Assembly: GCA_963922205.1 (NCBI GenBank)
Contig: CAWUHX010000064.1
Coordinates: 310,001-374,000, forward strand
Source of the DNA: Romanomermis culicivorax
Taxonomy: Eukaryota > Nematoda > Enoplea > Mermithida > Mermithidae
Length of the DNA stretch: 64,000 nt
Direction: 5' to 3'
Of this stretch, positions 1 to 64,000 are shown in pieces; the stretch's first letter is position 1; each line of letters starts with the position of its first letter. The notes under the pieces are model-generated. The model was not told the origin of the DNA. It searched no databases and saw only the letters and a list, made by a program, of their open reading frames with translations. Both the position numbers and the translations under genes were made by a program.

Positions 1-937
1 AGTTTATCGGTAAAAAAAAAATCGGAAATTTTTTTTTCATCAGCGTAGTTTTACTCTTCAGTAATATTCTAGATTCAAGATAAACGATCGATTTCAGTAT
101 CCCACGGCTTTATTGCTCGGCTATTTTGTCATTGGCGCGTCAATGATTCACGGTTTTGGACTGATTGGTTCGAATTTTCAATGAATAGAATGTTTAAAAT
201 TTATGTAAGCATTACCTCTTTTTTTCATTCATTCAACAATTTTTATTGAAGCAGTCAGGCGGGGCTCATCGTTAAATGCTTCTTGAGATGAAAACAACGA
301 CAACATCAGTATATGATCCCATTACTATTCCCATGTCATGAACCGTCTATCCAACCAAACTTCTTCTTTTTGGCAAAAATCATTTTTGTCAGGAATTTTC
401 AAAATTTAGGATAATCAGTAAACCAGAGATAATCATTGTTCAGCCTCACCCTGTCTTTTAGACGAAAAACTGAAAAAAGACGATAAATATTGAAATGTAG
501 GAATTCATTGTCGTGAGAACAAAAATTTTCAAATTCTCCAAGCTTTGCAGTATTCAAGATATAGTCATGGGAGAAAACCCAGGCGAATGTGGAGGAAAAG
601 AAAAACCAGGCATCAAAAGCATACATGTAACGGAGCTCCGAGGTCTGGGGGCGTGGTTGGGCGATTTTTTTGGGTCTGATGGTCAGTAATTCCCAAATTT
701 TTGAGGGGGAGTCTCTGAAGGAGAAAAAAATTGTTTTTTTCCACGAAAAAAGTCCGAAAAATAGTTCAAAAAATAGTAATTTTTTTCATAAAAGACCGAA
801 AAAATGTAAGCATGGCGCGAAGCGCCAAGAAAATTCACCTTTTTTGCCATTTTTCGTTCAAAAATTGACATTTTTAATCAAAAAATTGACATTTTTCAGT
901 ATTTTTCCGACCAAAAGTATGGGGGTTCCTACGGCTG

Positions 938-1001
938 CCATATGGCTAGCCATTAGATTGGAAAATCCTGGGGGGCAGTCGCCCAATGGCTAGCCATATG
1001 G
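938..1001. repeat. Short inverted repeat (hairpin)
   Basis: Two perfect 17-bp arms in inverted orientation (938-954 and 985-1001) are separated by a 30-bp spacer. Each arm contains the palindromes CCATATGG and TGGCTAGCCA, so each could also fold on itself. It could be the remains of a small palindromic insertion or a structured RNA segment. No function can be assigned. Confidence 0.7.
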
Positions 1002-1112
1002 TGGACGATTTCTAGGGGGTCCCATAGCAGTTCCCCCCAATTACATCTATGAATGAAAGTGGAATTATTGGGAATATATGTCTAGAGCATGTTGAGTACT
1101 TGCTAAGACATA

Positions 1113-1350
1113 CATGCACATAGGGGGTAGGGGGATGTAAACCCCGTTACCTATGACCCTGGCCGCTCCCCCCTGGCCAAAAGAATCGTCAAAACACCCC
1201 CCTGAATTTTTTCAAGACATTTTTTCTCATGATTTTTGTGCATATTTTTTATGAAAAACAGGCTTGTAGAACTTTTTTGTTTTTTTGCTCACCCCCTACC
1301 CCCCTGGGAAAAGGTCCATGGACCCTCCCCTCTGGAAAATTCTTGCAGTG
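1113..1350. repeat. Dispersed repeat R2, copy 1
   Basis: About 240 bp that aligns along its length to 16399-16650. Shared landmarks are GCACATAGG followed by a G-rich tract, an ACACCCCYCCCTGAA block, ATGAAAA near the middle, a CACCC-rich tract and TGGAAAATTCTTGC at the end. The two ends are not obviously inverted repeats. The second copy sits inside a decayed integrase gene, which indicates that this unit moves or is moved. Confidence 0.75.
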
Positions 1351-3252
1351 CTGTCTGTGCTAAGAGCGCCTTATCCCAAGTTTGAGATAATTAGAAGCAC
1401 TTGGTAATGAAAAACCAATCATTTTTGTTGAAATTTTGATATTTTCGAGCTCTGTCATGTGTATTTTAATGTTTTTTGCCAATATCTTTCACTGTATGCT
1501 CATTTGGCAAAAAGTAGAGCAAAGAAAAAAATTGTGGGGTAAAAAACCAGGTGTAGGCAAAAAACCAACATGATAATTTCATGCTGAATCTAGTTTTTTT
1601 TAAACAAATGGGTCAAAGTCATAGTATGGCTATATTTCATCGAAACTAATCATAGGGCGCAGCTGGGGATCAAAAAATCGTTTGGTATTTTTTTCTCAAC
1701 ATGGTTTTTGATTTTGTGATGCACTTATTTTTTATACTATAGAATGATCAAACAACCAAGAGACCATAGTTTTATCTTCTAATTTATTCACAGATGAACA
1801 TTTTACACACGGCAAGAAAGTTTAAAGAATCGAAAATTAGGTGCAAAAATACAGGAAAATCCTGTTTAGAGGCCCTCCCGAGCACCTTCACCTACCATGC
1901 CACAGAATTTTATCTTTTTATCCTTTAGTTCATACATTCCTACAGTAGCTGCGAAAGTAACATCTCATCATCAGGCACCGTTTTGGCACATCTGCATACA
2001 CTGCTCTGTCAAATGTATTCTTGAATCTGGATAAATATATAATCAATAAAATTTTAGGAACACAGGATGCGTCTTTGCCCAATAAATTATAAGAAAAAAT
2101 GTGCCTCGAAGTCCCGTTAAATTTTCATTGATCTAGGCTTGATGGTTTCTGAACGAAGTGCTTCAAATGGAAAATCGAAAACGTCGAAAATTTCTATCAA
2201 ATTTCAGAGGTTGTGTTATTGTCTGAAACCCATTCAGAGATTATACTATCATCTGCTCTATTTTCGTCTGGCTAACTTCACATGGTGTGAAGCAGGGTGA
2301 GTTCAACTGTAGTGCACTTTTACGCAGCTTATAACATAGGCAGAAGTCAGACAGCCGACATTTATTTTGTAACATTTAACTCGCAGCTTCGATTTTTTCC
2401 TGTCAAATTATGGACAACAAAAATTTTTGTTGCATCTCTTCTGAGCCACCCTGTTGCACAACCATTGTAAATTGATTTATGAAATTTTACTAGTGATCCG
2501 ACTCACATATTTTTTTTATTCGAATAATTTGAACGTTTTCGAAGTTTTCTGCATCCCCTTAATGGCATAATTAGTCGCATTGAACAGCGTTTTTGTATCA
2601 ACTTTCAGAATGTGCAGATACCTTACTCTAAAACACTGCATTAATTTGATTGAAATCTTGACAGACTATGTCAGACACTAGTGGCTTCAGAAATCTAGAA
2701 AAAATTCGGCGTCCAATTGGAAGGTTTCCAAGAAAGGCCCTAAAATGCCTGTTTCGGTTTATTGTGACTTGCACTTTAACAGTCTAAATTAAGGGATAAG
2801 AAAATATTTTTCATATCTCCTATAGAAAATATTTTCCATACCTGCCTATAGTCTTCTGCATGAAGTAAACATTTGACTTCAGGGTCACGTCTTTTCCGAC
2901 CTGTGACGTTACGATACACGTGTACGGACCACAAAATGTGAAAATTCTAAACTTTGAAGTACTGCACCTATGCGAGTCCGATTTTTTTGCTCAATGAATG
3001 CTGCTACGATACTCAGCTTGTAAAAGTACACTAAATATCTCTTTTAGACATTATCAGTTTTCAAATTTTCATGGGGCAGCAGGGCCGAAATCTCTTAGTG
3101 TCTTGAACATAATTTATTAGTTTCCCACACAGCAGCCACGTTTTGAACCCTTTTTCATATCTTTAAGTTCGAAACATCGAATTTTTTTGTTAACTCCTTT
3201 CGTGATGTCAGGATAATTAGTTTCATTTGTTGCCGTGGGTTTTCAATTACAG

Positions 3253-3567
3253 GAAGATCCACATGTGTTATCGAAACAGCTGCAGTCAATGTTATTGGCA
3301 TTGTTACAGTCGAACGCTGATCCTAATTTTGTATGTAACGACGCCGATTTTGCCAAGTATTTAGTCGAAAAAGTGAAGCCTGTGTTCAATGAAAATTTAC
3401 GGGCGAACGGCTTACGATTTGTAACGAAGAGTGAATCGATCATGTTGATGAAACTCCTTAAGAACTGCTTACGCGCTTCCGAAAGTCCATTGTTTACCAA
3501 TGAAGAGTTGAGAGATATAATCGACAATCTGGATCAGGAGAGATATAATCGTGATCGTGAATGGTGA
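3253..3567 (+). CDS. Terminal exon of an unrecognised host gene
   Basis: The open frame is entered from a splice acceptor (TTTTCAATTACAG ending at 3252) and gives 104 codons before a TGA. The predicted C-terminus is mixed helical and charged, rich in Leu, Asn and Asp. It ends with an acidic-then-basic tail (DNLDQERYNRDREW). Composition and codon use look like an ordinary cellular protein, unlike the surrounding repeats. An in-frame ATG lies 18 bp upstream, inside the polypyrimidine/acceptor region, so a single-exon gene is less likely than a last exon. No AATAAA is evident in the next 100 bp. I do not recognise the family. Upstream exons were not found in the window and may lie beyond its left edge. 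Confidence 0.6.
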   Translation, partial: EDPHVLSKQLQSMLLALLQSNADPNFVCNDADFAKYLVEKVKPVFNENLRANGLRFVTKSESIMLMKLLKNCLRASESPLFTNEELRDIIDNLDQERYNRDREW

Positions 3568-4059
3568 AATCCTGTCGGTTTTGTTCTGGAAAGTGTAACT
3601 CTGACTGTTTTTCATAGGAAAATTATACAGGTGAAGTAAACGAATAATCCTAGGAAAAGACTCAAGCTCCGGGTCTCCACTTTTTTCCTAACTGTATGAT
3701 TTTCACACAACCGAACACGAAACACTTATTTTGTAAATTCCAAGTCAAACGTGAATTTATCAGGATGAATGTGCTACAAAACGAGATCAAAAAAGAAATG
3801 TGATAAGAAAAACAAACAAAATTCTTACGTAACAAATATGAGGTGCTTCTTGTGGAATTTTCCGTGAAATGTGGAAAAAACATTTCTAATGAGAAAAAGC
3901 GATGATCTAAACTGCAAAACATTATTATTGATGCGGGGGCGTACTGTTGGAAGAAACATAATTTTAGCTGGCTCAAAATTTAAAAAAGAAAGGGGAAATA
4001 CAAACATCAGAAAAAGAGAAATTGATCAAAATATTTTTGGCAAGCTGTCCATTTGAACG
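3568..4059. other. Non-coding stretch
   Basis: Presumed 3' UTR and intergenic DNA. Short overlapping ORFs on both strands here have no family resemblance. Nothing else is seen. Confidence 0.5.
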
Positions 4060-4300
4060 CCTTTCTTAATGAACATGTTTTACAAAATTCGATCTTCCAT
4101 CGACCTTGTATCTGGATTACGTGATCTGGAACACCTGCAGCTGATGCCGCTGTAGCACCTGATCGCAAATTGAGAATGCCAATTTTGCTTGTATCAATAT
4201 GCAGCCTTTCCAAAGTATCCAGGGCCTGTTCCCTGAATCTACGGTCACGTAATGGGTAAACGCGTTGCCATCGTAACCATTGCCAAACACTGTTCGAAAA
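4060..4300 (-). pseudogene. Decayed tyrosine-recombinase C-terminus
   Basis: On the minus strand the translation contains LRSGATAASAAGVPDH, then a GRWK. This matches the C-terminal catalytic block of tyrosine recombinases carried by DIRS-, Ngaro- or Crypton-type elements: HxLRxG, then Ala-rich AGVP, then GRWKS. The block has the conserved Arg (LRSG) and the Trp of GRWK. The upstream His of HxxR is replaced by Leu and there is no convincing nucleophilic Tyr after GRWK. The preceding segment (WLRWQ...FREQALDTLERLHIDTSKIG) fits the helix before this motif. Only the last part of the domain is present and no terminal repeats or partner genes are seen, so it is a dead fragment. Which element class it came from is uncertain. 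Confidence 0.6.
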
Positions 4301-4304
4301 ATAA

Positions 4305-4375
4305 TGCTCGACCAGGATTCGAACTGGGGTCTCTGTGACTACAGTGCAGTGTTCTTCCGATTGAACTACCGAGCC
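4305..4375 (-). pseudogene. tRNA-like sequence (tRNA pseudogene or SINE head)
   Basis: The reverse complement has a tRNA-like order: acceptor strand GGCTCGG then TA, D-arm GTTC/GAAC with an AATCGG loop (A-box-like), a 7-nt loop CTGTAGT reading GTA at the anticodon position, and AGTTCGAATCC (B-box-like) in the T-arm. The 3' acceptor strand TCGAGC pairs with GCTCGG (one wobble). The anticodon stem pairs at only three of five positions and the T-stem is slipped, so a functional tRNA is unlikely. A SINE head or an old tRNA pseudogene fits better. It directly abuts the recombinase fragment on the same strand. Confidence 0.5.
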
Positions 4376-5054
4376 AGTGCTGCGATTGTTATGAAGGGGT
4401 GATGTACAGCCGTGCGACACGTGACTTTACCATACAAAAGTGGCTGTGATGATTTCAACTGCTCATGATTGTGACTTGGCTCGAAATAGTAGTTCTTCGT
4501 AATTTGGCATTATCTTTGTTTTGGGGAGCATTAGTGAATTTGGTGAGAGAGAGAGGATGAGATGAGAGGAGGGGCGGGTGAAGGTCCAGTTCAGTTTTTG
4601 TGGAATAAAGCTCTGGTAAGAAGTAGTAAATCATGAACAATAATCAGTAACTAAAAGTACACTTTCTGTCAGTCACACAGACCGAAAAGGTAAACAACTT
4701 CTTTATTTAGCACCAAAAAGCCAAGACTGAAATACACAGGTCTTTATGGCCGAAGCACAACAACATGATTTATGCAAAACATATAATAATAACGAAATTA
4801 GGAATGTAGGTATTTATTTTATAGCAGATGTTTTATTGAGTGAGTTTACTATAATTCAAGAAATAATGGATAATACCGGTTTAGCTAGAAGTGTGGTATA
4901 CTAAGCCCCCTGGGGAAAACAAAATGTAACTAAGGCAGAGAAAAGAAAAAGGAGGAATAAGGATGAGAAAGAGGAGGAAAGGAAGGAGAATGTTGGGAGA
5001 TCGGGTTCAGAAGTTAAACATCTCAGGGATAGATAAAAAGGGACTTCAGGGGAA
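4376..5054. other. Non-coding stretch with purine-rich tract
   Basis: No gene recognised. About 4930-5005 is almost entirely A and G on the plus strand (AGAGAAAAGAAAAAGGAGG-type), a simple polypurine tract. The ORF that overlaps it is compositional and is not claimed as a gene. Confidence 0.5.
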
Positions 5055-5187
5055 TTGTCATATGCATGTTCTGAAGAAACCTACAGAATGTAGGAAGCAT
5101 GCAGAATGCTGTAAATTGGGACACTCGGAGTGTCTAATGAATTTCAGGCAAGGATAATCGAAAGTATTTGATCGCAGGAGAGCATAT
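5055..5187 (+). repeat. Dispersed repeat R1, copy a
   Basis: Aligns to 20430-20584 in the same orientation and to the reverse complement of 49267-49421. Shared landmarks in order are TTCTGAAGA, GCATGCAGAATGCT, GGGACACTCGGAGTGT, TGAATTTCAGGCAA, GATAATCG and GCAGGAGA. This copy lacks the 3' part ending in GTCAATTTATCC. Non-coding; no terminal inverted repeats noticed. Confidence 0.75.
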
Positions 5188-5847
5188 GGCTCATATCAGC
5201 AATGTTTTATTCTTTCGGGATGGTGGTGCAACCTTTCTCTCTTTCTAGCCACAAAACTATACAAACAAAATATCAAAAATAAGATCCCAAATTTCAAAAG
5301 GCACAAAATGATGAGCAGAAATACACTAGTATTTCTGAATCAAGACATTTTAGAGTTTTAGAGATCACAAATAACAAAAGATTCTAATGGAAAAAAGTGA
5401 ACTAATAGTAGTACATGTAGCTGCAATAGTACTTTCATGTTTTTCGATCAATTTTGTTTTGGTGGAAAGCCTGGGGCCTTCAGCAAGACCTTCACTAGCA
5501 TTTTCCTTGATTTTGCTGTGCCTGGCATAGGGATCTGTGGTGCTTGAATAGTCATCGATGCTTGTGGAGCAAGAGCTCTTTGAGCAGCACCTAGCAAAGT
5601 TCTTATTCCAGTTGTTTTGGGCTCGTATCAGACCGGTCCTAGCAATTATTGATGCCGGTTTCATTTGGAATTTGGATGGTATAGCCAGTTGAGTTGGCCT
5701 AATCAAACTTTTCTTCTTTTTCAATTCGGCTTGTTTATCTATTTCCATTTGATATTCTCGATGGATTTCCCATATTTTTTTTTGTCAGTTGCAGGATAGT
5801 TGGGTGCTTTCTCATTGGTCATGCATCGCATGATGTATATTTGCAAT
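5188..5847. other. Unassigned DNA with a minus-strand protein-like tract
   Basis: A 127-codon open frame runs on the minus strand over 5365-5748. Its start is Lys/Glu-rich and open in-frame upstream (EIHREYQMEIDKQAELKKKK). It reads more like decayed coding sequence than random DNA, but I recognise no family. Similar charged minus-strand translation occurs on the far side of element A (about 12.35-12.8 kb). Element A may therefore have inserted into an older minus-strand sequence; this is inference only. Confidence 0.3.
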
Positions 5848-6082
5848 TTTTATTTGCAAGCTGTTTTTATTTGCAAGCGAGAATTTTCTTTCTTCGGAAG
5901 CAGTCAAGCTGTGTTGTAAATCGCCACATTATTCCCGTTGTTGTCGTCGAGGACCCAAAGCAGCTGTCAATTGTTATTCATATCGCCCTATTCATATTGC
6001 CCCTATCGTATCCCGCGCCGCCTATTGTAACCACGGCCCGTATTTGGATAAAGTAAAGTACTTCTCAAATTTGGTCATTACA
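5848..6082 (+). repeat. Element A 5' LTR remnant
   Basis: Matches the last 235 bp of the 905-bp 3' LTR at 12115-12349. Shared landmarks are TTTGCAAGCGAGAATTTTC, TTCGGAAGCAGT, GACCCAAAGCAGC, ATTGTAACCAC and TTGGATAAAGTAAAGTACTT, ending in TTACA. The rest of the LTR is absent, so upstream promoter sequence is lost. Confidence 0.85.
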
Positions 6083-6087
6083 TATTT

Positions 6088-6105
6088 TGGTGACCATACC
6101 ATATT
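6088..6105 (+). promoter_or_regulatory. Putative primer-binding site of element A
   Basis: TGGTGACCATACC starts five bases after the LTR end. It begins with TGG, as expected for pairing with the CCA 3' end of a tRNA primer. The short offset from the LTR is seen in many Ty3/gypsy elements. The tRNA species was not identified. Confidence 0.5.
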
Positions 6106-6212
6106 GTTAACCACTGGAACTCCCTGCCCCAATTAGGTGCATCCTTTATCCGGGCATCCCCAAGCATTCGATAATACAGTAGTAATCATTTCCTACAGTA
6201 AGACAGATATTC

Positions 6213-8060
6213 GTGGAAAGCAAACTGGAAATCCCCTCCAACGAAACATTAAGCGATACATTTGTACAAATACAGCATGAAGCAAAAATTGAAGCATTTA
6301 AGCAGAAATCCCAGGGTAAACCAAGAATGACCCACAAAACACAAGATCATTTAGGAGAAATTGTTAGAGAACAGATAAATGATTCATTCACTGAATATTT
6401 TCGTACTCTGTGCACACAATTGAACCAGAATACAGTAAACTCTACCCTAATTGGCGACCTAAGAACAGCAAACATTTGTAATAACATAGCAAATAATTTT
6501 TACCCGAAACCTACAGTATTCACGGGCGGCGTGACCCAACATTTTGGTGAATGGAATAAATGATTAGAACAATTCATGGCACTCCAAGGCATGAAAGATA
6601 CAGACGTACAGTAAAAGTTGGCATGTTTACAGATTCATTTAGGAGGAGCCGCATTAGCAAAATTCAAAAGTCTAGCCAATTCCGAAAACCTCCCCACCAC
6701 ATATGAGCAGTATAAAATGGCATTGCAGGCCTTTTTCCCAAACAATCGAGATAATGTGCTACATCAATAATTTTTACACGAGAGAAAACAAAAACAATCA
6801 GAAACAGTAACTGAATTCTTGTTTGATCTAGAACACCTCACAACCCTCGCCTACCCTAACTTTAACACAAAAGCATGAGAAATGATCATCAAACCCCTTT
6901 TTGTAGGAGGCATGCAAAACGAAATCAGGGAAGCAATTAAGTATAGACGATTTGCGACCCTAAAAGAAATGTCAGACGAAGCAGCTTACATTGAACAGCA
7001 AATCCTTAGAAATGAGCTAAAGTCCAACACCCTTCCATTTATACCCCCAAAACCCGAACCCATCTTTTCCCTAACCAAAAATACAGACCAACAGGACCTC
7101 TTGCATCAATTAGAACAACAAGTAAAAGATTTACAGTTGCAGATCAAACAAAAATCCCAACCCCCACAACAGAATAACTACAACAGTTTCAGTAACAACA
7201 CTTTCAGCAGGAATAATGCTTACAGGAACAATACTACTCCTAGGCAACCCACATGCTTTCAGTATGGACAACTTGGACACGTAGCTCCCAATTGTAAATC
7301 AGTAGGCACCCGAAAATCATGTGAAATTTAATTTCGTAATAATCACAGTACGCGAGATTGTGAAAGCCAATGCAATCACTGCTCCCAAACAGGACATAGA
7401 TCTGATAACTGCCTTTCAAAACCCTACTCAAATTTTCAATATTTTCTATGCAAGCAGAGAGGTCACACAAGTAGGTACTGTCCAAATCAACAAAGTCGTA
7501 ATATTCAAAATTGCATTGAGTACAGGCAACCCCAACCCCTAATGGACATTGATGACCCTGCATTCTACTCAACCTTACCCGCCATAACTAACGGCCCTCA
7601 GACTACTTTAGGAACTATAATGCCAACCACCCATCGCCACAGTAAGGAGGAATACCTCCTCAACCTGGACATACCTGATTGGTGCGTCATGTCACCACCC
7701 CCCACACTTGAAGCCAACAAGGTTGTAAAATCACCACCCACTATCCCGGCCGACTACCAAATCCCGCGGAAACAGACCACCAATTCACCCACCACCCCAG
7801 AAACACCCTCCGAAACCGGCTGCAACCTTTTGTCCCTCTTACACGGCCTCACCCCTGAACATTACAGATTCCGCCCCCACCAAACACTATTGCCGACCCC
7901 CAAGAGTAAGCAAACCCAAACCCCATCCCATGACTCAACTTCTAAAGTTTTACAGACTGTTCAGATTACAAACCCGCCACCGCCTCAGCTCAAAACCACA
8001 AAACACCAACAACGAGCACGCCAAACCAGCCAGAGCGAAAAAACACAATGCCCTGTCACC
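6213..8060 (+). pseudogene. gag: Element A gag (nonsense-mutated)
   Basis: One reading frame covers the whole region. It is interrupted by stop codons at 6561, 6612, 6768, 6876 and 7329, with no frameshift. The middle part (VTEFLFDLEHLTTLAYP...IIKPLFVGGM) aligns with the capsid-like segment of the Gag of copies II and III. Three zinc-knuckle motifs follow: CFQYGQLGHVAPNC near 7250, with Tyr in place of the second Cys, then CNHCSQTGHRSDNC and CKQRGHTSRYC. After the last knuckle comes a Pro/Thr-rich tail that is open straight into the env signal peptide, so gag and env share one frame here without an intervening stop. The start at 6213 is the first ATG in frame, 130 bp after the LTR. Confidence 0.8.
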
Positions 8061-9650
8061 TCTAATAAAGCATTGTATTGGCCGTTGTATTGTATTTTTA
8101 TATGCATAATAATCCCCACATCGTGTAGTGCCCAATTCCAGATCTGTGGAACTTCATTGAGCAGTCACTCGGTCAGCATACCAAACCTTGTATCATGTAT
8201 GCCCCCTTCCACAGTAGACAAACCAGTACAGACAGTCGGAAAAATCTATATCCCCTCCACTAAACCTCACATAACAGATGCATACAAATGCAGTGTTTGC
8301 AAACAGAAAATTTGTACTAATACTGGATTTTTTGGCTCAAAAGGTATTGTTTTCGACCAAACTGAAATGCAAAATCTAACCCCACACATTTGTAAGGCAA
8401 TCCTTATAGACAAAGAACACAACAGTCAAAAATTATATGAAACTCAACCAGGATTTTCATCAACAAACAACTCCCTAAGCGTAGAATACACATGGTGTTG
8501 TACAGACCACTGTACGTCGGTCACTAACGTCATCACATAAATAGGACAAATAGCATCTTGGAATGGAAAATCTATGACAGGTACATTAGGTGACCTGGGG
8601 TCATGCAAACCAACATCAGGCCATTGTGTAACGGCCGAGGGGTCCATTATCTGGAATGAAATGGTATTCGAAAACTTATTCCCTTTTGAATACAAAAATA
8701 CACATCCCATAAAACTGATGCAAACCCACATGATAATAGAAGAGCTACAAGGTGCATTCTCCGTCAAAAATACACGCTTTTCGAACCCCAACTGCCCAGA
8801 AATCCAAGACAGTATCCTAACCGAACAGGGCATTGTTGTGCAGTTAGATGAAAGCACCCCACATTCTAATGCCTTTTTAACCCCAAAAACCAACGAAACT
8901 CATACTACACTTTACGATTTTGATGATTTTGAACCCATTAATGCAAAACTAAACTATCTAGCAGATAAAATCCAGGAATTCGAGATCCAAAATTTCAAAA
9001 ACGTCTGGAGTGAATTATGCAGACAGGCACAGCATCACCTTGATCTAGTATGGCAAATTTTGTGCCTTGATGCAACTCTTGGTGCATGTGCATTCCTACA
9101 ACGAACGGACATAATAGCAGGATTCACAGGAGATGCCCTCACAGTCTGGCCCCGTAAGCAGGTAAATGCATGCAAAGTCTTTTACAACCATAAAATCAAT
9201 GACGCATGCTACAAACTTTTACCTATTCTCTTTGGAATGGACCTCATGTTTTCGAACCCAGGAGGAAACCATTTGACCCCTTTCTCACAAACCCTAGATT
9301 GCCATCACATGCATGTGGCCCTTTACAAACGGAATAATACATGAGTCAGCAAAACAGGATCCCCACATGTCACTGATCTACCTTTAGAAATTGTATGGAA
9401 CCATAACTTCTCCCTTTTTCGTTTCAACACACCCTCAATTTTTCATGATCAATCCGCAAAAGTTTCGACAAATTTACTCTCCTTAAAGCAATACATTTAC
9501 AAAACCCACACCCTTGAAAATGTTGTTAAAAAAATCAACAATCACACTGCCCAAATGTCTCTTAACTCAGATACAGTTTACAATATGATCTCAGGCAGTG
9601 GCCAAGCACTCAGAAATTCCCTCTCTGGTGCCGGTCAAGGCATACCCTGC
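8061..9650 (+). pseudogene. env: Element A env-like glycoprotein (broken)
   Basis: It opens with a hydrophobic signal-like segment ([20 protein letters not shown]) followed by the conserved start of the ectodomain (QFQICG, then VSCMPP). Paired-cysteine motifs (CSVCKQKICTNTGFFG; WCCTDHCTSVTN) and G-x-C-x-T-x-x-G-x-I-x-W match copies I and III position for position. In-frame stops occur at 8538 (TAA) and 9342 (TGA, where copy III has Trp); there are no frameshifts. The frame runs on through the membrane-proximal helix region (QYIYKTHTLENVV) and is cut off at about 9650, before any membrane anchor, by the deletion that joins it to RNase H. The viral class of the glycoprotein is not assigned. Confidence 0.75.
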
Positions 9651-11413
9651 AACATCGCGATTTCACAAAACCATTCATTTTGCAAACTGATGTCTCAAAA
9701 CTTAGAATTAGCGCCATCCTCAGCCAACTAGACAGAAGGTCAGGACCGCCCCATCGCTTTTGGGAGCGGCGCATTGAAACCCGCAGAACGCAACTACCCA
9801 ATAACTGAGTTGGAAACCCTTGCCGTAGTTGAGTTTATCAAGTATTTCCGCCCCTATCTCTTCCAGCAACATGTTATTGTCCAGACTGACCATACTGCAG
9901 TTCAGGCTGTCTTGCAGAAAGAAAACCCATGCCCTTGCATTGCCCGCTGGGGATTAGCCCTCTCCAGTATTCAGCTAGACATTCGACTAAGAAAGGCATT
10001 GCTGACCGCAATGCAGATGCTATTTCTTGTTTCCCCTCAGCGACAGCAAAGCAATCCATTGATATTGAGCAACTGGAAACCCGTCCTGAGATATCAACCA
10101 TCAATTCTCTTCTTGAAGCCAAAGCAACTGAACAAGAAGAGCAACAGAAAAACTTTGCTGAACTTCAACGCACTGATGCAGCTGTCAAAAGTATTTTAGC
10201 AAAAATCGCCAAAAAACACCCCCTTACTATGATCAAATTTGCAGTGCATCAAAACATCCTCTTTTGTATAGTCAACAAACAGGCAAAACTATACATCCCC
10301 AAGTCACAAATCCAGCATCTCATCACCTCACATCATGACAGCAAATTCACAGGTCATTTCGCTGCCCAGAAAACTCTACACTTGCTCCAGCAAAAATGAT
10401 TTTTGGCCCCAAATGAGCCGTGATATCAAACGTTATTGCAAAACTTGCCATCCATTTCAGACACAGAAAGCCCTCCGGCACAAAATACATGTGAATCTTG
10501 TCCCAATTCAGCCGACAGCCCCATTTGACAGAATCGGTGTTGATTGCATGGGGCCGGTACCCCTCACTGAAGACGGCAACCGATTCATTGTCGTCTTCAT
10601 CCATTATTTCACCAGGTATGTTGAGGCATTCCCAACCCCTGATATCACCGCAGCCACATCGCAAAATCATTTGTAACCAAAATTGTTTGCAGTCATGGCT
10701 CCCCAAAAATCATCCATTGTGATCGTGGCTCCGATTTTGTATCTGATCTCTTTTCACGGATCACTAGTTTATGCAATACTCAAAAAATTCATACCACCCC
10801 ATACCATCCCATTGCCAATGGGGAAGTTGAACGTTGTAACCAGACCCTAGCCACCCCTATCGGCATGTAGATCAATTCAAGTCACACTGATTGGGATACT
10901 TATCTACCCTATGCCGTTTTTTCAATCAACATTCATAAGAATGATAGCACTTCGTATCCCCCATTTGAATTGCTCCATAGTAGACAGGCTAATCTCCCAT
11001 CAGACACAGCCTTAAATTTTTTCCCCACGTCCTACATGGTTGATTTAGATGATTATGCCCTTCATCTAAAATCTCACTTTACAGAAGCACTCTCAACTGT
11101 GCAGAAAAATTAGCAAAAAGCCCAAGATCACTATACCCTCCAGTATAACAAGCATACTCAGAACATCCATTACAAGGCAGGTGACCCCATTCTCGACAAA
11201 AATCATTCCTGTAAACAAGGGCTGACTCCCAAATTCCTCCCTCACCAAAACGGGCCCTATACAGTTACAAATTTCATGTACCCCAACCTTACACTCAAAC
11301 ACCCCCGCAAGAATATCACATTTAAGGTACATGTAAACGAGAAAACCCCTTTCTACCCTCGAGAAGCCACCTTCGAAACTGCCCCCACCCCTCCTCACCC
11401 TCAAAACCCTTGA
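9651..11413 (+). pseudogene. pol: Element A RNase H and integrase remnant
   Basis: After the deletion junction the sequence resumes within RNase H (DFTKPFILQTD, then YPITELETLAVVEFIKYFRPYLF and QTDHTAVQAVL). A linker follows, then the integrase zinc-binding region (H-x-x-H near 10335, CKTC near 10440) and the catalytic core. The core includes the VDCMG first Asp, DRGSDF second Asp and NGEVERCNQ glutamate. The C-terminal domain ends in a Pro-rich tail with a TGA just before the polypurine tract. At least four frame changes and several stops break it. Protease and RT are absent, so the copy is non-autonomous. Confidence 0.8.
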
Positions 11414-11431
11414 ACGAGGACGCTCAACTCC

Positions 11432-11444
11432 GGAAAGAGGGAAA
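11432..11444 (+). promoter_or_regulatory. Polypurine tract of element A
   Basis: GGAAAGAGGGAAA lies immediately upstream of the 3' LTR, the expected position of the plus-strand DNA primer. Confidence 0.8.
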
Positions 11445-12349
11445 TGTAATGTACCAGCTAACGCAGTACTGTAAATATATAGCGTACTGTATGTGATAGT
11501 CATTATTAAATGTTATTTCCTGTTCATAATTTATTGTCTCGAGGGTGTCTGGGATTCACACCCAAACATTCCTGTAAAATTACGTGAAGTACTTTATTTT
11601 GATCCTTCCACACCCTGGTAGCCGCTATTGACCCAATTAAGACGCCCTAATTAATTTGCACAAATGGCAGCTTGTCCCCTAGAACCTACACTGAACTACT
11701 TATTTGACGGCTACCGAAATTCCTCACAAAAATCGTAAACAACACCTGCACACAGTAAAAAGTAGAAGCCCCGCCAGACAGTAGTGTCAAGTGGGACGGT
11801 AGCGACGGTCCCACAAAACATGTGTACACAGAGGAAATAGATACAGGAGCATGCACAGAAGCACAGAGGTGTGGCTAAGCCCACTGTAGGAAGCAGGCAA
11901 GACACAAAAAGCATGCGGTACTAGAAAAGCATTGAAGGGCGTGACTAAATTAGCAAGAATAGTAAAGCAGGAAGCAACAATTGGGGGAAGAAGATGGACA
12001 GAAGCAAGACCTCCTGTGACGCCCAGGGAGTGGCCAAAAACGTTGTATTTAAAGAGAAACAAAGCGTGATTTTATTAATTCTTAGTTCTCAGTTTTTCAG
12101 TCTCCCCATTTTCATTTTATTTGCAAGCCATTCTTATTTGCAAGCGAGAATTTTCCTTCTTCGGAAGCAGTTAAGCCGTGTTGTAAATCGCCGTGTTGTT
12201 CCCATTTTTGTCATCGACGACCCAAAGCAGCCGTCGATTGTTATTCACATGGCCCTATTCATATCGCCCCTACCGTATCCCACACCGCCTATTGTAACCA
12301 CCACCCATATTTGGATAAAGTAAAGTACTTCTCAAATCTGGTCGTTACA
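11445..12349 (+). repeat. Element A 3' LTR
   Basis: A 905-bp LTR beginning TGTAATGTACC and ending GTCGTTACA, so the termini form TGTAA...TTACA. A TATA-like TATTTAAAG lies near 12045, and an ATAAAG-type sequence lies near the 3' end and could serve in polyadenylation. Short ORFs inside it are compositional. Confidence 0.85.
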
Positions 12350-13192
12350 TATGCACAGTAGGTATGCTAGGGTACCGTTTTTTGTGCTGTGTTCATGGGC
12401 GTCCAAATTGTTTATGGGGAATCTTATATTCTCGAACAAATCTCTTTTTTCCTGTTTTTTCATCAATTGTTTCCATTTGATGGGAAGTACTGGGCTCATC
12501 TTGCATTTTCTCAGAGTCAGCCCTTGGAGGCAGTTGACTCTCTTACTCTTCGATGATATCTTTTTCCAATTGATCCTGTTTTAGAGTTCTGGCCCATTCA
12601 AGTTTCTTTTGAACATCCCTATAGTCGCTAGGATGTTTGCATTCATATCGAGAGTAGTATAACTTGTGGTGATACTTTCTAGGTCCTTCATTTGATGCAT
12701 ATTCCCCATATCGATTCTTTCAACTATCATAGTCTTCCTTTTCTGGATGTGTAGTAGACCTTGAGGACCATGAGGATGGTTTATTGATGACTTTTATACT
12801 CGCTATGTGGTTCAATTTCTTTTAATTCAATTACTTTCTTTGCTTTTTCATTCATCTCTTGATCATTCATCCCCACATTTTTTCGATGGGGGAGCATAGT
12901 TATGGTCTTCTAGATGTGCTTCGAGATAATCTTGAGCCATTCAAAATGATTTATCAATCGCATTTCACCTATGGAACAACAAAAATTGATATTCAGATAT
13001 GTCATAGATCTGATTGCCATGTTCATGGCATAGTCAATCATCTTTTACTTCAAGTGTCCGAGACCTATGGTCAGTGCTGACAGGTGTAGTGACTTCTGTT
13101 TCTTGTGTTTCTGGTATATTGTGTCTCCTCAGTTTTATTCAGGGCCGTATCATTTGCGATTAGCCTTCCTCTTCTTTCGAGAGATCTTTTAA
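12350..13192 (-). other. Degraded minus-strand coding-like DNA
   Basis: Reading the minus strand over about 12.8-12.35 kb gives charged, Lys/Glu/Tyr-rich translation (for example KYHHKLYYSRYECKHPSDY) with scattered stops. It could be the downstream part of the minus-strand retroelement whose pol lies at 16-19.6 kb. No family is recognised. Confidence 0.3.
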
Positions 13193-13537
13193 TCATATGG
13201 TTTTAACAAGTGCGCTTTTAGCACTGTATTCCTCTCCTTTGGTCCAATGGATATGTTGAGTACTATACAATAGACTTTTCGATAGTGGAGTAGTCGAAGT
13301 CCTTGTTTTCATCATCGGCGTTTGTGTTGTAGTATCATTTTCGAATACCTCCTGGGTGTCGCTTTCGAGTTCTATTATGTCCATTTTGCTCCGAATTTCG
13401 GTTTTCAGGATATCAGATTCTTGTGTGACATCTTTTATCAGCGATCCCACTGCCATCACTGTTTCAGTATCGAATTTGAGTTCTGTTGTAGCCTGTTGTG
13501 GCTTTTTTGTAGGGCTCCTGTTTTTGCCTAGCAGCAT
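13193..13537 (-). pseudogene. Unrecognised minus-strand ORF, 114 codons
   Basis: Open frame rich in Thr, Ser, Glu and Lys (TQTPMMKTRTSTTPLSKS), without cysteines, motifs or hydrophobic segments. It lies downstream, in the minus direction, of the 249-codon ORF and the minus-strand pol. It is probably part of the same decayed element, and no function can be given. A start at 13537 is arbitrary, because the upstream part may be lost to mutation. Confidence 0.3.
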
Positions 13538-13945
13538 GGCTTCTGAGAAAGTGGGTAAGTTCCAACTCTTTGTTAAGATGTTATCCAGTGGGAAACAAAT
13601 TAGATGTTCACATTTTGAGAAGCCAAAATTGGTGAATTATACAAAAAGCAATAATAAGGATTTTTCTTTCATTTCCTTTTCGTTACCAATTCAGTTTCAT
13701 TATAGACAGGAAAACTGTCATTTCTGAATACTATCGGATGGAAAAAACAGTGATTCGAACAGACCAGTCATTTATTATTGCTTTGGATTTTCTTGGTTAG
13801 TGGCATTAAGTTAGCCCATTGGATGTGTTCATTATCGAACGTTCCGTCTCATTTTATCCAATTTTGTTCACAAATTAAATCGATTTCGATATTGTCACTT
13901 TTTGCCAGAAGTTTCAGTATTTCATTTCGAATGATCATATGCAAT

Positions 13946-14695
13946 TCAGTTTCGGAATGCATTCATCCATTCATTGTGGTTTTGTGTCACATATAACAGT
14001 GCTAAGAACGGCATTTGTGAAATATGATAATCGGATTTTTTATTGTATAATGACCACTTTTTGGGCAAACCATTGACTTCGAACAGATCAGTAACTAAAA
14101 AACTAAGATTGATTTGTTTGAACTTGTTGGCAGTGACCATGTTTTGGTTGAGATTGGACAAAAACAGGATCCACATCCGAGCGCCGACTTCATGATGAAT
14201 GCTCAGTATGTTATTAGAGCATAAGGCTCTGTCCATAACTTCAGCACAAAGACTGAGGTTATCGTGTGGTTCAGTGTTTTGGTCGTCCGCTGGTGAAGAC
14301 GTATTTTGCTTGTTTCCTTTTATGGTCAGTAGTTTTGATGGATGCAGTTTTTGTCCCAAGGCTTTAGCAGAGTGATCTACATTTGTATGGTTGAATAGAC
14401 AAAAACACATATTCAGTACAGTGTAGTCGTAGAAGATGATCTTATTCAACACCAAAATTTCGTCTCTCATGATCGCATTAAGGAGACTTTTTGATAGCAT
14501 CAGTTCATTGATGCCAAATGCTCCCTTTCGGTCACCTTTGAATTCAATACCCACATTATGGTATAGATTTTGCACAGCAGTATGAATATATTCAGGCAGT
14601 AGGAAGTTGTGCAGAAAAATTTGGATATTGTCATACAGGCTATCGATGAATAAGTAGCGATTGTATGCTAGGAACATTAGTATCGTATAATACAC
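13946..14695 (-). pseudogene. Unrecognised minus-strand ORF, 249 codons
   Basis: The longest intact open frame in the 12-20 kb region. The predicted protein starts with a hydrophobic, aromatic-rich segment (MYYTILMFLAYNRYLFIDSL) and continues with ordinary soluble composition and a few Cys and Asn residues. There are no zinc-knuckle, protease or integrase motifs. It follows the minus-strand integrase in the direction of transcription, the place where env or accessory genes sit in some LTR retroelements, but the sequence gives no positive evidence for Env. It may equally be an old host-derived or unrelated fragment. Confidence 0.35.
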
Positions 14696-16150
14696 CTCAA
14701 GTATCTAATATGTTATGACCTGCTTATTGGGTTTGCCTGCTAGGGTGATTCCATTATTTGCTTGCGGGAAATGTAGCATAAAACATTCGATGTCAGTGTG
14801 AACATGTGAGAAACAATACCTTTCAATTTTTTGTTTTCAGTGCAGAGGCCCATGAGTCCCCCTCTCTCCCATTTTTTGCTAGATCTTTTATTTTTTCTAG
14901 TATAATCTGGACATCAACCAGTTTACTAGGTGCTAGCACAGTGGTAGGCATTTTTTGGGCTTTGGGCGAGTTGCTTTTTTGGGTGAGTTGCATGAACCTA
15001 GTGAAGGTGCATTCTGGTTCTTTTGGTTCTTTTATCCAATTTCGTCTTTTTGTGAATATATAGTTGATTCATTAAAATCTTTTCGATGTTGAAATCGACC
15101 AATACGTTGATTCAAAAATTCGGTTTTGCAAGAATTGCCAATGCATTTTTGAGATCGCCACTTTCAACCTGGGTTGGCTCGTGAAGGATGTTCAGTGGTC
15201 GACCCTAGACTGTCTCGAACCATTATTCAAATTCGGAAATCCGAATCATTTGCTTGATGTTGTATTCTAAAAATATCATAGAAATTTGGATTAATTACAA
15301 CTGATCTACTTTCACATGGAAACGTCAATCTTTGGTATACCACGATCCAAATATTTATAATGATGGATCAATATAATCTTCCCAGAGGAAGAGAAACCTA
15401 GAGTTTCTAATTTTTTTAAGAACTTTTTTAACCGCAGTACAGAACTTACCATCAACAAAGAAAAACGATCATCCTGGCGATGCTGTTTTTGTTGATTCAT
15501 GATATAACAATTTTGATTGTTAAAATATTTTTCAAACATAGGCAGTGGATTGACCAACGAAAAGACCAATGTCGACACTTGCGATGTGGTCGCTTCACTC
15601 TCACGGGTCATGATTACCTTGAACTTGATTTGATCAGTATCAGAATACTTCGAAGATACCACCACTCGACAATTTGCAAAATTTTAAGAATGAAGATAAG
15701 TTGCAAAAATCTTGCTATAAAGAATGAAGATGTAAAGTGGAGAGTTTTAACCACAATATCAAATTTTCATGCACATATCAGAAAGTGTAAACTTCAGATT
15801 GGGTGGGACTGGAGTAAGATATATCTACAGCACGTGCTTTCCTTTACTGGAATATTTGTTTCTCGAGTTGTGCCGTTTCTCATGAAAGGTCAATTTATTG
15901 TATGATTAGTTGTGGCTATCCACATTAGTTTGTGACAAATCAGCATGCATTCCATTCACTTGCGACACACAGAATCATGCAGGAGCCCATTTAGCACGTT
16001 TTTATGATACTAGAATTTTACACTCATCGACGAATTTTATGATTAAAATATATACGAACAAGTATCACAATTTCGTTAATAAATATAAAAAAAAATACAT
16101 TAGTTGAATAGTTATGAACATATTTTCAAATCTTTCGGATCGTTTTCTAG
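14696..16150 (-). other. Decayed minus-strand sequence downstream of integrase
   Basis: A 117-codon minus-strand frame at 15312-15665 and broken protein-like translation beyond it (for example LNILHEPTQVESGDLKNALAIL near 15.1-15.2 kb, with stops around it) suggest former coding sequence. No domain is recognised. The 15.7-16.15 kb part shows nothing. Confidence 0.35.
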
Positions 16151-16398
16151 TTACGGAGGACCACTGTCATCTGATTTTAGAATTGCCAATGCCGTACGAG
16201 GCATGTATGGCTTAACTCGGGAAAGTGAGACTTTCTGAGATTGTCCAGGACAATCTAAACTGTCAATCCTTATAACCTTTTTCGAAATTTCTGAGTTCGC
16301 AACCACTATGAAAGGTCCCATGAAGTCACAGTGGATTTTCGTGGATTTTTTGCTATTAACTAGCAGTACTAGATTGTTTAGATCATATTTTCGCCATA

Positions 16399-16650
16399 CA
16401 AGCACATAGGAGGGGTCAGGGAGAGGTAAGCCCTCCTACCTGAGACCCTGAGCACCCCTCCCTGACCTGAAAAAAAATTGTTTAACACCCCTCCCTGAAC
16501 TTTTTCGAAGACAGTGCTTTCCATATTTTTGATGCATATTTAGTATGAAAAGTATGCTTGTGGAACTTTTTTTCAGTTTTTTGTTCACCCACCCTCCCTC
16601 CTCGATGAAAAGTCCGAGGACCCTCCCCAGTGGAAAATTCTTGCCATGCA
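16399..16650. repeat. Dispersed repeat R2, copy 2
   Basis: Homologue of the repeat near 1.1 kb, in the same orientation. It lies exactly between the core and the C-terminal domain of the minus-strand integrase remnant, whose alignment resumes on both sides, so this is an insertion. Confidence 0.75.
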
Positions 16651-18166
16651 TGTTTGATTTCGGCTTTTTCACTTTTCTATCGAAATATCATTTATGTGAT
16701 TCTGACACAGTTTTCAAGTTTAGTATGACTTCACTATACAACGTTAGTTGTGCCCGAGTGAAGATATATTCGTATGCCTGGTAGTTTAGCAGAAGTGTTA
16801 GACTTTTCGGGCAATCGAAACTGACAACAATTCTGGGTTCATACCCTCACAAAAGTTGAAATGGAGAAAAATGAGTAGCTTTGTGAGGAACAGCAATATT
16901 GGCAAAAGTTGCAAAAGGAACATATCGTTCCCAGTTGGCGGGATCATTGGCAGTGAATTTTTTAAATTGAGAAATCGATATTTGGTTGAATCTTTCGACC
17001 ATGCCGTTACATTGCAGGTAATATGCAGTAGTGTTGATTTTTTTGACTTTTAGGAGATTGGGGATATCTTTCATCAAATTCGAGGTGAAACCTGAGCCCT
17101 TGTCTGATAGTAGGTATCTCTAGCTTCCATGAACCAGGATTACGTTATTTATGAAACTTTCAATGATGGTGGCTGCATTTTGATCTGGGATCAAATGAGC
17201 ACTTACCCATTTGGTGAAATAGTCTTGAAAGACAATGATGTATGATCTTTTCTCACTGAGAGGAGAAATATTTAGGATATTGGTCAAGACAATCTCAAAT
17301 GGAAATTTAGGTTGTATCGGCAAAAGCAGCAGCAGTTTCTGCAACTCTGAAGATGTTTGCTGACAGATCCTGCACATTTTGATCTATTTTACTATCGATT
17401 CTTCTGTTTTCAACCACCAAAAATGTTGACGGATCATCACAGTGGTAGGAGTATGACCCTGATGGCTCAAAAATTTTGCTCCGTGAAATTGAAACAAAAC
17501 GCTTTCAATCAGTGTAGTCGTAACTACTATTTCAGAAGCTGTGTTAACTTATTTTTGAGTTCAATACAATATTTCTTTTTTGGTATTGAACACAGATGAA
17601 ATCATAGAGATTTGCTTCCGTTCAAGCATTTTCGAGAGTTTCACAATGTATGAATCTTTTTTCTGTGCTCCTCGAATTTCTTCTGATGTTTCTAGCATTA
17701 CAAGACGTTTGTCCAGTTGTTGGAAGTCTTCTGGCAATTTATCCTGAGAAGGAAGTTTGCCACTTTCTTCTTCTTCTGAAGTAATTTATCTTGTAACAAC
17801 TGTCACAGTTTTCTTCTGTTTGCAAAAAATTAGTCCAAATATTTCTTTTGCCTTTTCTTCATTGGACATCGATTTCCATTTAGAATGAGGCTCGTCTTGT
17901 GACAGAAAGTCAGCGCAGCACTTTCTTTTCCATCCACATATTCGACTGATAATCATAGTCTTGAAGTTTCACTACAAAGTTTTGGAGTCAAGAGTTTTGA
18001 TGTTTTTCTTCTTTAATTCATTGTGAAGGTTTATGGTCAGTTCTGACCATTACCTTTTGACTGTAGGCATAATTTCTATACCATCCGTACCATCACAATG
18101 CTTCTACGATTGGGAGACATTGGCACTCAGTCATACTGTACTGAGTTTCTACGTCAGAAAAAACTA

Positions 18167-18598
18167 CACTACCAGGCGAAACTAACCGTCCATGCCGGTC
18201 GCGTCCAGGACGCGTCCGGAACGCGTCCAGAATGCGTCCCCGACGCACCCATGACGCGAAAAGCACACTATACCGACAATAAAGTTGACAGGACATGTGC
18301 TTGTGTCACACAAAGCCAAAGAATTTTGCTGAGGCTACCTTCTTACCTCCCGATACAAAGCAGACATTATTTACCAGATATAAACGAAAGGTCAATTATT
18401 GTCATACTGTAGGTCAAAACAAAGTGCATATCCACTACACATTATGAAAGAACTATGATTGACAGTTATTGCATGAATGTCAATTACTAACGAAGATGAA
18501 AGTTTTCTTTGTGCTGCATGCCGAAAAAGACACATTCTGAACGCGACCTGGATGCGTCCCGGACGCAAATTTTTGAGGGTTAGTTTCGCCTGGTAGTG
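18167..18598. mobile_element. MITE with CACTACCAGGCG ends, copy 1
   Basis: 432-bp non-coding element with inverted ends CACTACCAGGCGAAAC...GTTTCGCCTGGTAGTG (about 21 bp), flanked on both sides by TA. It matches the element at 47888-48314 throughout. Inside each end lies a run of GC-rich repeats of the type ACGCGTCC/GGACGCGT in an otherwise AT-rich sequence. TA duplication with short inverted ends suits mobilisation by a Tc1/mariner-like transposase, but no transposase is encoded. Confidence 0.85.
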
Positions 18599-19570
18599 TA
18601 CTATTTTTTGACCCACTTATCATTTTCCTTTTCTTGATATAGGATCACGCCATTAGCAGTTGTGCCAGCATCCGTATGTATGATGAATTTCGACTTTTCA
18701 TCATTATAGATGGGATATCACAAAAAAGGAGTTGAAGTTAGAGATACTTTAATCTAGTTAAAAAGGGCTATATGTTCTTTTATTTCATATTTCGAAAGAG
18801 TTGATACAGTGGTCAGGAAAGAGGGGCGAGATTCAGTATGAATCCTCTGCACCACTGGAGTAGGCCCAAAAAATTTTAAAGATCTTTTATGGTTTTCATC
18901 ATTTCCTAATTTACCATTGCAGAGACCTTTTCAGGATTGGAGGAAATGCTGTTTTGGCTCAGCAAATCGCCAATAAACTTCACTTGTTTAGGTATGAATT
19001 CACATATATCAGGTCATAATGTAAGATTTGCATTGCCGAGAGCTTGGAAAATCAACTGGATATGCTCTAGATGGTCATTATACCTTCGCGAAAAAACTAT
19101 ATCATCGATGTAGATGAGACAAATCTTCCAGATGTAAGGATGCAAGATCTGTTCCATCAGTCTCTGAAGCTTGGCAGGAGCATTTTTTAGTGCAAAAAGA
19201 ATAATTTTGAATGGCCTTCTTGGTTGATGAAAGATGAAAGTCTTTTTATAGCCTGAAGTGATGTCTAGAGGGACTTGCCTGCACTCTGCTTTTAGATCTA
19301 GAGTTGAGAAGAATCGCGCATTTCCCAAAACATCTAGATAGTCATTGATTCACAAAATCGGAAATTTGTCACTCAGTGTGACTTCATTCATGCCTTGATA
19401 TTTGACTATGGGTTGCCAATTTCCACCTTTTTTTGTTACTAAAAACATCGGGGCAGCCTACAGAGATCACCAAGGTTGGTTAGACTTTCCTCAAGTATTT
19501 CTTGGATTTTCTGACGTACCATCAGCCTCTCTCTGATTGGTGCATGATAATAGTGTTTTGCAACTGGTTT

Positions 19571-20429
19571 AGCATCACTGGTGTCTATGGAGACTGTTTA
19601 CTCCTGAGTTAGAGTAGGATGATCTCCAGGGAGACTGAAAACATTGTGATACACTACATCTCACAATCCATGCTTCAGTAGATTTTTTGATCATGAAATT
19701 GGTGATTCCTGGAGCAACATCAATTATGCATTGAAAGCTGAGTTGACTTTTTTGATTGTTGACAGTATTTTTTGGTTTTGACAATTTTGGAGACTGAGCG
19801 TAAGAGCTTGTAGGTCTTGCAATATTTTTGGTTCAGGAAGGGTTTGGTTTCAAAGTTTTTTTCTTCTGAGCTGTTATCTCTTTGATTCCAGTTTTATACT
19901 CTTCCAGGAGTTTTTGATGTTGTGTCACTAGCCTGTTGATTTGGCTTAATGCATTAATAACATTGCTGCAAAAATTTATCATTTCCACATTGCATTTTTA
20001 CAGTATATTGATATATGCGTCATCAAAGATTTTTCGAGTTTCAGTCTCCCTCAGTTTCCATTTTGGAAAATTGAATTTTCGATTTTCAATGATTCTCAGA
20101 GATAGCAATGGCAACGTTTTTTCTCGTTTTTTGCAGCACAGGCCTCGGCGGTAGGTCGAAATTACTGTTATCGGTTTCTTCAAATGTAGTAGATTTCCGT
20201 TTAAGGTTTGTTGTTTTCAGGCAAATCCTTAAATATTGAAATTTTTGATTGCTCAGTCGTCAGGATTCACTAGTTTTTTTATAGATGCCTTTTTCATAGC
20301 GCATAGCAGTAGAGCGAGGCAAATGATTTTCCTCCATTTTTCAGGTCGATTCCCATAGTTTTTCAGATTTCCGAATTTTCGCAAAGTTTGGCATTTTTTC
20401 AACCTTTAAATGAACTGGTATGGTCACCA
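19571..20429. other. Decayed DNA upstream of the minus-strand RT
   Basis: Minus-strand translation just upstream of RT (19.57-19.8 kb) still shows pieces expected between protease and RT in Ty3/gypsy Pol, such as VAKHYYHAPIRERLMVRQKI. No protease motif and no gag were recognised further out. From 20.0 to 20.43 kb I see nothing specific. Confidence 0.4.
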
Positions 20430-20584
20430 ATTTATCGTATGTGTGTTCTGAAGAGACGTATGGAGCATAGGAAGCCTGCAGAATGCTGGAAATCGGGACA
20501 CTTGTAGTGTAATGAATTTCAGGCAATGATAATCGAATGCAGGAGATTGATGGGCTTGTAGAGAGTGCTTTGTCAATTTATCCA
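20430..20584 (+). repeat. Dispersed repeat R1, copy b
   Basis: Matches copy a over its 5' part and the inverted copy c over its full length: TTTATCGTATGTGTGTTC, GAAGAGACGTA, CTGCAGAATGCTGG, TGAATTTCAGGCAA, GCAGGAGATTGATGGGCT, TGTCAATTTATCC. Confidence 0.75.
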
Positions 20585-21675
20585 AGGAATGCCCCTTAAT
20601 CATTTAAGGTTTTCAGTAAAGAAACTCAGAATGTGCTAGCTTACCCTGCCAAGAGTTATACCCAAATACTCAAACTATTTTCCAAATATTTTGACCCAAC
20701 CCAGAACACATGTGTGGTTTTTTATTTACTAAGTGTACCAAGCGCCACTTTACTCTCAAAAAATAAACACACACTTGAAAAACACACAACCACTCTGTAG
20801 CGCTACAGACAATCATACTGAAAACTTTCACAATTTCATCGGCTGTCATAGCCACATCTCCCTGGTCTCTTTACATGATCTTTCTTGATTGACCTTCCCG
20901 ATTTCTTCCAAAATTGACAAACTCTTTACAAAGTCGCCAAAACACTCCACAACAGAATTACCAGATACCAAGTTCTTAGGCCATGGTGACCCCCCCCCCC
21001 CCCCAGAGCCTCATCACCAGTACATGGTGACCCCGAAGGCAAGCCACTCTATAGGATGCTGGGAGCACCGTTTTTTTCCTCAAATTGGGTCTTTTGAGGA
21101 AAATAATTTGGAAATGAGGAAAAAAATTTTGGGTATGGTTCTCATTGTGGAAAAAATGTGGGGAATTCAAAATCGAAAAGATGCATTTTAGTTCACTTTA
21201 AAAAGTCAAAATTTAAAAATTTTCTGGCGCTTTGGGTCTGTCAGGGGTATAATAATCATTATTTTCTATCAGATGTAGCTGTTAGCATATCTACTTCCAC
21301 CTGCTAATTTATTATCAACAGTTTCTATCAATGAAGTTCTCATCTCATTTTCTAATCGTTAACAGTTAGCATTGAGCCCATGAAACAATTTTTCATCAAT
21401 TCTCAATTTTTTCTCTCGATGCTAGGAACAGTGTTTTTTTGGGCCAAAACATGGTTTTTGGCGCAAAAAAACTTTGGAATGGCACAAAAAAATTTGAGCA
21501 TTTGTGCCAATTGGCACAAAATTTTTGGCTGTTCAAACATTGAATTTCCTTGATTTGTAAACGACTTAGGGACTGGAAATGCAGAAAATTTTCGGTGCTT
21601 TGTGCTGAGTCAATTAATAGAATTTTATCTACTCGTACTCTATCCGAACGCGAGCAAGTTCTCTTTGGTGTATGA
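20585..21675. other. Non-coding stretch with simple repeats
   Basis: No gene is recognised. The stretch contains a run of about 16 C residues near 20.99 kb. A segment at about 21.42-21.65 kb carries the 14-bp palindrome GTGCCAATTGGCAC and a block (GAAAATTTTCGGTGCTTTGTGCTG) that recurs in related form near 47.43 kb. The right edge is the abrupt truncation point of retroelement copy I. Confidence 0.5.
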
Positions 21676-23399
21676 GGTATTAAGTTCAGGGAGTTCACAA
21701 CTCTTGAGGAGACTCTTAAAGCTGCATGTTATGCAGAAACACAAATTTTTGGGGATGAGATTAGGTATACTGCCCCATCTAATGCTGTTTTCGCTTCAGA
21801 ACAAAGGACCGCCGATAACCTCAGGTCAATGTTGAATCAAAGGGGCACCGTTCAACATCCATCGGCAATGCCGTCCAACGAGATTCGACGTTTACAATTG
21901 GAGATGGCCCGGCTCATGGCTCACATTTGACTTACGGCTCAGCAATCAGCGCCGCCTCCGAGAAATTCGATGCCGTCACTGACGCCATTGAGGTGCGTCC
22001 AAAACCCTGGCGATTGCCCGTCAGGGGCACATTTACAGATGTGCTCCTACCATGGACGTTGCACCCACAACGATGCTATTTGCCAGCCCAACATCCGGAT
22101 AGCACCTGCCCAAGCACCGCCACCGCAACCAGCGCCAGCCCTTGCTATTTTTGTCAAACGAGGGCGCACCCGACTGATGGATGCAACAGACCCTGCCCAC
22201 ATTGCCCAAAATTACGAGTGCACAGGGCCACGGCCTGCCATAATCGAAATTCGACATTGCCTGGTGAGACTAACTTTGGTATTCCTGGTTACTCTCCTCA
22301 GGGGGCAATATCGGTCACCCCCATGGCAGAATAATGCTGTAGGGGCTACCGACGGGCTTCTTCGTTCAGATCTGTTTGATCTGGATGATGAAGTTCTGGC
22401 TGAACATCTGGCGGATCACTCACAACTTCGTTATCCTGTCTGTGTAATCAGTATTGGGTTTTCAGCTGCCCTAGTGGTCTCCACGACTCCGTTGTCGGCT
22501 TTGCCACCACTGCTGCCAAAATACATGACGCTGGTCAACATAAACCCGTCAACGACAGGAAAAACGACTGGCGTTGTCAGCGTAATCACGTCGTATCGAC
22601 CGAGGGAAGGTACACCGGCGCCCCCAGCACATGTTATCACCCAAGGACTGCCGCCCCGAATTCCTACGGACTCCGCGTTGGAGGTTGTCGGTCAAATGGA
22701 ATTGATGAATCTGCTAGGTAAACTACCTTCTTTTCCTGAAATTTCAGGTCTGGAGATCAAATATCCTTATAAGTCACCGGCTTTAATGATTTCTTGTTTA
22801 CAGATTCCTCATCCATCACTGAAGCAATGTGGGCCATTTGGTCAACGGATTTGGCCAAAAAGAATCCACACCTCCCATGGGTGCTACTCAACGAGCGGTT
22901 CGAGGTTGAGGCACTTAGGGCCGCTGACATGGTGCTATTGGCTCCAGCAGCATTGCAGATTTTGGGACCCGACATTGCTCGATGGGCACTCGAGTTTATC
23001 GCGGATGGAACTATTTGCGCCACCCGGGTGGACAAGATCCTGTTGGATGGTGAACCATCATCGCCCACAGTGGACGCTATCCGCCGCGCTGTGGAGGAAG
23101 CCAGTCGCAATGTGGGGCCCACAGCAGTTGTTGCCTTATCACTGACAACAACAATGACAGGAGCCAGAACACTGGCGGCGATTGCTCAACAGCAACCAGT
23201 CGCCAACGCCTTTGGAGAACTGTTGGGCACGGTAAACGAGGACGTCAGCGTCATCGAGGGGTCACCATTTCTGAGGGCAACCGTCCCACTGTCCCTGAAG
23301 ATTGGCGTTCTTTGCGAAGTCCACCCATGCGGAAGCTTGGTCATGGATTCCCCCGAAGAGGACCCGGTATCATCCGACCATGATGATGACGAAGAATGA
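21676..23399 (+). pseudogene. gag: Copy I gag (truncated, frameshifted)
   Basis: Begins within the region after the capsid-like domain and continues through the zinc-binding cluster (CSYHGRCTHNDAIC, with the CYFC knuckle displaced into another frame). It then runs through the acidic DLDDEVLAEHLADHSQ segment and the YPVCVISIGFS block to a C-terminal domain ([21 protein letters not shown]...[12 protein letters not shown]). The tail is acidic (EEDPVSSDHDDDEE) and is followed by TGA at the same place as in copy III, so this stop is conserved between copies. At least two frame changes occur upstream. The C-terminal domain after the knuckles is not a known Gag module to me. Confidence 0.75.
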
Positions 23400-23486
23400 G
23401 GCCACCCGACGGGTGAAAACTGTACATTTTGGTGTATATTTACGAGCACCATTTGTAAATAGTTTTTTGTAATAAATTGGACCTTC

Positions 23487-25270
23487 GTGACACTACTGTT
23501 CTTAGGAATGAGCTCCGCAAAACATGCTTCTCAGTACCAATTTTGTGGTCTTTCAAGAAGCAGTCATTCACTTGAGCTACCTCAAAAAGTAGAATGCAAA
23601 CCACCAAAATCTTCCTGGAGTCCAGGAGGCATGAATGTTACAGTATATATACCTATTTCTGATCCAATCACTACTTTAGCATGGAAGTGTATGTTGCGAA
23701 ACCATAAGGTGTGCATCAATACTGGTTTTTTCAGATCTACGGGCATTACTGTGGACGTCATAATCACTCAGCATCTAGCGCCTGCAGCATGTACCCTAGC
23801 ACATCGCACAAAGGTGTCTGGTTTACAAAAGCTCGTGGAAATACGTCCTGGCTTTTATAGCACTAACCAAACACTGGAGGTGATGTACTCATGGTGCTGC
23901 AATGACATCTGCACGACAGTGACTAACCTCTTCATCGAGGACGGACAGGTGGCTTCGTGGGATGGCACTACAGCTCTAGGTACCTTACGAGATGTAGGTG
24001 GATGCAGTCCCACTGCAGGTCAGTGCACTACTCTGGACGGTGTAATTGTTTGGCCTGCCACAAACTTTATAGCACAGTGTCATTATCCTCCTTAGGGTAA
24101 TTATACTGCGTCTGTATCAGGGAACCATATCATCATCGATGATTTACAGGTTGCCTTGAAGATCCCGGGAAACTCTCGTGTGTTTCCGCTGTGTCCTGAC
24201 CTCTGGTTAAACACAGTGCGAACGGATCAGGATCTTCTTCTATGCATCCAGGGAAGATTTAATTGGACCCAAAGGTTGTTCCGCTTGGCAAAGGACTCCC
24301 ATCCTGACCCCGTCAACGCCAAACTGAACTACCTGGCTCAGCAGATCAGAGAGTCGGAAATTAACAATTTTGATTCATCTGGCTTGAGTTGTATTCTCAC
24401 GCTCAATGCTACCTTGATCTGACTTGGCAGTTGCTTCGTTTTGACCCTACACTAGGAGCCCGGGCATTCCTGCAAAGGAATGATCGGACGGCGGAATTTA
24501 CAGCTGAAGCACTGACGATATGGCCATGTCAAAAGGTCAACGCCACTTATGTCTACCATTCGTACTGAGTGGGGGACACCAGTTACAAGTATCTACCCAT
24601 ACAGGTTGGCAGTACCATTTATTTTCCCACTCCCGGTGGCCCAGATCTCACTAAATTCAGTCTAAAAGTGCTGTGTAACCACCACTTTACGGGGATTTTC
24701 CGAAATCAGTCTGGCTGGTTTACCGAATCTGGTACGGTCCATGTGAGCCACATTCCGCTTGAACTGTTTTGGAAACAGCGCTTCAACATCACTCACTTTG
24801 ATGCTCCTGCGCACTTTCACGATCAGTTGGCGATGAGCCCTTCAAGTTTTGCCTTCTTTAAATAGTACTTTTACAAGACTGAGCAAATTAAAGCAGTCTT
24901 GAACCGGTTGGTAAATTATACCGCTGGTTTATCCCTACAACCAGATAGTTTGTATCAGGCGGTTGCAGGGGTAGGGACTGATATCAAAGCCTCCCTGGAA
25001 GGTGTTGGTCTGTCAGCAAATCACGTGATTACTGGTCAACAGCACAACCTCATACAGGGCTTACAGTCTCTTTTGAGTGGACCAGTGCAGTTGATTTTTA
25101 ACACACTCATTGCCCTGGCAGTACTGGCTGGTACAGGATTTCTCATCTAGGTTGGGATCTCCTATTAGCTCAGTTACTGCCTGTGGAAAAGACAGATCCG
25201 GTTTGTTAGCCAATACTCTCCGCTGAACCTCCTCCGGAAAGTTCAGCATTGGGTAGGTTTTCACTATGTA
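23487..25270 (+). pseudogene. env: Copy I env-like glycoprotein (broken)
   Basis: Aligns along its length with the env part of copy III. It has a short hydrophobic leader (TLLFLGMSS), QYQFCG, VECKPP, HKVCINTGFF, WCCNDICTTVTN, GGCSPTAGQCTTLDGVIVW, IIIDDLQVALKIPG and a C-terminal membrane segment (LIFNTLIALAVLAGTGFLI). Its decay consists of stops at about 24094, 24421 and 24567, a missing base near 24.37 kb, a TAG before YFYKTEQI near 24863 and a TAG just after the membrane segment at 25148. The ATG used in copy III is not preserved. Protein features otherwise match a type I membrane glycoprotein. Confidence 0.78.
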
Positions 25271-25279
25271 CAGAACGAT

Positions 25280-28200
25280 GTGCCAACTCAGTTAGACAGA
25301 ATCACTCCATGTTTTGTCGTACTAGTTGACCACCAGGAAACTCCTGCTTACCTTGACACTGGTTGTCCCCGGACTATCATTAGTCAACGCCTTCACAAAG
25401 CGCTGATTAAAGAAAGTCCGAAGGCGGTGATGGCTTTCCAGCAACATCACGACTTTAACCCATTGATGAGTATCAATGGGAAAGCAGTCCATACTCTCCT
25501 ATCAGGACCGTGTGAGATCATGTTGCCTGGAACCCGTCAGCCACACACAAGAGTGGATATACATCTCCATGTGTGTAAGACTACGTCTCCTTTTTGGGCA
25601 CCGGTCGATCTGATTCCAGGATTGGACTTTCTAGAACAATTCCAGAATATTACGTTTGATTACCAACAACATGTCTGTCGGTTGAATGCGGTAGAACTGC
25701 CACTTCTTCTGACAATGGCTGAGATTGATCAGGTCAATCCCTGGTGGGAGAACACATGTTCACTATCAAGGGCCTCGTACAGGTCCGGGTCTCGATCAAG
25801 ATCAAGGACTTCGTTTATTTCTCGGCCACCCTCGCGAGCTTCCTCAGTTGCCTCATTACCTGGGTCAACCAGAGGTAGCCGGACCTCTTCTAGATGGACC
25901 CCCGCCTGGAAATTCTCCGGTTACACTAGAGAAAGGCTGTTTTCGTGAGCCTAGTGATTCTGATGCACCTGCATCCCCTGTACTAGAGATGCCACCACTC
26001 TCTGATGCTGAGGTCGAATCACTTGGAGCTACTCACAGCTCAGGAGAGAGATCAGATCATGTACTTACTGTCCAGGTTCACCCCACTTCTCAGACTAATT
26101 GGGAAACATCCCTTGGTTATGCTCTGGTAGGATTACTCTGATGCACTGGTTTGCCGATACCGAGGCGAACTGATGTGCCACAGTTGAGTTTTGATGACTC
26201 CGTGCCTGACCCAGGTCATGTGGTGTCAGCCTTCTACCGGACTGAAATGAGGACCCCTCATATCAGAGTTTTACTGAACAATTGGATGGAAGCCAAAGCT
26301 TTAATTGATACAGGAGCAATTTTCTCGCTCCTGGATCACAAGTTGGCGGTTCAGTTGCCCGACTTGGTACTCACAAAGACTAGGGCCCACCCCATAGCAG
26401 CAAATGGGTCCCCCATCCTACTGCTGGGTGCCGCCTATGTCACGGTGACAGTGGCTGATGTCTCTGAACAAATACAGGTTCAAGTTCAAGAGAATTGTTC
26501 TGCTGAACTGGTCTTGGGGATGAACTTCCTCCGATGGTTCAATTGCGTCAGCTTGAACTGGCTGAAATCCTTTTTTCAGTTCAAGGAACTTTAGGTTCCG
26601 TGTAAAGGCCTCATCCACAATCCTCCTTCTGCCCATGGGGCACTACCCCTGCAGGAGTTGATTGTCCTTGAGCCTTGCTCGCTGACACAATTTACTGCAC
26701 CTGTACCCTCAATATATGCAACTGTGCCCAAGGTAGCTTTCTTTCCTAAGCCTCTTTTGGGCAACAACGCAGTGTTTATTTTGCTGGTAGTGTGAGCACT
26801 GTGACAAATGGTTGCATACCCCTACAGGTAGTTAACCCAAGTAGGCACCCAGTGGTTCTGTACCTGCACACGACCATCAGTCATGTGCAGATGCACATTG
26901 ATTCCCCACAGGGATCGGCAGTCAAGTCTGATACCATTCTTGACCAGAAGTGGGTTGAAGCGAATGCTGTGATATCTCCTGATATCTCCTTACAGGATAA
27001 AACAGTGTTGCTCGACCTGCTGGTCGCATTTACTGACCTCTATGCTATTGATGAAAAGTACACAGGTTCCACTGACCTCGTGCACCACAAGATCAGCATG
27101 GGTGAGGCTTGCCCAGTCCGCCGTTTCCCTTACCCCACTGCGCCCAAGGAAAAGGATCTCATCATACAAGAAGTCAGAGCGCTCTAGGAAAAAGGTATTA
27201 TCCGGCCTAGCACTTCTCCCTGGGCTACTAACACGGTTCTGGTTTGCGAGAAAAATGCGTCACACCAGATGTGTGTGGACTATCGTGGTCTTAACGAGGA
27301 CATGAAAAAAGATGTTTATCCTCTCCCACAGATTGATGATATCCTCGACACACTCAAGGGTATGAAGTACTTTACTACCCTTGATCAGGCTAATGCCTAC
27401 TGGTCTATACCTATTGCCGAGGCAGACAAAGAGAAAAGGGGGTTTAATTCGCCTATTGGACTTTAGGAGTTCAACTATCTGCCTTTTGGTCTTTGCAATG
27501 CACCTGGGACGTTTCGCTGTCTCATGGATCTGCTTCTCACAGGATTGCAGTGGCCCATGGCACTGACCTATCTCGATGACATCTTGGTGTTGGGGAACTC
27601 TCACACCCAGATGACAACTCTCACACCCGCTTGACTGATGTGTTTACGCATCTCTGTCAGGGTGGAATGAAGCTCAGACTGAGCAAGTGCAAGTTTTCAC
27701 ACTCTGAGGTAGAATATCTAGGCTACCATATCTCACAGAACAGTCTAGAGCCAGATAAATTCAAATTAGCTGCAGTCCAGGATCTACCCATTCCACAAAA
27801 CGCCAAAGACATCAAGTCTTTTCTTGGTCTTGTGTCTTATTATAGGCGTTTCACCCCTGGTTGCCCCGGCTCAGCGAGCTGCTGACCAAGCTCTTACGGA
27901 AGGAAGTTACCTTCCTGTGGTCAAAACCTCAGCAAGCCGCGTTCGACGAACTCCAAAGGCTGTTGACAAACCCTCCTGTTCTGCACCATCCGGACTTTAC
28001 GAAATCCATCATACTTCAAACTGATACAAGTATTTCAGGGATAGGAGCAGTTCTGAGCCAGTTAGATGATAATGGATACGACCATCCTGTTGCGTACACC
28101 AGTAGAGGGTTAACAGCAGCTGAGAAGTACTACACTATTACGGAGTTAGAGACTCTCGCTGTTGTCCATTTTGTTAAGCACTTTCAGCCTTACCTCTTTC

Positions 28201-29948
28201 AACATGAGGTGGTCATTCAGACCGATCACACTGCTGTTAAGGCTGTGTTGGAGAAACCCAACCCTTCCGCCCGGATAGCTCGGTGGGCTCTCACGTTAGC
28301 TGAATTCGAACTGACAATTCGGCCGCGAAAAGGTCGATCTAATGGTAATGCCGACGCATTATCACGCCTTCTTGATCCTAATTCCCTTGCCAGGGAGAGT
28401 ATGGATGATACTCCCCTATACAGACCCGAGGGAGAGATTATGATGATCTCTGATGGTGCTCAGCACCTGGTGAGAACATCTCAAATGATCTCTGATGGTG
28501 TGCAGCGCCTGGGGAGATCATCCCAAAGGACCACTGCGTAGCGCCTGGCGGGGTCTGAGTCTTATGCAGAGATATCACAGGATGCGCAGCACCATGACCT
28601 TCTCGCATCTCAATTTGAGGGTCCGGAATCAGCCTCCATTTTTAGGTCACTAAAACCCTACGGTGGCCAGACTGATGTTAATGGCTACCACCTGTTTGAT
28701 AACATATTTCAGAAGGGGACAGGCGAGTCCAACAAGATTGTTGTTATTTCGATCAATGGTTACTACCATTATTGAGGTCCACCATAATGACATTCTTGCT
28801 GGACACTTTGGTGCAAAACGTACTGCGAGGCTTATAGCCCGCAGGTACCACTGGCCTTCCCTCAATGCGGACGTCAAGTCCTTTTGTCAGCGGTGTGATC
28901 TTTGCCAACGGAATAAACCCGGGAGACAAAAGACCAGTGCAACTCTGAAACCGATTTCCATTACGGGACAGTTTCACAGAGTCATTGTCGACTGTATGGG
29001 ACCGATGACCACTAGTAAAAGTGGAAACTGTTTTATTGTAGTCTTTATCGACTACTTTACCAAATGCGTTGAAGCTTTCGCTAGTCCGGACATTACTGCG
29101 CAAACCCTAGCGCGACTTTTTGTTACACAAATTGTCTGCAGACATGGGGCACTGCAGATTCTTCAGTCTGTCGCGGTACTGATTTCACGTCTATACTGAT
29201 GACTGAAATCACTGCCATTTGTTCAACTAAGAAAATCCACTCCACCGCTTATCACCCGATGACAAAGGGAGAAGTTGAAAGAGCTAATCAAATGCTAGCT
29301 ACACATCTATGTATGTATGTCCACGAAGGTCATACTGATTGGGATGAACATCTGCCGTATTCTGTGTTTGCCGTCAACATTAGCATGAATGACTCCACAG
29401 GGTATTCACCCTTTGAGCTCATGTATGGTCCTATCCCCATGCTACCTGTTGATTCAGCGCTCTCATTCAACCCTCCGGCCCATATCATAGATGTTTCTAC
29501 TTATGATATGGAGGTCAAACCGCATTTTACAAATGATTTGACCTTGATCCAGAGCCAAATTGAGAGATCACAGGCGGCTCATGCCATGTCTTACGATTGC
29601 ATGGCACGAGATGTCTCCTACAAAGTTGGGGATCAGGTGCTCAAACTGTGCACCACTGGCAAATGTGATCTGACGCCTAAACTGCTGCCCATTTATGATG
29701 GGCCCTACTTTGTCACGAATGTGGCATATCCCAATGTCACCATTCCGCTCGAGACAGATCAAGAAGATACTGTGCATGTCAATCAGCTTAGAGGCTATGT
29801 GTCACCTGCTCAGCCTACGGAAGCAGAGGCGATACCTTCCACTTCACAGGTCATTGAGACGGCAACTTTTTTGATCCCATCAACAAACCGAGATTTTACA
29901 CAAGATCTCATTGACCCACATCTAGATGCAGAGGTCTCCGACCTGTAA
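25280..29948 (+). pseudogene. pol: Copy I pol: two proteases, RT, RNase H, integrase
   Basis: First protease: CFVVLVDHQETPAYLDTGCP, then LIPGLDFLEQF. Second protease: EAKALIDTGAIFSLLDHKL, then LVLGMNFLRWF. A Ser/Arg-rich linker separates them. RT follows with DQANAYWSIPIAEADKEK and YLDDIL near 27.57 kb. RNase H has ILQTDTSISGIG and TELETLAVVHFVKHF, and integrase has VDCMGPMTT and KGEVERANQ. The integrase second Asp region is frameshifted near 29.17 kb (QS, then VAVLISRLY). The last ORF, 249 codons, covers the integrase core end and C-terminal domain and stops at TAA 29948. Frameshifts lie near 25.93, 26.15, 26.59, 27.19, 27.46 and 27.86 kb. Confidence 0.85.
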
Positions 29949-30420
29949 TCAGGCAACTACTCTCTTCTTTACTTACAGATGGGGTCGTCCTTTTTCGAAA
30001 GACTGCCGTGCCCCTCACCAAATACCCACTCCTGCTCCATGCTGGGACAGCAGCGTAAAGAAGAGAATGAGCAGCGATCAATGCATCTAAACTAGGGTAT
30101 TGCCTCAAATCACAGGCGCACCCATGCGATAGCCTATATCTCGCCTCTAAAATTTTTTCTTTTAGTCTCTTTTCAGATTTCACAAGTCAATCAACAATTG
30201 GCAACTTCACCAAATGGATCAATTGATGTCAGCAACTCCACACATCTCCAATTGACATCAGCAGCCCTCGCGTTATTGACATAATTCCGCTAGCCAAAAC
30301 ACACTGAAAAACCACTGGTCCATTGATCACCTGCCGTCAGCATTACCTGAATGTTTGACCTCCACGAACATGCCGTGTACCGACACAAAGATGAGGACGC
30401 CTTTTTTCGAAGGATCACCA
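29949..30420 (+). other. Copy I 3' untranslated region
   Basis: Non-coding DNA between the pol stop and the 3' LTR. It carries direct repeats of a CAATTGAYRTCAGCA motif at about 30.21 and 30.245 kb, and another CCGTCAGCA near 30.335 kb, echoing the TGACGTCAGCAAC motif of the leader array in copies II and III. A duplicated motif (GATGGGGTCGTCCTTTTTCGAAAG near 29.98 kb and GATGAGGACGCCTTTTTTCGAAGG near 30.39 kb) brackets it. No clean polypurine tract adjoins the LTR; AAAGATGAGGA near 30.388 kb is the nearest. Confidence 0.55.
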
Positions 30421-31848
30421 TGTCACGTGCCAACAAATTTTGTCAAACGTCACATGGTTCACATCACAATTTTTCGTTATGTTTTTGTTAGGTTTTGTGT
30501 TACAGTAATTTGCATCAATTTTGTGTTTCGTTTTTATAATTTTTACATGCAATTTATGTGTGTACTTTTTATGTTTCGTTTCTGTTTCTGTTTGCACATT
30601 TTATTTCCATTTCGATTTATTATTTTGATTGCACACATAGGCTACGGTATGTGCCTGCTAGTCAAGAATTTCCATTAGGGATAAGCTCTCCGAGCTCATC
30701 GCTGTATTTGGAGCACAACATGCACCTCTTATCAGTAAAAACTAGCGACGTTTCACAACGTGAAATGACTAGTTTGAAATTCTCACTAGTGACGTTCCTA
30801 TGTTAAGCATGGAGAGTGAAAACTCGCCCCAATGCTTGACGTTGTGAACTGGAAAATGTCTATGTGACCATAGGCATCTTCTGCAACGATTTCTGCTGCA
30901 GATGTTAGCTTGGGGGAGTGTTAACTCCGCCCAAGGCATACTGTAGTTTATGGAGATTTTTAAAAGGGCATGTTTTGTCATTTTTGTGTCTGGTCTTCGA
31001 CTCTAATCGGTTGTTGCGTTTTAGCCTTGCATCTCGCGTGTTGCGGTTGTCGATTATTATTATATTGTTATATTGTCAACTGCCTTCGCTGCTCGTCGAA
31101 TAAAATTTGCATATTCTCGCCTCTGGCCTTCATATATGTTACCACTACAGTAACCTGACCATAGGAGCTCACCCCATGTCGCCGTTGATCAAAGTACCCC
31201 GTCACCCTTGCCAAGGAAATGTTTGTTGTCGCTGCCTGCCAATCGGCAGCCACATTACCCCATCCCGAATTGCCTGGATTCCCGTACCCACTCATTGCCG
31301 TCCGTAGGACCCACGCTTTGACCCCAGAACCTGTCGCCCAGCGCTGAATAGTATGAGAAGAGGCTTAGTAAGTCTTCTCAGGGGTTTTACTGTTGAGGGT
31401 ATATTTGTGGGAGTCTCCCCTACGCTAGTTTCCCTTGGAAGTACCCTGAGTTAAGTAAGCCCTCGGACCCTTAAGGTCAGGGCCAACAAGGGGATTTAGG
31501 TTTACAATGGGGTCCCCTACAGTATGCCATTCTCCGAATGGCACCGTCCCTCATTCTCAGTGAATGAGGACTAGGGATTGGCACCCCTGACCCAGTCGCG
31601 TTGTCCATTATTCTACAGCAGAACCCTAGGATAAGACGGAGGTACACCATAGGTTTACCTGTGGTAGTACCAGCTGGGTTAGGTTCCTGAAACAGATAAC
31701 CAAACGGAGCCACCCCAGGGGGTCACAGCATGTCCCTTGCAGTGTCATGGTCATATTCCCTATGGAATATGGTATGGGGTTTCCCATCAATGTGACTGAT
31801 CACCAATTTAGTTAATGTGATATGGCCCCCAATCTGTTTAATGTGACA
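30421..31848 (+). repeat. LTR A (3' LTR of copy I)
   Basis: 1428 bp, TGTCACGTGCC...AATGTGACA; the termini are a 6-bp perfect inverted repeat. It is nearly identical to LTR B and homologous to LTR C. Inside are a conserved stem-loop (30739-30775), a TATA-like TTTTTAAAAGG near 30957 and a polyadenylation signal AATAAA at 31099-31104. U3 is therefore about 540-560 bp, R about 150 bp and U5 about 720 bp. The very long U5 is unusual. Confidence 0.88.
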
Positions 31849-32330
31849 TAGCCAAGGTACCTCAGCACAGTGGTATTTGCATATAACGCCACACCCCACG
31901 CAGCAACAAAATGTTGGCCATTTTCACTGCTGCAGGGGCATGAAGCTAATTTTGGTATCAATTTCACTGCAGCTCTTAGAATAGTCATGCCTAATGACTA
32001 TGAGGCTTATAAGTATGTTTTGGCTACCCATCTTACAAATTTGTATGGAAGTATCACTGAAAACGTACAAAGAGCCACAAAGGACAGCAAGAAATACTTT
32101 GATAACAAAATTAAGACTTCTGGTTTTAAAAACCAAGATTCAGTTCCGTTGAAAGTGGACTGACAGGAAAAACTGGGGTTACCTTAGCAGGGACCATATA
32201 TCATCATCGATGATAAAAGATTGAAAGAAAATGTCCTCACAATAGTGCATTGGAATAGCCCCCTTAAAAAACGGGTCGTATCAGCAAGTAGGCTAAAACA
32301 CTTTTGATATGAAGATACCAGATGGTCTCA
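31849..32330 (+). pseudogene. Integrase C-terminal fragment of another element
   Basis: Directly after the LTR, a 97-codon frame reads VVFAYNATPHAATKCWPFSLLQGHE, which matches the end of a Ty3/gypsy-type integrase core (FAYN-x-T-x-H-x-x-T...PF-x-LL-x-G). Beyond a TGA, broken translation gives LKKRVVSASRLKHF, as in the integrase C-terminal domain. The sequence is not from copies I-III. It is probably an older element into which the LTR-bearing copy inserted, since the fragment begins exactly at the LTR edge. Confidence 0.65.
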
Positions 32331-33195
32331 ACAGGAAAAGTGGCAGGTCTTCAGGGATACTCCAGTTACTGTAACCAGAAATCTAGTGGAGACGGAAGAT
32401 CATCTGGTCGTTATTTAGGTGTCTGAAAATTTTTAGCAGGATATGCCCTATGTTAGGCTGCTGTGGGGTCAAGAAGATGCAACAGTTCTGACCACAGGCT
32501 AACAACAACAAGGGCAACAACAAAACTCTCCCAGACGTTTCACCAGATACTCGCCAGAACTTTCACCAAACCTCAGGCAGAACACCTTGGCAGGTACCTC
32601 AGGAGATGCTACCCAAGTCTCCAATCGTAAACTTATAAGAGCCTCCCCTGTGCTCACAAAACAAAACAACTTACAGGCCCAATTTGTATTGGGTGACGAC
32701 TGGCCACGCCACAAAATAATAATAAACAAAAATTATTATAAATGGAGCTATGGCAGCGACGCTCCCCAAACATAATCTTTTTAACAATGACTAACAAACA
32801 GAAAAACCGCGAAACAGTGGCAGCATACATCTATGCAAATATATCTTTCTTTTGCGGCCACTTTTCGCCGCGTCCAACCGCCTGGGCACTGACGCCGGAA
32901 GCTGAACATGTGCACCTGAGACCACCTCAACATCCCTCAGCCCTCAAAACCGACCAACGGGAGGTGAAAACCTTTCTGCAGCCTGAGTCTCATACTGAGG
33001 CCCCGACTGCATAACAGTTTTCCCCTCGGAAAACAAATTTTTGGGGCTACCCCCTCCAAAATGTGATCCAGCCCCTACCAGGTCCTTCAGGTGACGGCCA
33101 CCTTGACCAATCCATTCGGCAGGGCACTCCTTTTCAGGCTACTGGAAACGATCACGAACGTAGTTCGGCCTGGACTTTGACGTCGATCTGTGCCT
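32331..33195. other. Unassigned stretch
   Basis: Short open frames at 32587-33014 have no recognisable motif. The section may be the degraded tail of the integrase-bearing element or intergenic DNA. From about 33.07 kb the G+C content rises sharply, as in coding exons. Confidence 0.35.
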
Positions 33196-33531
33196 AGATC
33201 CGGGGCGTCGCCGTTCCTGTTCTCCCGTATACTGGTTTTTACAACTTCGGTGATGAGGTGCCCCAGGCGCGCTTCCTCTATGGTCGGCCGCTCGCCACCT
33301 CGCTCCGTCCAATACAAATCTACTCAGTAAAAAAGATTTTCTATAAAATACTTCAAATTTACGAAATAATTTTATAAATGCAATTAAAATTTTTCACGTC
33401 TTCATCTTTTTCAGGCCCTGAAAATAAACGAGAAAAAATACGCGGGCTATGTTCACGCCCGAAATAAGATGGACGGAAAGACGAATTTCACCGAGCAACT
33501 TTTGGGCACCGGAAACGAGAAAAAATTTTAA
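33196..33531 (+). CDS. Possible last two exons of an unknown host gene
   Basis: A strong acceptor (TCTTCATCTTTTTCAG, ending at 33414) opens a 38-codon frame. It ends with TAA at 33529-33531, followed at 33546 by AATAAA. This layout is typical of a terminal exon. A GC-rich frame ending at 33326 before a GTAAAA donor joins it in phase 0 across an 88-nt intron; the joined protein would include GFYNFGDEVPQARFLYGRP and YAGYVHARNKMDGKTNF. The left limit of the upstream exon is uncertain: a stop lies at 33193-33195, and a minus-strand frame also overlaps it. Family not recognised. Confidence 0.45.
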
Positions 33532-33674
33532 AATTTTAAAGCAACAATAAAACGAGATAATATATTTTTTTTGTATTTTGTATTTTATTTGTGTTTTTGT
33601 ATTTTTGTATTTTTTGAAATAAAATTTGTACGAAATAACGAATTTTGGTCCAAAAAGTATGCGGCTATATGAAA

Positions 33675-35165
33675 TTATTGTTGCCCGCCCCCACCATAAC
33701 CGCCGTATTGGAAGCTACCATGGGGAGGGTAGGGACCAACCCGAGCTCCACGACCCCTGAGGAATCCCCCAAAAACTCCTCGAGGCTGGGCCGCACGAGG
33801 GGGTCCGCCCATCGCCTGTCCTCTATACGGTTGCGGATTAACCATTTTGAAGGGTCTTCCTTGACCCTGTCCCTGACCCCAGCCTTGGCCATATCCCCCT
33901 CCAGTTCCCCTCTGGTACGAGCCCTGAGTGGAACTTACGGAAGATACTCCGGAAGCTGAGGTACTGGACCTTCCTTGACTCTGTTGATTTGCATACGGTA
34001 ATTTGAATACTCCAGGCTGGTGCCGACCCTGCGAGTGAGACGATTGTCGCGAGTGCTGACTCCTGGACCTGGATGTATCCCTAGGTTGCCTCTCCATTAA
34101 AATGGGAATCTTGAAGGGTTGCCCCTCCTCATCCTTGGCCTTCTGGAATTTCCCAGAAAATTTCTGAACCATATCAGACAACCTTCTCTTCGCTGCCATA
34201 TCCACTGCAGTTTGTTGGTGTTCCTGCATTCGGTTGGCATATGCTTCCCTGAATGCAGTACTACCTTCTCCCCACAGGTAGATAGAATAATACCTTTCCG
34301 TCACAAATGACTTGGCCCGTGCATCCACTGCACCAATGTGTCTCGGGCCCAACTGCTGCTGTTCTAACTTTAGCAACACCATGGTACATAAGTATCTCAC
34401 AGCTGCCATTACTATTTCCACATCAAAGTGATGAAACCAATTTGGCATGAACTTTAGCCAAATATACTCCCAAATGGGCTCAGGAACGTTTACATGATCA
34501 TACAGGAAACCACCTTGAGCATCAAAGTGATCCCCATAGTTCTCGTAAAGCTCCTCTACTCCATTATTCACCAATGCCCAGATGATTTGATACCTATTAT
34601 CATCTGGCATATCCTGAGCAAAGAATTCGATCACCTCTGGTGTCGAAAAATCTATCCTTCCCTTCACCATGGGAAACTTCTTATGGACATCCCAGTAGTC
34701 TCTCAAAACAGAACCCAGGTACTCCAAAGTTACTTCCTTATCTCTACTTCTCTTGACCGGTTTAGTCGGTTCCGACGTGGAGGGTTTAGAAATAACTTTT
34801 TTCCCAGAGGAACTGCTCTGGTTCTGCTGAGAAGTCCTATCCACTTTAGACACGGGCTTAGCCAAAGTACTTTTCGTCGTTGCACTTACCTGAGATGCAG
34901 ACGATTTACTAGGTACTTTAGCCGAAGCAACCGTCGACTGCACTTGACCCGTAGAACTTTTGGTTCCAGGCGTCAGGCTCATTGGCGTAGTTCCAGTCTT
35001 GGACTTGGTTGAATCCGTCAATAAAGTAGTAGATCCTGCAAACTTCAAGTCCACAGACGTAGAACTCCCTGTCTGTTCTCCTTCACCATCACTAATTTCA
35101 ATAACATCTTCTTCATCTCTCTTTTTAGCCCTATTGGCCCTTCGGGCTAACTTCCTTCTTCCCAA
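33675..35165 (-). CDS. Orphan ORF, 496 codons, SIM-like N-terminus and Gly/Arg-rich tail
   Basis: Intact ORF in a region of decayed elements. Residues 1-20 are basic, then DVIEISDGEGE resembles a SUMO-interaction motif. Residues 30-140 are Ser/Thr/Lys low complexity. Residues 145-335 form a compact, probably helical domain rich in Trp, Tyr and Phe (YLGSVLRDYWDVHKKFPMVKG; EPIWEYIWLKFMPNWFHHFD; AKSFVTERYYSIYLWGEG). Residues 370-496 are Ser/Arg/Gln then Gly/Gln/Arg-rich with RGRGAR and GGYGGGG, typical of RNA-binding tails. AATAAA-like sequence follows on the minus strand near 33.59 kb. It could be a Gag-like ORF1 of a non-LTR or DIRS-type element, or a host RNA-binding protein. I cannot decide; no RT or integrase of its own is adjacent. 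Confidence 0.7.
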   Translation of the reverse strand: MGRRKLARRANRAKKRDEEDVIEISDGEGEQTGSSTSVDLKFAGSTTLLTDSTKSKTGTTPMSLTPGTKSSTGQVQSTVASAKVPSKSSASQVSATTKSTLAKPVSKVDRTSQQNQSSSSGKKVISKPSTSEPTKPVKRSRDKEVTLEYLGSVLRDYWDVHKKFPMVKGRIDFSTPEVIEFFAQDMPDDNRYQIIWALVNNGVEELYENYGDHFDAQGGFLYDHVNVPEPIWEYIWLKFMPNWFHHFDVEIVMAAVRYLCTMVLLKLEQQQLGPRHIGAVDARAKSFVTERYYSIYLWGEGSTAFREAYANRMQEHQQTAVDMAAKRRLSDMVQKFSGKFQKAKDEEGQPFKIPILMERQPRDTSRSRSQHSRQSSHSQGRHQPGVFKLPYANQQSQGRSSTSASGVSSVSSTQGSYQRGTGGGYGQGWGQGQGQGRPFKMVNPQPYRGQAMGGPPRAAQPRGVFGGFLRGRGARVGPYPPHGSFQYGGYGGGGQQ

Positions 35166-35211
35166 TCTTTTAATCTGGTCGTCCGTTCTTCCTTTTAATC
35201 TGGCCGTAAAT

Positions 35212-35314
35212 GAAGGTTGAACCTTCGACGAAGGTCATACCTTCGTTTCAAGTTTTGTTGTGCAATCCGAAGGTTGCAGCGAAGGTCCAACCTACCCGTG
35301 AAGGTCGTACCTTC
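35212..35314. promoter_or_regulatory. Cluster of GAAGGT-NNN-ACCTTC palindromes
   Basis: Three perfect 6-bp-arm palindromes with 3-bp spacers start at 35212, 35230 and 35300. Further single GAAGGT half-sites lie between and after them, and two TTGTGCAAYC repeats lie at about 35258 and 35328. The block sits 47-150 bp upstream of the start codon of the minus-strand 496-codon ORF, where promoter elements would be. The half-site AAGGTCA resembles nuclear-receptor sites. A regulatory role is inference. Confidence 0.5.
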
Positions 35315-35534
35315 CTCGAAGGTAACAGTTGTGCAACCAGGCCCAGAGCTCCTCAAATGGTCAAGAGGAACAGTCTTACTTGATCTTGTGCTATGATAAG
35401 TTGTTTGAGTTGCACCAAAATGATGTGAATCGTAAAAAGGAATTGATTTTATTATCGATTGATAACTGACACAATAGATGAGATTTTGTTTCTTCTGTAG
35501 GAGTAAACCACAGATGGCACAAATATATAAGTTG

Positions 35535-36966
35535 TGTCACGTGCCCATGAATTCCGTCGAATGTCACATGATTCACATCACAATTTTTCGTTATGTTTTC
35601 GTTACGTTTTGTGTTACAGTAATTTGCATCAATTTTGTGTTTTGTTTTTATAATTTTTACATGCAATTTATGTGTGTACTTTTTATGTTTCGTTTCTGTT
35701 TCTGTTTGCACATTTTATTTCCATTTCGATGTATTATTTTGATTGCACACATAGGCTACGGTATGTGCCTGCTAGTCAAGAATTTCCATTAGGGATGAGC
35801 TCTCCGAGCTCATCGCTGTAATTGGAGCACAACGTGCACCTCTTATCAGTAAAAACTAGCGACGTTTCACAACGTGAAATGACTAGTTTGAAATTCTCAC
35901 TAGTGACGTTCCTATGTTAAGCATGGAGAGTGAAAACTCGCCCCAATGCTTGACGTTGTGAACTGGAAAATGTCTATGTGACCATAGGCATCTTCTGCAA
36001 CGATTTCTGCTGCAGATGTTAGCTTGGGGGAGTGTTAACTCCGCCCAAGGCATACTGTAGTTTATGGAGCTTTTCAAAAGGGCATGTTTTGTCATTTTTG
36101 TGTCTGGTCTTCGACTCTAATCGGTTGTTGCGTTTTAGCCTTGCTTCTCGCGTGTTGCAGTTGTCGATTATTATTATATTGTTATATTGTCAACTGCGTT
36201 CGCTACTCGTCGAATAAAATTTGCATATTCTCGCCTCTGGCCTCCTTACAGATTACCACTACAGTAACCCGACCGTAGGAACCCATCCCCATCGCCTTTA
36301 ATAGAAGAACCCCGTCGCCCTCGCCGAGGAAACGTTTGTTACCGCCTCCTGCCAATCTGCAGCCGCATTACCCTACGCCTAATTGCCTGGATTCCCGTAC
36401 CCGCTCGTTGCTGTCCGTAGGACCCACAGTTTGACCCCAGAACCTTGTCGCCCAGTGCTGAGTAGTTTGAGAAGAGGTTGAGTAAGTCTTCTCAGGGGTT
36501 ATTATTGTTGAGGGTGTATTTGTGGAAGTCTCCCCTAAGCTAGTTTCCCTTTTAAGTATCCTCAGTTAAGAAAGCCCTCAGACCCTTAAGGTCAGGGCCA
36601 ATAAAGGGATTTAGGTTAACAATCGGGTCCCCTACAGTATGCCATTCCTTGAATGGCACCGTCCCTCAATCCTAATGAGTGAGAACTAGGGATTGGCACC
36701 TCTGACCCGGCCGCATTGTCCATTATTCTATAGCATAACCCTAGGACAAGGCCGAGGTACACTATGGGTTTACCTGTGGTAGTACCAGCTGGGTTAGGTT
36801 CCTGAAGTAGATAAACTATAATGGAGCCACCCAAGTAAGTCACAGCATGCCACTTCCAGTGACATGGCCATATTACCTATGGGATATGGTATGGGTTTCC
36901 CATCAATGTGACTGATCACCACATCATTTAATGTGACATGGCTCCCAATTTCTACTTAATGTGACA
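35535..36966 (+). repeat. LTR B (5' LTR of copy II)
   Basis: 1432 bp, TGTCACGTGCC...AATGTGACA, nearly identical to LTR A. Polyadenylation signal AATAAA at 36213-36218. The TATA-like stretch of LTR A reads TTTTCAAAAGG here. TGGCAAGGCTGG directly after the LTR is the putative primer-binding site; it starts with TGG as expected but differs from the site in copy III. Confidence 0.88.
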
Positions 36967-39900
36967 TGGCAAGGCTGGATAATCGACTTATAAGTCTGAC
37001 TTCACAGTCCTTAGGAACGAACCTTTTACCCTTTTGAGTGAGATACCTCTTTCAATTAGGTAAATTTTGGGTTTGAGTGGGGAAACCTCCGTCAGATCAT
37101 GAGAATCGCCACTTGAGTGGAGACACCTCTCTCTGGTCTGCTGATTTGCATTCAAAGTGGGATTACTGACCCTTGGGATGAGATTTTTGCCCTCATGTAA
37201 GTGGGATACGCCCGTAAGAAGGTACACCGCGCTTTAGGTCGGAATAGGCCCTGATGTTCCAGTTTAATGCCAGCTCAGATAGCACCGCATTTGAGTAGAG
37301 TTTAATTACTGTAGGTCGGGATTTGCCCCCCCCCCCCGTGTGATTAAATTAATGATTCTTGCGCCTAAATTAATGCCTTATAAGTACTGTAACACCCGTA
37401 AGCTTTAATTAATCCCCTGGTGTCCGATTTTCCCCCAGAGTGAATCTCCAAGAGTCATAAATTCCCAGAGTTGAGTAAATAGAGTATTCTACCTATATCT
37501 CCTCTGCGTCTTCCTTTTTTCTTTTCTTATTCCCATTTTTTTTTCTTTCCTCTCCTTGATTTGGGCCTCCATCCACTGCTTGTGATCTGATAGGTTACTG
37601 TAGCGCCGTATGGCCTTTTGGTTACAGTATGACTGCGATTTGCACATACTCTAACTACAGTATACCTGGGTACGGGTACATGAGTATCACAGCCCATTAG
37701 GTTTTCACAGCCCCTGAGGGTTTCGGGGTCTCCAATCACGAGATACAGTACACCTTCCACTCTTGATTCTGGATGTCAAGTGTGGTCCTGATTTGTTATC
37801 TTTGTCGGGTATGTGTGTCAACACACTTTTTCAAAATTTTTTCTTATCTTCACTGAGCACTAGCCAAGTTGCTCATTTTTCCCGCCAAAAAAGCCAAAAT
37901 TTTACTGTTGACACATATAACACCGTACATAGCAGATCACATTGCTTATCTCTCAGGCCTCAAATTTTCTTTTATTTACTTTACTTTTTATTTACTCGGT
38001 CTTCTATGTGTAGTGTGTGACCCAATTATAATAACTTTTTCACCCAATAAATTTTCTTATCTCAAAATCAACTCAAATAAAAGCTAATAACCCATTTTTT
38101 TTCTTTTCTCTCCTTTTCTCAATAGACAAATTAAAATTTATCCTTTTTCCTACCAAACACAAATAAAACTTTCTCTTTCACTTCTATTCAAATTTATCAA
38201 AAAAAAACATGTTCTTCACCGGTCACACATATGTCATAGTTGGCAAACCTTCAGTAGGTCATTTTTATTATTTTTTCCACTACTGTACGGTCTTCTTCTT
38301 CCTTTCTCTTCTCTCTCTAGGTGGTTGCATGTGGTGGGGATCTAACCAATCCGGACCACTGACGTCAGCAACAACTACTTCCTGGGTTGTTGTTATGAGG
38401 TGCTGTGTCTTGAGCGACCCTACCTCTGACGTCTGCAACTACCTCACATGCTGCTGTTGCACTGAGGCGAGACTAGTGGGGTCATGCCTCTGACGTCAGC
38501 AATGGCCGCATAGCATGTGACCATTAAGGGGTTGATGGTTCTCTGTGTCCTCATCCAGCGTCTGCAACAGCTGCATCCCTTGCTGTTGCTTTAAGGGGTG
38601 GGTGGCCCTCCGGCTCTACCTCTGACGTCAGCAATGGCAACGTAATGGGTTGTTATTGCTGGATGGTGACCCTATGGCACTGTCTTTCTGACGTCTGCAA
38701 CAGCAGAGGCTCGTGTTGTTGCACTAGGATTGGTCGGTTTTTCCGACTTCAGTTCTTGATGTCAGCAACAACAATGCACCGTATTGTTGTTCAGAGCTGT
38801 GAGGCCTTACAAACCGCACATCTGGCGTCCGCAACAACTGCATCTCATATCATTGTTGTAGGATAACTGAGACTCAGCTTTTACCTTATGACGTCAGCAA
38901 CAGCGATGCTCCATGTTGTCGTAGCAGGGTTGCTGGCCTTAGGGCCCTATCTACTGATGTCCACAATGATAAGTCTCTATTCAAGTATCAGAATTAAGAC
39001 TTTACAATCTTATTTTGGCTTCAGCAACCGCCATGCCCCGTATTGCCCTAAGAAGTATTTAGCCGTAGGCTCTTAGTTTTTGGCGTACCTACTGCAATAG
39101 GAGACTATGGCACTTACATCCCAGTTACCTGAGGTCAGCACCGAGTGTATGGTGGTGTAGATCACATCTTTTGACATCAGCACGGGGTTGCTGTGGGTTT
39201 CCAGGATGCCATTTGAGTCTTAGGTGATGATTGCAGTATTACTTCCTCACCTATGGCTCTTTCTTTGAGGGTTGTGTCTGTGTGTCACTGGTGCCTGGGA
39301 AACACCAGTAGACATATTCACTCAACCTGAGATGCACTCGGTCCGTGATACTGATCAAGTTGTCCGCAAGGGTAGCGGCACTGATGGATCACCACCTGAC
39401 TACCTTTCTAAGCTTTAAGTGCAGGTTAGAACAGGTTTACACTCGGCCTCAGCTGGGTTGATTGTTCAACATACGCAACCCTTAGGTCTTTGCAGTCAGT
39501 ACTGCCTGTGTCTAACAACCGCAAGGGTTGACAACCTTCTTGTAAATTTCTTACCTAAATTATCGCATTTCTTTCTCATCTATGACCTTCTTTAGTGTTC
39601 CAACCAGAATAATTCCTCAGGAATTACAGCTCAGCCACTGGTTGGGCCTAAAGTGTAAAAGACCCCTCTGTAATCATTTCTTTACACTCAAACGCCTTTG
39701 TTAGCTGGCCTAATAATGTCCCCACTGGAGTCACCCTTAATCCTGAGTTCGCCTCCTTTGGTTTGTCCCTTAGCATAATAGTACCCCTAGTCCGCCTGAG
39801 CGAAGGTGTTCGAGTCTGCCTAAACACATTACAACTAAGTCCCCCTTAGCCCCTCACTTTACACTCATTTATTCGAGACAGACTGTACCCCTGATCTCAA

Positions 39901-41030
39901 GATGCGTTGAGCCTAGCCTCGATTCATAGGAGGAAGCCTGCATTTCCCCACCTCCATTCAGGCACAGCTGGGCCAAGGACCCCCATGCCACCCATTTACT
40001 GACTGAGTGTGTCAGAATAGCACCTCGGTACCTGGTGCTCTTATATCTCAACTGGTGACCTAGCGATCCTCACTTCATCTCAGTGAACGGAAACCGGGCC
40101 CCCAGCTGTATATAATACTCCTGGAGAGTTCCTGTTCTGTTCGAAACGCGCACTCCTGTTTTGGGCACCATTGTAGCATATACGCGAATGATGTCCTCCC
40201 GGGATCCTCTTGTCTAGTCATCACACTTTTCAGAGTTCGCAATTGCTCCTAGTGAGTGAGGCCGATTGTGTAATAGCGCATCCCCTTTACGTAGTCTGGT
40301 TTGTAAACTAATTTTGTCCCTATCTATTTGCACCCACTAAGTTTAATAAGTTGTCCCGCTTTACTTATTAATTCTTACGCTACTGCATGTGCTACTCCTG
40401 GTGAGTAGGACTTTGTCAGTTACGAGCCCTCCCATATCCAAAGTGTGTAAACTACCACAACAGACTTAACCTTCAAATAAAATACCTTTTTGGGTGGGTT
40501 TATCCAAATATCCTCAAGTCGATCCTTCTCTTTTTCGGTTGGGAATCCACCATTTACTTCAAATTTATTTACTTTTGGTTCAAATAACCGGGTCTAGCCC
40601 CATTAATTTCTAAAGTTTGGGTATAATCTCCCCTCTCTTTACACTTGTGTTATCCCCTCTTTAAGTACATGGGTGACCAGATAAGTTCCCTTCTGAGTCA
40701 ACCAAAAATCCCTTCTAGCTATTCTGAGAGCTAAAACCTTGTTCTTTCTAGCCCCATCATTGAATGGTTGCTAGTTATTGTAAAGAACAAGAGTTACAGC
40801 CTCGACACGCTGTCGCGCAAACGATCTCGTAATTCCTGCCCTTCTTCGCCACGTGACTACAAAAGTAACACTTACTTCACTTTCACAAAATAGAGACACC
40901 TAGACATTCCTGTCGCCTTAGTACTAAGCTGAAGCAGACAAGTGAGCCCCTCTCTATTCAGTTTGATGGAATAGCTTCACAGGCACGATTATCAGTCTCA
41001 GATACCTTACACGAAGACAAGCTCTCAACT
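36967..41030 (+). other. Copy II long 5' leader
   Basis: About 4.06 kb of non-coding sequence between LTR and gag, homologous in blocks to the leader of copy III. Blocks in order: a section with repeated GAGTGGGGAAACCTCC-like and ACTGTAGGTCGGG-like phrases (37.0-37.5 kb), a pyrimidine-rich part, the hairpin array (38.36-38.96 kb), and a well-conserved part with GTTGTCCGCAAGGGTAGCGGCACTG near 39.36 kb and CACTTCATCTCAGTGA near 40.07 kb. Scattered short ORFs are not conserved. Its length and its conservation despite lack of coding suggest RNA-level roles (packaging, dimerisation or internal translation entry), which is inference. Confidence 0.75.
38355..38960 (+). repeat. TGACGTCA-hairpin array, copy II
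   Basis: About ten units of roughly 60-75 bp. Each begins with TGACGTCAGC or TGACGTCTGC (some degenerate) and continues into a short stem-loop. Stems differ between units but remain paired: AACAAC/GTTGTT, GCAACAGC/GCTGTTGC, AATGG/CCATT, AACAACAAT/ATTGTTGTT. A and T forms of the motif (CGTCA, CGTCT) tend to alternate. Confidence 0.8.
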
Positions 41031-42500
41031 ATGAAGTCAGAAGTTGATCTACCTTCACAGATTGAAAATAAGGTCCAAGCTGCATTTGAGAATGCCCTTG
41101 GGCTGCTCAACCAAAAGCTGGAGGCTATGAATGGCAGAAGGCACCCTCCTGTGTCCAGCTTCATGGCCCCTCCTGCCTTTTCAGGTGCTTTTGGTGAGTC
41201 CATAACCGATTTTATATCTCACTTGACCCCTTTCTTTACACTTCAAGGGGTAACAGAAGTGGATCATGCATATAAAATTCCGTTTTTGGAGTCTTGCCTC
41301 ACAGGTCCTGCTCTCACATCCTACCGGGACTTTAGCAGTGGTATTCCGCAGCCAACCCGCTATGAAGAGTTCATGGCTTTTCTGAGGAGAGACTTTCCAG
41401 TAGAGCCTGACTCAGATCCCCATCAGCAGTTGATCCAAGATCGCCTGCAGAAGCCGACTGAGTTCGTGATAGTCTACCTTGAGCACCTTAAGACACTGTC
41501 CAGGGTGGCTTATCCGTATCTCGCGACTGATGTTAGGGATTCTATTATAAAACCTATCTTTCTGAGAAGGTTGAGACCAGTCCTTCAGATAGTATTAAGT
41601 TCAGGGAGTTTGCAACTCTTGAGGAGACTCTTAAAGCAGCTTGTTATGCCGAATCGCAAATTTTTCGGGATGAGATTAGGTATACTGCCCCATCTAATGC
41701 TGTTTTCTCTTCAGAACAAAGGACCCCCGATAACATCAGGTCAATGTCGAATCAAAATGGCACCGCTCAACGTCCGTCGGCAACCCCCTCCGACGAGATT
41801 CGATGTTTACAATTGGAGATGGCCTGGCTCACGGCTCACGTTGCCCGACTTACAGCTCAGCAATCAGTGCGGCCTCTGAGAAATTCAATGCGGTCACCGA
41901 CACCATTGATGCGCGTCCGAAACCCTGGCGATCGCCCGTCAGGGGCACATTTACAGATGTGCTCCTACCATGGATGTTGCACCCACAACGAAGCTAATTG
42001 CGGGACCCAACATCCTGATAGCACCGGCCCTAGCACCGCCACGGCCACAGGCACCAGCCGTTGCTATTTTTGTCGAATGAGGGTGCACCCAACTGACGGA
42101 TACTACAGACCCTGCCCGCATTGCCGAAAATTACGAGTGCACAGGGCTATGGCTTGCCCAAATCGAAGTTGGACATTGCCTGCAGAGACTAACTTTGGTA
42201 ATTCTGGTTACTCTCCTCAGGGGGCAAGTGGAAAGTTTTGGCGTTATGCTAATCCAACTCTTCATGGGACAGGGAACCAATATTGGTCACCCACATAGCA
42301 AAATAATGCGGTAGGGGCTACCGACGGTCTTCTTCACCCAGATCTATTTGATCTGGATGATGAAGTTCTGGCTGAACACCTGGCGGATCGCTCACAACTG
42401 TGTTATCCTGTCTGTGTAATCAGTATTGGGTTTTCAGATGCCACAGTGGTTTCGGCGACTCTGTTGTCGACTTAGCCGCCACCTCCAGGGAAATACACGA
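41031..42500 (+). pseudogene. gag: Copy II gag (frameshifted)
   Basis: Starts at the ATG matching copy III (MKSEVDLPSQIENKV). The first 185 codons are open and match the capsid-like region: PPAFSGAFGESITDFISHL, DHAYKIPFLESCLTGPAL and HQQLIQDRLQKPTEFVIVYL. A one-base loss near 41.585 kb shifts the frame. A second frame (41744-42298) carries the zinc cluster (CSYHGCCTHNEANC; CYFCRMRVHPTDGY, last Cys replaced; CPHCRKLRVHRAMAC). Gag homology ends near 42.50 kb at the deletion junction. The segment upstream of the ATG is open without another start. Confidence 0.82.
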
Positions 42501-42502
42501 TG

Positions 42503-44290
42503 CTCATCAACGCTCCTGGGCTCTTCCAAGACCAGTTAGCAATGACCCCTTCAAGTTTTGCTTTTTTTAAACAGTACGTTTACAAAACTGAGCAAATTGA
42601 AGCAGTCTTGAACTGGTTGGCAAATTATATGGCTGGTTTATCCCTACAACCAGATACTCTGTATCAGGCGGTTGCAGGGGTAGGGACTGACATCAAAGCC
42701 TCACTGGAAGGTGTTGGTCTGGCAGCAAACCATGTGATTACTGGTCAGCAACACAACCTCATACAGGGCTTACAGTCTCTTTTGAGTGGACCAGTGCAAT
42801 TGATCTTTAACACCCTCATTGTCTTGGCAGTACTGGCCGGTACAGGATTTCTCACCTATGTTGGGATCTCCTATTACCTCAGTTACTGCCTGCCGAAAAG
42901 ACAGGTTCGGTTTGTTAGCCAATACTCTCCGTTGAACCTCCTCAGGAAAGTTCAGTGTTGGGTAGGTTTTCATTATGTACAGAACGATGTGCCAACTCAG
43001 TTAGACAGGATCACTCCGTGCTTTGTCGTACTGGTTGACCACAAGGAAACCCCTGCTTTCCTTGATACTGGTTGTCCATGGACCATCATCAGTCAATCCC
43101 TTCACAAAGTGCTGATTAAAGAGAGTCCGAAGGCAGCGATGGCTTTCCAGCAACATCACGACTTTAACCCATTGATGAGTATCAATGGTAAAGCCGTCCA
43201 TACATACTCTGCTTTCAGGACCGTATGAGATCATGTTGCCCGGAACCCATCAGCCACACACAAGAGTGGATATACCTCTCCATGCGTGTAAGACTACGTC
43301 TCCCTTTCGGGCACCAGTTGATCTGATTCTCAGATTGGACTTTCTAGAACAATTCCAGAATATTACCTTTGATTACCAACAACATGTCTGTTGGTTGAAT
43401 GCGGTAGAATTGCCACATCTTCTGACAACGGCTGAAATTGATCAGGTTGATCTTTGGTGGGAGAACACATGTTCACTATCAAGGGCCTCTTGATCAAGTC
43501 TCGATCAAGATCAAGGACTTCATCCATTTCTCAGCCACCATCGCGTGCTTCCTCCCTTGCCCCATCACTTGGGTCAACCAGAGGAAGCCGGACCTCTTCT
43601 AGACGGGCTAGTGGTCATTTTATGGCCAAGTCAGGGTCAAACTGTCCTCGACCCCCGCCTGGAAATTCTCGGGTTACACTAGAGAAAGGCTGTTTTTGCG
43701 AGCCTAGTGATTCTGATGCACCTGCATCCCCCGTGCTAGAGGTGCCACCACTCTCTAATGCTGAGGTCGAATCCCTAGGAGCTACTCAGAGCTCAGGAGA
43801 GAGATCAGATCATGTACTTACTGTTCAGGTTCATCCCACTCCTCGGACCGATCCGGAACCGTGGGTTGGTTAAGCTCTGGTAGGGTTAGTCCGATGCACT
43901 GGTTTGCCAATACCAAGACGAACACATGGGCCGGAGTCGAGTTTTGATGACTCCCTGCCTGATCCAGGTAATGTGGTGTCAGCTTTCTACCCCACCGAAA
44001 TGAGGACCCCTCATATCAAAGTTCTACTGAACAAAAGAAGCCAAGGCTCTAATTGGTACAGGAGCAGTTTTTTCGCTCCTGGATCACAAGTTGGAGGTTC
44101 AGTTCACAGAGACTAGGGCCCACCCTATAGCAGCAAATGGGTCCCCGATCCTACTGCTGGGCGCCGCCTATGTCACGGAGACAGTGGCTGATGTCTCTGA
44201 ACGTATACAGGTTCAAGTTCAAGAGAATTGTTCTGCTGAACTGGTCTTGGGGATGAACTTCCTCCAAGGTTCAATTGCGTCAGCTTGAAC
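42503..44290 (+). pseudogene. Copy II env C-terminus, membrane segment and two proteases
   Basis: At about 42.503-42.512 kb gag sequence passes directly into the last part of env (FQDQLAMTPSSFAFFKQYVYKT). The membrane segment (LIFNTLIVLAVLAGTGFLTYVG) is kept. The first protease follows in the same 242-codon frame: CFVVLVDHKETPAFLDTGCP. Frameshifts follow at about 43.2, 43.49 and 43.87 kb. The second protease has lost its DTG: the region reads ALIGTGAVFSLLDHKL only with frame changes, and Asp is replaced by Gly. It keeps LVLGMNFLQG. The env ectodomain is absent, so no entry glycoprotein could be made. Confidence 0.75.
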
Positions 44291-45534
44291 TGGGAGAAAT
44301 CCTTTTTTCAGTTCAAGGAACTTCGGGTTCCGTGTAAAGGCCTCATCCACAATCCTCCTTCTGCCGGTGAAGCACCATCCCTGCAGGAGTTGATTGTCCT
44401 TGAGCCTCGCTCGCTGACACAATTTACTGCACCTGTACCCTCAATATATGCAACTGTGCCCAAGGTAGCTTTCTTTCCTAAGCCTCTTTTGGGACAACAA
44501 GGCAGTGTTTATTTTGCTGGTACTGTGAGCACTGTGACAAATGGTTGCATACCCCTACAGGTAGTTAACCCAAGTACGCATCCAGTGGTTCTATACCCAC
44601 ACAGGACCATCCGTCATGTGCAGATGCACATTGATTCCCCACAGGGATGGGCAGTCAAGTCTGATACCATTCTTGACCGAAAGTGGGTTGAAGCAAATGC
44701 TGTGATATCTTCTGATATCTCCTTACAGGATAAAACAGTGTTGCTCGACCTGCTGGTTGCATTTACTGACCTCTATGCTATTGATGAAAAGGACACAGGT
44801 TCCACTGACCTAGGGCACCACTAGATCAGCACGGGTGGCGCTCGTCCAGTCCGCCATTTCCCTTACCACACCGCGCCCAAGGAAAAGGATCTCATCATAC
44901 AAGAAGTCAATGCGCTCCAGGAAAAAGGTATTATTCGGCCTAGCACCTCTCCCTGGACTACTAACACCATCCTGGTTCGCAAGGAAAATTGGTCACACCA
45001 GATGTGTGTGGACTTTCCTGGTCTTAACGAGGTCACGAAAAAGGATGTTTATCCTCTCCCACAGATTGATGATAGCCTGGACACACTCAAGGGTATGAAG
45101 TACTTTACTACCCTTGATCAGGCTAACGCCTACTGGTCTATACCTATTGCCGAGGCAGACAAAGAGAAAAGGGGGTTTAATTCGCCTATTGGACTTTAGG
45201 AGTTCAACTATCTGCCTTTTGGTCTTTGCAATGCACCTGGGATGTTTCAACGTCTCATGGATCTGCTTCTTACAGGATTGCAGTGGCGCACTGCACTGAC
45301 GTATCTCAATTACATCTTGGCGTTCAGGAACTCTCACACCCAGATGCTTAAGCGCTTGACGGATGTGTTTACACCTCTCCCTCAGGGTAGAATGATGCTC
45401 AGATAGAGCACGTGCAAGTTTTCGCACTCTGACGTAGAATATCTAGGTTACCGCATCTCACAGAACGGTCTAGAGCTGGATAAAGTCAAATTGGCTGCAG
45501 TCCAGGTTCTACCCATTCCACAAAACCTGGTCTT
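44285..45534 (+). pseudogene. Copy II linker and RT (inactive)
   Basis: A 179-codon frame covers the conserved linker between protease and RT (FFPKPLLGQQ...VSTVTNGCIPLQVVNPSTHPVVLYP). RT fragments follow: HQMCVDFPGLNEVTKKDVYPL and DQANAYWSIPIAEADKEK, then a stop at the same TAG as in copy I. The active site corresponding to YLDD reads YLNY near 45.30 kb, so catalytic aspartates are lost. A small deletion near 45.527 kb removes the connection segment before RNase H. Confidence 0.78.
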
Positions 45535-47178
45535 GTGTCTTATTATAGGCGTTTCATCCCTGGTCGCACTGGGCTCAGCGAGCCGCTGACCAAGCTCTTA
45601 GGGAAGGAAGTTACCTTCCTGTGGTCAAAACCTCAGCAAGCGGTGTTCGACGAACTCCGAAGGCTGTTGATGAACCCTCCTGTCCTCTGCCATCCAGACT
45701 TTACGAAATCCTTCATACTTCAAACTGATGCAAGTATTCCGGGAATAGGAGCAGTTCTGAGCCAGTTAGATGAAAAAGGGCACAACCATCCTGTTGCGTA
45801 CGCCAGTAGAGGGTTAAGGGCAGCTGAGAAGAACTACACTATTACGGAGTTAGAGACTTTTACTGTTGTCCATTTCGTCAAGCACTTTCGGCCTTACCTC
45901 TTTCAAGATGAGGTGGTCGTTCAGACTAATCACACTGCTGTTAAGGCTGTGTTGGAGAAATCCAACCCTTCGGCCCGGATAGCTCGGTGGGGTCTCGCCT
46001 TAGCTGAATTCAAACTGACAATTCGGCTGCGAAAAATTCCATCTAATGGTAATGCCGACACATTATCACGCCTACCTGATCCTAATTCCCTTGCCGGGGA
46101 GAGTATCGACGATACTCCCCTATACAGACCCGAGGGAGACATCATGATGATCTCCGATGGTGCTCAGCACCTGGCAAAACCATCTCAAAGGACCACGGAT
46201 GGTGCGCAGTGCCTGGCCGGGTCTGAGTCTTATGTAGAAATATCACAGGATGCGCAGCACAATGACCTTCTTGCAACTCAATTCGAGGATCCGGAATTAG
46301 CCTCCATTCTTAGGTCACTAAAACCCTACGGTGATCAGAATGATGTTAATGGCTACCACCTGTTGGATAACATCCTTCAGAAGTGGACAGGCGAGTCCAA
46401 CAAGATTGTTGTCCCTCGTTCAATAGTTACTACCATTATTGAGGCTCATCATAATGACATTCTTGCTGGACACTTTGATGCAAAACGTACCACCAGGCTT
46501 ATAGCCCCCAGGTACCACTGGCCTACCCTCAGTACGGAGGTCAAGTCCTCTTTTCAGTGGTGTGATCTTTGCCAATGGAATAAACCCGGGAGACAAAAGA
46601 CCCGTGCAACTCTGAAACGGATTTCCATTACAGGACCGTTTCATAGAGTCAGTGTCGACTGTATGGGACCAATGACCACTAGTGAAAGTGGAAACCGTTT
46701 TATTGTAGTCTTTATCGACTACTTTACCAAATGGGTTGAAGCTTTCCCTACTCTGGACATTACTGCCCGAACCATAGCTCAACCTTTTGTTACACAAATT
46801 GTCTGCAGACATGGGGCATCGCAGATTCTTCAGTCTGATCGTGGCACTGATTTCACGTCCAAACTGATGACTGAAATCACTGCCATTTGTTCAACTAATA
46901 AAATCCACTCAACCACTTATCACCTGATCACAAATGGTGAAGTGGAAAGAGCTAATCAAACGCTAGCTACACGGCTACGTATGTATGTCCACCAAGGTCA
47001 TATCGATTGGGATGAACACCTGCCGTATTCTGTGTTCGTGGTCAACATTAGCATGAATGAGTCCACAGGGTATTCACCCTTTGAGCTCATGTATAGTCGT
47101 ACCCCCATGCTACCTGTTGATGCGGCGCTCTCATTCAACTCTCCGGCCCATATCATAGATGTTTCTACTTATGATACA
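45535..47178 (+). pseudogene. Copy II RNase H-integrase ORF (3' cut)
   Basis: An unusually long surviving frame of 559 codons; the last 12 (to 47214) come from the adjoining insertion. RNase H shows ILQTDASIPGIGAVLSQLD and YTITELETFTVVHFVKHFRPYLF. The linker has degenerate DGAQHLAKPSQ repeats. Integrase shows HHNDILAGHFDAK and CDLC (zinc site), VDCMGPMTT (first Asp), QSDRGTDFTS (second Asp) and NGEVERANQ (Glu), then part of the C-terminal domain. The catalytic DDE set is intact although RT is dead and the C-terminal domain is truncated. Expression on its own would need a start at the Met of MSYYRRF, which is not native. Confidence 0.75.
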
Positions 47179-48880
47179 CAGGTTTTTTTGCACAGGCCAG
47201 GTTGCAAAGTTTAACTTGGGGAAAAATTTTGGTTGCAGTGATAGATTTTTGGTATCTCATTCTCAGGGTTTTTTTGCACACAGCAACCAAATTTCGGGCT
47301 GTGCAACCAAATTTTTTCTGCCAAGTTGCCCAGTGCAACTTGAGGCCTGACTCCTCTTTTGATAAGGTTACTGGGTTTTCTGTCCGGAGATGCATTTTTA
47401 TGCATTCTAAAATGGAAAAAAGTGAAAATTTTCCGAGGCTTGGTGCTGGGTTTCAATTCATTTATAATTTTCTATATTATTCTAAAGTGCGGTTAGAAAA
47501 GGTCATTCTATTTAGTGCTTAAAGGTTCCAATTATCATCATATTATGGTTGAATCTTTGGTCCTGTATTGTTTTTTGACAAAGTTGATGAAAACCAACAT
47601 TTTTCCCCCTAATTTTCCCAGAATTTTTAGTGATCACAAAACATTTGAATTTTGACTTTCATGTGAATAAAACATTTTGAGTGTAAGACAATGCTAGAAA
47701 TTATTGGCGGTTGAAAGTGGCTTGCCTAGTTTTTGGATTTCAGTCTGTCCCACTGAAAATTCGTTAAATTCTCTGAGAAATCAAACCTGTCTGGGAAATT
47801 TAAGGGGAAAAGATTCATTTTCCAGCATTCCAGATCATTGAAATCCCGAAAAAATTTTCGGCGCTACGCACCGAACTAATTACTCTACACTACCAGGCGA
47901 AACTAACCGTCCATGCCGTCGCGTCCAGAACGCGTCCGGGACACACCCAGGATGCGAAAAGCACACTATACCAACAATAAAATTGACAGGCCATGTGCTT
48001 GTGTCACACAAAGCCAAAGAATTTTGCTGAGGCTTCTTTCTTACCTCCCTATAGAAAGCACACATGATTTACCAGATATAAACGAAAGGGCAACTGTTGT
48101 CATACTGTAAGTCAAAACAAAGTGCATATCCACTACACATTATGAAAGAACTATGATTGGCAGTTATTGCATGAATGTCAATTACTAAGAAAGATGAAAG
48201 TTTTCTTTGTGCTGCCGAAAAAGAGGCGTTCTGGACGCGACCTGGACGCGACCCCGACACGTCCAGGACGCGTCCCGGACGCAAATTTTTGAGGGTTAGT
48301 TTCGCCTGGTAGTGTAGTCTAGTCATATTAACTTTTTGATTTGGTTTCCAAAACTCAAACAATTAGGTTTTAAATGCCTAACCAACGCGGATCAAATGAA
48401 ATGTCAAGAAAACAGTTTGTGATAGTTTTTCCGATAAATTTAAGCAAATTTATCGATTTTAGAGTGAGCAACTAAAAACATATCTGTGCAATCAAAATTT
48501 TTCCCCAAGTTGCACAATGCAACCTGGCCTGTGCGAAAAGAACTCTGCTCATTCTAAAATCAATAAATTAGCTTTATTCAATAGGAAAAAGGACCAGAAG
48601 CTAGTTTTCCTGTGTTGTATTCAAATCGCGTCCGTTTTAGGCATCTAAAACTCAATGCTCTGAGTTTTAGAGAGTAAATGAAAAGGTTGGTATGAGTAAC
48701 CTGTTCGGTGCGTAGCTGAAAATATTCTGGGGATTTTGATATTCTAGATTTCTGGAAAATAAATCTTTTTAACTTTTATTTCCAAGATGGAAGATTTAAT
48801 TTTTCAGTGAATCCAATGAATTTTCAGTCGGGCAGACTACAATTCAAAAACTAGAGGAGAGCAACCAAGTAATCATACCT
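47179..48880. repeat. Interleaved inverted repeats replacing the end of copy II
   Basis: Segment 47183-47238 (TTGCACAGGCCAGGTTGCA, AACTTGGGGAAAAATTTTGG) recurs inverted at about 48487-48541. A second, longer pair, about 47690-47884 and 48690-48870 inverted, shares TAGTTTTTG, ACTGAAAATTC, TTCATTTTCC and CTACGCACCGAAC. The two pairs interleave rather than nest, and the CACTACC MITE lies inside the second pair. No transposase is seen. It is best described as one or more non-autonomous TIR-type repeats that rearranged. Confidence 0.65.
47888..48314. mobile_element. MITE with CACTACCAGGCG ends, copy 2
   Basis: 427-bp homologue of the MITE at 18.2 kb with the same ends, TA flanks, GC-rich ACGCGTCC subterminal repeats and internal AT-rich core (for example AAGAATTTTGCTGAGGCT, CAAAGTGCATATCCACTACA). 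High similarity between the two copies indicates relatively recent spread. Confidence 0.85.
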
Positions 48881-49266
48881 GTAATTGTAATGAACGCCAA
48901 TTGACTACAGTGTAAACTCGTCAGTTTTACAAAGTGATTCACAAGAACACATCACTTCGGAGCTCAAAGTTGCTCAAAGTTGTTCGAAGGTTCACAACAT
49001 CGAATATTACACTTGCAGAAGGTTAGTGATAAAATTCAGTTCTCGTTTTTGTTGCCATCTTGAGCAGTTGTATCTCTTGCTGTCTATCGAGACACATTTT
49101 GAGCATTGTGAAGGGGCAATTCGCAGTAGTAAGTATTTGTTTAATAAAATATATAATCCTTCCACTTGTCAATACTAAAGTAGTAGTAAGACTGGTCCAG
49201 TATCGGTCATAAGTGTATTGCAAGTTTCAGTGTCTGAAAACCTTTGACAACCTGAGTAAAGATCCC

Positions 49267-49421
49267 TGGATAAATTGACACAGTGCTCTCTACGAGCCCG
49301 TCAATCTCCTGCGTACGATTATCGTTGTGTAAATTCATCTAACACTCCGAGTGTTCCATCTATAGCATTCTGCATGCTCTTCCACATTCCGTACGTCTCT
49401 TCAAAAAAACACGCGATAAAT
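49267..49421 (-). repeat. Dispersed repeat R1, copy c
   Basis: Full-length inverted copy of the R1 family: on the minus strand GAAGAGACGTACGGAA, GCATGCAGAATGCTAT, ACACTCGGAGTGTT, ACGATAATCG, GCAGGAGATTGACGGGCTCG, GTGTCAATTTATCC. The central ACACTCGGAGTGT is itself palindromic. Confidence 0.75.
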
Positions 49422-49511
49422 CGTCAAGCTACACAGCTTAATTAATCGTCGTATTTTATTTTCTCACACACGACATAATTGGAAGGACCCCCCCTCCCAA
49501 CATGGGGCAGT

Positions 49512-49697
49512 GGCTAGATGGACTCGAGTCCATTTAGCCAAAACCCACAAAATGGCTAAATGGACTCGAGTCCGTCTAGCCTAAACCCACAAAAAGGCTG
49601 GATGGACCCGAGTCCATCCAGTCAAGACCCACATAATGGCTAGATGGACTCGAGTCCACCCAGTCAAAAACATGCAAAACGGCTAAATGAACTCAAG
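49512..49697. repeat. 42-bp minisatellite with a palindromic core
   Basis: Four units plus a partial fifth, each 42 bp: a 28-bp near-perfect palindrome centred on GGACTCGAGTCC (arms begin GGCTARAT, end ATYTAGCC) and a 14-bp spacer of the type AAAACCCACAAAAT. Every unit could extrude as a cruciform or fold as an RNA hairpin. Several differences between units are compensatory within the palindrome. Confidence 0.85.
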
Positions 49698-50601
49698 TTT
49701 TCCCGTAGTACAGTAAATGTGTGAATATTGAAAGCTGTGAGATGAATTTTAAGACGTGCACATCTGACAAATGACTATACAATTATTTTCTATTCTTCGA
49801 AACTAGAATAAAATACTTATTTGCTAATCTCAAACTGCATTTGCATAGAAGCAAATTATTGTTAGTTATGTGTGCGTAAATTTTCATAACATTCACGAGT
49901 GTCTGCACAATGATGCACGCGTTGCATGTAAGTTGTTCATTAATTTAAAAAAATTTTTAGATTTAAAATTATAAAATCTCATTGCGACTGCAGCAGTGCC
50001 CGTCACAAAAATCCAGGTCTGAGCCTATGACTTGGATGAGCAACATCAAGTCTACGGGTTCAGATGAAAATGCATAATGGCACCTTTTGCGCATCCTCAC
50101 AATTAAAATTTAAGATTAAAAAATTTAAAATTCAAGATTGAAAATTGAAAAATATTAAAATTATGAGTTGAAAAATTTCGAAACTTATAATTGAAAAAAA
50201 ATAAAATTAAAAATTAAGAAATTTTAAAATTAAAAAATTTGAAAATTAATTAATTAATTAGAATTACTTTAAATTTGATTTCATTTAAATTTTTAAATTT
50301 AAATTTAAAAAAAAACATCGAAATAAAAAATTTAAAAAAAAATTTAAAATGAAAAATATCTTACATTTTAAATTTTTTAAATTTTTAATTTTTTCAATTT
50401 CAAATTTTTCAATTTCAAATTTTTCAATTTCAAATTTTTCAAATACTAAATTTTCTAAATTTTAAATTTTTTAAATTTTAAATTTTTCAAATTTAAATTT
50501 TTCAATTTTGTACTGTAATTTCAAAATTCTTTGAATTTCAAAATTTTTCAAATGTCAAAGTTTTTTAATTTGTTCATTCTAAGTTTTAAATTTGTTCATT
50601 G
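49698..50601. other. AT-rich low-complexity DNA
   Basis: No gene. From about 50.1 to 50.59 kb the sequence is almost only AAATTTT/TTTCAA words in both directions, largely self-complementary. This kind of simple sequence is common in nematode genomes. The LTR of copy III begins at its right edge. Confidence 0.6.
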
Positions 50602-52022
50602 TGTCACATGCCGCTCAATTCTCCAACGTCAGGTGATTCCGATCATGCCGACATTTTGTTATTTTTCATGTTTCGTTTATTACTCGATCATGCTTTTGTT
50701 TATTTCATTTTTACCCATGCATTTTGTGTTCGTTTTTATATTATTATGCATTTCTATGTTTCGTTTTGTTGTATTTTTTATCTCTTTACAAACGCGGGCT
50801 ACAGTAGGCCCTTTAGCTAAAAACTTCCGCCAGTCGTGCTCCACGAGCACATGGCTATTTTTGGTGCGCTCACGCACCTCTTATCATCAAAAATTAGCGT
50901 CGTTTTTGTTACGCAAAACGACTAGCTAAGAAGTTTTAGCCGGCCTCAGTGCTAAACGCATGTGAATGAAAAAATGTCTATGTGCTCATAGGCATCTTCT
51001 GCATCGCGTCTAGCTGCAGAAGTTAGCTTGAGCGCCGAGAAACTCCGCCCAAGCTGCAGCTGTAGCCAAACATGTCCTTAAAAGGACATGTTTCTTTAGT
51101 TTTTCGCTCATTCTTGGGTTCACCAAGCTTTCGTCCGGTTGTCACTTCGCGTCCGCCGCCCTTCTTATTTTGCATATTTTTTATATACTCGACTGCGTCC
51201 GCCGCCTATTATTTTCAATAAATTTGCATACCTTTGCATTACTTACTGCGCCCACCGCTCACCGCCTACAGTACCCCCCTGTCCATCAGTGCCAGGTGTC
51301 CGACCGCCCCAGTTCGTGAATTAAACGTTGGAGTTTCGCCTCCCGCTCGCTCCCGCTCCCTCCCGCTCGCCGCCGCTCGCCGCCGCTCGCCGCCTAGGAC
51401 GTTCGAGGATCGCATCCCCCGCTCCCAGTGCCAGAAGACCGAAAACATCCAGGGACTTGCCGCCCGTTGCGCCGTAATCACTTGAGAAACAGGACTAGGT
51501 GAGTCTTCTCAGGGGATTATTGTTATTTGTGGGTTATTTGTTGGGAAATCCTTCCTAAGTCGGTTTCCCAAGGTCTCCACAGATAAGTAGGGCCTCCACC
51601 TCTCAGGTTCGGGCTAAAAGGGGCTGTCTGGTTCATAATCGGGCCCCATAGTTTAGGTCATTTTACGGGTGACCCTGTCCCCACTCTCACTGAGTAGGAC
51701 TCGGGGATTGTCGCACCTAGCCTGGCAGCGTTGTCCGTTACCCTACAGCAAGAGCCCAAGGACAACTCCAGAGAACCAACTATAGACCTCTCTATAGCCA
51801 CCATTTGCCAGGTTAGGCCCCAACGCCAACTTGGGAAGCCTGGGGAAAATGCCAGTATCCATCAGGAGTCACAGCCTATTACTCACTGTAATAGGATCAA
51901 TCTGATATGGTTCACCATCAATGTGACGTCTAAAACACGGTATTGCCTGATGAGATACCCAAACCTCTCCAGCTCCCCCAAAATAAACATGTCATACACG
52001 TGACATGGCGTAAAATGTGACA
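50602..52022 (+). repeat. LTR C (5' LTR of copy III)
   Basis: 1421 bp, TGTCACATGCC...AATGTGACA, same ends and layout as LTRs A and B. Conserved blocks include CTATGTG-x-x-CATAGGCATCTTCTGCA and AACTCCGCCCAAG. A stem-loop at 50899-50922 (GTCGTTTT/AAAACGAC) occupies the place of a different but equally paired stem in LTR A. A 22-bp near-palindrome around CCTTAAAAGG (51070-51091) holds the TATA-like sequence. AATAAA lies at 51217-51222. TGGCGAAAGTCTGGCA directly after the LTR is the putative primer-binding site. Confidence 0.88.
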
Positions 52023-55000
52023 TGGCGAAAGTCTGGCACTCGCCCTAAAGTGTAAAATCTTCACCCTTGGGTCGGAACTACCCCCAGGTCGGGTCAACTC
52101 CCATTTTAAGTCGGACAAGCCCCCTTAAAATTGGGCACTAGCCATGTAATAAGTCGGAGACCCCCCACATTCGGGTTTACTGCCTAATGGGTCGGGAATG
52201 TCCCTTATTTCGGATTACCGCTACTGTAGGTCGGCTACCTCCCCTCAATCGCGTATTATTACTGTAAGTCGGAAATTTTTCCCGTGCCACCAAGACTTAT
52301 TACTGTAAGTCGGGAATTTCTCCCTGAACATCAGATTTAATCACTGTAACACGGGATTTGCCCTTACGAGTGATCCAAATGTGATCTATATGTGTAAATA
52401 ATTATCTCATGTGTGTGTATTATCCCCTATGAGTAATAAATTCCCCATGGGTCGAGTTATTTATCCCCAGAGTCGTGTTAACTGTAACAGAGTTGAGTTA
52501 TATATCGAGTATTCTGTATTCCTCCTCTGATTCATACTGTACATTCTGCATACTTAATCTGTGTTGTAAACTACCTTATCTGTTTCTCTTCCCTCATCCC
52601 CCCCCCTTCCCTTACCCTGAATGGTATACTGTAGCCCTCCGGGTGGGTGCCATTACAGTACGCCTGTGCCCATTCCCGTACTGTAACTACAGTATACCCA
52701 TACGCGGGTACTGGTATCACAGCTGTAGGGGTTTACGGCCTCTCCTGACTGTTGGTGGTCCGTGACCCCATGATACAGTACACCCTCCACGTATGATTCT
52801 GGACGTCATACGTGGCTGCGATTTGTTAATTGTGTACAGTATTTTTGTCTGTCGGTGGAAACTGTCGGAATTGCTCACTTTTCCGGCCCCAAAAAAATTT
52901 TACACCGACTGTTTACACAATTAACACGCGTATGTCCAACTATCGTATTCCCCGTCTTCGGTTATTTTTCTTTCCCTTTTTCTTTCTCGGTCATCTGAGC
53001 GGTGTCAAAAAAAAAAAAAAAAAAAAAAATTTCGTTTTTTTCGGACGCCACCGCTACGGTATGACACCCTTACGTAAGTTCCTCTATCTTCTTCCTTTCC
53101 ACTTACTGTAAGGTCTTTCTCCTATTTTTCGGCCGTTGCATCACGGACATAGACTTTACGGGTCATGCTCTTTGACGTCAGCAACGACAACGTTACGGGT
53201 TGTTGTTGTTGTGTGGTTCAACCCCACGGATGCAACCACTCACGTCTGCAACAGCCGCTTCACTTGCTGTTGCTTTAAGGGGTGGGTAGCCCTCCGGGTT
53301 CTACTCCTGACGTCAGCAACCGACATTACGTGTTGTTGTTTAAGTTAACACTCCAGCAGTAATGACTTCTGACGTCTGCAACAGGTGAAGCCAACGTTGT
53401 TGCAACAGGTTCGGCTGGTTCTCTGCACCCCATCTGTGACGTCAGCAATGGTGACGCACCGTGTCACTATTCGAAGATGTGCAGGTCTTACGGGTGCCAC
53501 ATCTGACGTCTGCAACAACTGCATCTCATGTCATTGACTTAAGGTATCAGACCCTCGGTCCCACCTTCTGACGTCAGCAACGGCACCATCACGTGTTGCC
53601 GTATACCGATAGCTGGCTTCAGGGCCCTATTGCTGACATCAGCAATGACGATGTATCATGTTTTCGCAGCAGGAATTGAGGTTACATGATCCTATTTCTG
53701 ACGTCCGCAACGGTAACATTACGTGCTACTGCAGGGGTTTGCTGGCCTTAGGCACTCACCCCTGGCGTCTGCAACTGCGATATGATACTTGAATACTCTT
53801 ATCCCAGGCACCTGCAGTCAGCACCAAGGTCATGTGTTGGTTCATACCCCCTACCTTTTGACGTCCGCACCAGGTTACTGTCGGCCCTATGAGTATTCCA
53901 CTTGAGTTGTAGGTGGTCGTTGGCATATGGTCCTATCACCTACCTCTCTTGTCCAAGGGTTTGTGTGTGTCTGGGGGCTGATGCCTGGGAAACATCAGTC
54001 CACATATATACACCACCTGAGATGCTCACTAGCCTGCGTACTGATCAGGTTGTCCGCCCGGGTAGCGGCACTGTTGATCAGCACGTGGCTGTTTTTCAAG
54101 CTTTAACTGCAGGTTTGAACGAGTTACACTCGGCCTCAGCTGGGTTGGTTGTCTGACTCGGGCAGACAGCAGGCATTTGCAGTCGGTACTGCCTGTGTCT
54201 GACGTCTGCAAGGGTTTGGCAATCTTCTTGTAAATTTCTTATCTAAATTCACTCATTCTCTTTCATCTCATCGAGCTGCCATACATAGATCTTCTTTAGT
54301 GTCCCCGCCGTAGTGGTTCCCAAGGGACCGCGGCACAGCCTCCGGTTGGGCCTAGAGTGTATAGGACCCCCTGTCATATTACATTCACTCGAACGCCTTC
54401 GTTAACTGGCTTAACGATGCCCGCGCTAGAGTCGCCACTGACCCAGAGTCCGCCTCCGCGGTCCACCCTCTATTAGTCATGTAAGTAATAGGCACCGTTG
54501 AGTCCGCCTCAGCGAAGGTATTGAGTACGCCTCGATACATACTTTACACTCATATTCAATCAGGGACACCTTGTACCCGTGATCCCTTAGATGTTTTCGG
54601 GTGCGCCCTCAAAACATCCAGAGTATTTCATTTTAACTGACTGAGTGTGTCAGAATAGCACCCTTGGTACCCCTGCTCCTTCCCTCTTCTACTGTGTGAC
54701 CTGTGAACCTCACTTCATCTCAGTGATCGGCAAACCCGGCCACCAGCTGTGTATAATACTCCTGGAGAGTGTCCGTTCTGTTCGAAATGCGGGCTCCCGT
54801 TTCGGACACGGCTGTAAGTTACTTGCGAATGTCGTCCAACACGGAACCTCCTGTATAGTCCGTCTCACTATACAGAGATCGCAATCGCTCCTGGCGAGTG
54901 AGGCCCGTTGCGTAACTGCGCGACTCCCTTTGCGTAACTGGTGTTGTAAATTAGTTTTGTCCCTATTTATTGCTCCCTCTTAAGTTCATTTTCAGTTGAC

Positions 55001-55649
55001 CCCATCCTTTTCACCTCATGCCACTTTATGCGCTACTCCTGGTGAGTAGGATCTTGCCGGCTACGAGTCCGCCTCGCCCCAAGGTTTGTAAACTAGTACA
55101 GCGGTCGAACCTCCAGGAAAAATCCCTCCTGAGCGGGTTCATCCGTCACCTTATTTCCCGGCAGGAAAACCGCCTCTTCTCTACTTTTACATTTGATCTT
55201 CTGTCCTCTTCATCTATTCTAATTGCCGGGTCCAGGCCCCAATCCTACACTTTGGTCGGGATCGATTCCCCCATATCTCAGGCCATGCCTCGGTCCATCA
55301 CGGGCGACCAGATAAATTCCCTTCTGCGTCACCCTGATGTACTCTGATCTTACATCTTATAATCCTATTCCATTCTAGCTCCCTTTCCGTGGTCGCTAGT
55401 CTTAAGCTAAATCAATTTACGTCACAAACGCCGTCGCGCACGCGTTTTCCGAATTCACGCGCTCTTTCGCCGCGAATTCAAAAGTAGTACTCACCTTCAT
55501 CTTACACAATAGAGACACCCCGTCGTTCCTGCCGTCTCAGTACCCAGCCTGTACAGACCAGTGGGCCGCTCTCTATTCAATTTGACTTAATTGCATCACG
55601 GGCAAGGACGTCTGTTCTAACCACCTTACGGGAAAACGAACCCTCGGAC
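52023..55649 (+). other. Copy III long 5' leader
   Basis: 3.6 kb of non-coding sequence between LTR and gag. It opens with a ladder of repeated phrases of the type (T)ACTGTAAGTCGGGAATTTCTCCC and GGGTCGGAA/ACCCCC (52.03-52.5 kb), then a pyrimidine-rich stretch, a run of 23 A (near 53.01 kb) and the hairpin array. The last 1.8 kb is conserved with copy II, including GGTTGTCCGCCCGGGTAGCGG and TCACTTCATCTCAGTGA. The gag frame is open from about 55488, without an earlier ATG. Confidence 0.78.
53174..53830 (+). repeat. TGACGTCA-hairpin array, copy III
   Basis: About ten tandem but diverged units with TGACGTCAGC, TGACGTCTGC or TGACGTCCGC followed by a stem-loop. Examples of stems: AACGACAAC.../...GTTGTTGTT, GCAACAGC/GCTGTTGC, AATGGTGAC/GTCACTATT and ACGGCA/TGCCGT. 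The unit order parallels that in copy II, but many stem bases differ, mostly in paired fashion. Confidence 0.82.
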
Positions 55650-58018
55650 ATGAAGTCGGAAGCTGATCTCCCTTCACAGATCGAGAACAAAGTCCAGGCA
55701 GCATTTGAGAATGCTCTTGGACCCCTCAACCAAAAGTTAGAGGCCATGAATGGTCGGAGGCACCCTCCCGTGTCCAGCTTTATGGCCCCTCCCACCTTCT
55801 CCGGTGCTTTTGGTGAGTCTATCACCGATTTTATGTCGCATCTTACTCGTTTCTTTACACTCCAGGGTGTAAGCGAAACGGATCATGCGTATAAAATCGC
55901 TTTTCTGGAGTCATGCCCCACGGGTCCTGCTCTCGCCTCCTACCGGGACTTTAGCAGCAGCACTCCAATACCTACCCGCTACGAAGAGTTTACGGCTTTT
56001 CTACGGAGAGATTTTCCGGTAGGGCGCGACTCTGACCTGCATCAGCAGCTGATCCAAGATCGACTGCAGAAGCCGACAGAGTCCGCGATAGTCTACCTTG
56101 AGCACCTCAAGAGACTATCCAGGGTAGCGTATCCAGATCTCGCGACGGATGTCCGAGATTCTATCATCAAACCTATCTTTCTGCGGGGACTGAAGCCGGT
56201 CCTCCGAGATAGTATCAAGTTTAGGGAGTTCACGACTCTTGAAGAGACACTCAAGGCAGCCTGTTACGCAGAATCCCAAATCTTTCGGGACGAGATCCGG
56301 TACACTGCTCCATCTAACGCCGTTTTCTCTTCAGAACCTAAACACGCCGGATATAATCCCGAAATGCCTAACAGAAGCGCAAACGGTCGTCAGAGCAACG
56401 CTCCAACGTCGTCATCCTCCGCCGATGAGGTTCGCCCCTTGAAACAGGAAATGGCCAGGCTCACGGCCCACGTAGCGAAGCTCACGGCCCAGCAACGTGC
56501 ACCCACGCCAATCCAACAGACGCCGCCTCCACAGCCGTCGACACCAAATCAGTCCGCCGGGCGACGCTCGTCAGGAGCACACCTCCAAACGTGCTCCCTC
56601 CACGGACTGTGTACACATAGCGACGCCGACTGCCGGGCCCAGCATCCCACCGGTGCCGCTCCCGGTAACAACGCCGCTAACGGTGGTCGCTGTTATTTTT
56701 GCCGTACAGGTGCCCACCCCACGGACCGATGTGATAGGCCATGCCCTTATTGTCGTCAAGTGCGAGTGCACCGATCAACTGCCTGTCCGCAGCGCAATCC
56801 GGCAAACGCGGGTGAGAATGACTACCAAAATACTGGTTATTCTTCCCAGGGGACAAATGTGTATCATCAAATAAATGGTTATCACCCTCCTAACGGGATG
56901 GGGAACCAATATCGGCAGCCCATACGCCGCAACAACGCCGTTGGGGCTCCCGATGGCCCTCCTCATCCAGATCCTCTTGATCTGGATGATGAGGCACTTG
57001 CTGAACACCTGACAGATCCTTCACAACAGTGTTATCCTGTCTGCGTAATCAGTATCGGCTTTTCAGTGGTCCAAGCTGCCCAGGTACCCGTACCGATGAA
57101 CGTATCAGACATACCGCTGCCACCACCACCACCAAGGTATGCAATGCCGGTCACCCTGGACCCCTCAACGACACCGCAGTTTGTTGGCCACGCTAACATC
57201 TCAGTCTACGACTCTATCGATTTCTTGTTCACAGCGCCATCGCCCGTCCAAGACGCGATGTTGGCCATCTGGTCAGTTGACCTGGCCAAGAAATACCCGC
57301 ATTTGCCGTGGACTCTGCTCAACGAGCCATCGCATGTCGAAGCGCTCACAGCTGCCGACGTGGTGCTTGCGGCACCTGTATCAATGCGACTCTTACGACC
57401 CGACGTGGCCCGACGGGCACTCGAGTTCATTGCCAATGGGACTATCACAATCTCGCCCATCGAGAAGTTCTTATTGGATGGGGAGCCATCCTCGCCTTCG
57501 GTCGATGCCGTCCGCCGAGCAGTCGAACAGGCCAGTTGGATCCTCCTGCCTGCTGTCGCGGCCACATCACCGACAGCAGCGCCTCTGTTGCCGCTACACC
57601 GCCAACAGAAATGGACATTACTGCTTCCTCGCCTCCGGCTAAGGAACCCGCAAATGATCCTACATCGCCGGCAACAGCCCAAACCACACTGTCGGCACCA
57701 GCCCAAAGTACACCGTCGGCACCAGCCCAACATACATCATCGGCAACAGCCCAAACCAAATCGCCGGCGCCAGCCCAAGAGACATCTCCGACCGCTGCGA
57801 CCAAGTCGCCCCTCGTCGAACACATGGCCGTCGACGAGATCTTACGTCCGGTTAACGAAGATGTCAGCATTGTTGAGGAATCTCTGTTCCCAACGGCAGT
57901 CGCCCCACGGTCGCCAAAAGTCGGTATCCTCCGGGAAATCCACCCGTGTGGTGGATTGGTCCTCGATTTCCCCGGCCAGGAACCCATCTCGTCTGACAGC
58001 GACGAAGAAGAAATCTGA
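55650..58018 (+). CDS. gag: Copy III Gag
   Basis: First ATG of a frame open since about 55488; the same Met starts gag in copy II. Residues 1-210 form the capsid-like region (PPTFSGAFGESITDFMSHL; FLESCPTGPALASYRDF; LEHLKRLSRVAYPDL). A zinc-binding cluster starts near residue 315: CSLHGLCTHSDADC, then CYFCRTGAHPTDRC, then CPYCRQVRVHRSTAC. Next come an acidic DLDDEALAEHLTD segment and a C-terminal domain (AIWSVDLAKKYPHLPWTLLNE...RRALEFIANGTI). Around 57.59 kb homology to copy I passes from this frame to the -1 frame, which carries five 8-residue APAQ-type repeats and an acidic end (SSDSDEEEI, TGA at 58018). So the natural Gag end needs either a frameshift or correction of an indel; the original frame itself stays open into env. 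Confidence 0.82.
57669..57788 (+). repeat. 24-bp coding minisatellite in gag tail
   Basis: Five tandem 24-bp units (CGGCACCAGCCCAAAGTACA-type). They encode the 8-residue APAQxTxS repeat in the -1 frame and a basic His/Arg/Gln/Pro repeat in the env-pol frame. Copy I has no such expansion. Confidence 0.8.
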
Positions 58019-58046
58019 CACTGCCCCTCAGGCCAGATTTGTGAAA

Positions 58047-59800
58047 ATGTGTGAACACTTACAAACCACGTTTGTACAGTTGTTTTTGATAATAAAATTG
58101 ACCTTGGTAACATCACTGTTTCTAGGGGTGAGTTTGTCAGCACCGGCGGCTCAGTATCAATTTTGTGGTCTCTCAAGAAGCGGACATCCACTTGAGTTAC
58201 CCCAACGTGTAGAGTGTAAACCACCGCAATCTTCATGGAGCCCGCGGCGCATGAACGTTATGGTGTATGTCCCTAGCTCAGACCTGATTACAACCACAGC
58301 CTGGAAATACACATTGCGCACCCACAAAGTCTGCACCAACACTGGTTTCTTCGGCTCTAGGGGCATTACTGCAGACGTCATTACCACTCAGCACTTAGCG
58401 CCTGCGGCCTGCACGCTAGCACATCCCACTAAGATGTTTGGCTCACAAAAACTTGTCGGCATTCGCCCTGGCTTTTATAGCACAAACCAAACATTGGAAG
58501 TGATGTACGAATGGTGCTGCAGCGACGTCTGCAAGACAGTGACTAACCTCTTCATCGAGGAGGGACAAGTCGCTTCGTGGGACGGCACTACGGCCTTAAG
58601 CACCTTAGGCGATGTAGGTGGATGCAGTCCCACTGCAGGCCAGTGCACTACTCTAGACGGGGTCATTGTCTGGCCTGCACAAAACTTCACGGCGCGGTGT
58701 CATTATCACCCCAAGGGAAATTACACTGCGTCCATGTCGGGGAACCACGTCATCATCGATGATCTACAGGTTGCCCTCAAGATCCCGGGAAACTCCCGTG
58801 TCTTCCAACTGTGCCCAGAACTACGTTCCACCACAGTCCGGACGGATCAGGGTCTTCTCCTTCGCATCCACGGGAGATACAATTTGACCCAAAACTTGTT
58901 CAGAGTGGCAACGGACAGCCGTCCCGATCCTGTCAATGCCAAACTGAACTATCTGGCTCAGCAGATCAAGGAGTCGGAAATTAACGGTTTCCGGTTCACG
59001 TGGCTTGAGCTCTGCTCTCACGCTCAACGCTATCTTGATCTGACTTGGCAGTTGCTTCGCTTCGACCCTACCCTGGGTGCCCGGGCATTCCTCCAGAGGA
59101 ATGACCTGACGGCGGAATTCACAGGCGATGCGCTGACAATATGGCCGTGTCAGAAGGTCAACGCCACCTACGTTTATCACTCGTACCGGGTGGGGAACGT
59201 TTGCTACAAGTACTTACCTGTACAGGTTGGCGGCACCATCTACTTCGCCACCCCCGGTGGTCCGGATCTCATTAGATCTAGCCCAATTGTGCCGTGTCAT
59301 CACCACTTTACAGGGATTTTCCGAAATCGCTCGGGCTGGTTTACTGAGTCTGGCGCGGTCCATGTGAGCCACATCCCACTGGAACTCTTCTGGAAGCAGC
59401 GTTTCAACATCACTCACTTTGAGGCACCGGCGCTCTTCCATGACCAGTTGGCGATGACCCCTTCAAACTTTGCCTTCTTTAAACAGTACGTTTACAAGAC
59501 TGAGCAAATTGAAGCGGTATTAAACCGGCTGGTAAACTTTACCGCTGGTCTATCCCTGCAACCAGACGCCATCTACCAGGCCTTTGCAGGGGTAGGAACC
59601 GACATCAAGGCCTCTCTGGAAGGTGTCGGTTTGGCAGCAAACCATGTTATTACGGGTCAACAACACACCCTCGCCCAGGGCTTGCATGCTGTCCTCAGCG
59701 GGCCGGTCCAGTTGATCTTTAACATCCTAATTACCCTGACAGTGCTGATCGGTGCCGGATACCTTGCCTATCTTGGTGTATCTTATTATCTCAGTTACCG
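58047..59800 (+). other. env: Copy III Env-like glycoprotein domain
   Basis: Signal peptide with hydrophobic core LFLIIKLTLVTSLFLG and a likely cleavage before or in AQYQFCG. The ectodomain of about 520 residues holds many cysteines, including HKVCTNTGFFG, WCCSDVCKTVTN and GQCTTLDGVIVW, and N-glycosylation sequons such as NFT, NYT, NLT and NAT. A helical membrane-proximal part (QYVYKTEQIEAVLNRLVNF; ASLEGVGLAANHVITGQQHTL) resembles the heptad/stem region of viral fusion proteins in position. The anchor LIFNILITLTVLIGAGYLAYLG is followed by a basic stretch (RLRSKQVRFVSR), consistent with a cytoplasmic start. I cannot assign it to a fusion-protein class by eye. Confidence 0.72.
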
Positions 59801-62800
59801 TCTGCGGAGCAAACAGGTCAGGTTTGTTAGCCGTTTCTCCCCGTTGGGTCTTTACCGTAAAGTCCAACGCTGGATCGGTTTTCACTACGTGCAAAACGAT
59901 GTGCCCTCCCAGCTTGACCGAATCACACCGTGCTTCGTCGTGCTGCTGGACACCAAGGAAACTCCTGCTTTCCTTGACACGGGTTGCCCACGTACTATCA
60001 TTAGCCAACGTCTTCATAAGGCCTTGGCTAAAGAAAGTCCGAAGGCGGTCATGGCGTTCCAGCAACATCACGACTTTAACCCATTGATGAGCATCAATGG
60101 TAAAGCCGTTCATACCATCCTTTCAGGACCATATGAAATCATGTTGCCCGGAAACCGCCAGCCGAACACACGGATCGATGTACATCTCCATGTGTGCAAG
60201 ACTACGTCTCCCTTCTGGGCACCTGTTGACCTCATACTCGGACTGGACTTCTTAGAACAGTTCAAGAACATTATGTTTGACTACCAATGTAATGTTTGTC
60301 GGCTGGACGCGGTAGAATTACCCCTCCTGCTGACCACGCCGGAGATTGACCAGATCGACCCCTGGTGGGAGAACACTCGTGCTCTCTCGCGAAACTCACA
60401 CAGGTCGGGATCACGATCGCGGTCCAGGGCTTCGTCCATCTCTCCGCCACACTCACGGGCCTCCTCAGTCGCCTCATCACGTGGGTCAACTAGGGGATCC
60501 CGGGCCTCTTCTAGACGGGCAAGTCGTCATCTGTCGACCTTGCACGGGTCAGGTTGCCCTCGACCTCCGCCTGGAACCTCTCCAGTTACGCTAGAGAAGG
60601 GCCGATACCGTGAGCCAAGTGATTCAGATGCTCCGACATCACCCGTGCCGAACGCGCCTCCGCTATCGGACACCGAGGTTGAATCGCTAGGAGCTACTCA
60701 GAGTCCGAAGGATCACTCAGACCACGTACTAACGGTGCAGGATGAGTCCACCCTTCTGAATGACCCGGAACCCTCCGTCGGATACGCTCTAGTAGGTCTT
60801 CTACGTCGTACAGGACTGCCGATTCCAAAGCGGTCCGGTAAGACCAAACACGCTAGTGGTGCCACCACACCTGATTCCGGTCATGTGGTCACCGCTTTTT
60901 ACCCAAATGATATTCGGACACCCCATATCAAAGTTCTCCTCAACAACTGGGTAGAAGCGAAGACACTGGTCGACACAGGAGCTGTTTTCTCACTCCTGGA
61001 CCACAAGTTAGCGGCCCAGCTGCCCAACTTGTCACTATCACCAACCAGGGCACGCCCTATTGCAGCCAATGGGTCCCCGATCCCACTGCTAGGAGCAGCC
61101 TACATCACAGTTACAGTGGCTGATGTCTCTGAACGGATTCAGGTCCAAATACAGGAGAACTGTTCAGCTGAACTGGTCCTTGGAACCAACTTCCTTGGCC
61201 GGTTCAATTGTGTCAGCTTGAACTGGGAGAAATCCTTCCTCCAGTTCAAGGAAAATAGAATTCCCTGTGACGGTCTCATCCACAGTCCACCTTCTGCCCG
61301 CGGCGCTTTGCCCCTGAAGGACTTGGTGATTCTAGAGCCTCGCTCCCTGACACGATTCACTGTCCCTGTCCCACCAATCTATACGAGCTTGCCTGAGGTG
61401 GCCTTCTTTCCGAAGCACCTCACCGGATCTCAAAGACACGTATATTTTGCTGGAAGCGTGAGTACCGTGACCAACGGTCACATACCACTTCAGGTAGTCA
61501 ACCCGAGTACTCATTCGGTGGTTCTCTACCCACACACGACCATCGGTCATGTGCAGATGCATAGTGAGCCCTCACGGGAATCACCGGTCGACTCAGACAC
61601 CGTCCTCGACCGTCAGTGGGTCGAAGCCAATGCTGTAATCTCACCGGACATCTCCCCTCGGGACCGGGCAGCCTTACTCGATCTGCTGGTTGCATACACC
61701 GACCTTTATGCTCTTGATGAAAAGGACACAGGTTCCACTGATCTCGTCCAGCACGAAATCAGCACGGGCGATGCCCGCCCAGTCCGCCGTTTTCCTTACC
61801 GGTCCTCACCTAAGGAAAAGGATCTCATCATGCAGGAGGTCAAGGCGCTCCAGGAGAAAGGTATTATTCGGCCCAGCACGTCTCCGTGGGCTACTAATAC
61901 CGTCCTGGTGCGCAAGAACAACGGTTCTCACCGTATGTGTGTTGACTTTCGTGGTCTTAACGAGGTCACGAAAAAGGATGTCTACCCTCTCCCGCGGATA
62001 GATGACATCCTCGACACACTCAAGGGTATGAAGTATTTCACTACCCTTGACCAGGCTAACGCTTATTGGTCAATCCCGATTGCCGAGGCCGATAAGGAAA
62101 AGACGGCTTTTAACACGCCTATTGGACTTTACAAATTCAATTACTTGCCTTTCGGTTTATGCAACGCGCCAGGGACATTTCAACGCCTTATGGACCTCCT
62201 CCTTACTGGAATCCAATGGCGCACGGTTCTGACTTATCTCGACGACATTTTGGTGTTCGGGAACTCTCACACCCAAATGCTTGAGCGCCTGGCAGATGTG
62301 TTCGCCCGTCTTCGCCGGGATGGAATGAAGCTCAGACTGAGCAAGTGCAAATTCTCGCACTCAGAGGTAGAATACCTAGGCTATCGCATCTCACAGAGCG
62401 GCCTAGAACCTGACCAAGCCAAGCTGGCCGCCGTCCAAAACCTACCCATTCCACAAAACGCCAAAGACATCAAGTCCTTCCTAGGCCTCGTGTCTTACTA
62501 CAGGCGTTTCATCCCTGGTTGTGCCCGGCTCAGCGAGCCACTCACCAAGCTCTTACGGAAGGAAACTACTTTCCAGTGGTCAAAACCTCAGCAGGAGGCG
62601 TTCGATGAACTCCGCCGCCTGCTGACCAACCCTCCTATCCTGCGCCATCCGGACTTTTCGAAATCCTTTATCCTTCAAACTGATGCAAGTATTTCGGGGA
62701 TAGGAGCGGTTCTTAGCCAGTTAGACGAACATGGATACGACCATCCTGTCGCGTACGCCAGCCGAGGGTTAACAGCGGCCGAGAAAAACTACTCCATTAC

Positions 62801-64000
62801 AGAACTGGAGACTCTCGCTGTTGTCCATTTCGTCAAGCACTTTCGACCATACCTCTTCCAGCACGAGGTGGTCGTTCAGACTGACCATACCGCGGTCAAA
62901 GCAGTGTTGGAGAAGCCTAACCCCTCTGCTCGGATCGCTCGGTGGGGACTCGCGCTCGCCGAATTCAAACTGACAATTCGGCCGCGAAAAGGTCAGTCTA
63001 ATGGTAATGCTGACACATTATCACGCCTGCCGGATCCTAACTCCCTCACCGGTCAGAGTATTGATGATACTCCCCTCTACAGACCTGAGGGGCACGTTAT
63101 GATGATCACCGATGGTGCGCAGCACCTGGCGCGATCCAGGACCTTGACCGATGGTGTGCAGCACCTGGCGCGTTCAAGTAATTCAGCACCGATCACTGTT
63201 GGCGCGGAGCGCCCGGTACGATCAGAGTCTTATGCCGAGATATCCGTCGGTGCGCAGCACCCCGACCTTTTCGCTGCTCAGCTGGAGGATCCGGAATTAG
63301 CCAACATCATTCGCTCTCTTAAGCCTCTGGGCGACCAGAATGATGTGCGAGGCTACCATCTGTTGGATAACGTTCTTCAGAAATGGACAGGCGAGTCCAA
63401 TAAGATCGTCATACCCAGATCCATGGTTACTACCATTATCCGGGCTCATCACGATGACATCTTAGCTGGACACTTCGGTGCTAAACGTACTGCGCGGCTC
63501 ATTGCTCGCAGGTACCACTGGCCCTCCCTCAGTCGGGATGTAAAGTCCTTCTGTCAGCGGTGTGATCTTTGCCAACGGAATAAGCACGCTCGAAAGAAAA
63601 CCACTGCGACCCTGAAACCTATCACCATCACGGGACCGTTTCACCGGGTAGGTGTCGACTGCATGGGACCAATGACCACTAGCGAAGCTGGCAACCGTTT
63701 CATCGTAGTCTTTATCGACTACTTTACGAAATGGGTCGAAGCTTTTGCTACTCCGGACATCACTGCGCACACCATTGCCCGGCTGTTTGTAACGCAAATT
63801 GTCTGCCGGCACGGGGCACCGCAGATTCTTCAGTCAGATCGTGGCACTGATTTCACATCAAAACTGATGACTGAGATCACTGCGATCTGCGCAACGAAGA
63901 AAATCCACTCTACCGCCTATCATCCGATGACCAACGGCGAAGTGGAAAGAGCTAATCAGACGCTAGCCACACGGCTACGTATGTATGTTCATCAAGGACA
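58047..64000 (+). CDS. env-pol: Copy III Env-Pol polyprotein (3' incomplete)
   Basis: A single frame without stops from ATG 58047, 28 nt after the Gag-tail TGA, to the window end (over 1980 codons). Order: signal peptide (residues 1-35), Cys-rich ectodomain (36-555), membrane segment (556-581), protease 1 (DTG at 644, LGLDF at 732), Ser/Arg-rich linker, protease 2 (DTG at 976, LGTNF at 1046), RT (YLDD at 1397), RNase H (first Asp at 1546), and integrase (zinc site, Asp 1871, Asp 1931, Glu 1967). If translated as one chain, Env would be inserted in the ER membrane with Pol on the cytosolic side. The frame is also continuous with the Gag N-terminal frame. The start at 58047 is chosen because it directly precedes the signal peptide. 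Confidence 0.85.
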   Translation, partial: MCEHLQTTFVQLFLIIKLTLVTSLFLGVSLSAPAAQYQFCGLSRSGHPLELPQRVECKPPQSSWSPRRMNVMVYVPSSDLITTTAWKYTLRTHKVCTNTGFFGSRGITADVITTQHLAPAACTLAHPTKMFGSQKLVGIRPGFYSTNQTLEVMYEWCCSDVCKTVTNLFIEEGQVASWDGTTALSTLGDVGGCSPTAGQCTTLDGVIVWPAQNFTARCHYHPKGNYTASMSGNHVIIDDLQVALKIPGNSRVFQLCPELRSTTVRTDQGLLLRIHGRYNLTQNLFRVATDSRPDPVNAKLNYLAQQIKESEINGFRFTWLELCSHAQRYLDLTWQLLRFDPTLGARAFLQRNDLTAEFTGDALTIWPCQKVNATYVYHSYRVGNVCYKYLPVQVGGTIYFATPGGPDLIRSSPIVPCHHHFTGIFRNRSGWFTESGAVHVSHIPLELFWKQRFNITHFEAPALFHDQLAMTPSNFAFFKQYVYKTEQIEAVLNRLVNFTAGLSLQPDAIYQAFAGVGTDIKASLEGVGLAANHVITGQQHTLAQGLHAVLSGPVQLIFNILITLTVLIGAGYLAYLGVSYYLSYRLRSKQVRFVSRFSPLGLYRKVQRWIGFHYVQNDVPSQLDRITPCFVVLLDTKETPAFLDTGCPRTIISQRLHKALAKESPKAVMAFQQHHDFNPLMSINGKAVHTILSGPYEIMLPGNRQPNTRIDVHLHVCKTTSPFWAPVDLILGLDFLEQFKNIMFDYQCNVCRLDAVELPLLLTTPEIDQIDPWWENTRALSRNSHRSGSRSRSRASSISPPHSRASSVASSRGSTRGSRASSRRASRHLSTLHGSGCPRPPPGTSPVTLEKGRYREPSDSDAPTSPVPNAPPLSDTEVESLGATQSPKDHSDHVLTVQDESTLLNDPEPSVGYALVGLLRRTGLPIPKRSGKTKHASGATTPDSGHVVTAFYPNDIRTPHIKVLLNNWVEAKTLVDTGAVFSLLDHKLAAQLPNLSLSPTRARPIAANGSPIPLLGAAYITVTVADVSERIQVQIQENCSAELVLGTNFLGRFNCVSLNWEKSFLQFKENRIPCDGLIHSPPSARGALPLKDLVILEPRSLTRFTVPVPPIYTSLPEVAFFPKHLTGSQRHVYFAGSVSTVTNGHIPLQVVNPSTHSVVLYPHTTIGHVQMHSEPSRESPVDSDTVLDRQWVEANAVISPDISPRDRAALLDLLVAYTDLYALDEKDTGSTDLVQHEISTGDARPVRRFPYRSSPKEKDLIMQEVKALQEKGIIRPSTSPWATNTVLVRKNNGSHRMCVDFRGLNEVTKKDVYPLPRIDDILDTLKGMKYFTTLDQANAYWSIPIAEADKEKTAFNTPIGLYKFNYLPFGLCNAPGTFQRLMDLLLTGIQWRTVLTYLDDILVFGNSHTQMLERLADVFARLRRDGMKLRLSKCKFSHSEVEYLGYRISQSGLEPDQAKLAAVQNLPIPQNAKDIKSFLGLVSYYRRFIPGCARLSEPLTKLLRKETTFQWSKPQQEAFDELRRLLTNPPILRHPDFSKSFILQTDASISGIGAVLSQLDEHGYDHPVAYASRGLTAAEKNYSITELETLAVVHFVKHFRPYLFQHEVVVQTDHTAVKAVLEKPNPSARIARWGLALAEFKLTIRPRKGQSNGNADTLSRLPDPNSLTGQSIDDTPLYRPEGHVMMITDGAQHLARSRTLTDGVQHLARSSNSAPITVGAERPVRSESYAEISVGAQHPDLFAAQLEDPELANIIRSLKPLGDQNDVRGYHLLDNVLQKWTGESNKIVIPRSMVTTIIRAHHDDILAGHFGAKRTARLIARRYHWPSLSRDVKSFCQRCDLCQRNKHARKKTTATLKPITITGPFHRVGVDCMGPMTTSEAGNRFIVVFIDYFTKWVEAFATPDITAHTIARLFVTQIVCRHGAPQILQSDRGTDFTSKLMTEITAICATKKIHSTAYHPMTNGEVERANQTLATRLRMYVHQG
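59880..61270 (+). other. Tandem aspartic-protease-like domains
   Basis: Domain 1: CFVVLLDTKETPAFLDTGCPRTIIS, then HDFNPLMSINGKAVHT and LILGLDFLEQF. Domain 2: HIKVLLNNWVEAKTLVDTGAVFSLL, then RPIAANGSPIPLLGAAYITVTV and LVLGTNFLGRF. Each has the beta-strand-DTG, flap-like and second-hairpin LG-x-[DN]-F pattern of retropepsins. Between them is a Ser/Arg-rich stretch (HRSGSRSRSRASS) and a Pro-rich linker. A retropepsin acts as a dimer of one DTG chain, so two per polyprotein is unexpected. Both are also present in copy I, and their LG-x-x-F blocks survive in copy II. Confidence 0.78.
61690..64000 (+). other. pol: Copy III RT, RNase H and integrase domains
   Basis: RT: RRFPYRSSPKEKDLI, HRMCVDFRGLNEVTKKDVYPLP, LDQANAYWSIPI, LPFGLCNAPGTFQRLMD, TYLDDILVF and LGYRIS. 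RNase H: DFSKSFILQTDASISGIGAVL, YSITELETLAVVHFVKHF, QTDHTAVKAVL and NGNADTLSRL. A linker with DGAQHLARS repeats follows. Integrase: HHDDILAGHFGAKR with CDLC, VDCMGPMTT, DYFTKWVEAF, QSDRGTDFTS and NGEVERANQ, with 35 residues between the second Asp and Glu as in DD35E enzymes. The domain order (RT-RH-INT) and sequence style place it in Ty3/gypsy (Metaviridae). The integrase C-terminal domain lies outside the window. Confidence 0.9.

What the first reader, a model, noticed from the sequence alone, without database searches (positions are those of the whole stretch)
55650..64000. Retroelement with env between gag and pol, and env fused in frame to pol
Seen: one stop-free frame carries signal peptide, Cys-rich ectodomain, membrane anchor, then protease, RT, RNase H and integrase. 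Known: in retroviruses and env-bearing LTR retroelements (errantiviruses, BEL/Pao and chromovirus examples) env lies 3' of pol and is made from a spliced or separate message. Inference: here Env may be made as Env-Pol and released by the protease, tying polymerase to membranes and giving glycoprotein and enzymes in the same ratio. Copies I and II and the distant element A have the same order, so it is a lineage trait.
Basis: partly seen in the sequence, partly recalled or inferred. Interest (0 to 1): 0.88.

Follow-up and report, generated by a model that had tools for sequence, protein, structure and literature searches.

The report
Retroelement with envelope between gag and pol
A large, recently active family of virus-like jumping elements carries its membrane-fusion (envelope) gene in the middle of its protein chain, between the capsid and the enzymes, instead of at the end as textbooks describe for such elements.

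Summary
Confirmed and extended. Window 50602-66602 (running past the window end) is a Ty3/gypsy-type element with LTRs, a 4-bp target duplication and one stop-free frame from 55488 to 64613: Gag, signal peptide, ectodomain, membrane anchor, two protease-like domains, RT, RNase H, integrase. Env matches Pfam PF24664 (5.5e-14); a nine-row Env profile finds herpesvirus gB (3.2e-5), so by sequence it is a class III fusogen. In its unnamed 359-Mb genome 148 scored matches are 98-100% identical, 71 of 148 with open frames of 3,042 aa or more. In six lineages inspected Env runs in frame into protease; Gag runs in frame into Env in five, the sixth being compatible but interrupted. In two lineages a conserved -1-frame ORF overlaps the Gag-Env linker, yet the through frame stays open (P 0.0001-0.026 by two nulls). 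Best reading: one Gag-Env-Pol polyprotein with an internal signal peptide, as in alphaviruses and flaviviruses, cut by its own protease. Translation and processing are inferred; a spliced Env message is not excluded. ICTV's Metaviridae profile places Env downstream of integrase.

The parts
50602..52022 (+). 5' LTR of element III, TG..CA; partner 3' LTR at window-equivalent 65136-66602 (L065 1136-2602); 4-bp target duplication ATTG
   Evidence: blastn 96.2% over 1468; ends and flanks
52023..55649 (+). leader of about 3.6 kb; begins with a primer-binding-site-like TGGCG..; no function assigned
   Evidence: sequence; parts 70-75% like the leader of copy II
55650..56972 (+). Gag: Ty3-like capsid and Cys/His-rich nucleocapsid
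   Evidence: Ty3_capsid 2.7e-6, just under its curated cut-off; weak Retrotrans_gag; copies I, II and A
56973..58046 (+). Gag-Env linker, open in the Env frame; in this copy its middle carries residues that sister copies read in the -1 frame
57590..58018 (+). C-terminal part of the conserved overlapping -1-frame ORF (stop at 58016-58018)
   Evidence: dN/dS 0.14 against copy I; 0.16 between one copy each of two lineages
58047..59849 (+). Env: signal peptide about 58080-58136, ectodomain of about 525 aa with 15 Cys and 8 N-glycosylation motifs, membrane anchor about 59712-59768
   Evidence: PF24664; gB
59850..60299 (+). retropepsin-like domain 1 (PR1, DTG at about 59976), follows the Env tail in frame
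   Evidence: E 0.0034, under cut-off; dN/dS 0.05-0.06 against copies I and II
60300..60878 (+). Ser/Arg-rich linker between the two protease-like domains
   Evidence: no Pfam; dN/dS 0.13-0.26
60879..61400 (+). retropepsin-like domain 2 (PR2, DTG at about 60972), the one shared with lineages A-D
   Evidence: gag-asp_proteas 1.2e-7
61599..63140 (+). reverse transcriptase and RNase H, Ty3/gypsy type
   Evidence: RVT_1 2.3e-35; RT_RNaseH_2 4.9e-37
63300..64000 (+). integrase, continues to 64613 beyond the window
21679..29330 (+). copy I (same lineage as copy II), same order, with stops and indels
41031..46998 (+). copy II, same order, Env internally deleted
   Evidence: relatives at 89-94% identity
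6510..10867 (+). element A, distant lineage: Gag and Env in frame 3 with in-frame stops, protease and RT lost, then RNase H and integrase; flanked by 238-bp repeats 5848-6085 and 12115-12352 (88.7%)

Best explanation
This is a Ty3/gypsy (Metaviridae-type) retroelement lineage that carries a class III-type fusion glycoprotein between nucleocapsid and protease, so that the genomic RNA encodes one Gag-Env-PR-RT-RH-IN chain. Inferred working: ribosomes make Gag in the cytosol; the internal signal peptide then takes the chain to the ER; the ectodomain is made in the lumen; the anchor stops transfer; protease and polymerase are made on the cytosolic side. Gag and Pol are thus held at the membrane on the same side, with Env on the other. 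The element's own protease and signal peptidase then free the parts, as in alphavirus or flavivirus polyproteins. Shown here: gene order, frame continuity, selection on the parts, topology-compatible hydrophobic segments, near-identical copies. Not shown: translation, insertion, cleavage, particles.
For: One frame Gag-Env-Pol to the end of integrase in a lineage C copy and, by frame length and by reading the Gag-Env stretch, in lineages III and II; Gag-Env-PR-RT-RH in a lineage B copy whose integrase is broken; nucleocapsid-Env-PR in lineage A (L050, L055). Near-identical copies with open frames of 3,042 aa or more: 71 of 148 rows; frames of 3,014-3,018 aa in 15 of 150 rows for lineage II (hand count): amplification happened with the frame open. 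Env, PR1, PR2, RT and Gag dN/dS 0.05-0.27 between window copies. The through frame over the overlapping -1 ORF is stop-free in one representative of each of two lineages (P 0.0003 and 0.0001 by codon-usage null; 0.026 and 0.0016 by own-codon shuffle), while the third frame has 4 and 3 stops. Net charge beyond the anchor +2 to +7 on the cytosolic side against 0 to +1 before it in five lineages. The window's Env Met is absent at that place in 20 of 25 distinct sister copies, and no Met lies close before the signal peptide in the A, B and II copies read.
Against: No RNA, protein or particle data. In the overlap the through frame is not conserved as protein (dN/dS 1.21), so there it is at most a linker. 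The two representatives, and the 20 copies, were picked with a bias to open frames; the own-codon shuffle gives only P 0.026 for lineage III. Copy I, old and decayed, has five stops in the through frame of the overlap and none inside the -1 ORF; four of the five fall where CpG decay would put them. In lineage D one of three copies has Gag and Env in one frame, with a stop between; the other two have different length changes there, and in D and C a Met lies 12-40 residues before the signal peptide. Charge before the signal peptide is not uniformly positive (+3, +3, -1, 0, +2). Integrase I/II has dN/dS 0.72, and some dS values are near saturation. Equal amounts of Gag, Env and Pol would be unusual for particles that need more Gag.
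Confidence: 0.62

Rival explanations
1. Env, or Env-Pol, is made from a spliced message that joins a 5' leader exon (perhaps with the Gag start codon) to an acceptor just upstream of the signal peptide; the open Gag-Env frame is then a side effect or serves Pol only.
For: Retroviral and errantiviral env is spliced (recalled). A 3.6-kb leader could hold a donor. Two acceptor-like sites lie in the 420 nt scanned up to the Env start of the window copy. D and C have a Met not far before the signal peptide.
Against: With the same crude rule no acceptor-like site was found in the 400-450 nt scanned in lineages II, B and D, and one each, at unrelated distances, in C and A; such sites occur about once per 323 nt in the window anyway, so this is weak. 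Splicing would not demand that Gag and Env share an open frame in several lineages. Even then Pol would be fused behind Env.
Confidence: 0.25
2. In lineages II and III the -1-frame ORF is the true Gag C-terminus, reached by splicing or frameshift; Gag ends there and Env-Pol is a separate product.
For: -1 ORF dN/dS 0.14-0.16 against 1.1-1.2 for the through frame; shared polymorphisms 44 synonymous to 24 nonsynonymous in that frame; its stop lies 29 nt before the Env Met of the window copy; in copy I the ORF and its stop lie in the Env frame, and copy I's through frame has five stops.
Against: No slippery heptamer in the stretch searched. In the A, B and C copies read the Env frame itself continues from Gag into Env. 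The through frame stays open against the odds. A separate accessory protein from a spliced message fits the -1 ORF equally well: an acceptor-like TGATTTCTTG[T/C]T[C/T]ACAG sits near its start in both lineages, or TCGATTTC.. in the first.
Confidence: 0.1
3. The single frame is chance or an assembly artefact.
For: In the window copy the linker has been altered.
Against: 148 scored near-identical matches, 71 of them in open frames of 3,042 aa or more, and several divergent lineages with the same order.
Confidence: 0.01

Closest known systems
Metaviridae / errantiviruses (gypsy)
   Same: Ty3-type capsid, RT, RNase H, integrase; LTRs; an env gene
   Different: [quoted passage not shown] Here it lies between Gag and protease, in frame
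Atlas virus, hookworm belpaovirus (PMC9094657, passages read)
   Same: one stop-free polyprotein that includes Env (2,828 residues)
   Different: order Gag-Pol-Env, Env C-terminal, class II phlebovirus-like, belpaovirus RT
Anakin, BEL-Pao with chuvirus glycoprotein in mosquitoes (PMC7642597, passages read)
   Same: LTR element with a glycoprotein taken from a negative-strand RNA virus family (chuviruses; kinship to PF24664 recalled)
   Different: BEL-Pao; the passages read place the Env-like proteins of roo, Tas and Cer-7 downstream of the polyprotein; Anakin's own gene order was not in the passages seen
Cer1 of C. elegans (PMC10309623, passages read)
   Same: no stop between gag and pol; an extra protein (CERV) from a spliced message, a possible parallel to the -1 ORF
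   Different: [quoted passage not shown]
Alphavirus structural and flavivirus polyproteins (recalled)
   Same: capsid first, then an internal signal peptide and glycoprotein, then cleavage
   Different: different viruses, no reverse transcription; likeness of logic only

Membership tests
Metaviridae (Ty3/gypsy) | LTRs with TG..CA ends and short target duplication | tested here: met
   50602-52022 and 65136-66602, ATTG on both sides
Metaviridae (Ty3/gypsy) | Ty3-type capsid and order PR-RT-RH-IN | tested here: met
   (Ty3_capsid 2.7e-6 is just under its cut-off; RT, RNase H, IN strong)
Metaviridae (Ty3/gypsy) | RT groups with Ty3/gypsy in a tree with named references | not tested
   no named reference set was built; only Pfam and similarity to mostly unnamed RTs
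Errantivirus (env-bearing gypsy) | env downstream of integrase | tested here: not met
   about 520 nt from pol stop to 3' LTR, no env-sized ORF
Errantivirus (env-bearing gypsy) | env from a spliced message | not testable with these tools
   no RNA data
Belpaoviridae (BEL/Pao) | BEL-type protease, RT and integrase | tested here: inconclusive
   one search lists gag-asp_proteas, RT_RNaseH_2 and Integrase_H2C2 and no BEL-type family (which Pfam families mark BEL is recalled); no RT tree was built
Monjiviricetes fusion glycoprotein, PF24664 | profile score over the curated cut-off | tested here: met
   50.7-70.9 bits against 27 in 6 of 6 proteins (five lineages and P0001); 68 of 68 scored matches in the genome
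Class III fusion proteins (gB, rhabdovirus G) | sequence relation to a solved member | tested here: met
   the five best chains are four named gB and one named ORF8 (a gB by recall); best whole-sequence E 3.2e-5, best single stretch 0.0075-0.008, central region. Against: the window Env alone found bacterial adhesins first (0.019) and gB at 0.21, and one B Env alone found nothing
Class III fusion proteins (gB, rhabdovirus G) | fold | tested here: inconclusive
   model mean pLDDT 37.7, not used
Class III fusion proteins (gB, rhabdovirus G) | fusion activity | not testable with these tools
   -

The most novel reading that the evidence does not exclude
A retroelement lineage that works with alphavirus-like polyprotein logic: capsid, internal signal peptide, class III glycoprotein, anchor, protease and polymerase in one chain threaded once through the membrane, so that Env and polymerase are joined at birth, copackaged in fixed ratio and released by the element's own protease, with a second, overlapping -1-frame gene inside the Gag-Env linker in two lineages.
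Probability: 0.5. Interest if true: 0.9.

Novelty: new variant of a known kind. Interest (0 to 1): 0.8.

Why it matters
Reverse-transcribing elements with env are described as Gag-Pol-Env, and Env expression is usually uncoupled from Pol (recalled). A successful lineage with Env in the middle shows that this order is not forced, couples glycoprotein to polymerase, and raises testable questions: how an internal signal peptide works some 800 residues into a chain, how Gag excess is achieved, and whether polymerase is first made tethered to membranes. It also adds a Ty3/gypsy-type carrier to the class III-like fusogens taken up by LTR elements.

Tried and rejected
'The Gag-Env continuity is an accident of the window copy': held for a while after (Gag tail conserved in the -1 frame), then dropped. 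Structure prediction of Env from 11 rows (window pieces and P0001) was too poor to use; rows from the own genome were not handed to that tool because its stated rule does not list them. Env was sought in viral and prokaryotic contigs and no relative was found, likewise RT in viral contigs. The Env-tail/PR1 part found no homologue among 64 candidates. Slippery heptamers for -1 frameshifting: none in the stretch searched.

Full report
OBSERVATION. Separate pieces match Ty3_capsid (2.7e-6, just under cut-off), PF24664 (5.5e-14), a weak aspartic protease (0.0034), gag-asp_proteas (1.2e-7), RVT_1 (2.3e-35), RNase H and integrase. The strongest hydrophobic stretches of the frame are 58080-58136 and 59712-59768. 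The element has LTRs at 50602-52022 and 65136-66602, 96.2% identical, TG..CA, flanked by ATTG, and about 520 nt between pol stop and 3' LTR.

OTHER COPIES IN THE WINDOW. Copies I and II and element A keep the order Gag, Env, then Pol parts. dN/dS between window copies is 0.05-0.27 for the pieces of Gag, Env, PR1, linker, PR2, RT and integrase, except integrase I/II at 0.72; the Env anchor and tail next to PR1 has 0.27; several dS values are near saturation.

A COMPLICATION, AND ITS RESOLUTION. In the window copy the Gag tail upstream of Env is conserved with copy I in frame 2, not in frame 3 (dN/dS 0.14 against 1.12), and ends in a stop 29 nt before the Env Met. This suggested that the open Gag-Env frame was an accident. 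The own genome shows otherwise. A piece of Env finds 148 scored matches (of 3,237 first-look candidates), 98-100% identical; 71 of 148 lie in an open frame of 3,042 aa or more. In 20 copies that I picked with a bias to long frames, Gag capsid-nucleocapsid is in the Env frame in 18 of 20 (L011 and L021 differ); the Env frame is stop-free across the overlap in 18 of 20 and open from before Gag into Env in 15 of 20; the -1 frame is stop-free there in 20 of 20; the third frame has 3-6 stops. The window copy differs from these in the linker. Lineage II, typified by copy II, has 150 scored matches (of 2,761), 15 of 150 with open frames of 3,014-3,018 aa (hand count); the one copy read there, picked for its 3,018-aa frame, has the same two overlapping frames. 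Between one copy each of lineages III and II the -1 ORF has dN/dS 0.16 and the through frame 1.21; yet the through frame is stop-free in both, with chance 0.0003 and 0.0001 under a codon-usage null and 0.026 and 0.0016 when each ORF's own synonymous codons are shuffled. A first look at the last 142 codons alone had given 0.054 and 0.50 for the window copy. Within lineage III, shared polymorphisms are 44 synonymous to 24 nonsynonymous in the -1 frame, and 10 to 58 with no stop in the through frame (one stop among the singletons); the ascertainment bias of the 20 copies applies to that zero. Copy I has five stops in the through frame of the overlap, four of them where CpG decay would put them, and none inside the -1 ORF. 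So the -1 ORF is a real gene, and the through frame is probably kept open for passage from Gag into Env.

DISTANT LINEAGES. PF24664 finds 68 scored matches (of 2,320 candidates), 68 of 68 over the cut-off, and rings in 0 of 14 control genomes. Lineages named here A (element A's), B, C and D have Env about 34-46% identical to the window's. I read the frames of 16 of the 30 loci cut out. B: Gag, linker, Env and protease are one open frame in L035 and L047, L054 has a stop at the anchor; the C337 copy runs from Gag to the start of integrase. C: L039 and L043 are open throughout, and the C382 copy runs from Gag to the end of integrase; L031 (grouped here with less certainty), L033 and L034 are interrupted. 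A: open from nucleocapsid through Env into protease in L050 and L055; L037 stops at the anchor; L044, L053, L059 and L060 are interrupted; in the one A copy whose capsid was read it lies in another frame, while in the window's element A capsid and Env share frame 3, with stops. D: L038 is open from the linker through Env into protease, with Gag in the same frame but one stop between; L045 and L051 lack that stop but each has its own length change there. Lineages A-D show one protease domain; copies I, II and III have two. Signal peptide, 15-16 ectodomain cysteines, anchor and a positively charged cytosolic flank (+2 to +7) recur in five lineages; charge before the signal peptide varies from -1 to +3.

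WHAT ENV IS. Six Env proteins, one of them database protein P0001, score 50.7-70.9 bits against PF24664 (cut-off 27), with weak side hits to Borna G (five of six), a rhabdovirus G domain and herpesvirus gB. A nine-row profile (five lineages and P0001) finds as its five best solved structures four named gB and one named ORF8, best whole-sequence E 3.2e-5, single stretches 0.0075-0.008, over the central region. The window Env alone had found adhesins first (0.019) and gB at 0.21; one B Env alone found nothing. By sequence this is a class III-type fusion protein; the fold itself was not obtained. In a 5.8-billion-protein database, of which the 7,995 best word-sharing candidates were scored, only one other Env relative was found (38%, 536 aa); viral and prokaryotic contigs gave none.

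HOW IT PROBABLY WORKS. Topology allows a single chain: Gag cytosolic, Env lumenal, Pol cytosolic. Known precedents cover parts: a single Gag-Pol-Env chain in Atlas virus (passages), Cer1 without a stop between gag and pol (passages), and capsid-signal-glycoprotein chains in alphaviruses and flaviviruses (recalled). The Met that starts Env in the window copy is absent from 20 of 25 distinct sister copies. That Env is released by the element's protease, and that Gag excess comes from somewhere, are inferences. A spliced Env or Env-Pol message stays possible; acceptor-like sites close to Env are not shared across lineages under a crude rule whose matches are common anyway.

NOVELTY. ICTV's Metaviridae profile states that Env, where present, is encoded downstream of integrase (passages). 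Searches that could have found a Gag-Env-Pol order: (listings), with passages of PMC5408684 on rotifer elements (ORF3 downstream of pol); 'gag-env-pol' with 'retrotransposon' gave 0 papers. Most subscription papers and preprints are outside that library, so this is no proof of priority.

Noticed in passing
window 57219-58018 (with homologues in L011-L030 and L068): Conserved overlapping -1-frame ORF of about 205-254 codons between Gag and Env in two lineages, acidic C-terminus, no Pfam match, dN/dS 0.16, acceptor-like GATTTCTTG[T/C]T[C/T]ACAG near its start: perhaps an accessory protein from a spliced message.
   Followed up: partly
window 59850-61400: Two retropepsin-like domains with DTG motifs separated by a Ser/Arg-rich linker; the distant lineages show only the second, and lineage C has DCG in its place.
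   Followed up: partly
window 52023-55649: A 3.6-kb leader between 5' LTR and Gag, partly conserved at about 70-75% with copy II; unexplained length.
   Followed up: no
window 30421-31857 and 35535-36974: 91%-identical 1.44-kb repeats, probably the 3' LTR of copy I and the 5' LTR of copy II; similarity of copy II to copy I ends near 47176.
   Followed up: partly
window 16955-19484 (minus strand): Remains of another Ty3-like element (integrase and RT matches at about 31-34%).
   Followed up: no
window 33675-35234 (minus strand): 519-codon open frame between copies I and II, not examined.
   Followed up: no
window 4304-4375 (minus strand): tRNA by Rfam (32.5 bits), not called by ARAGORN.
   Followed up: no
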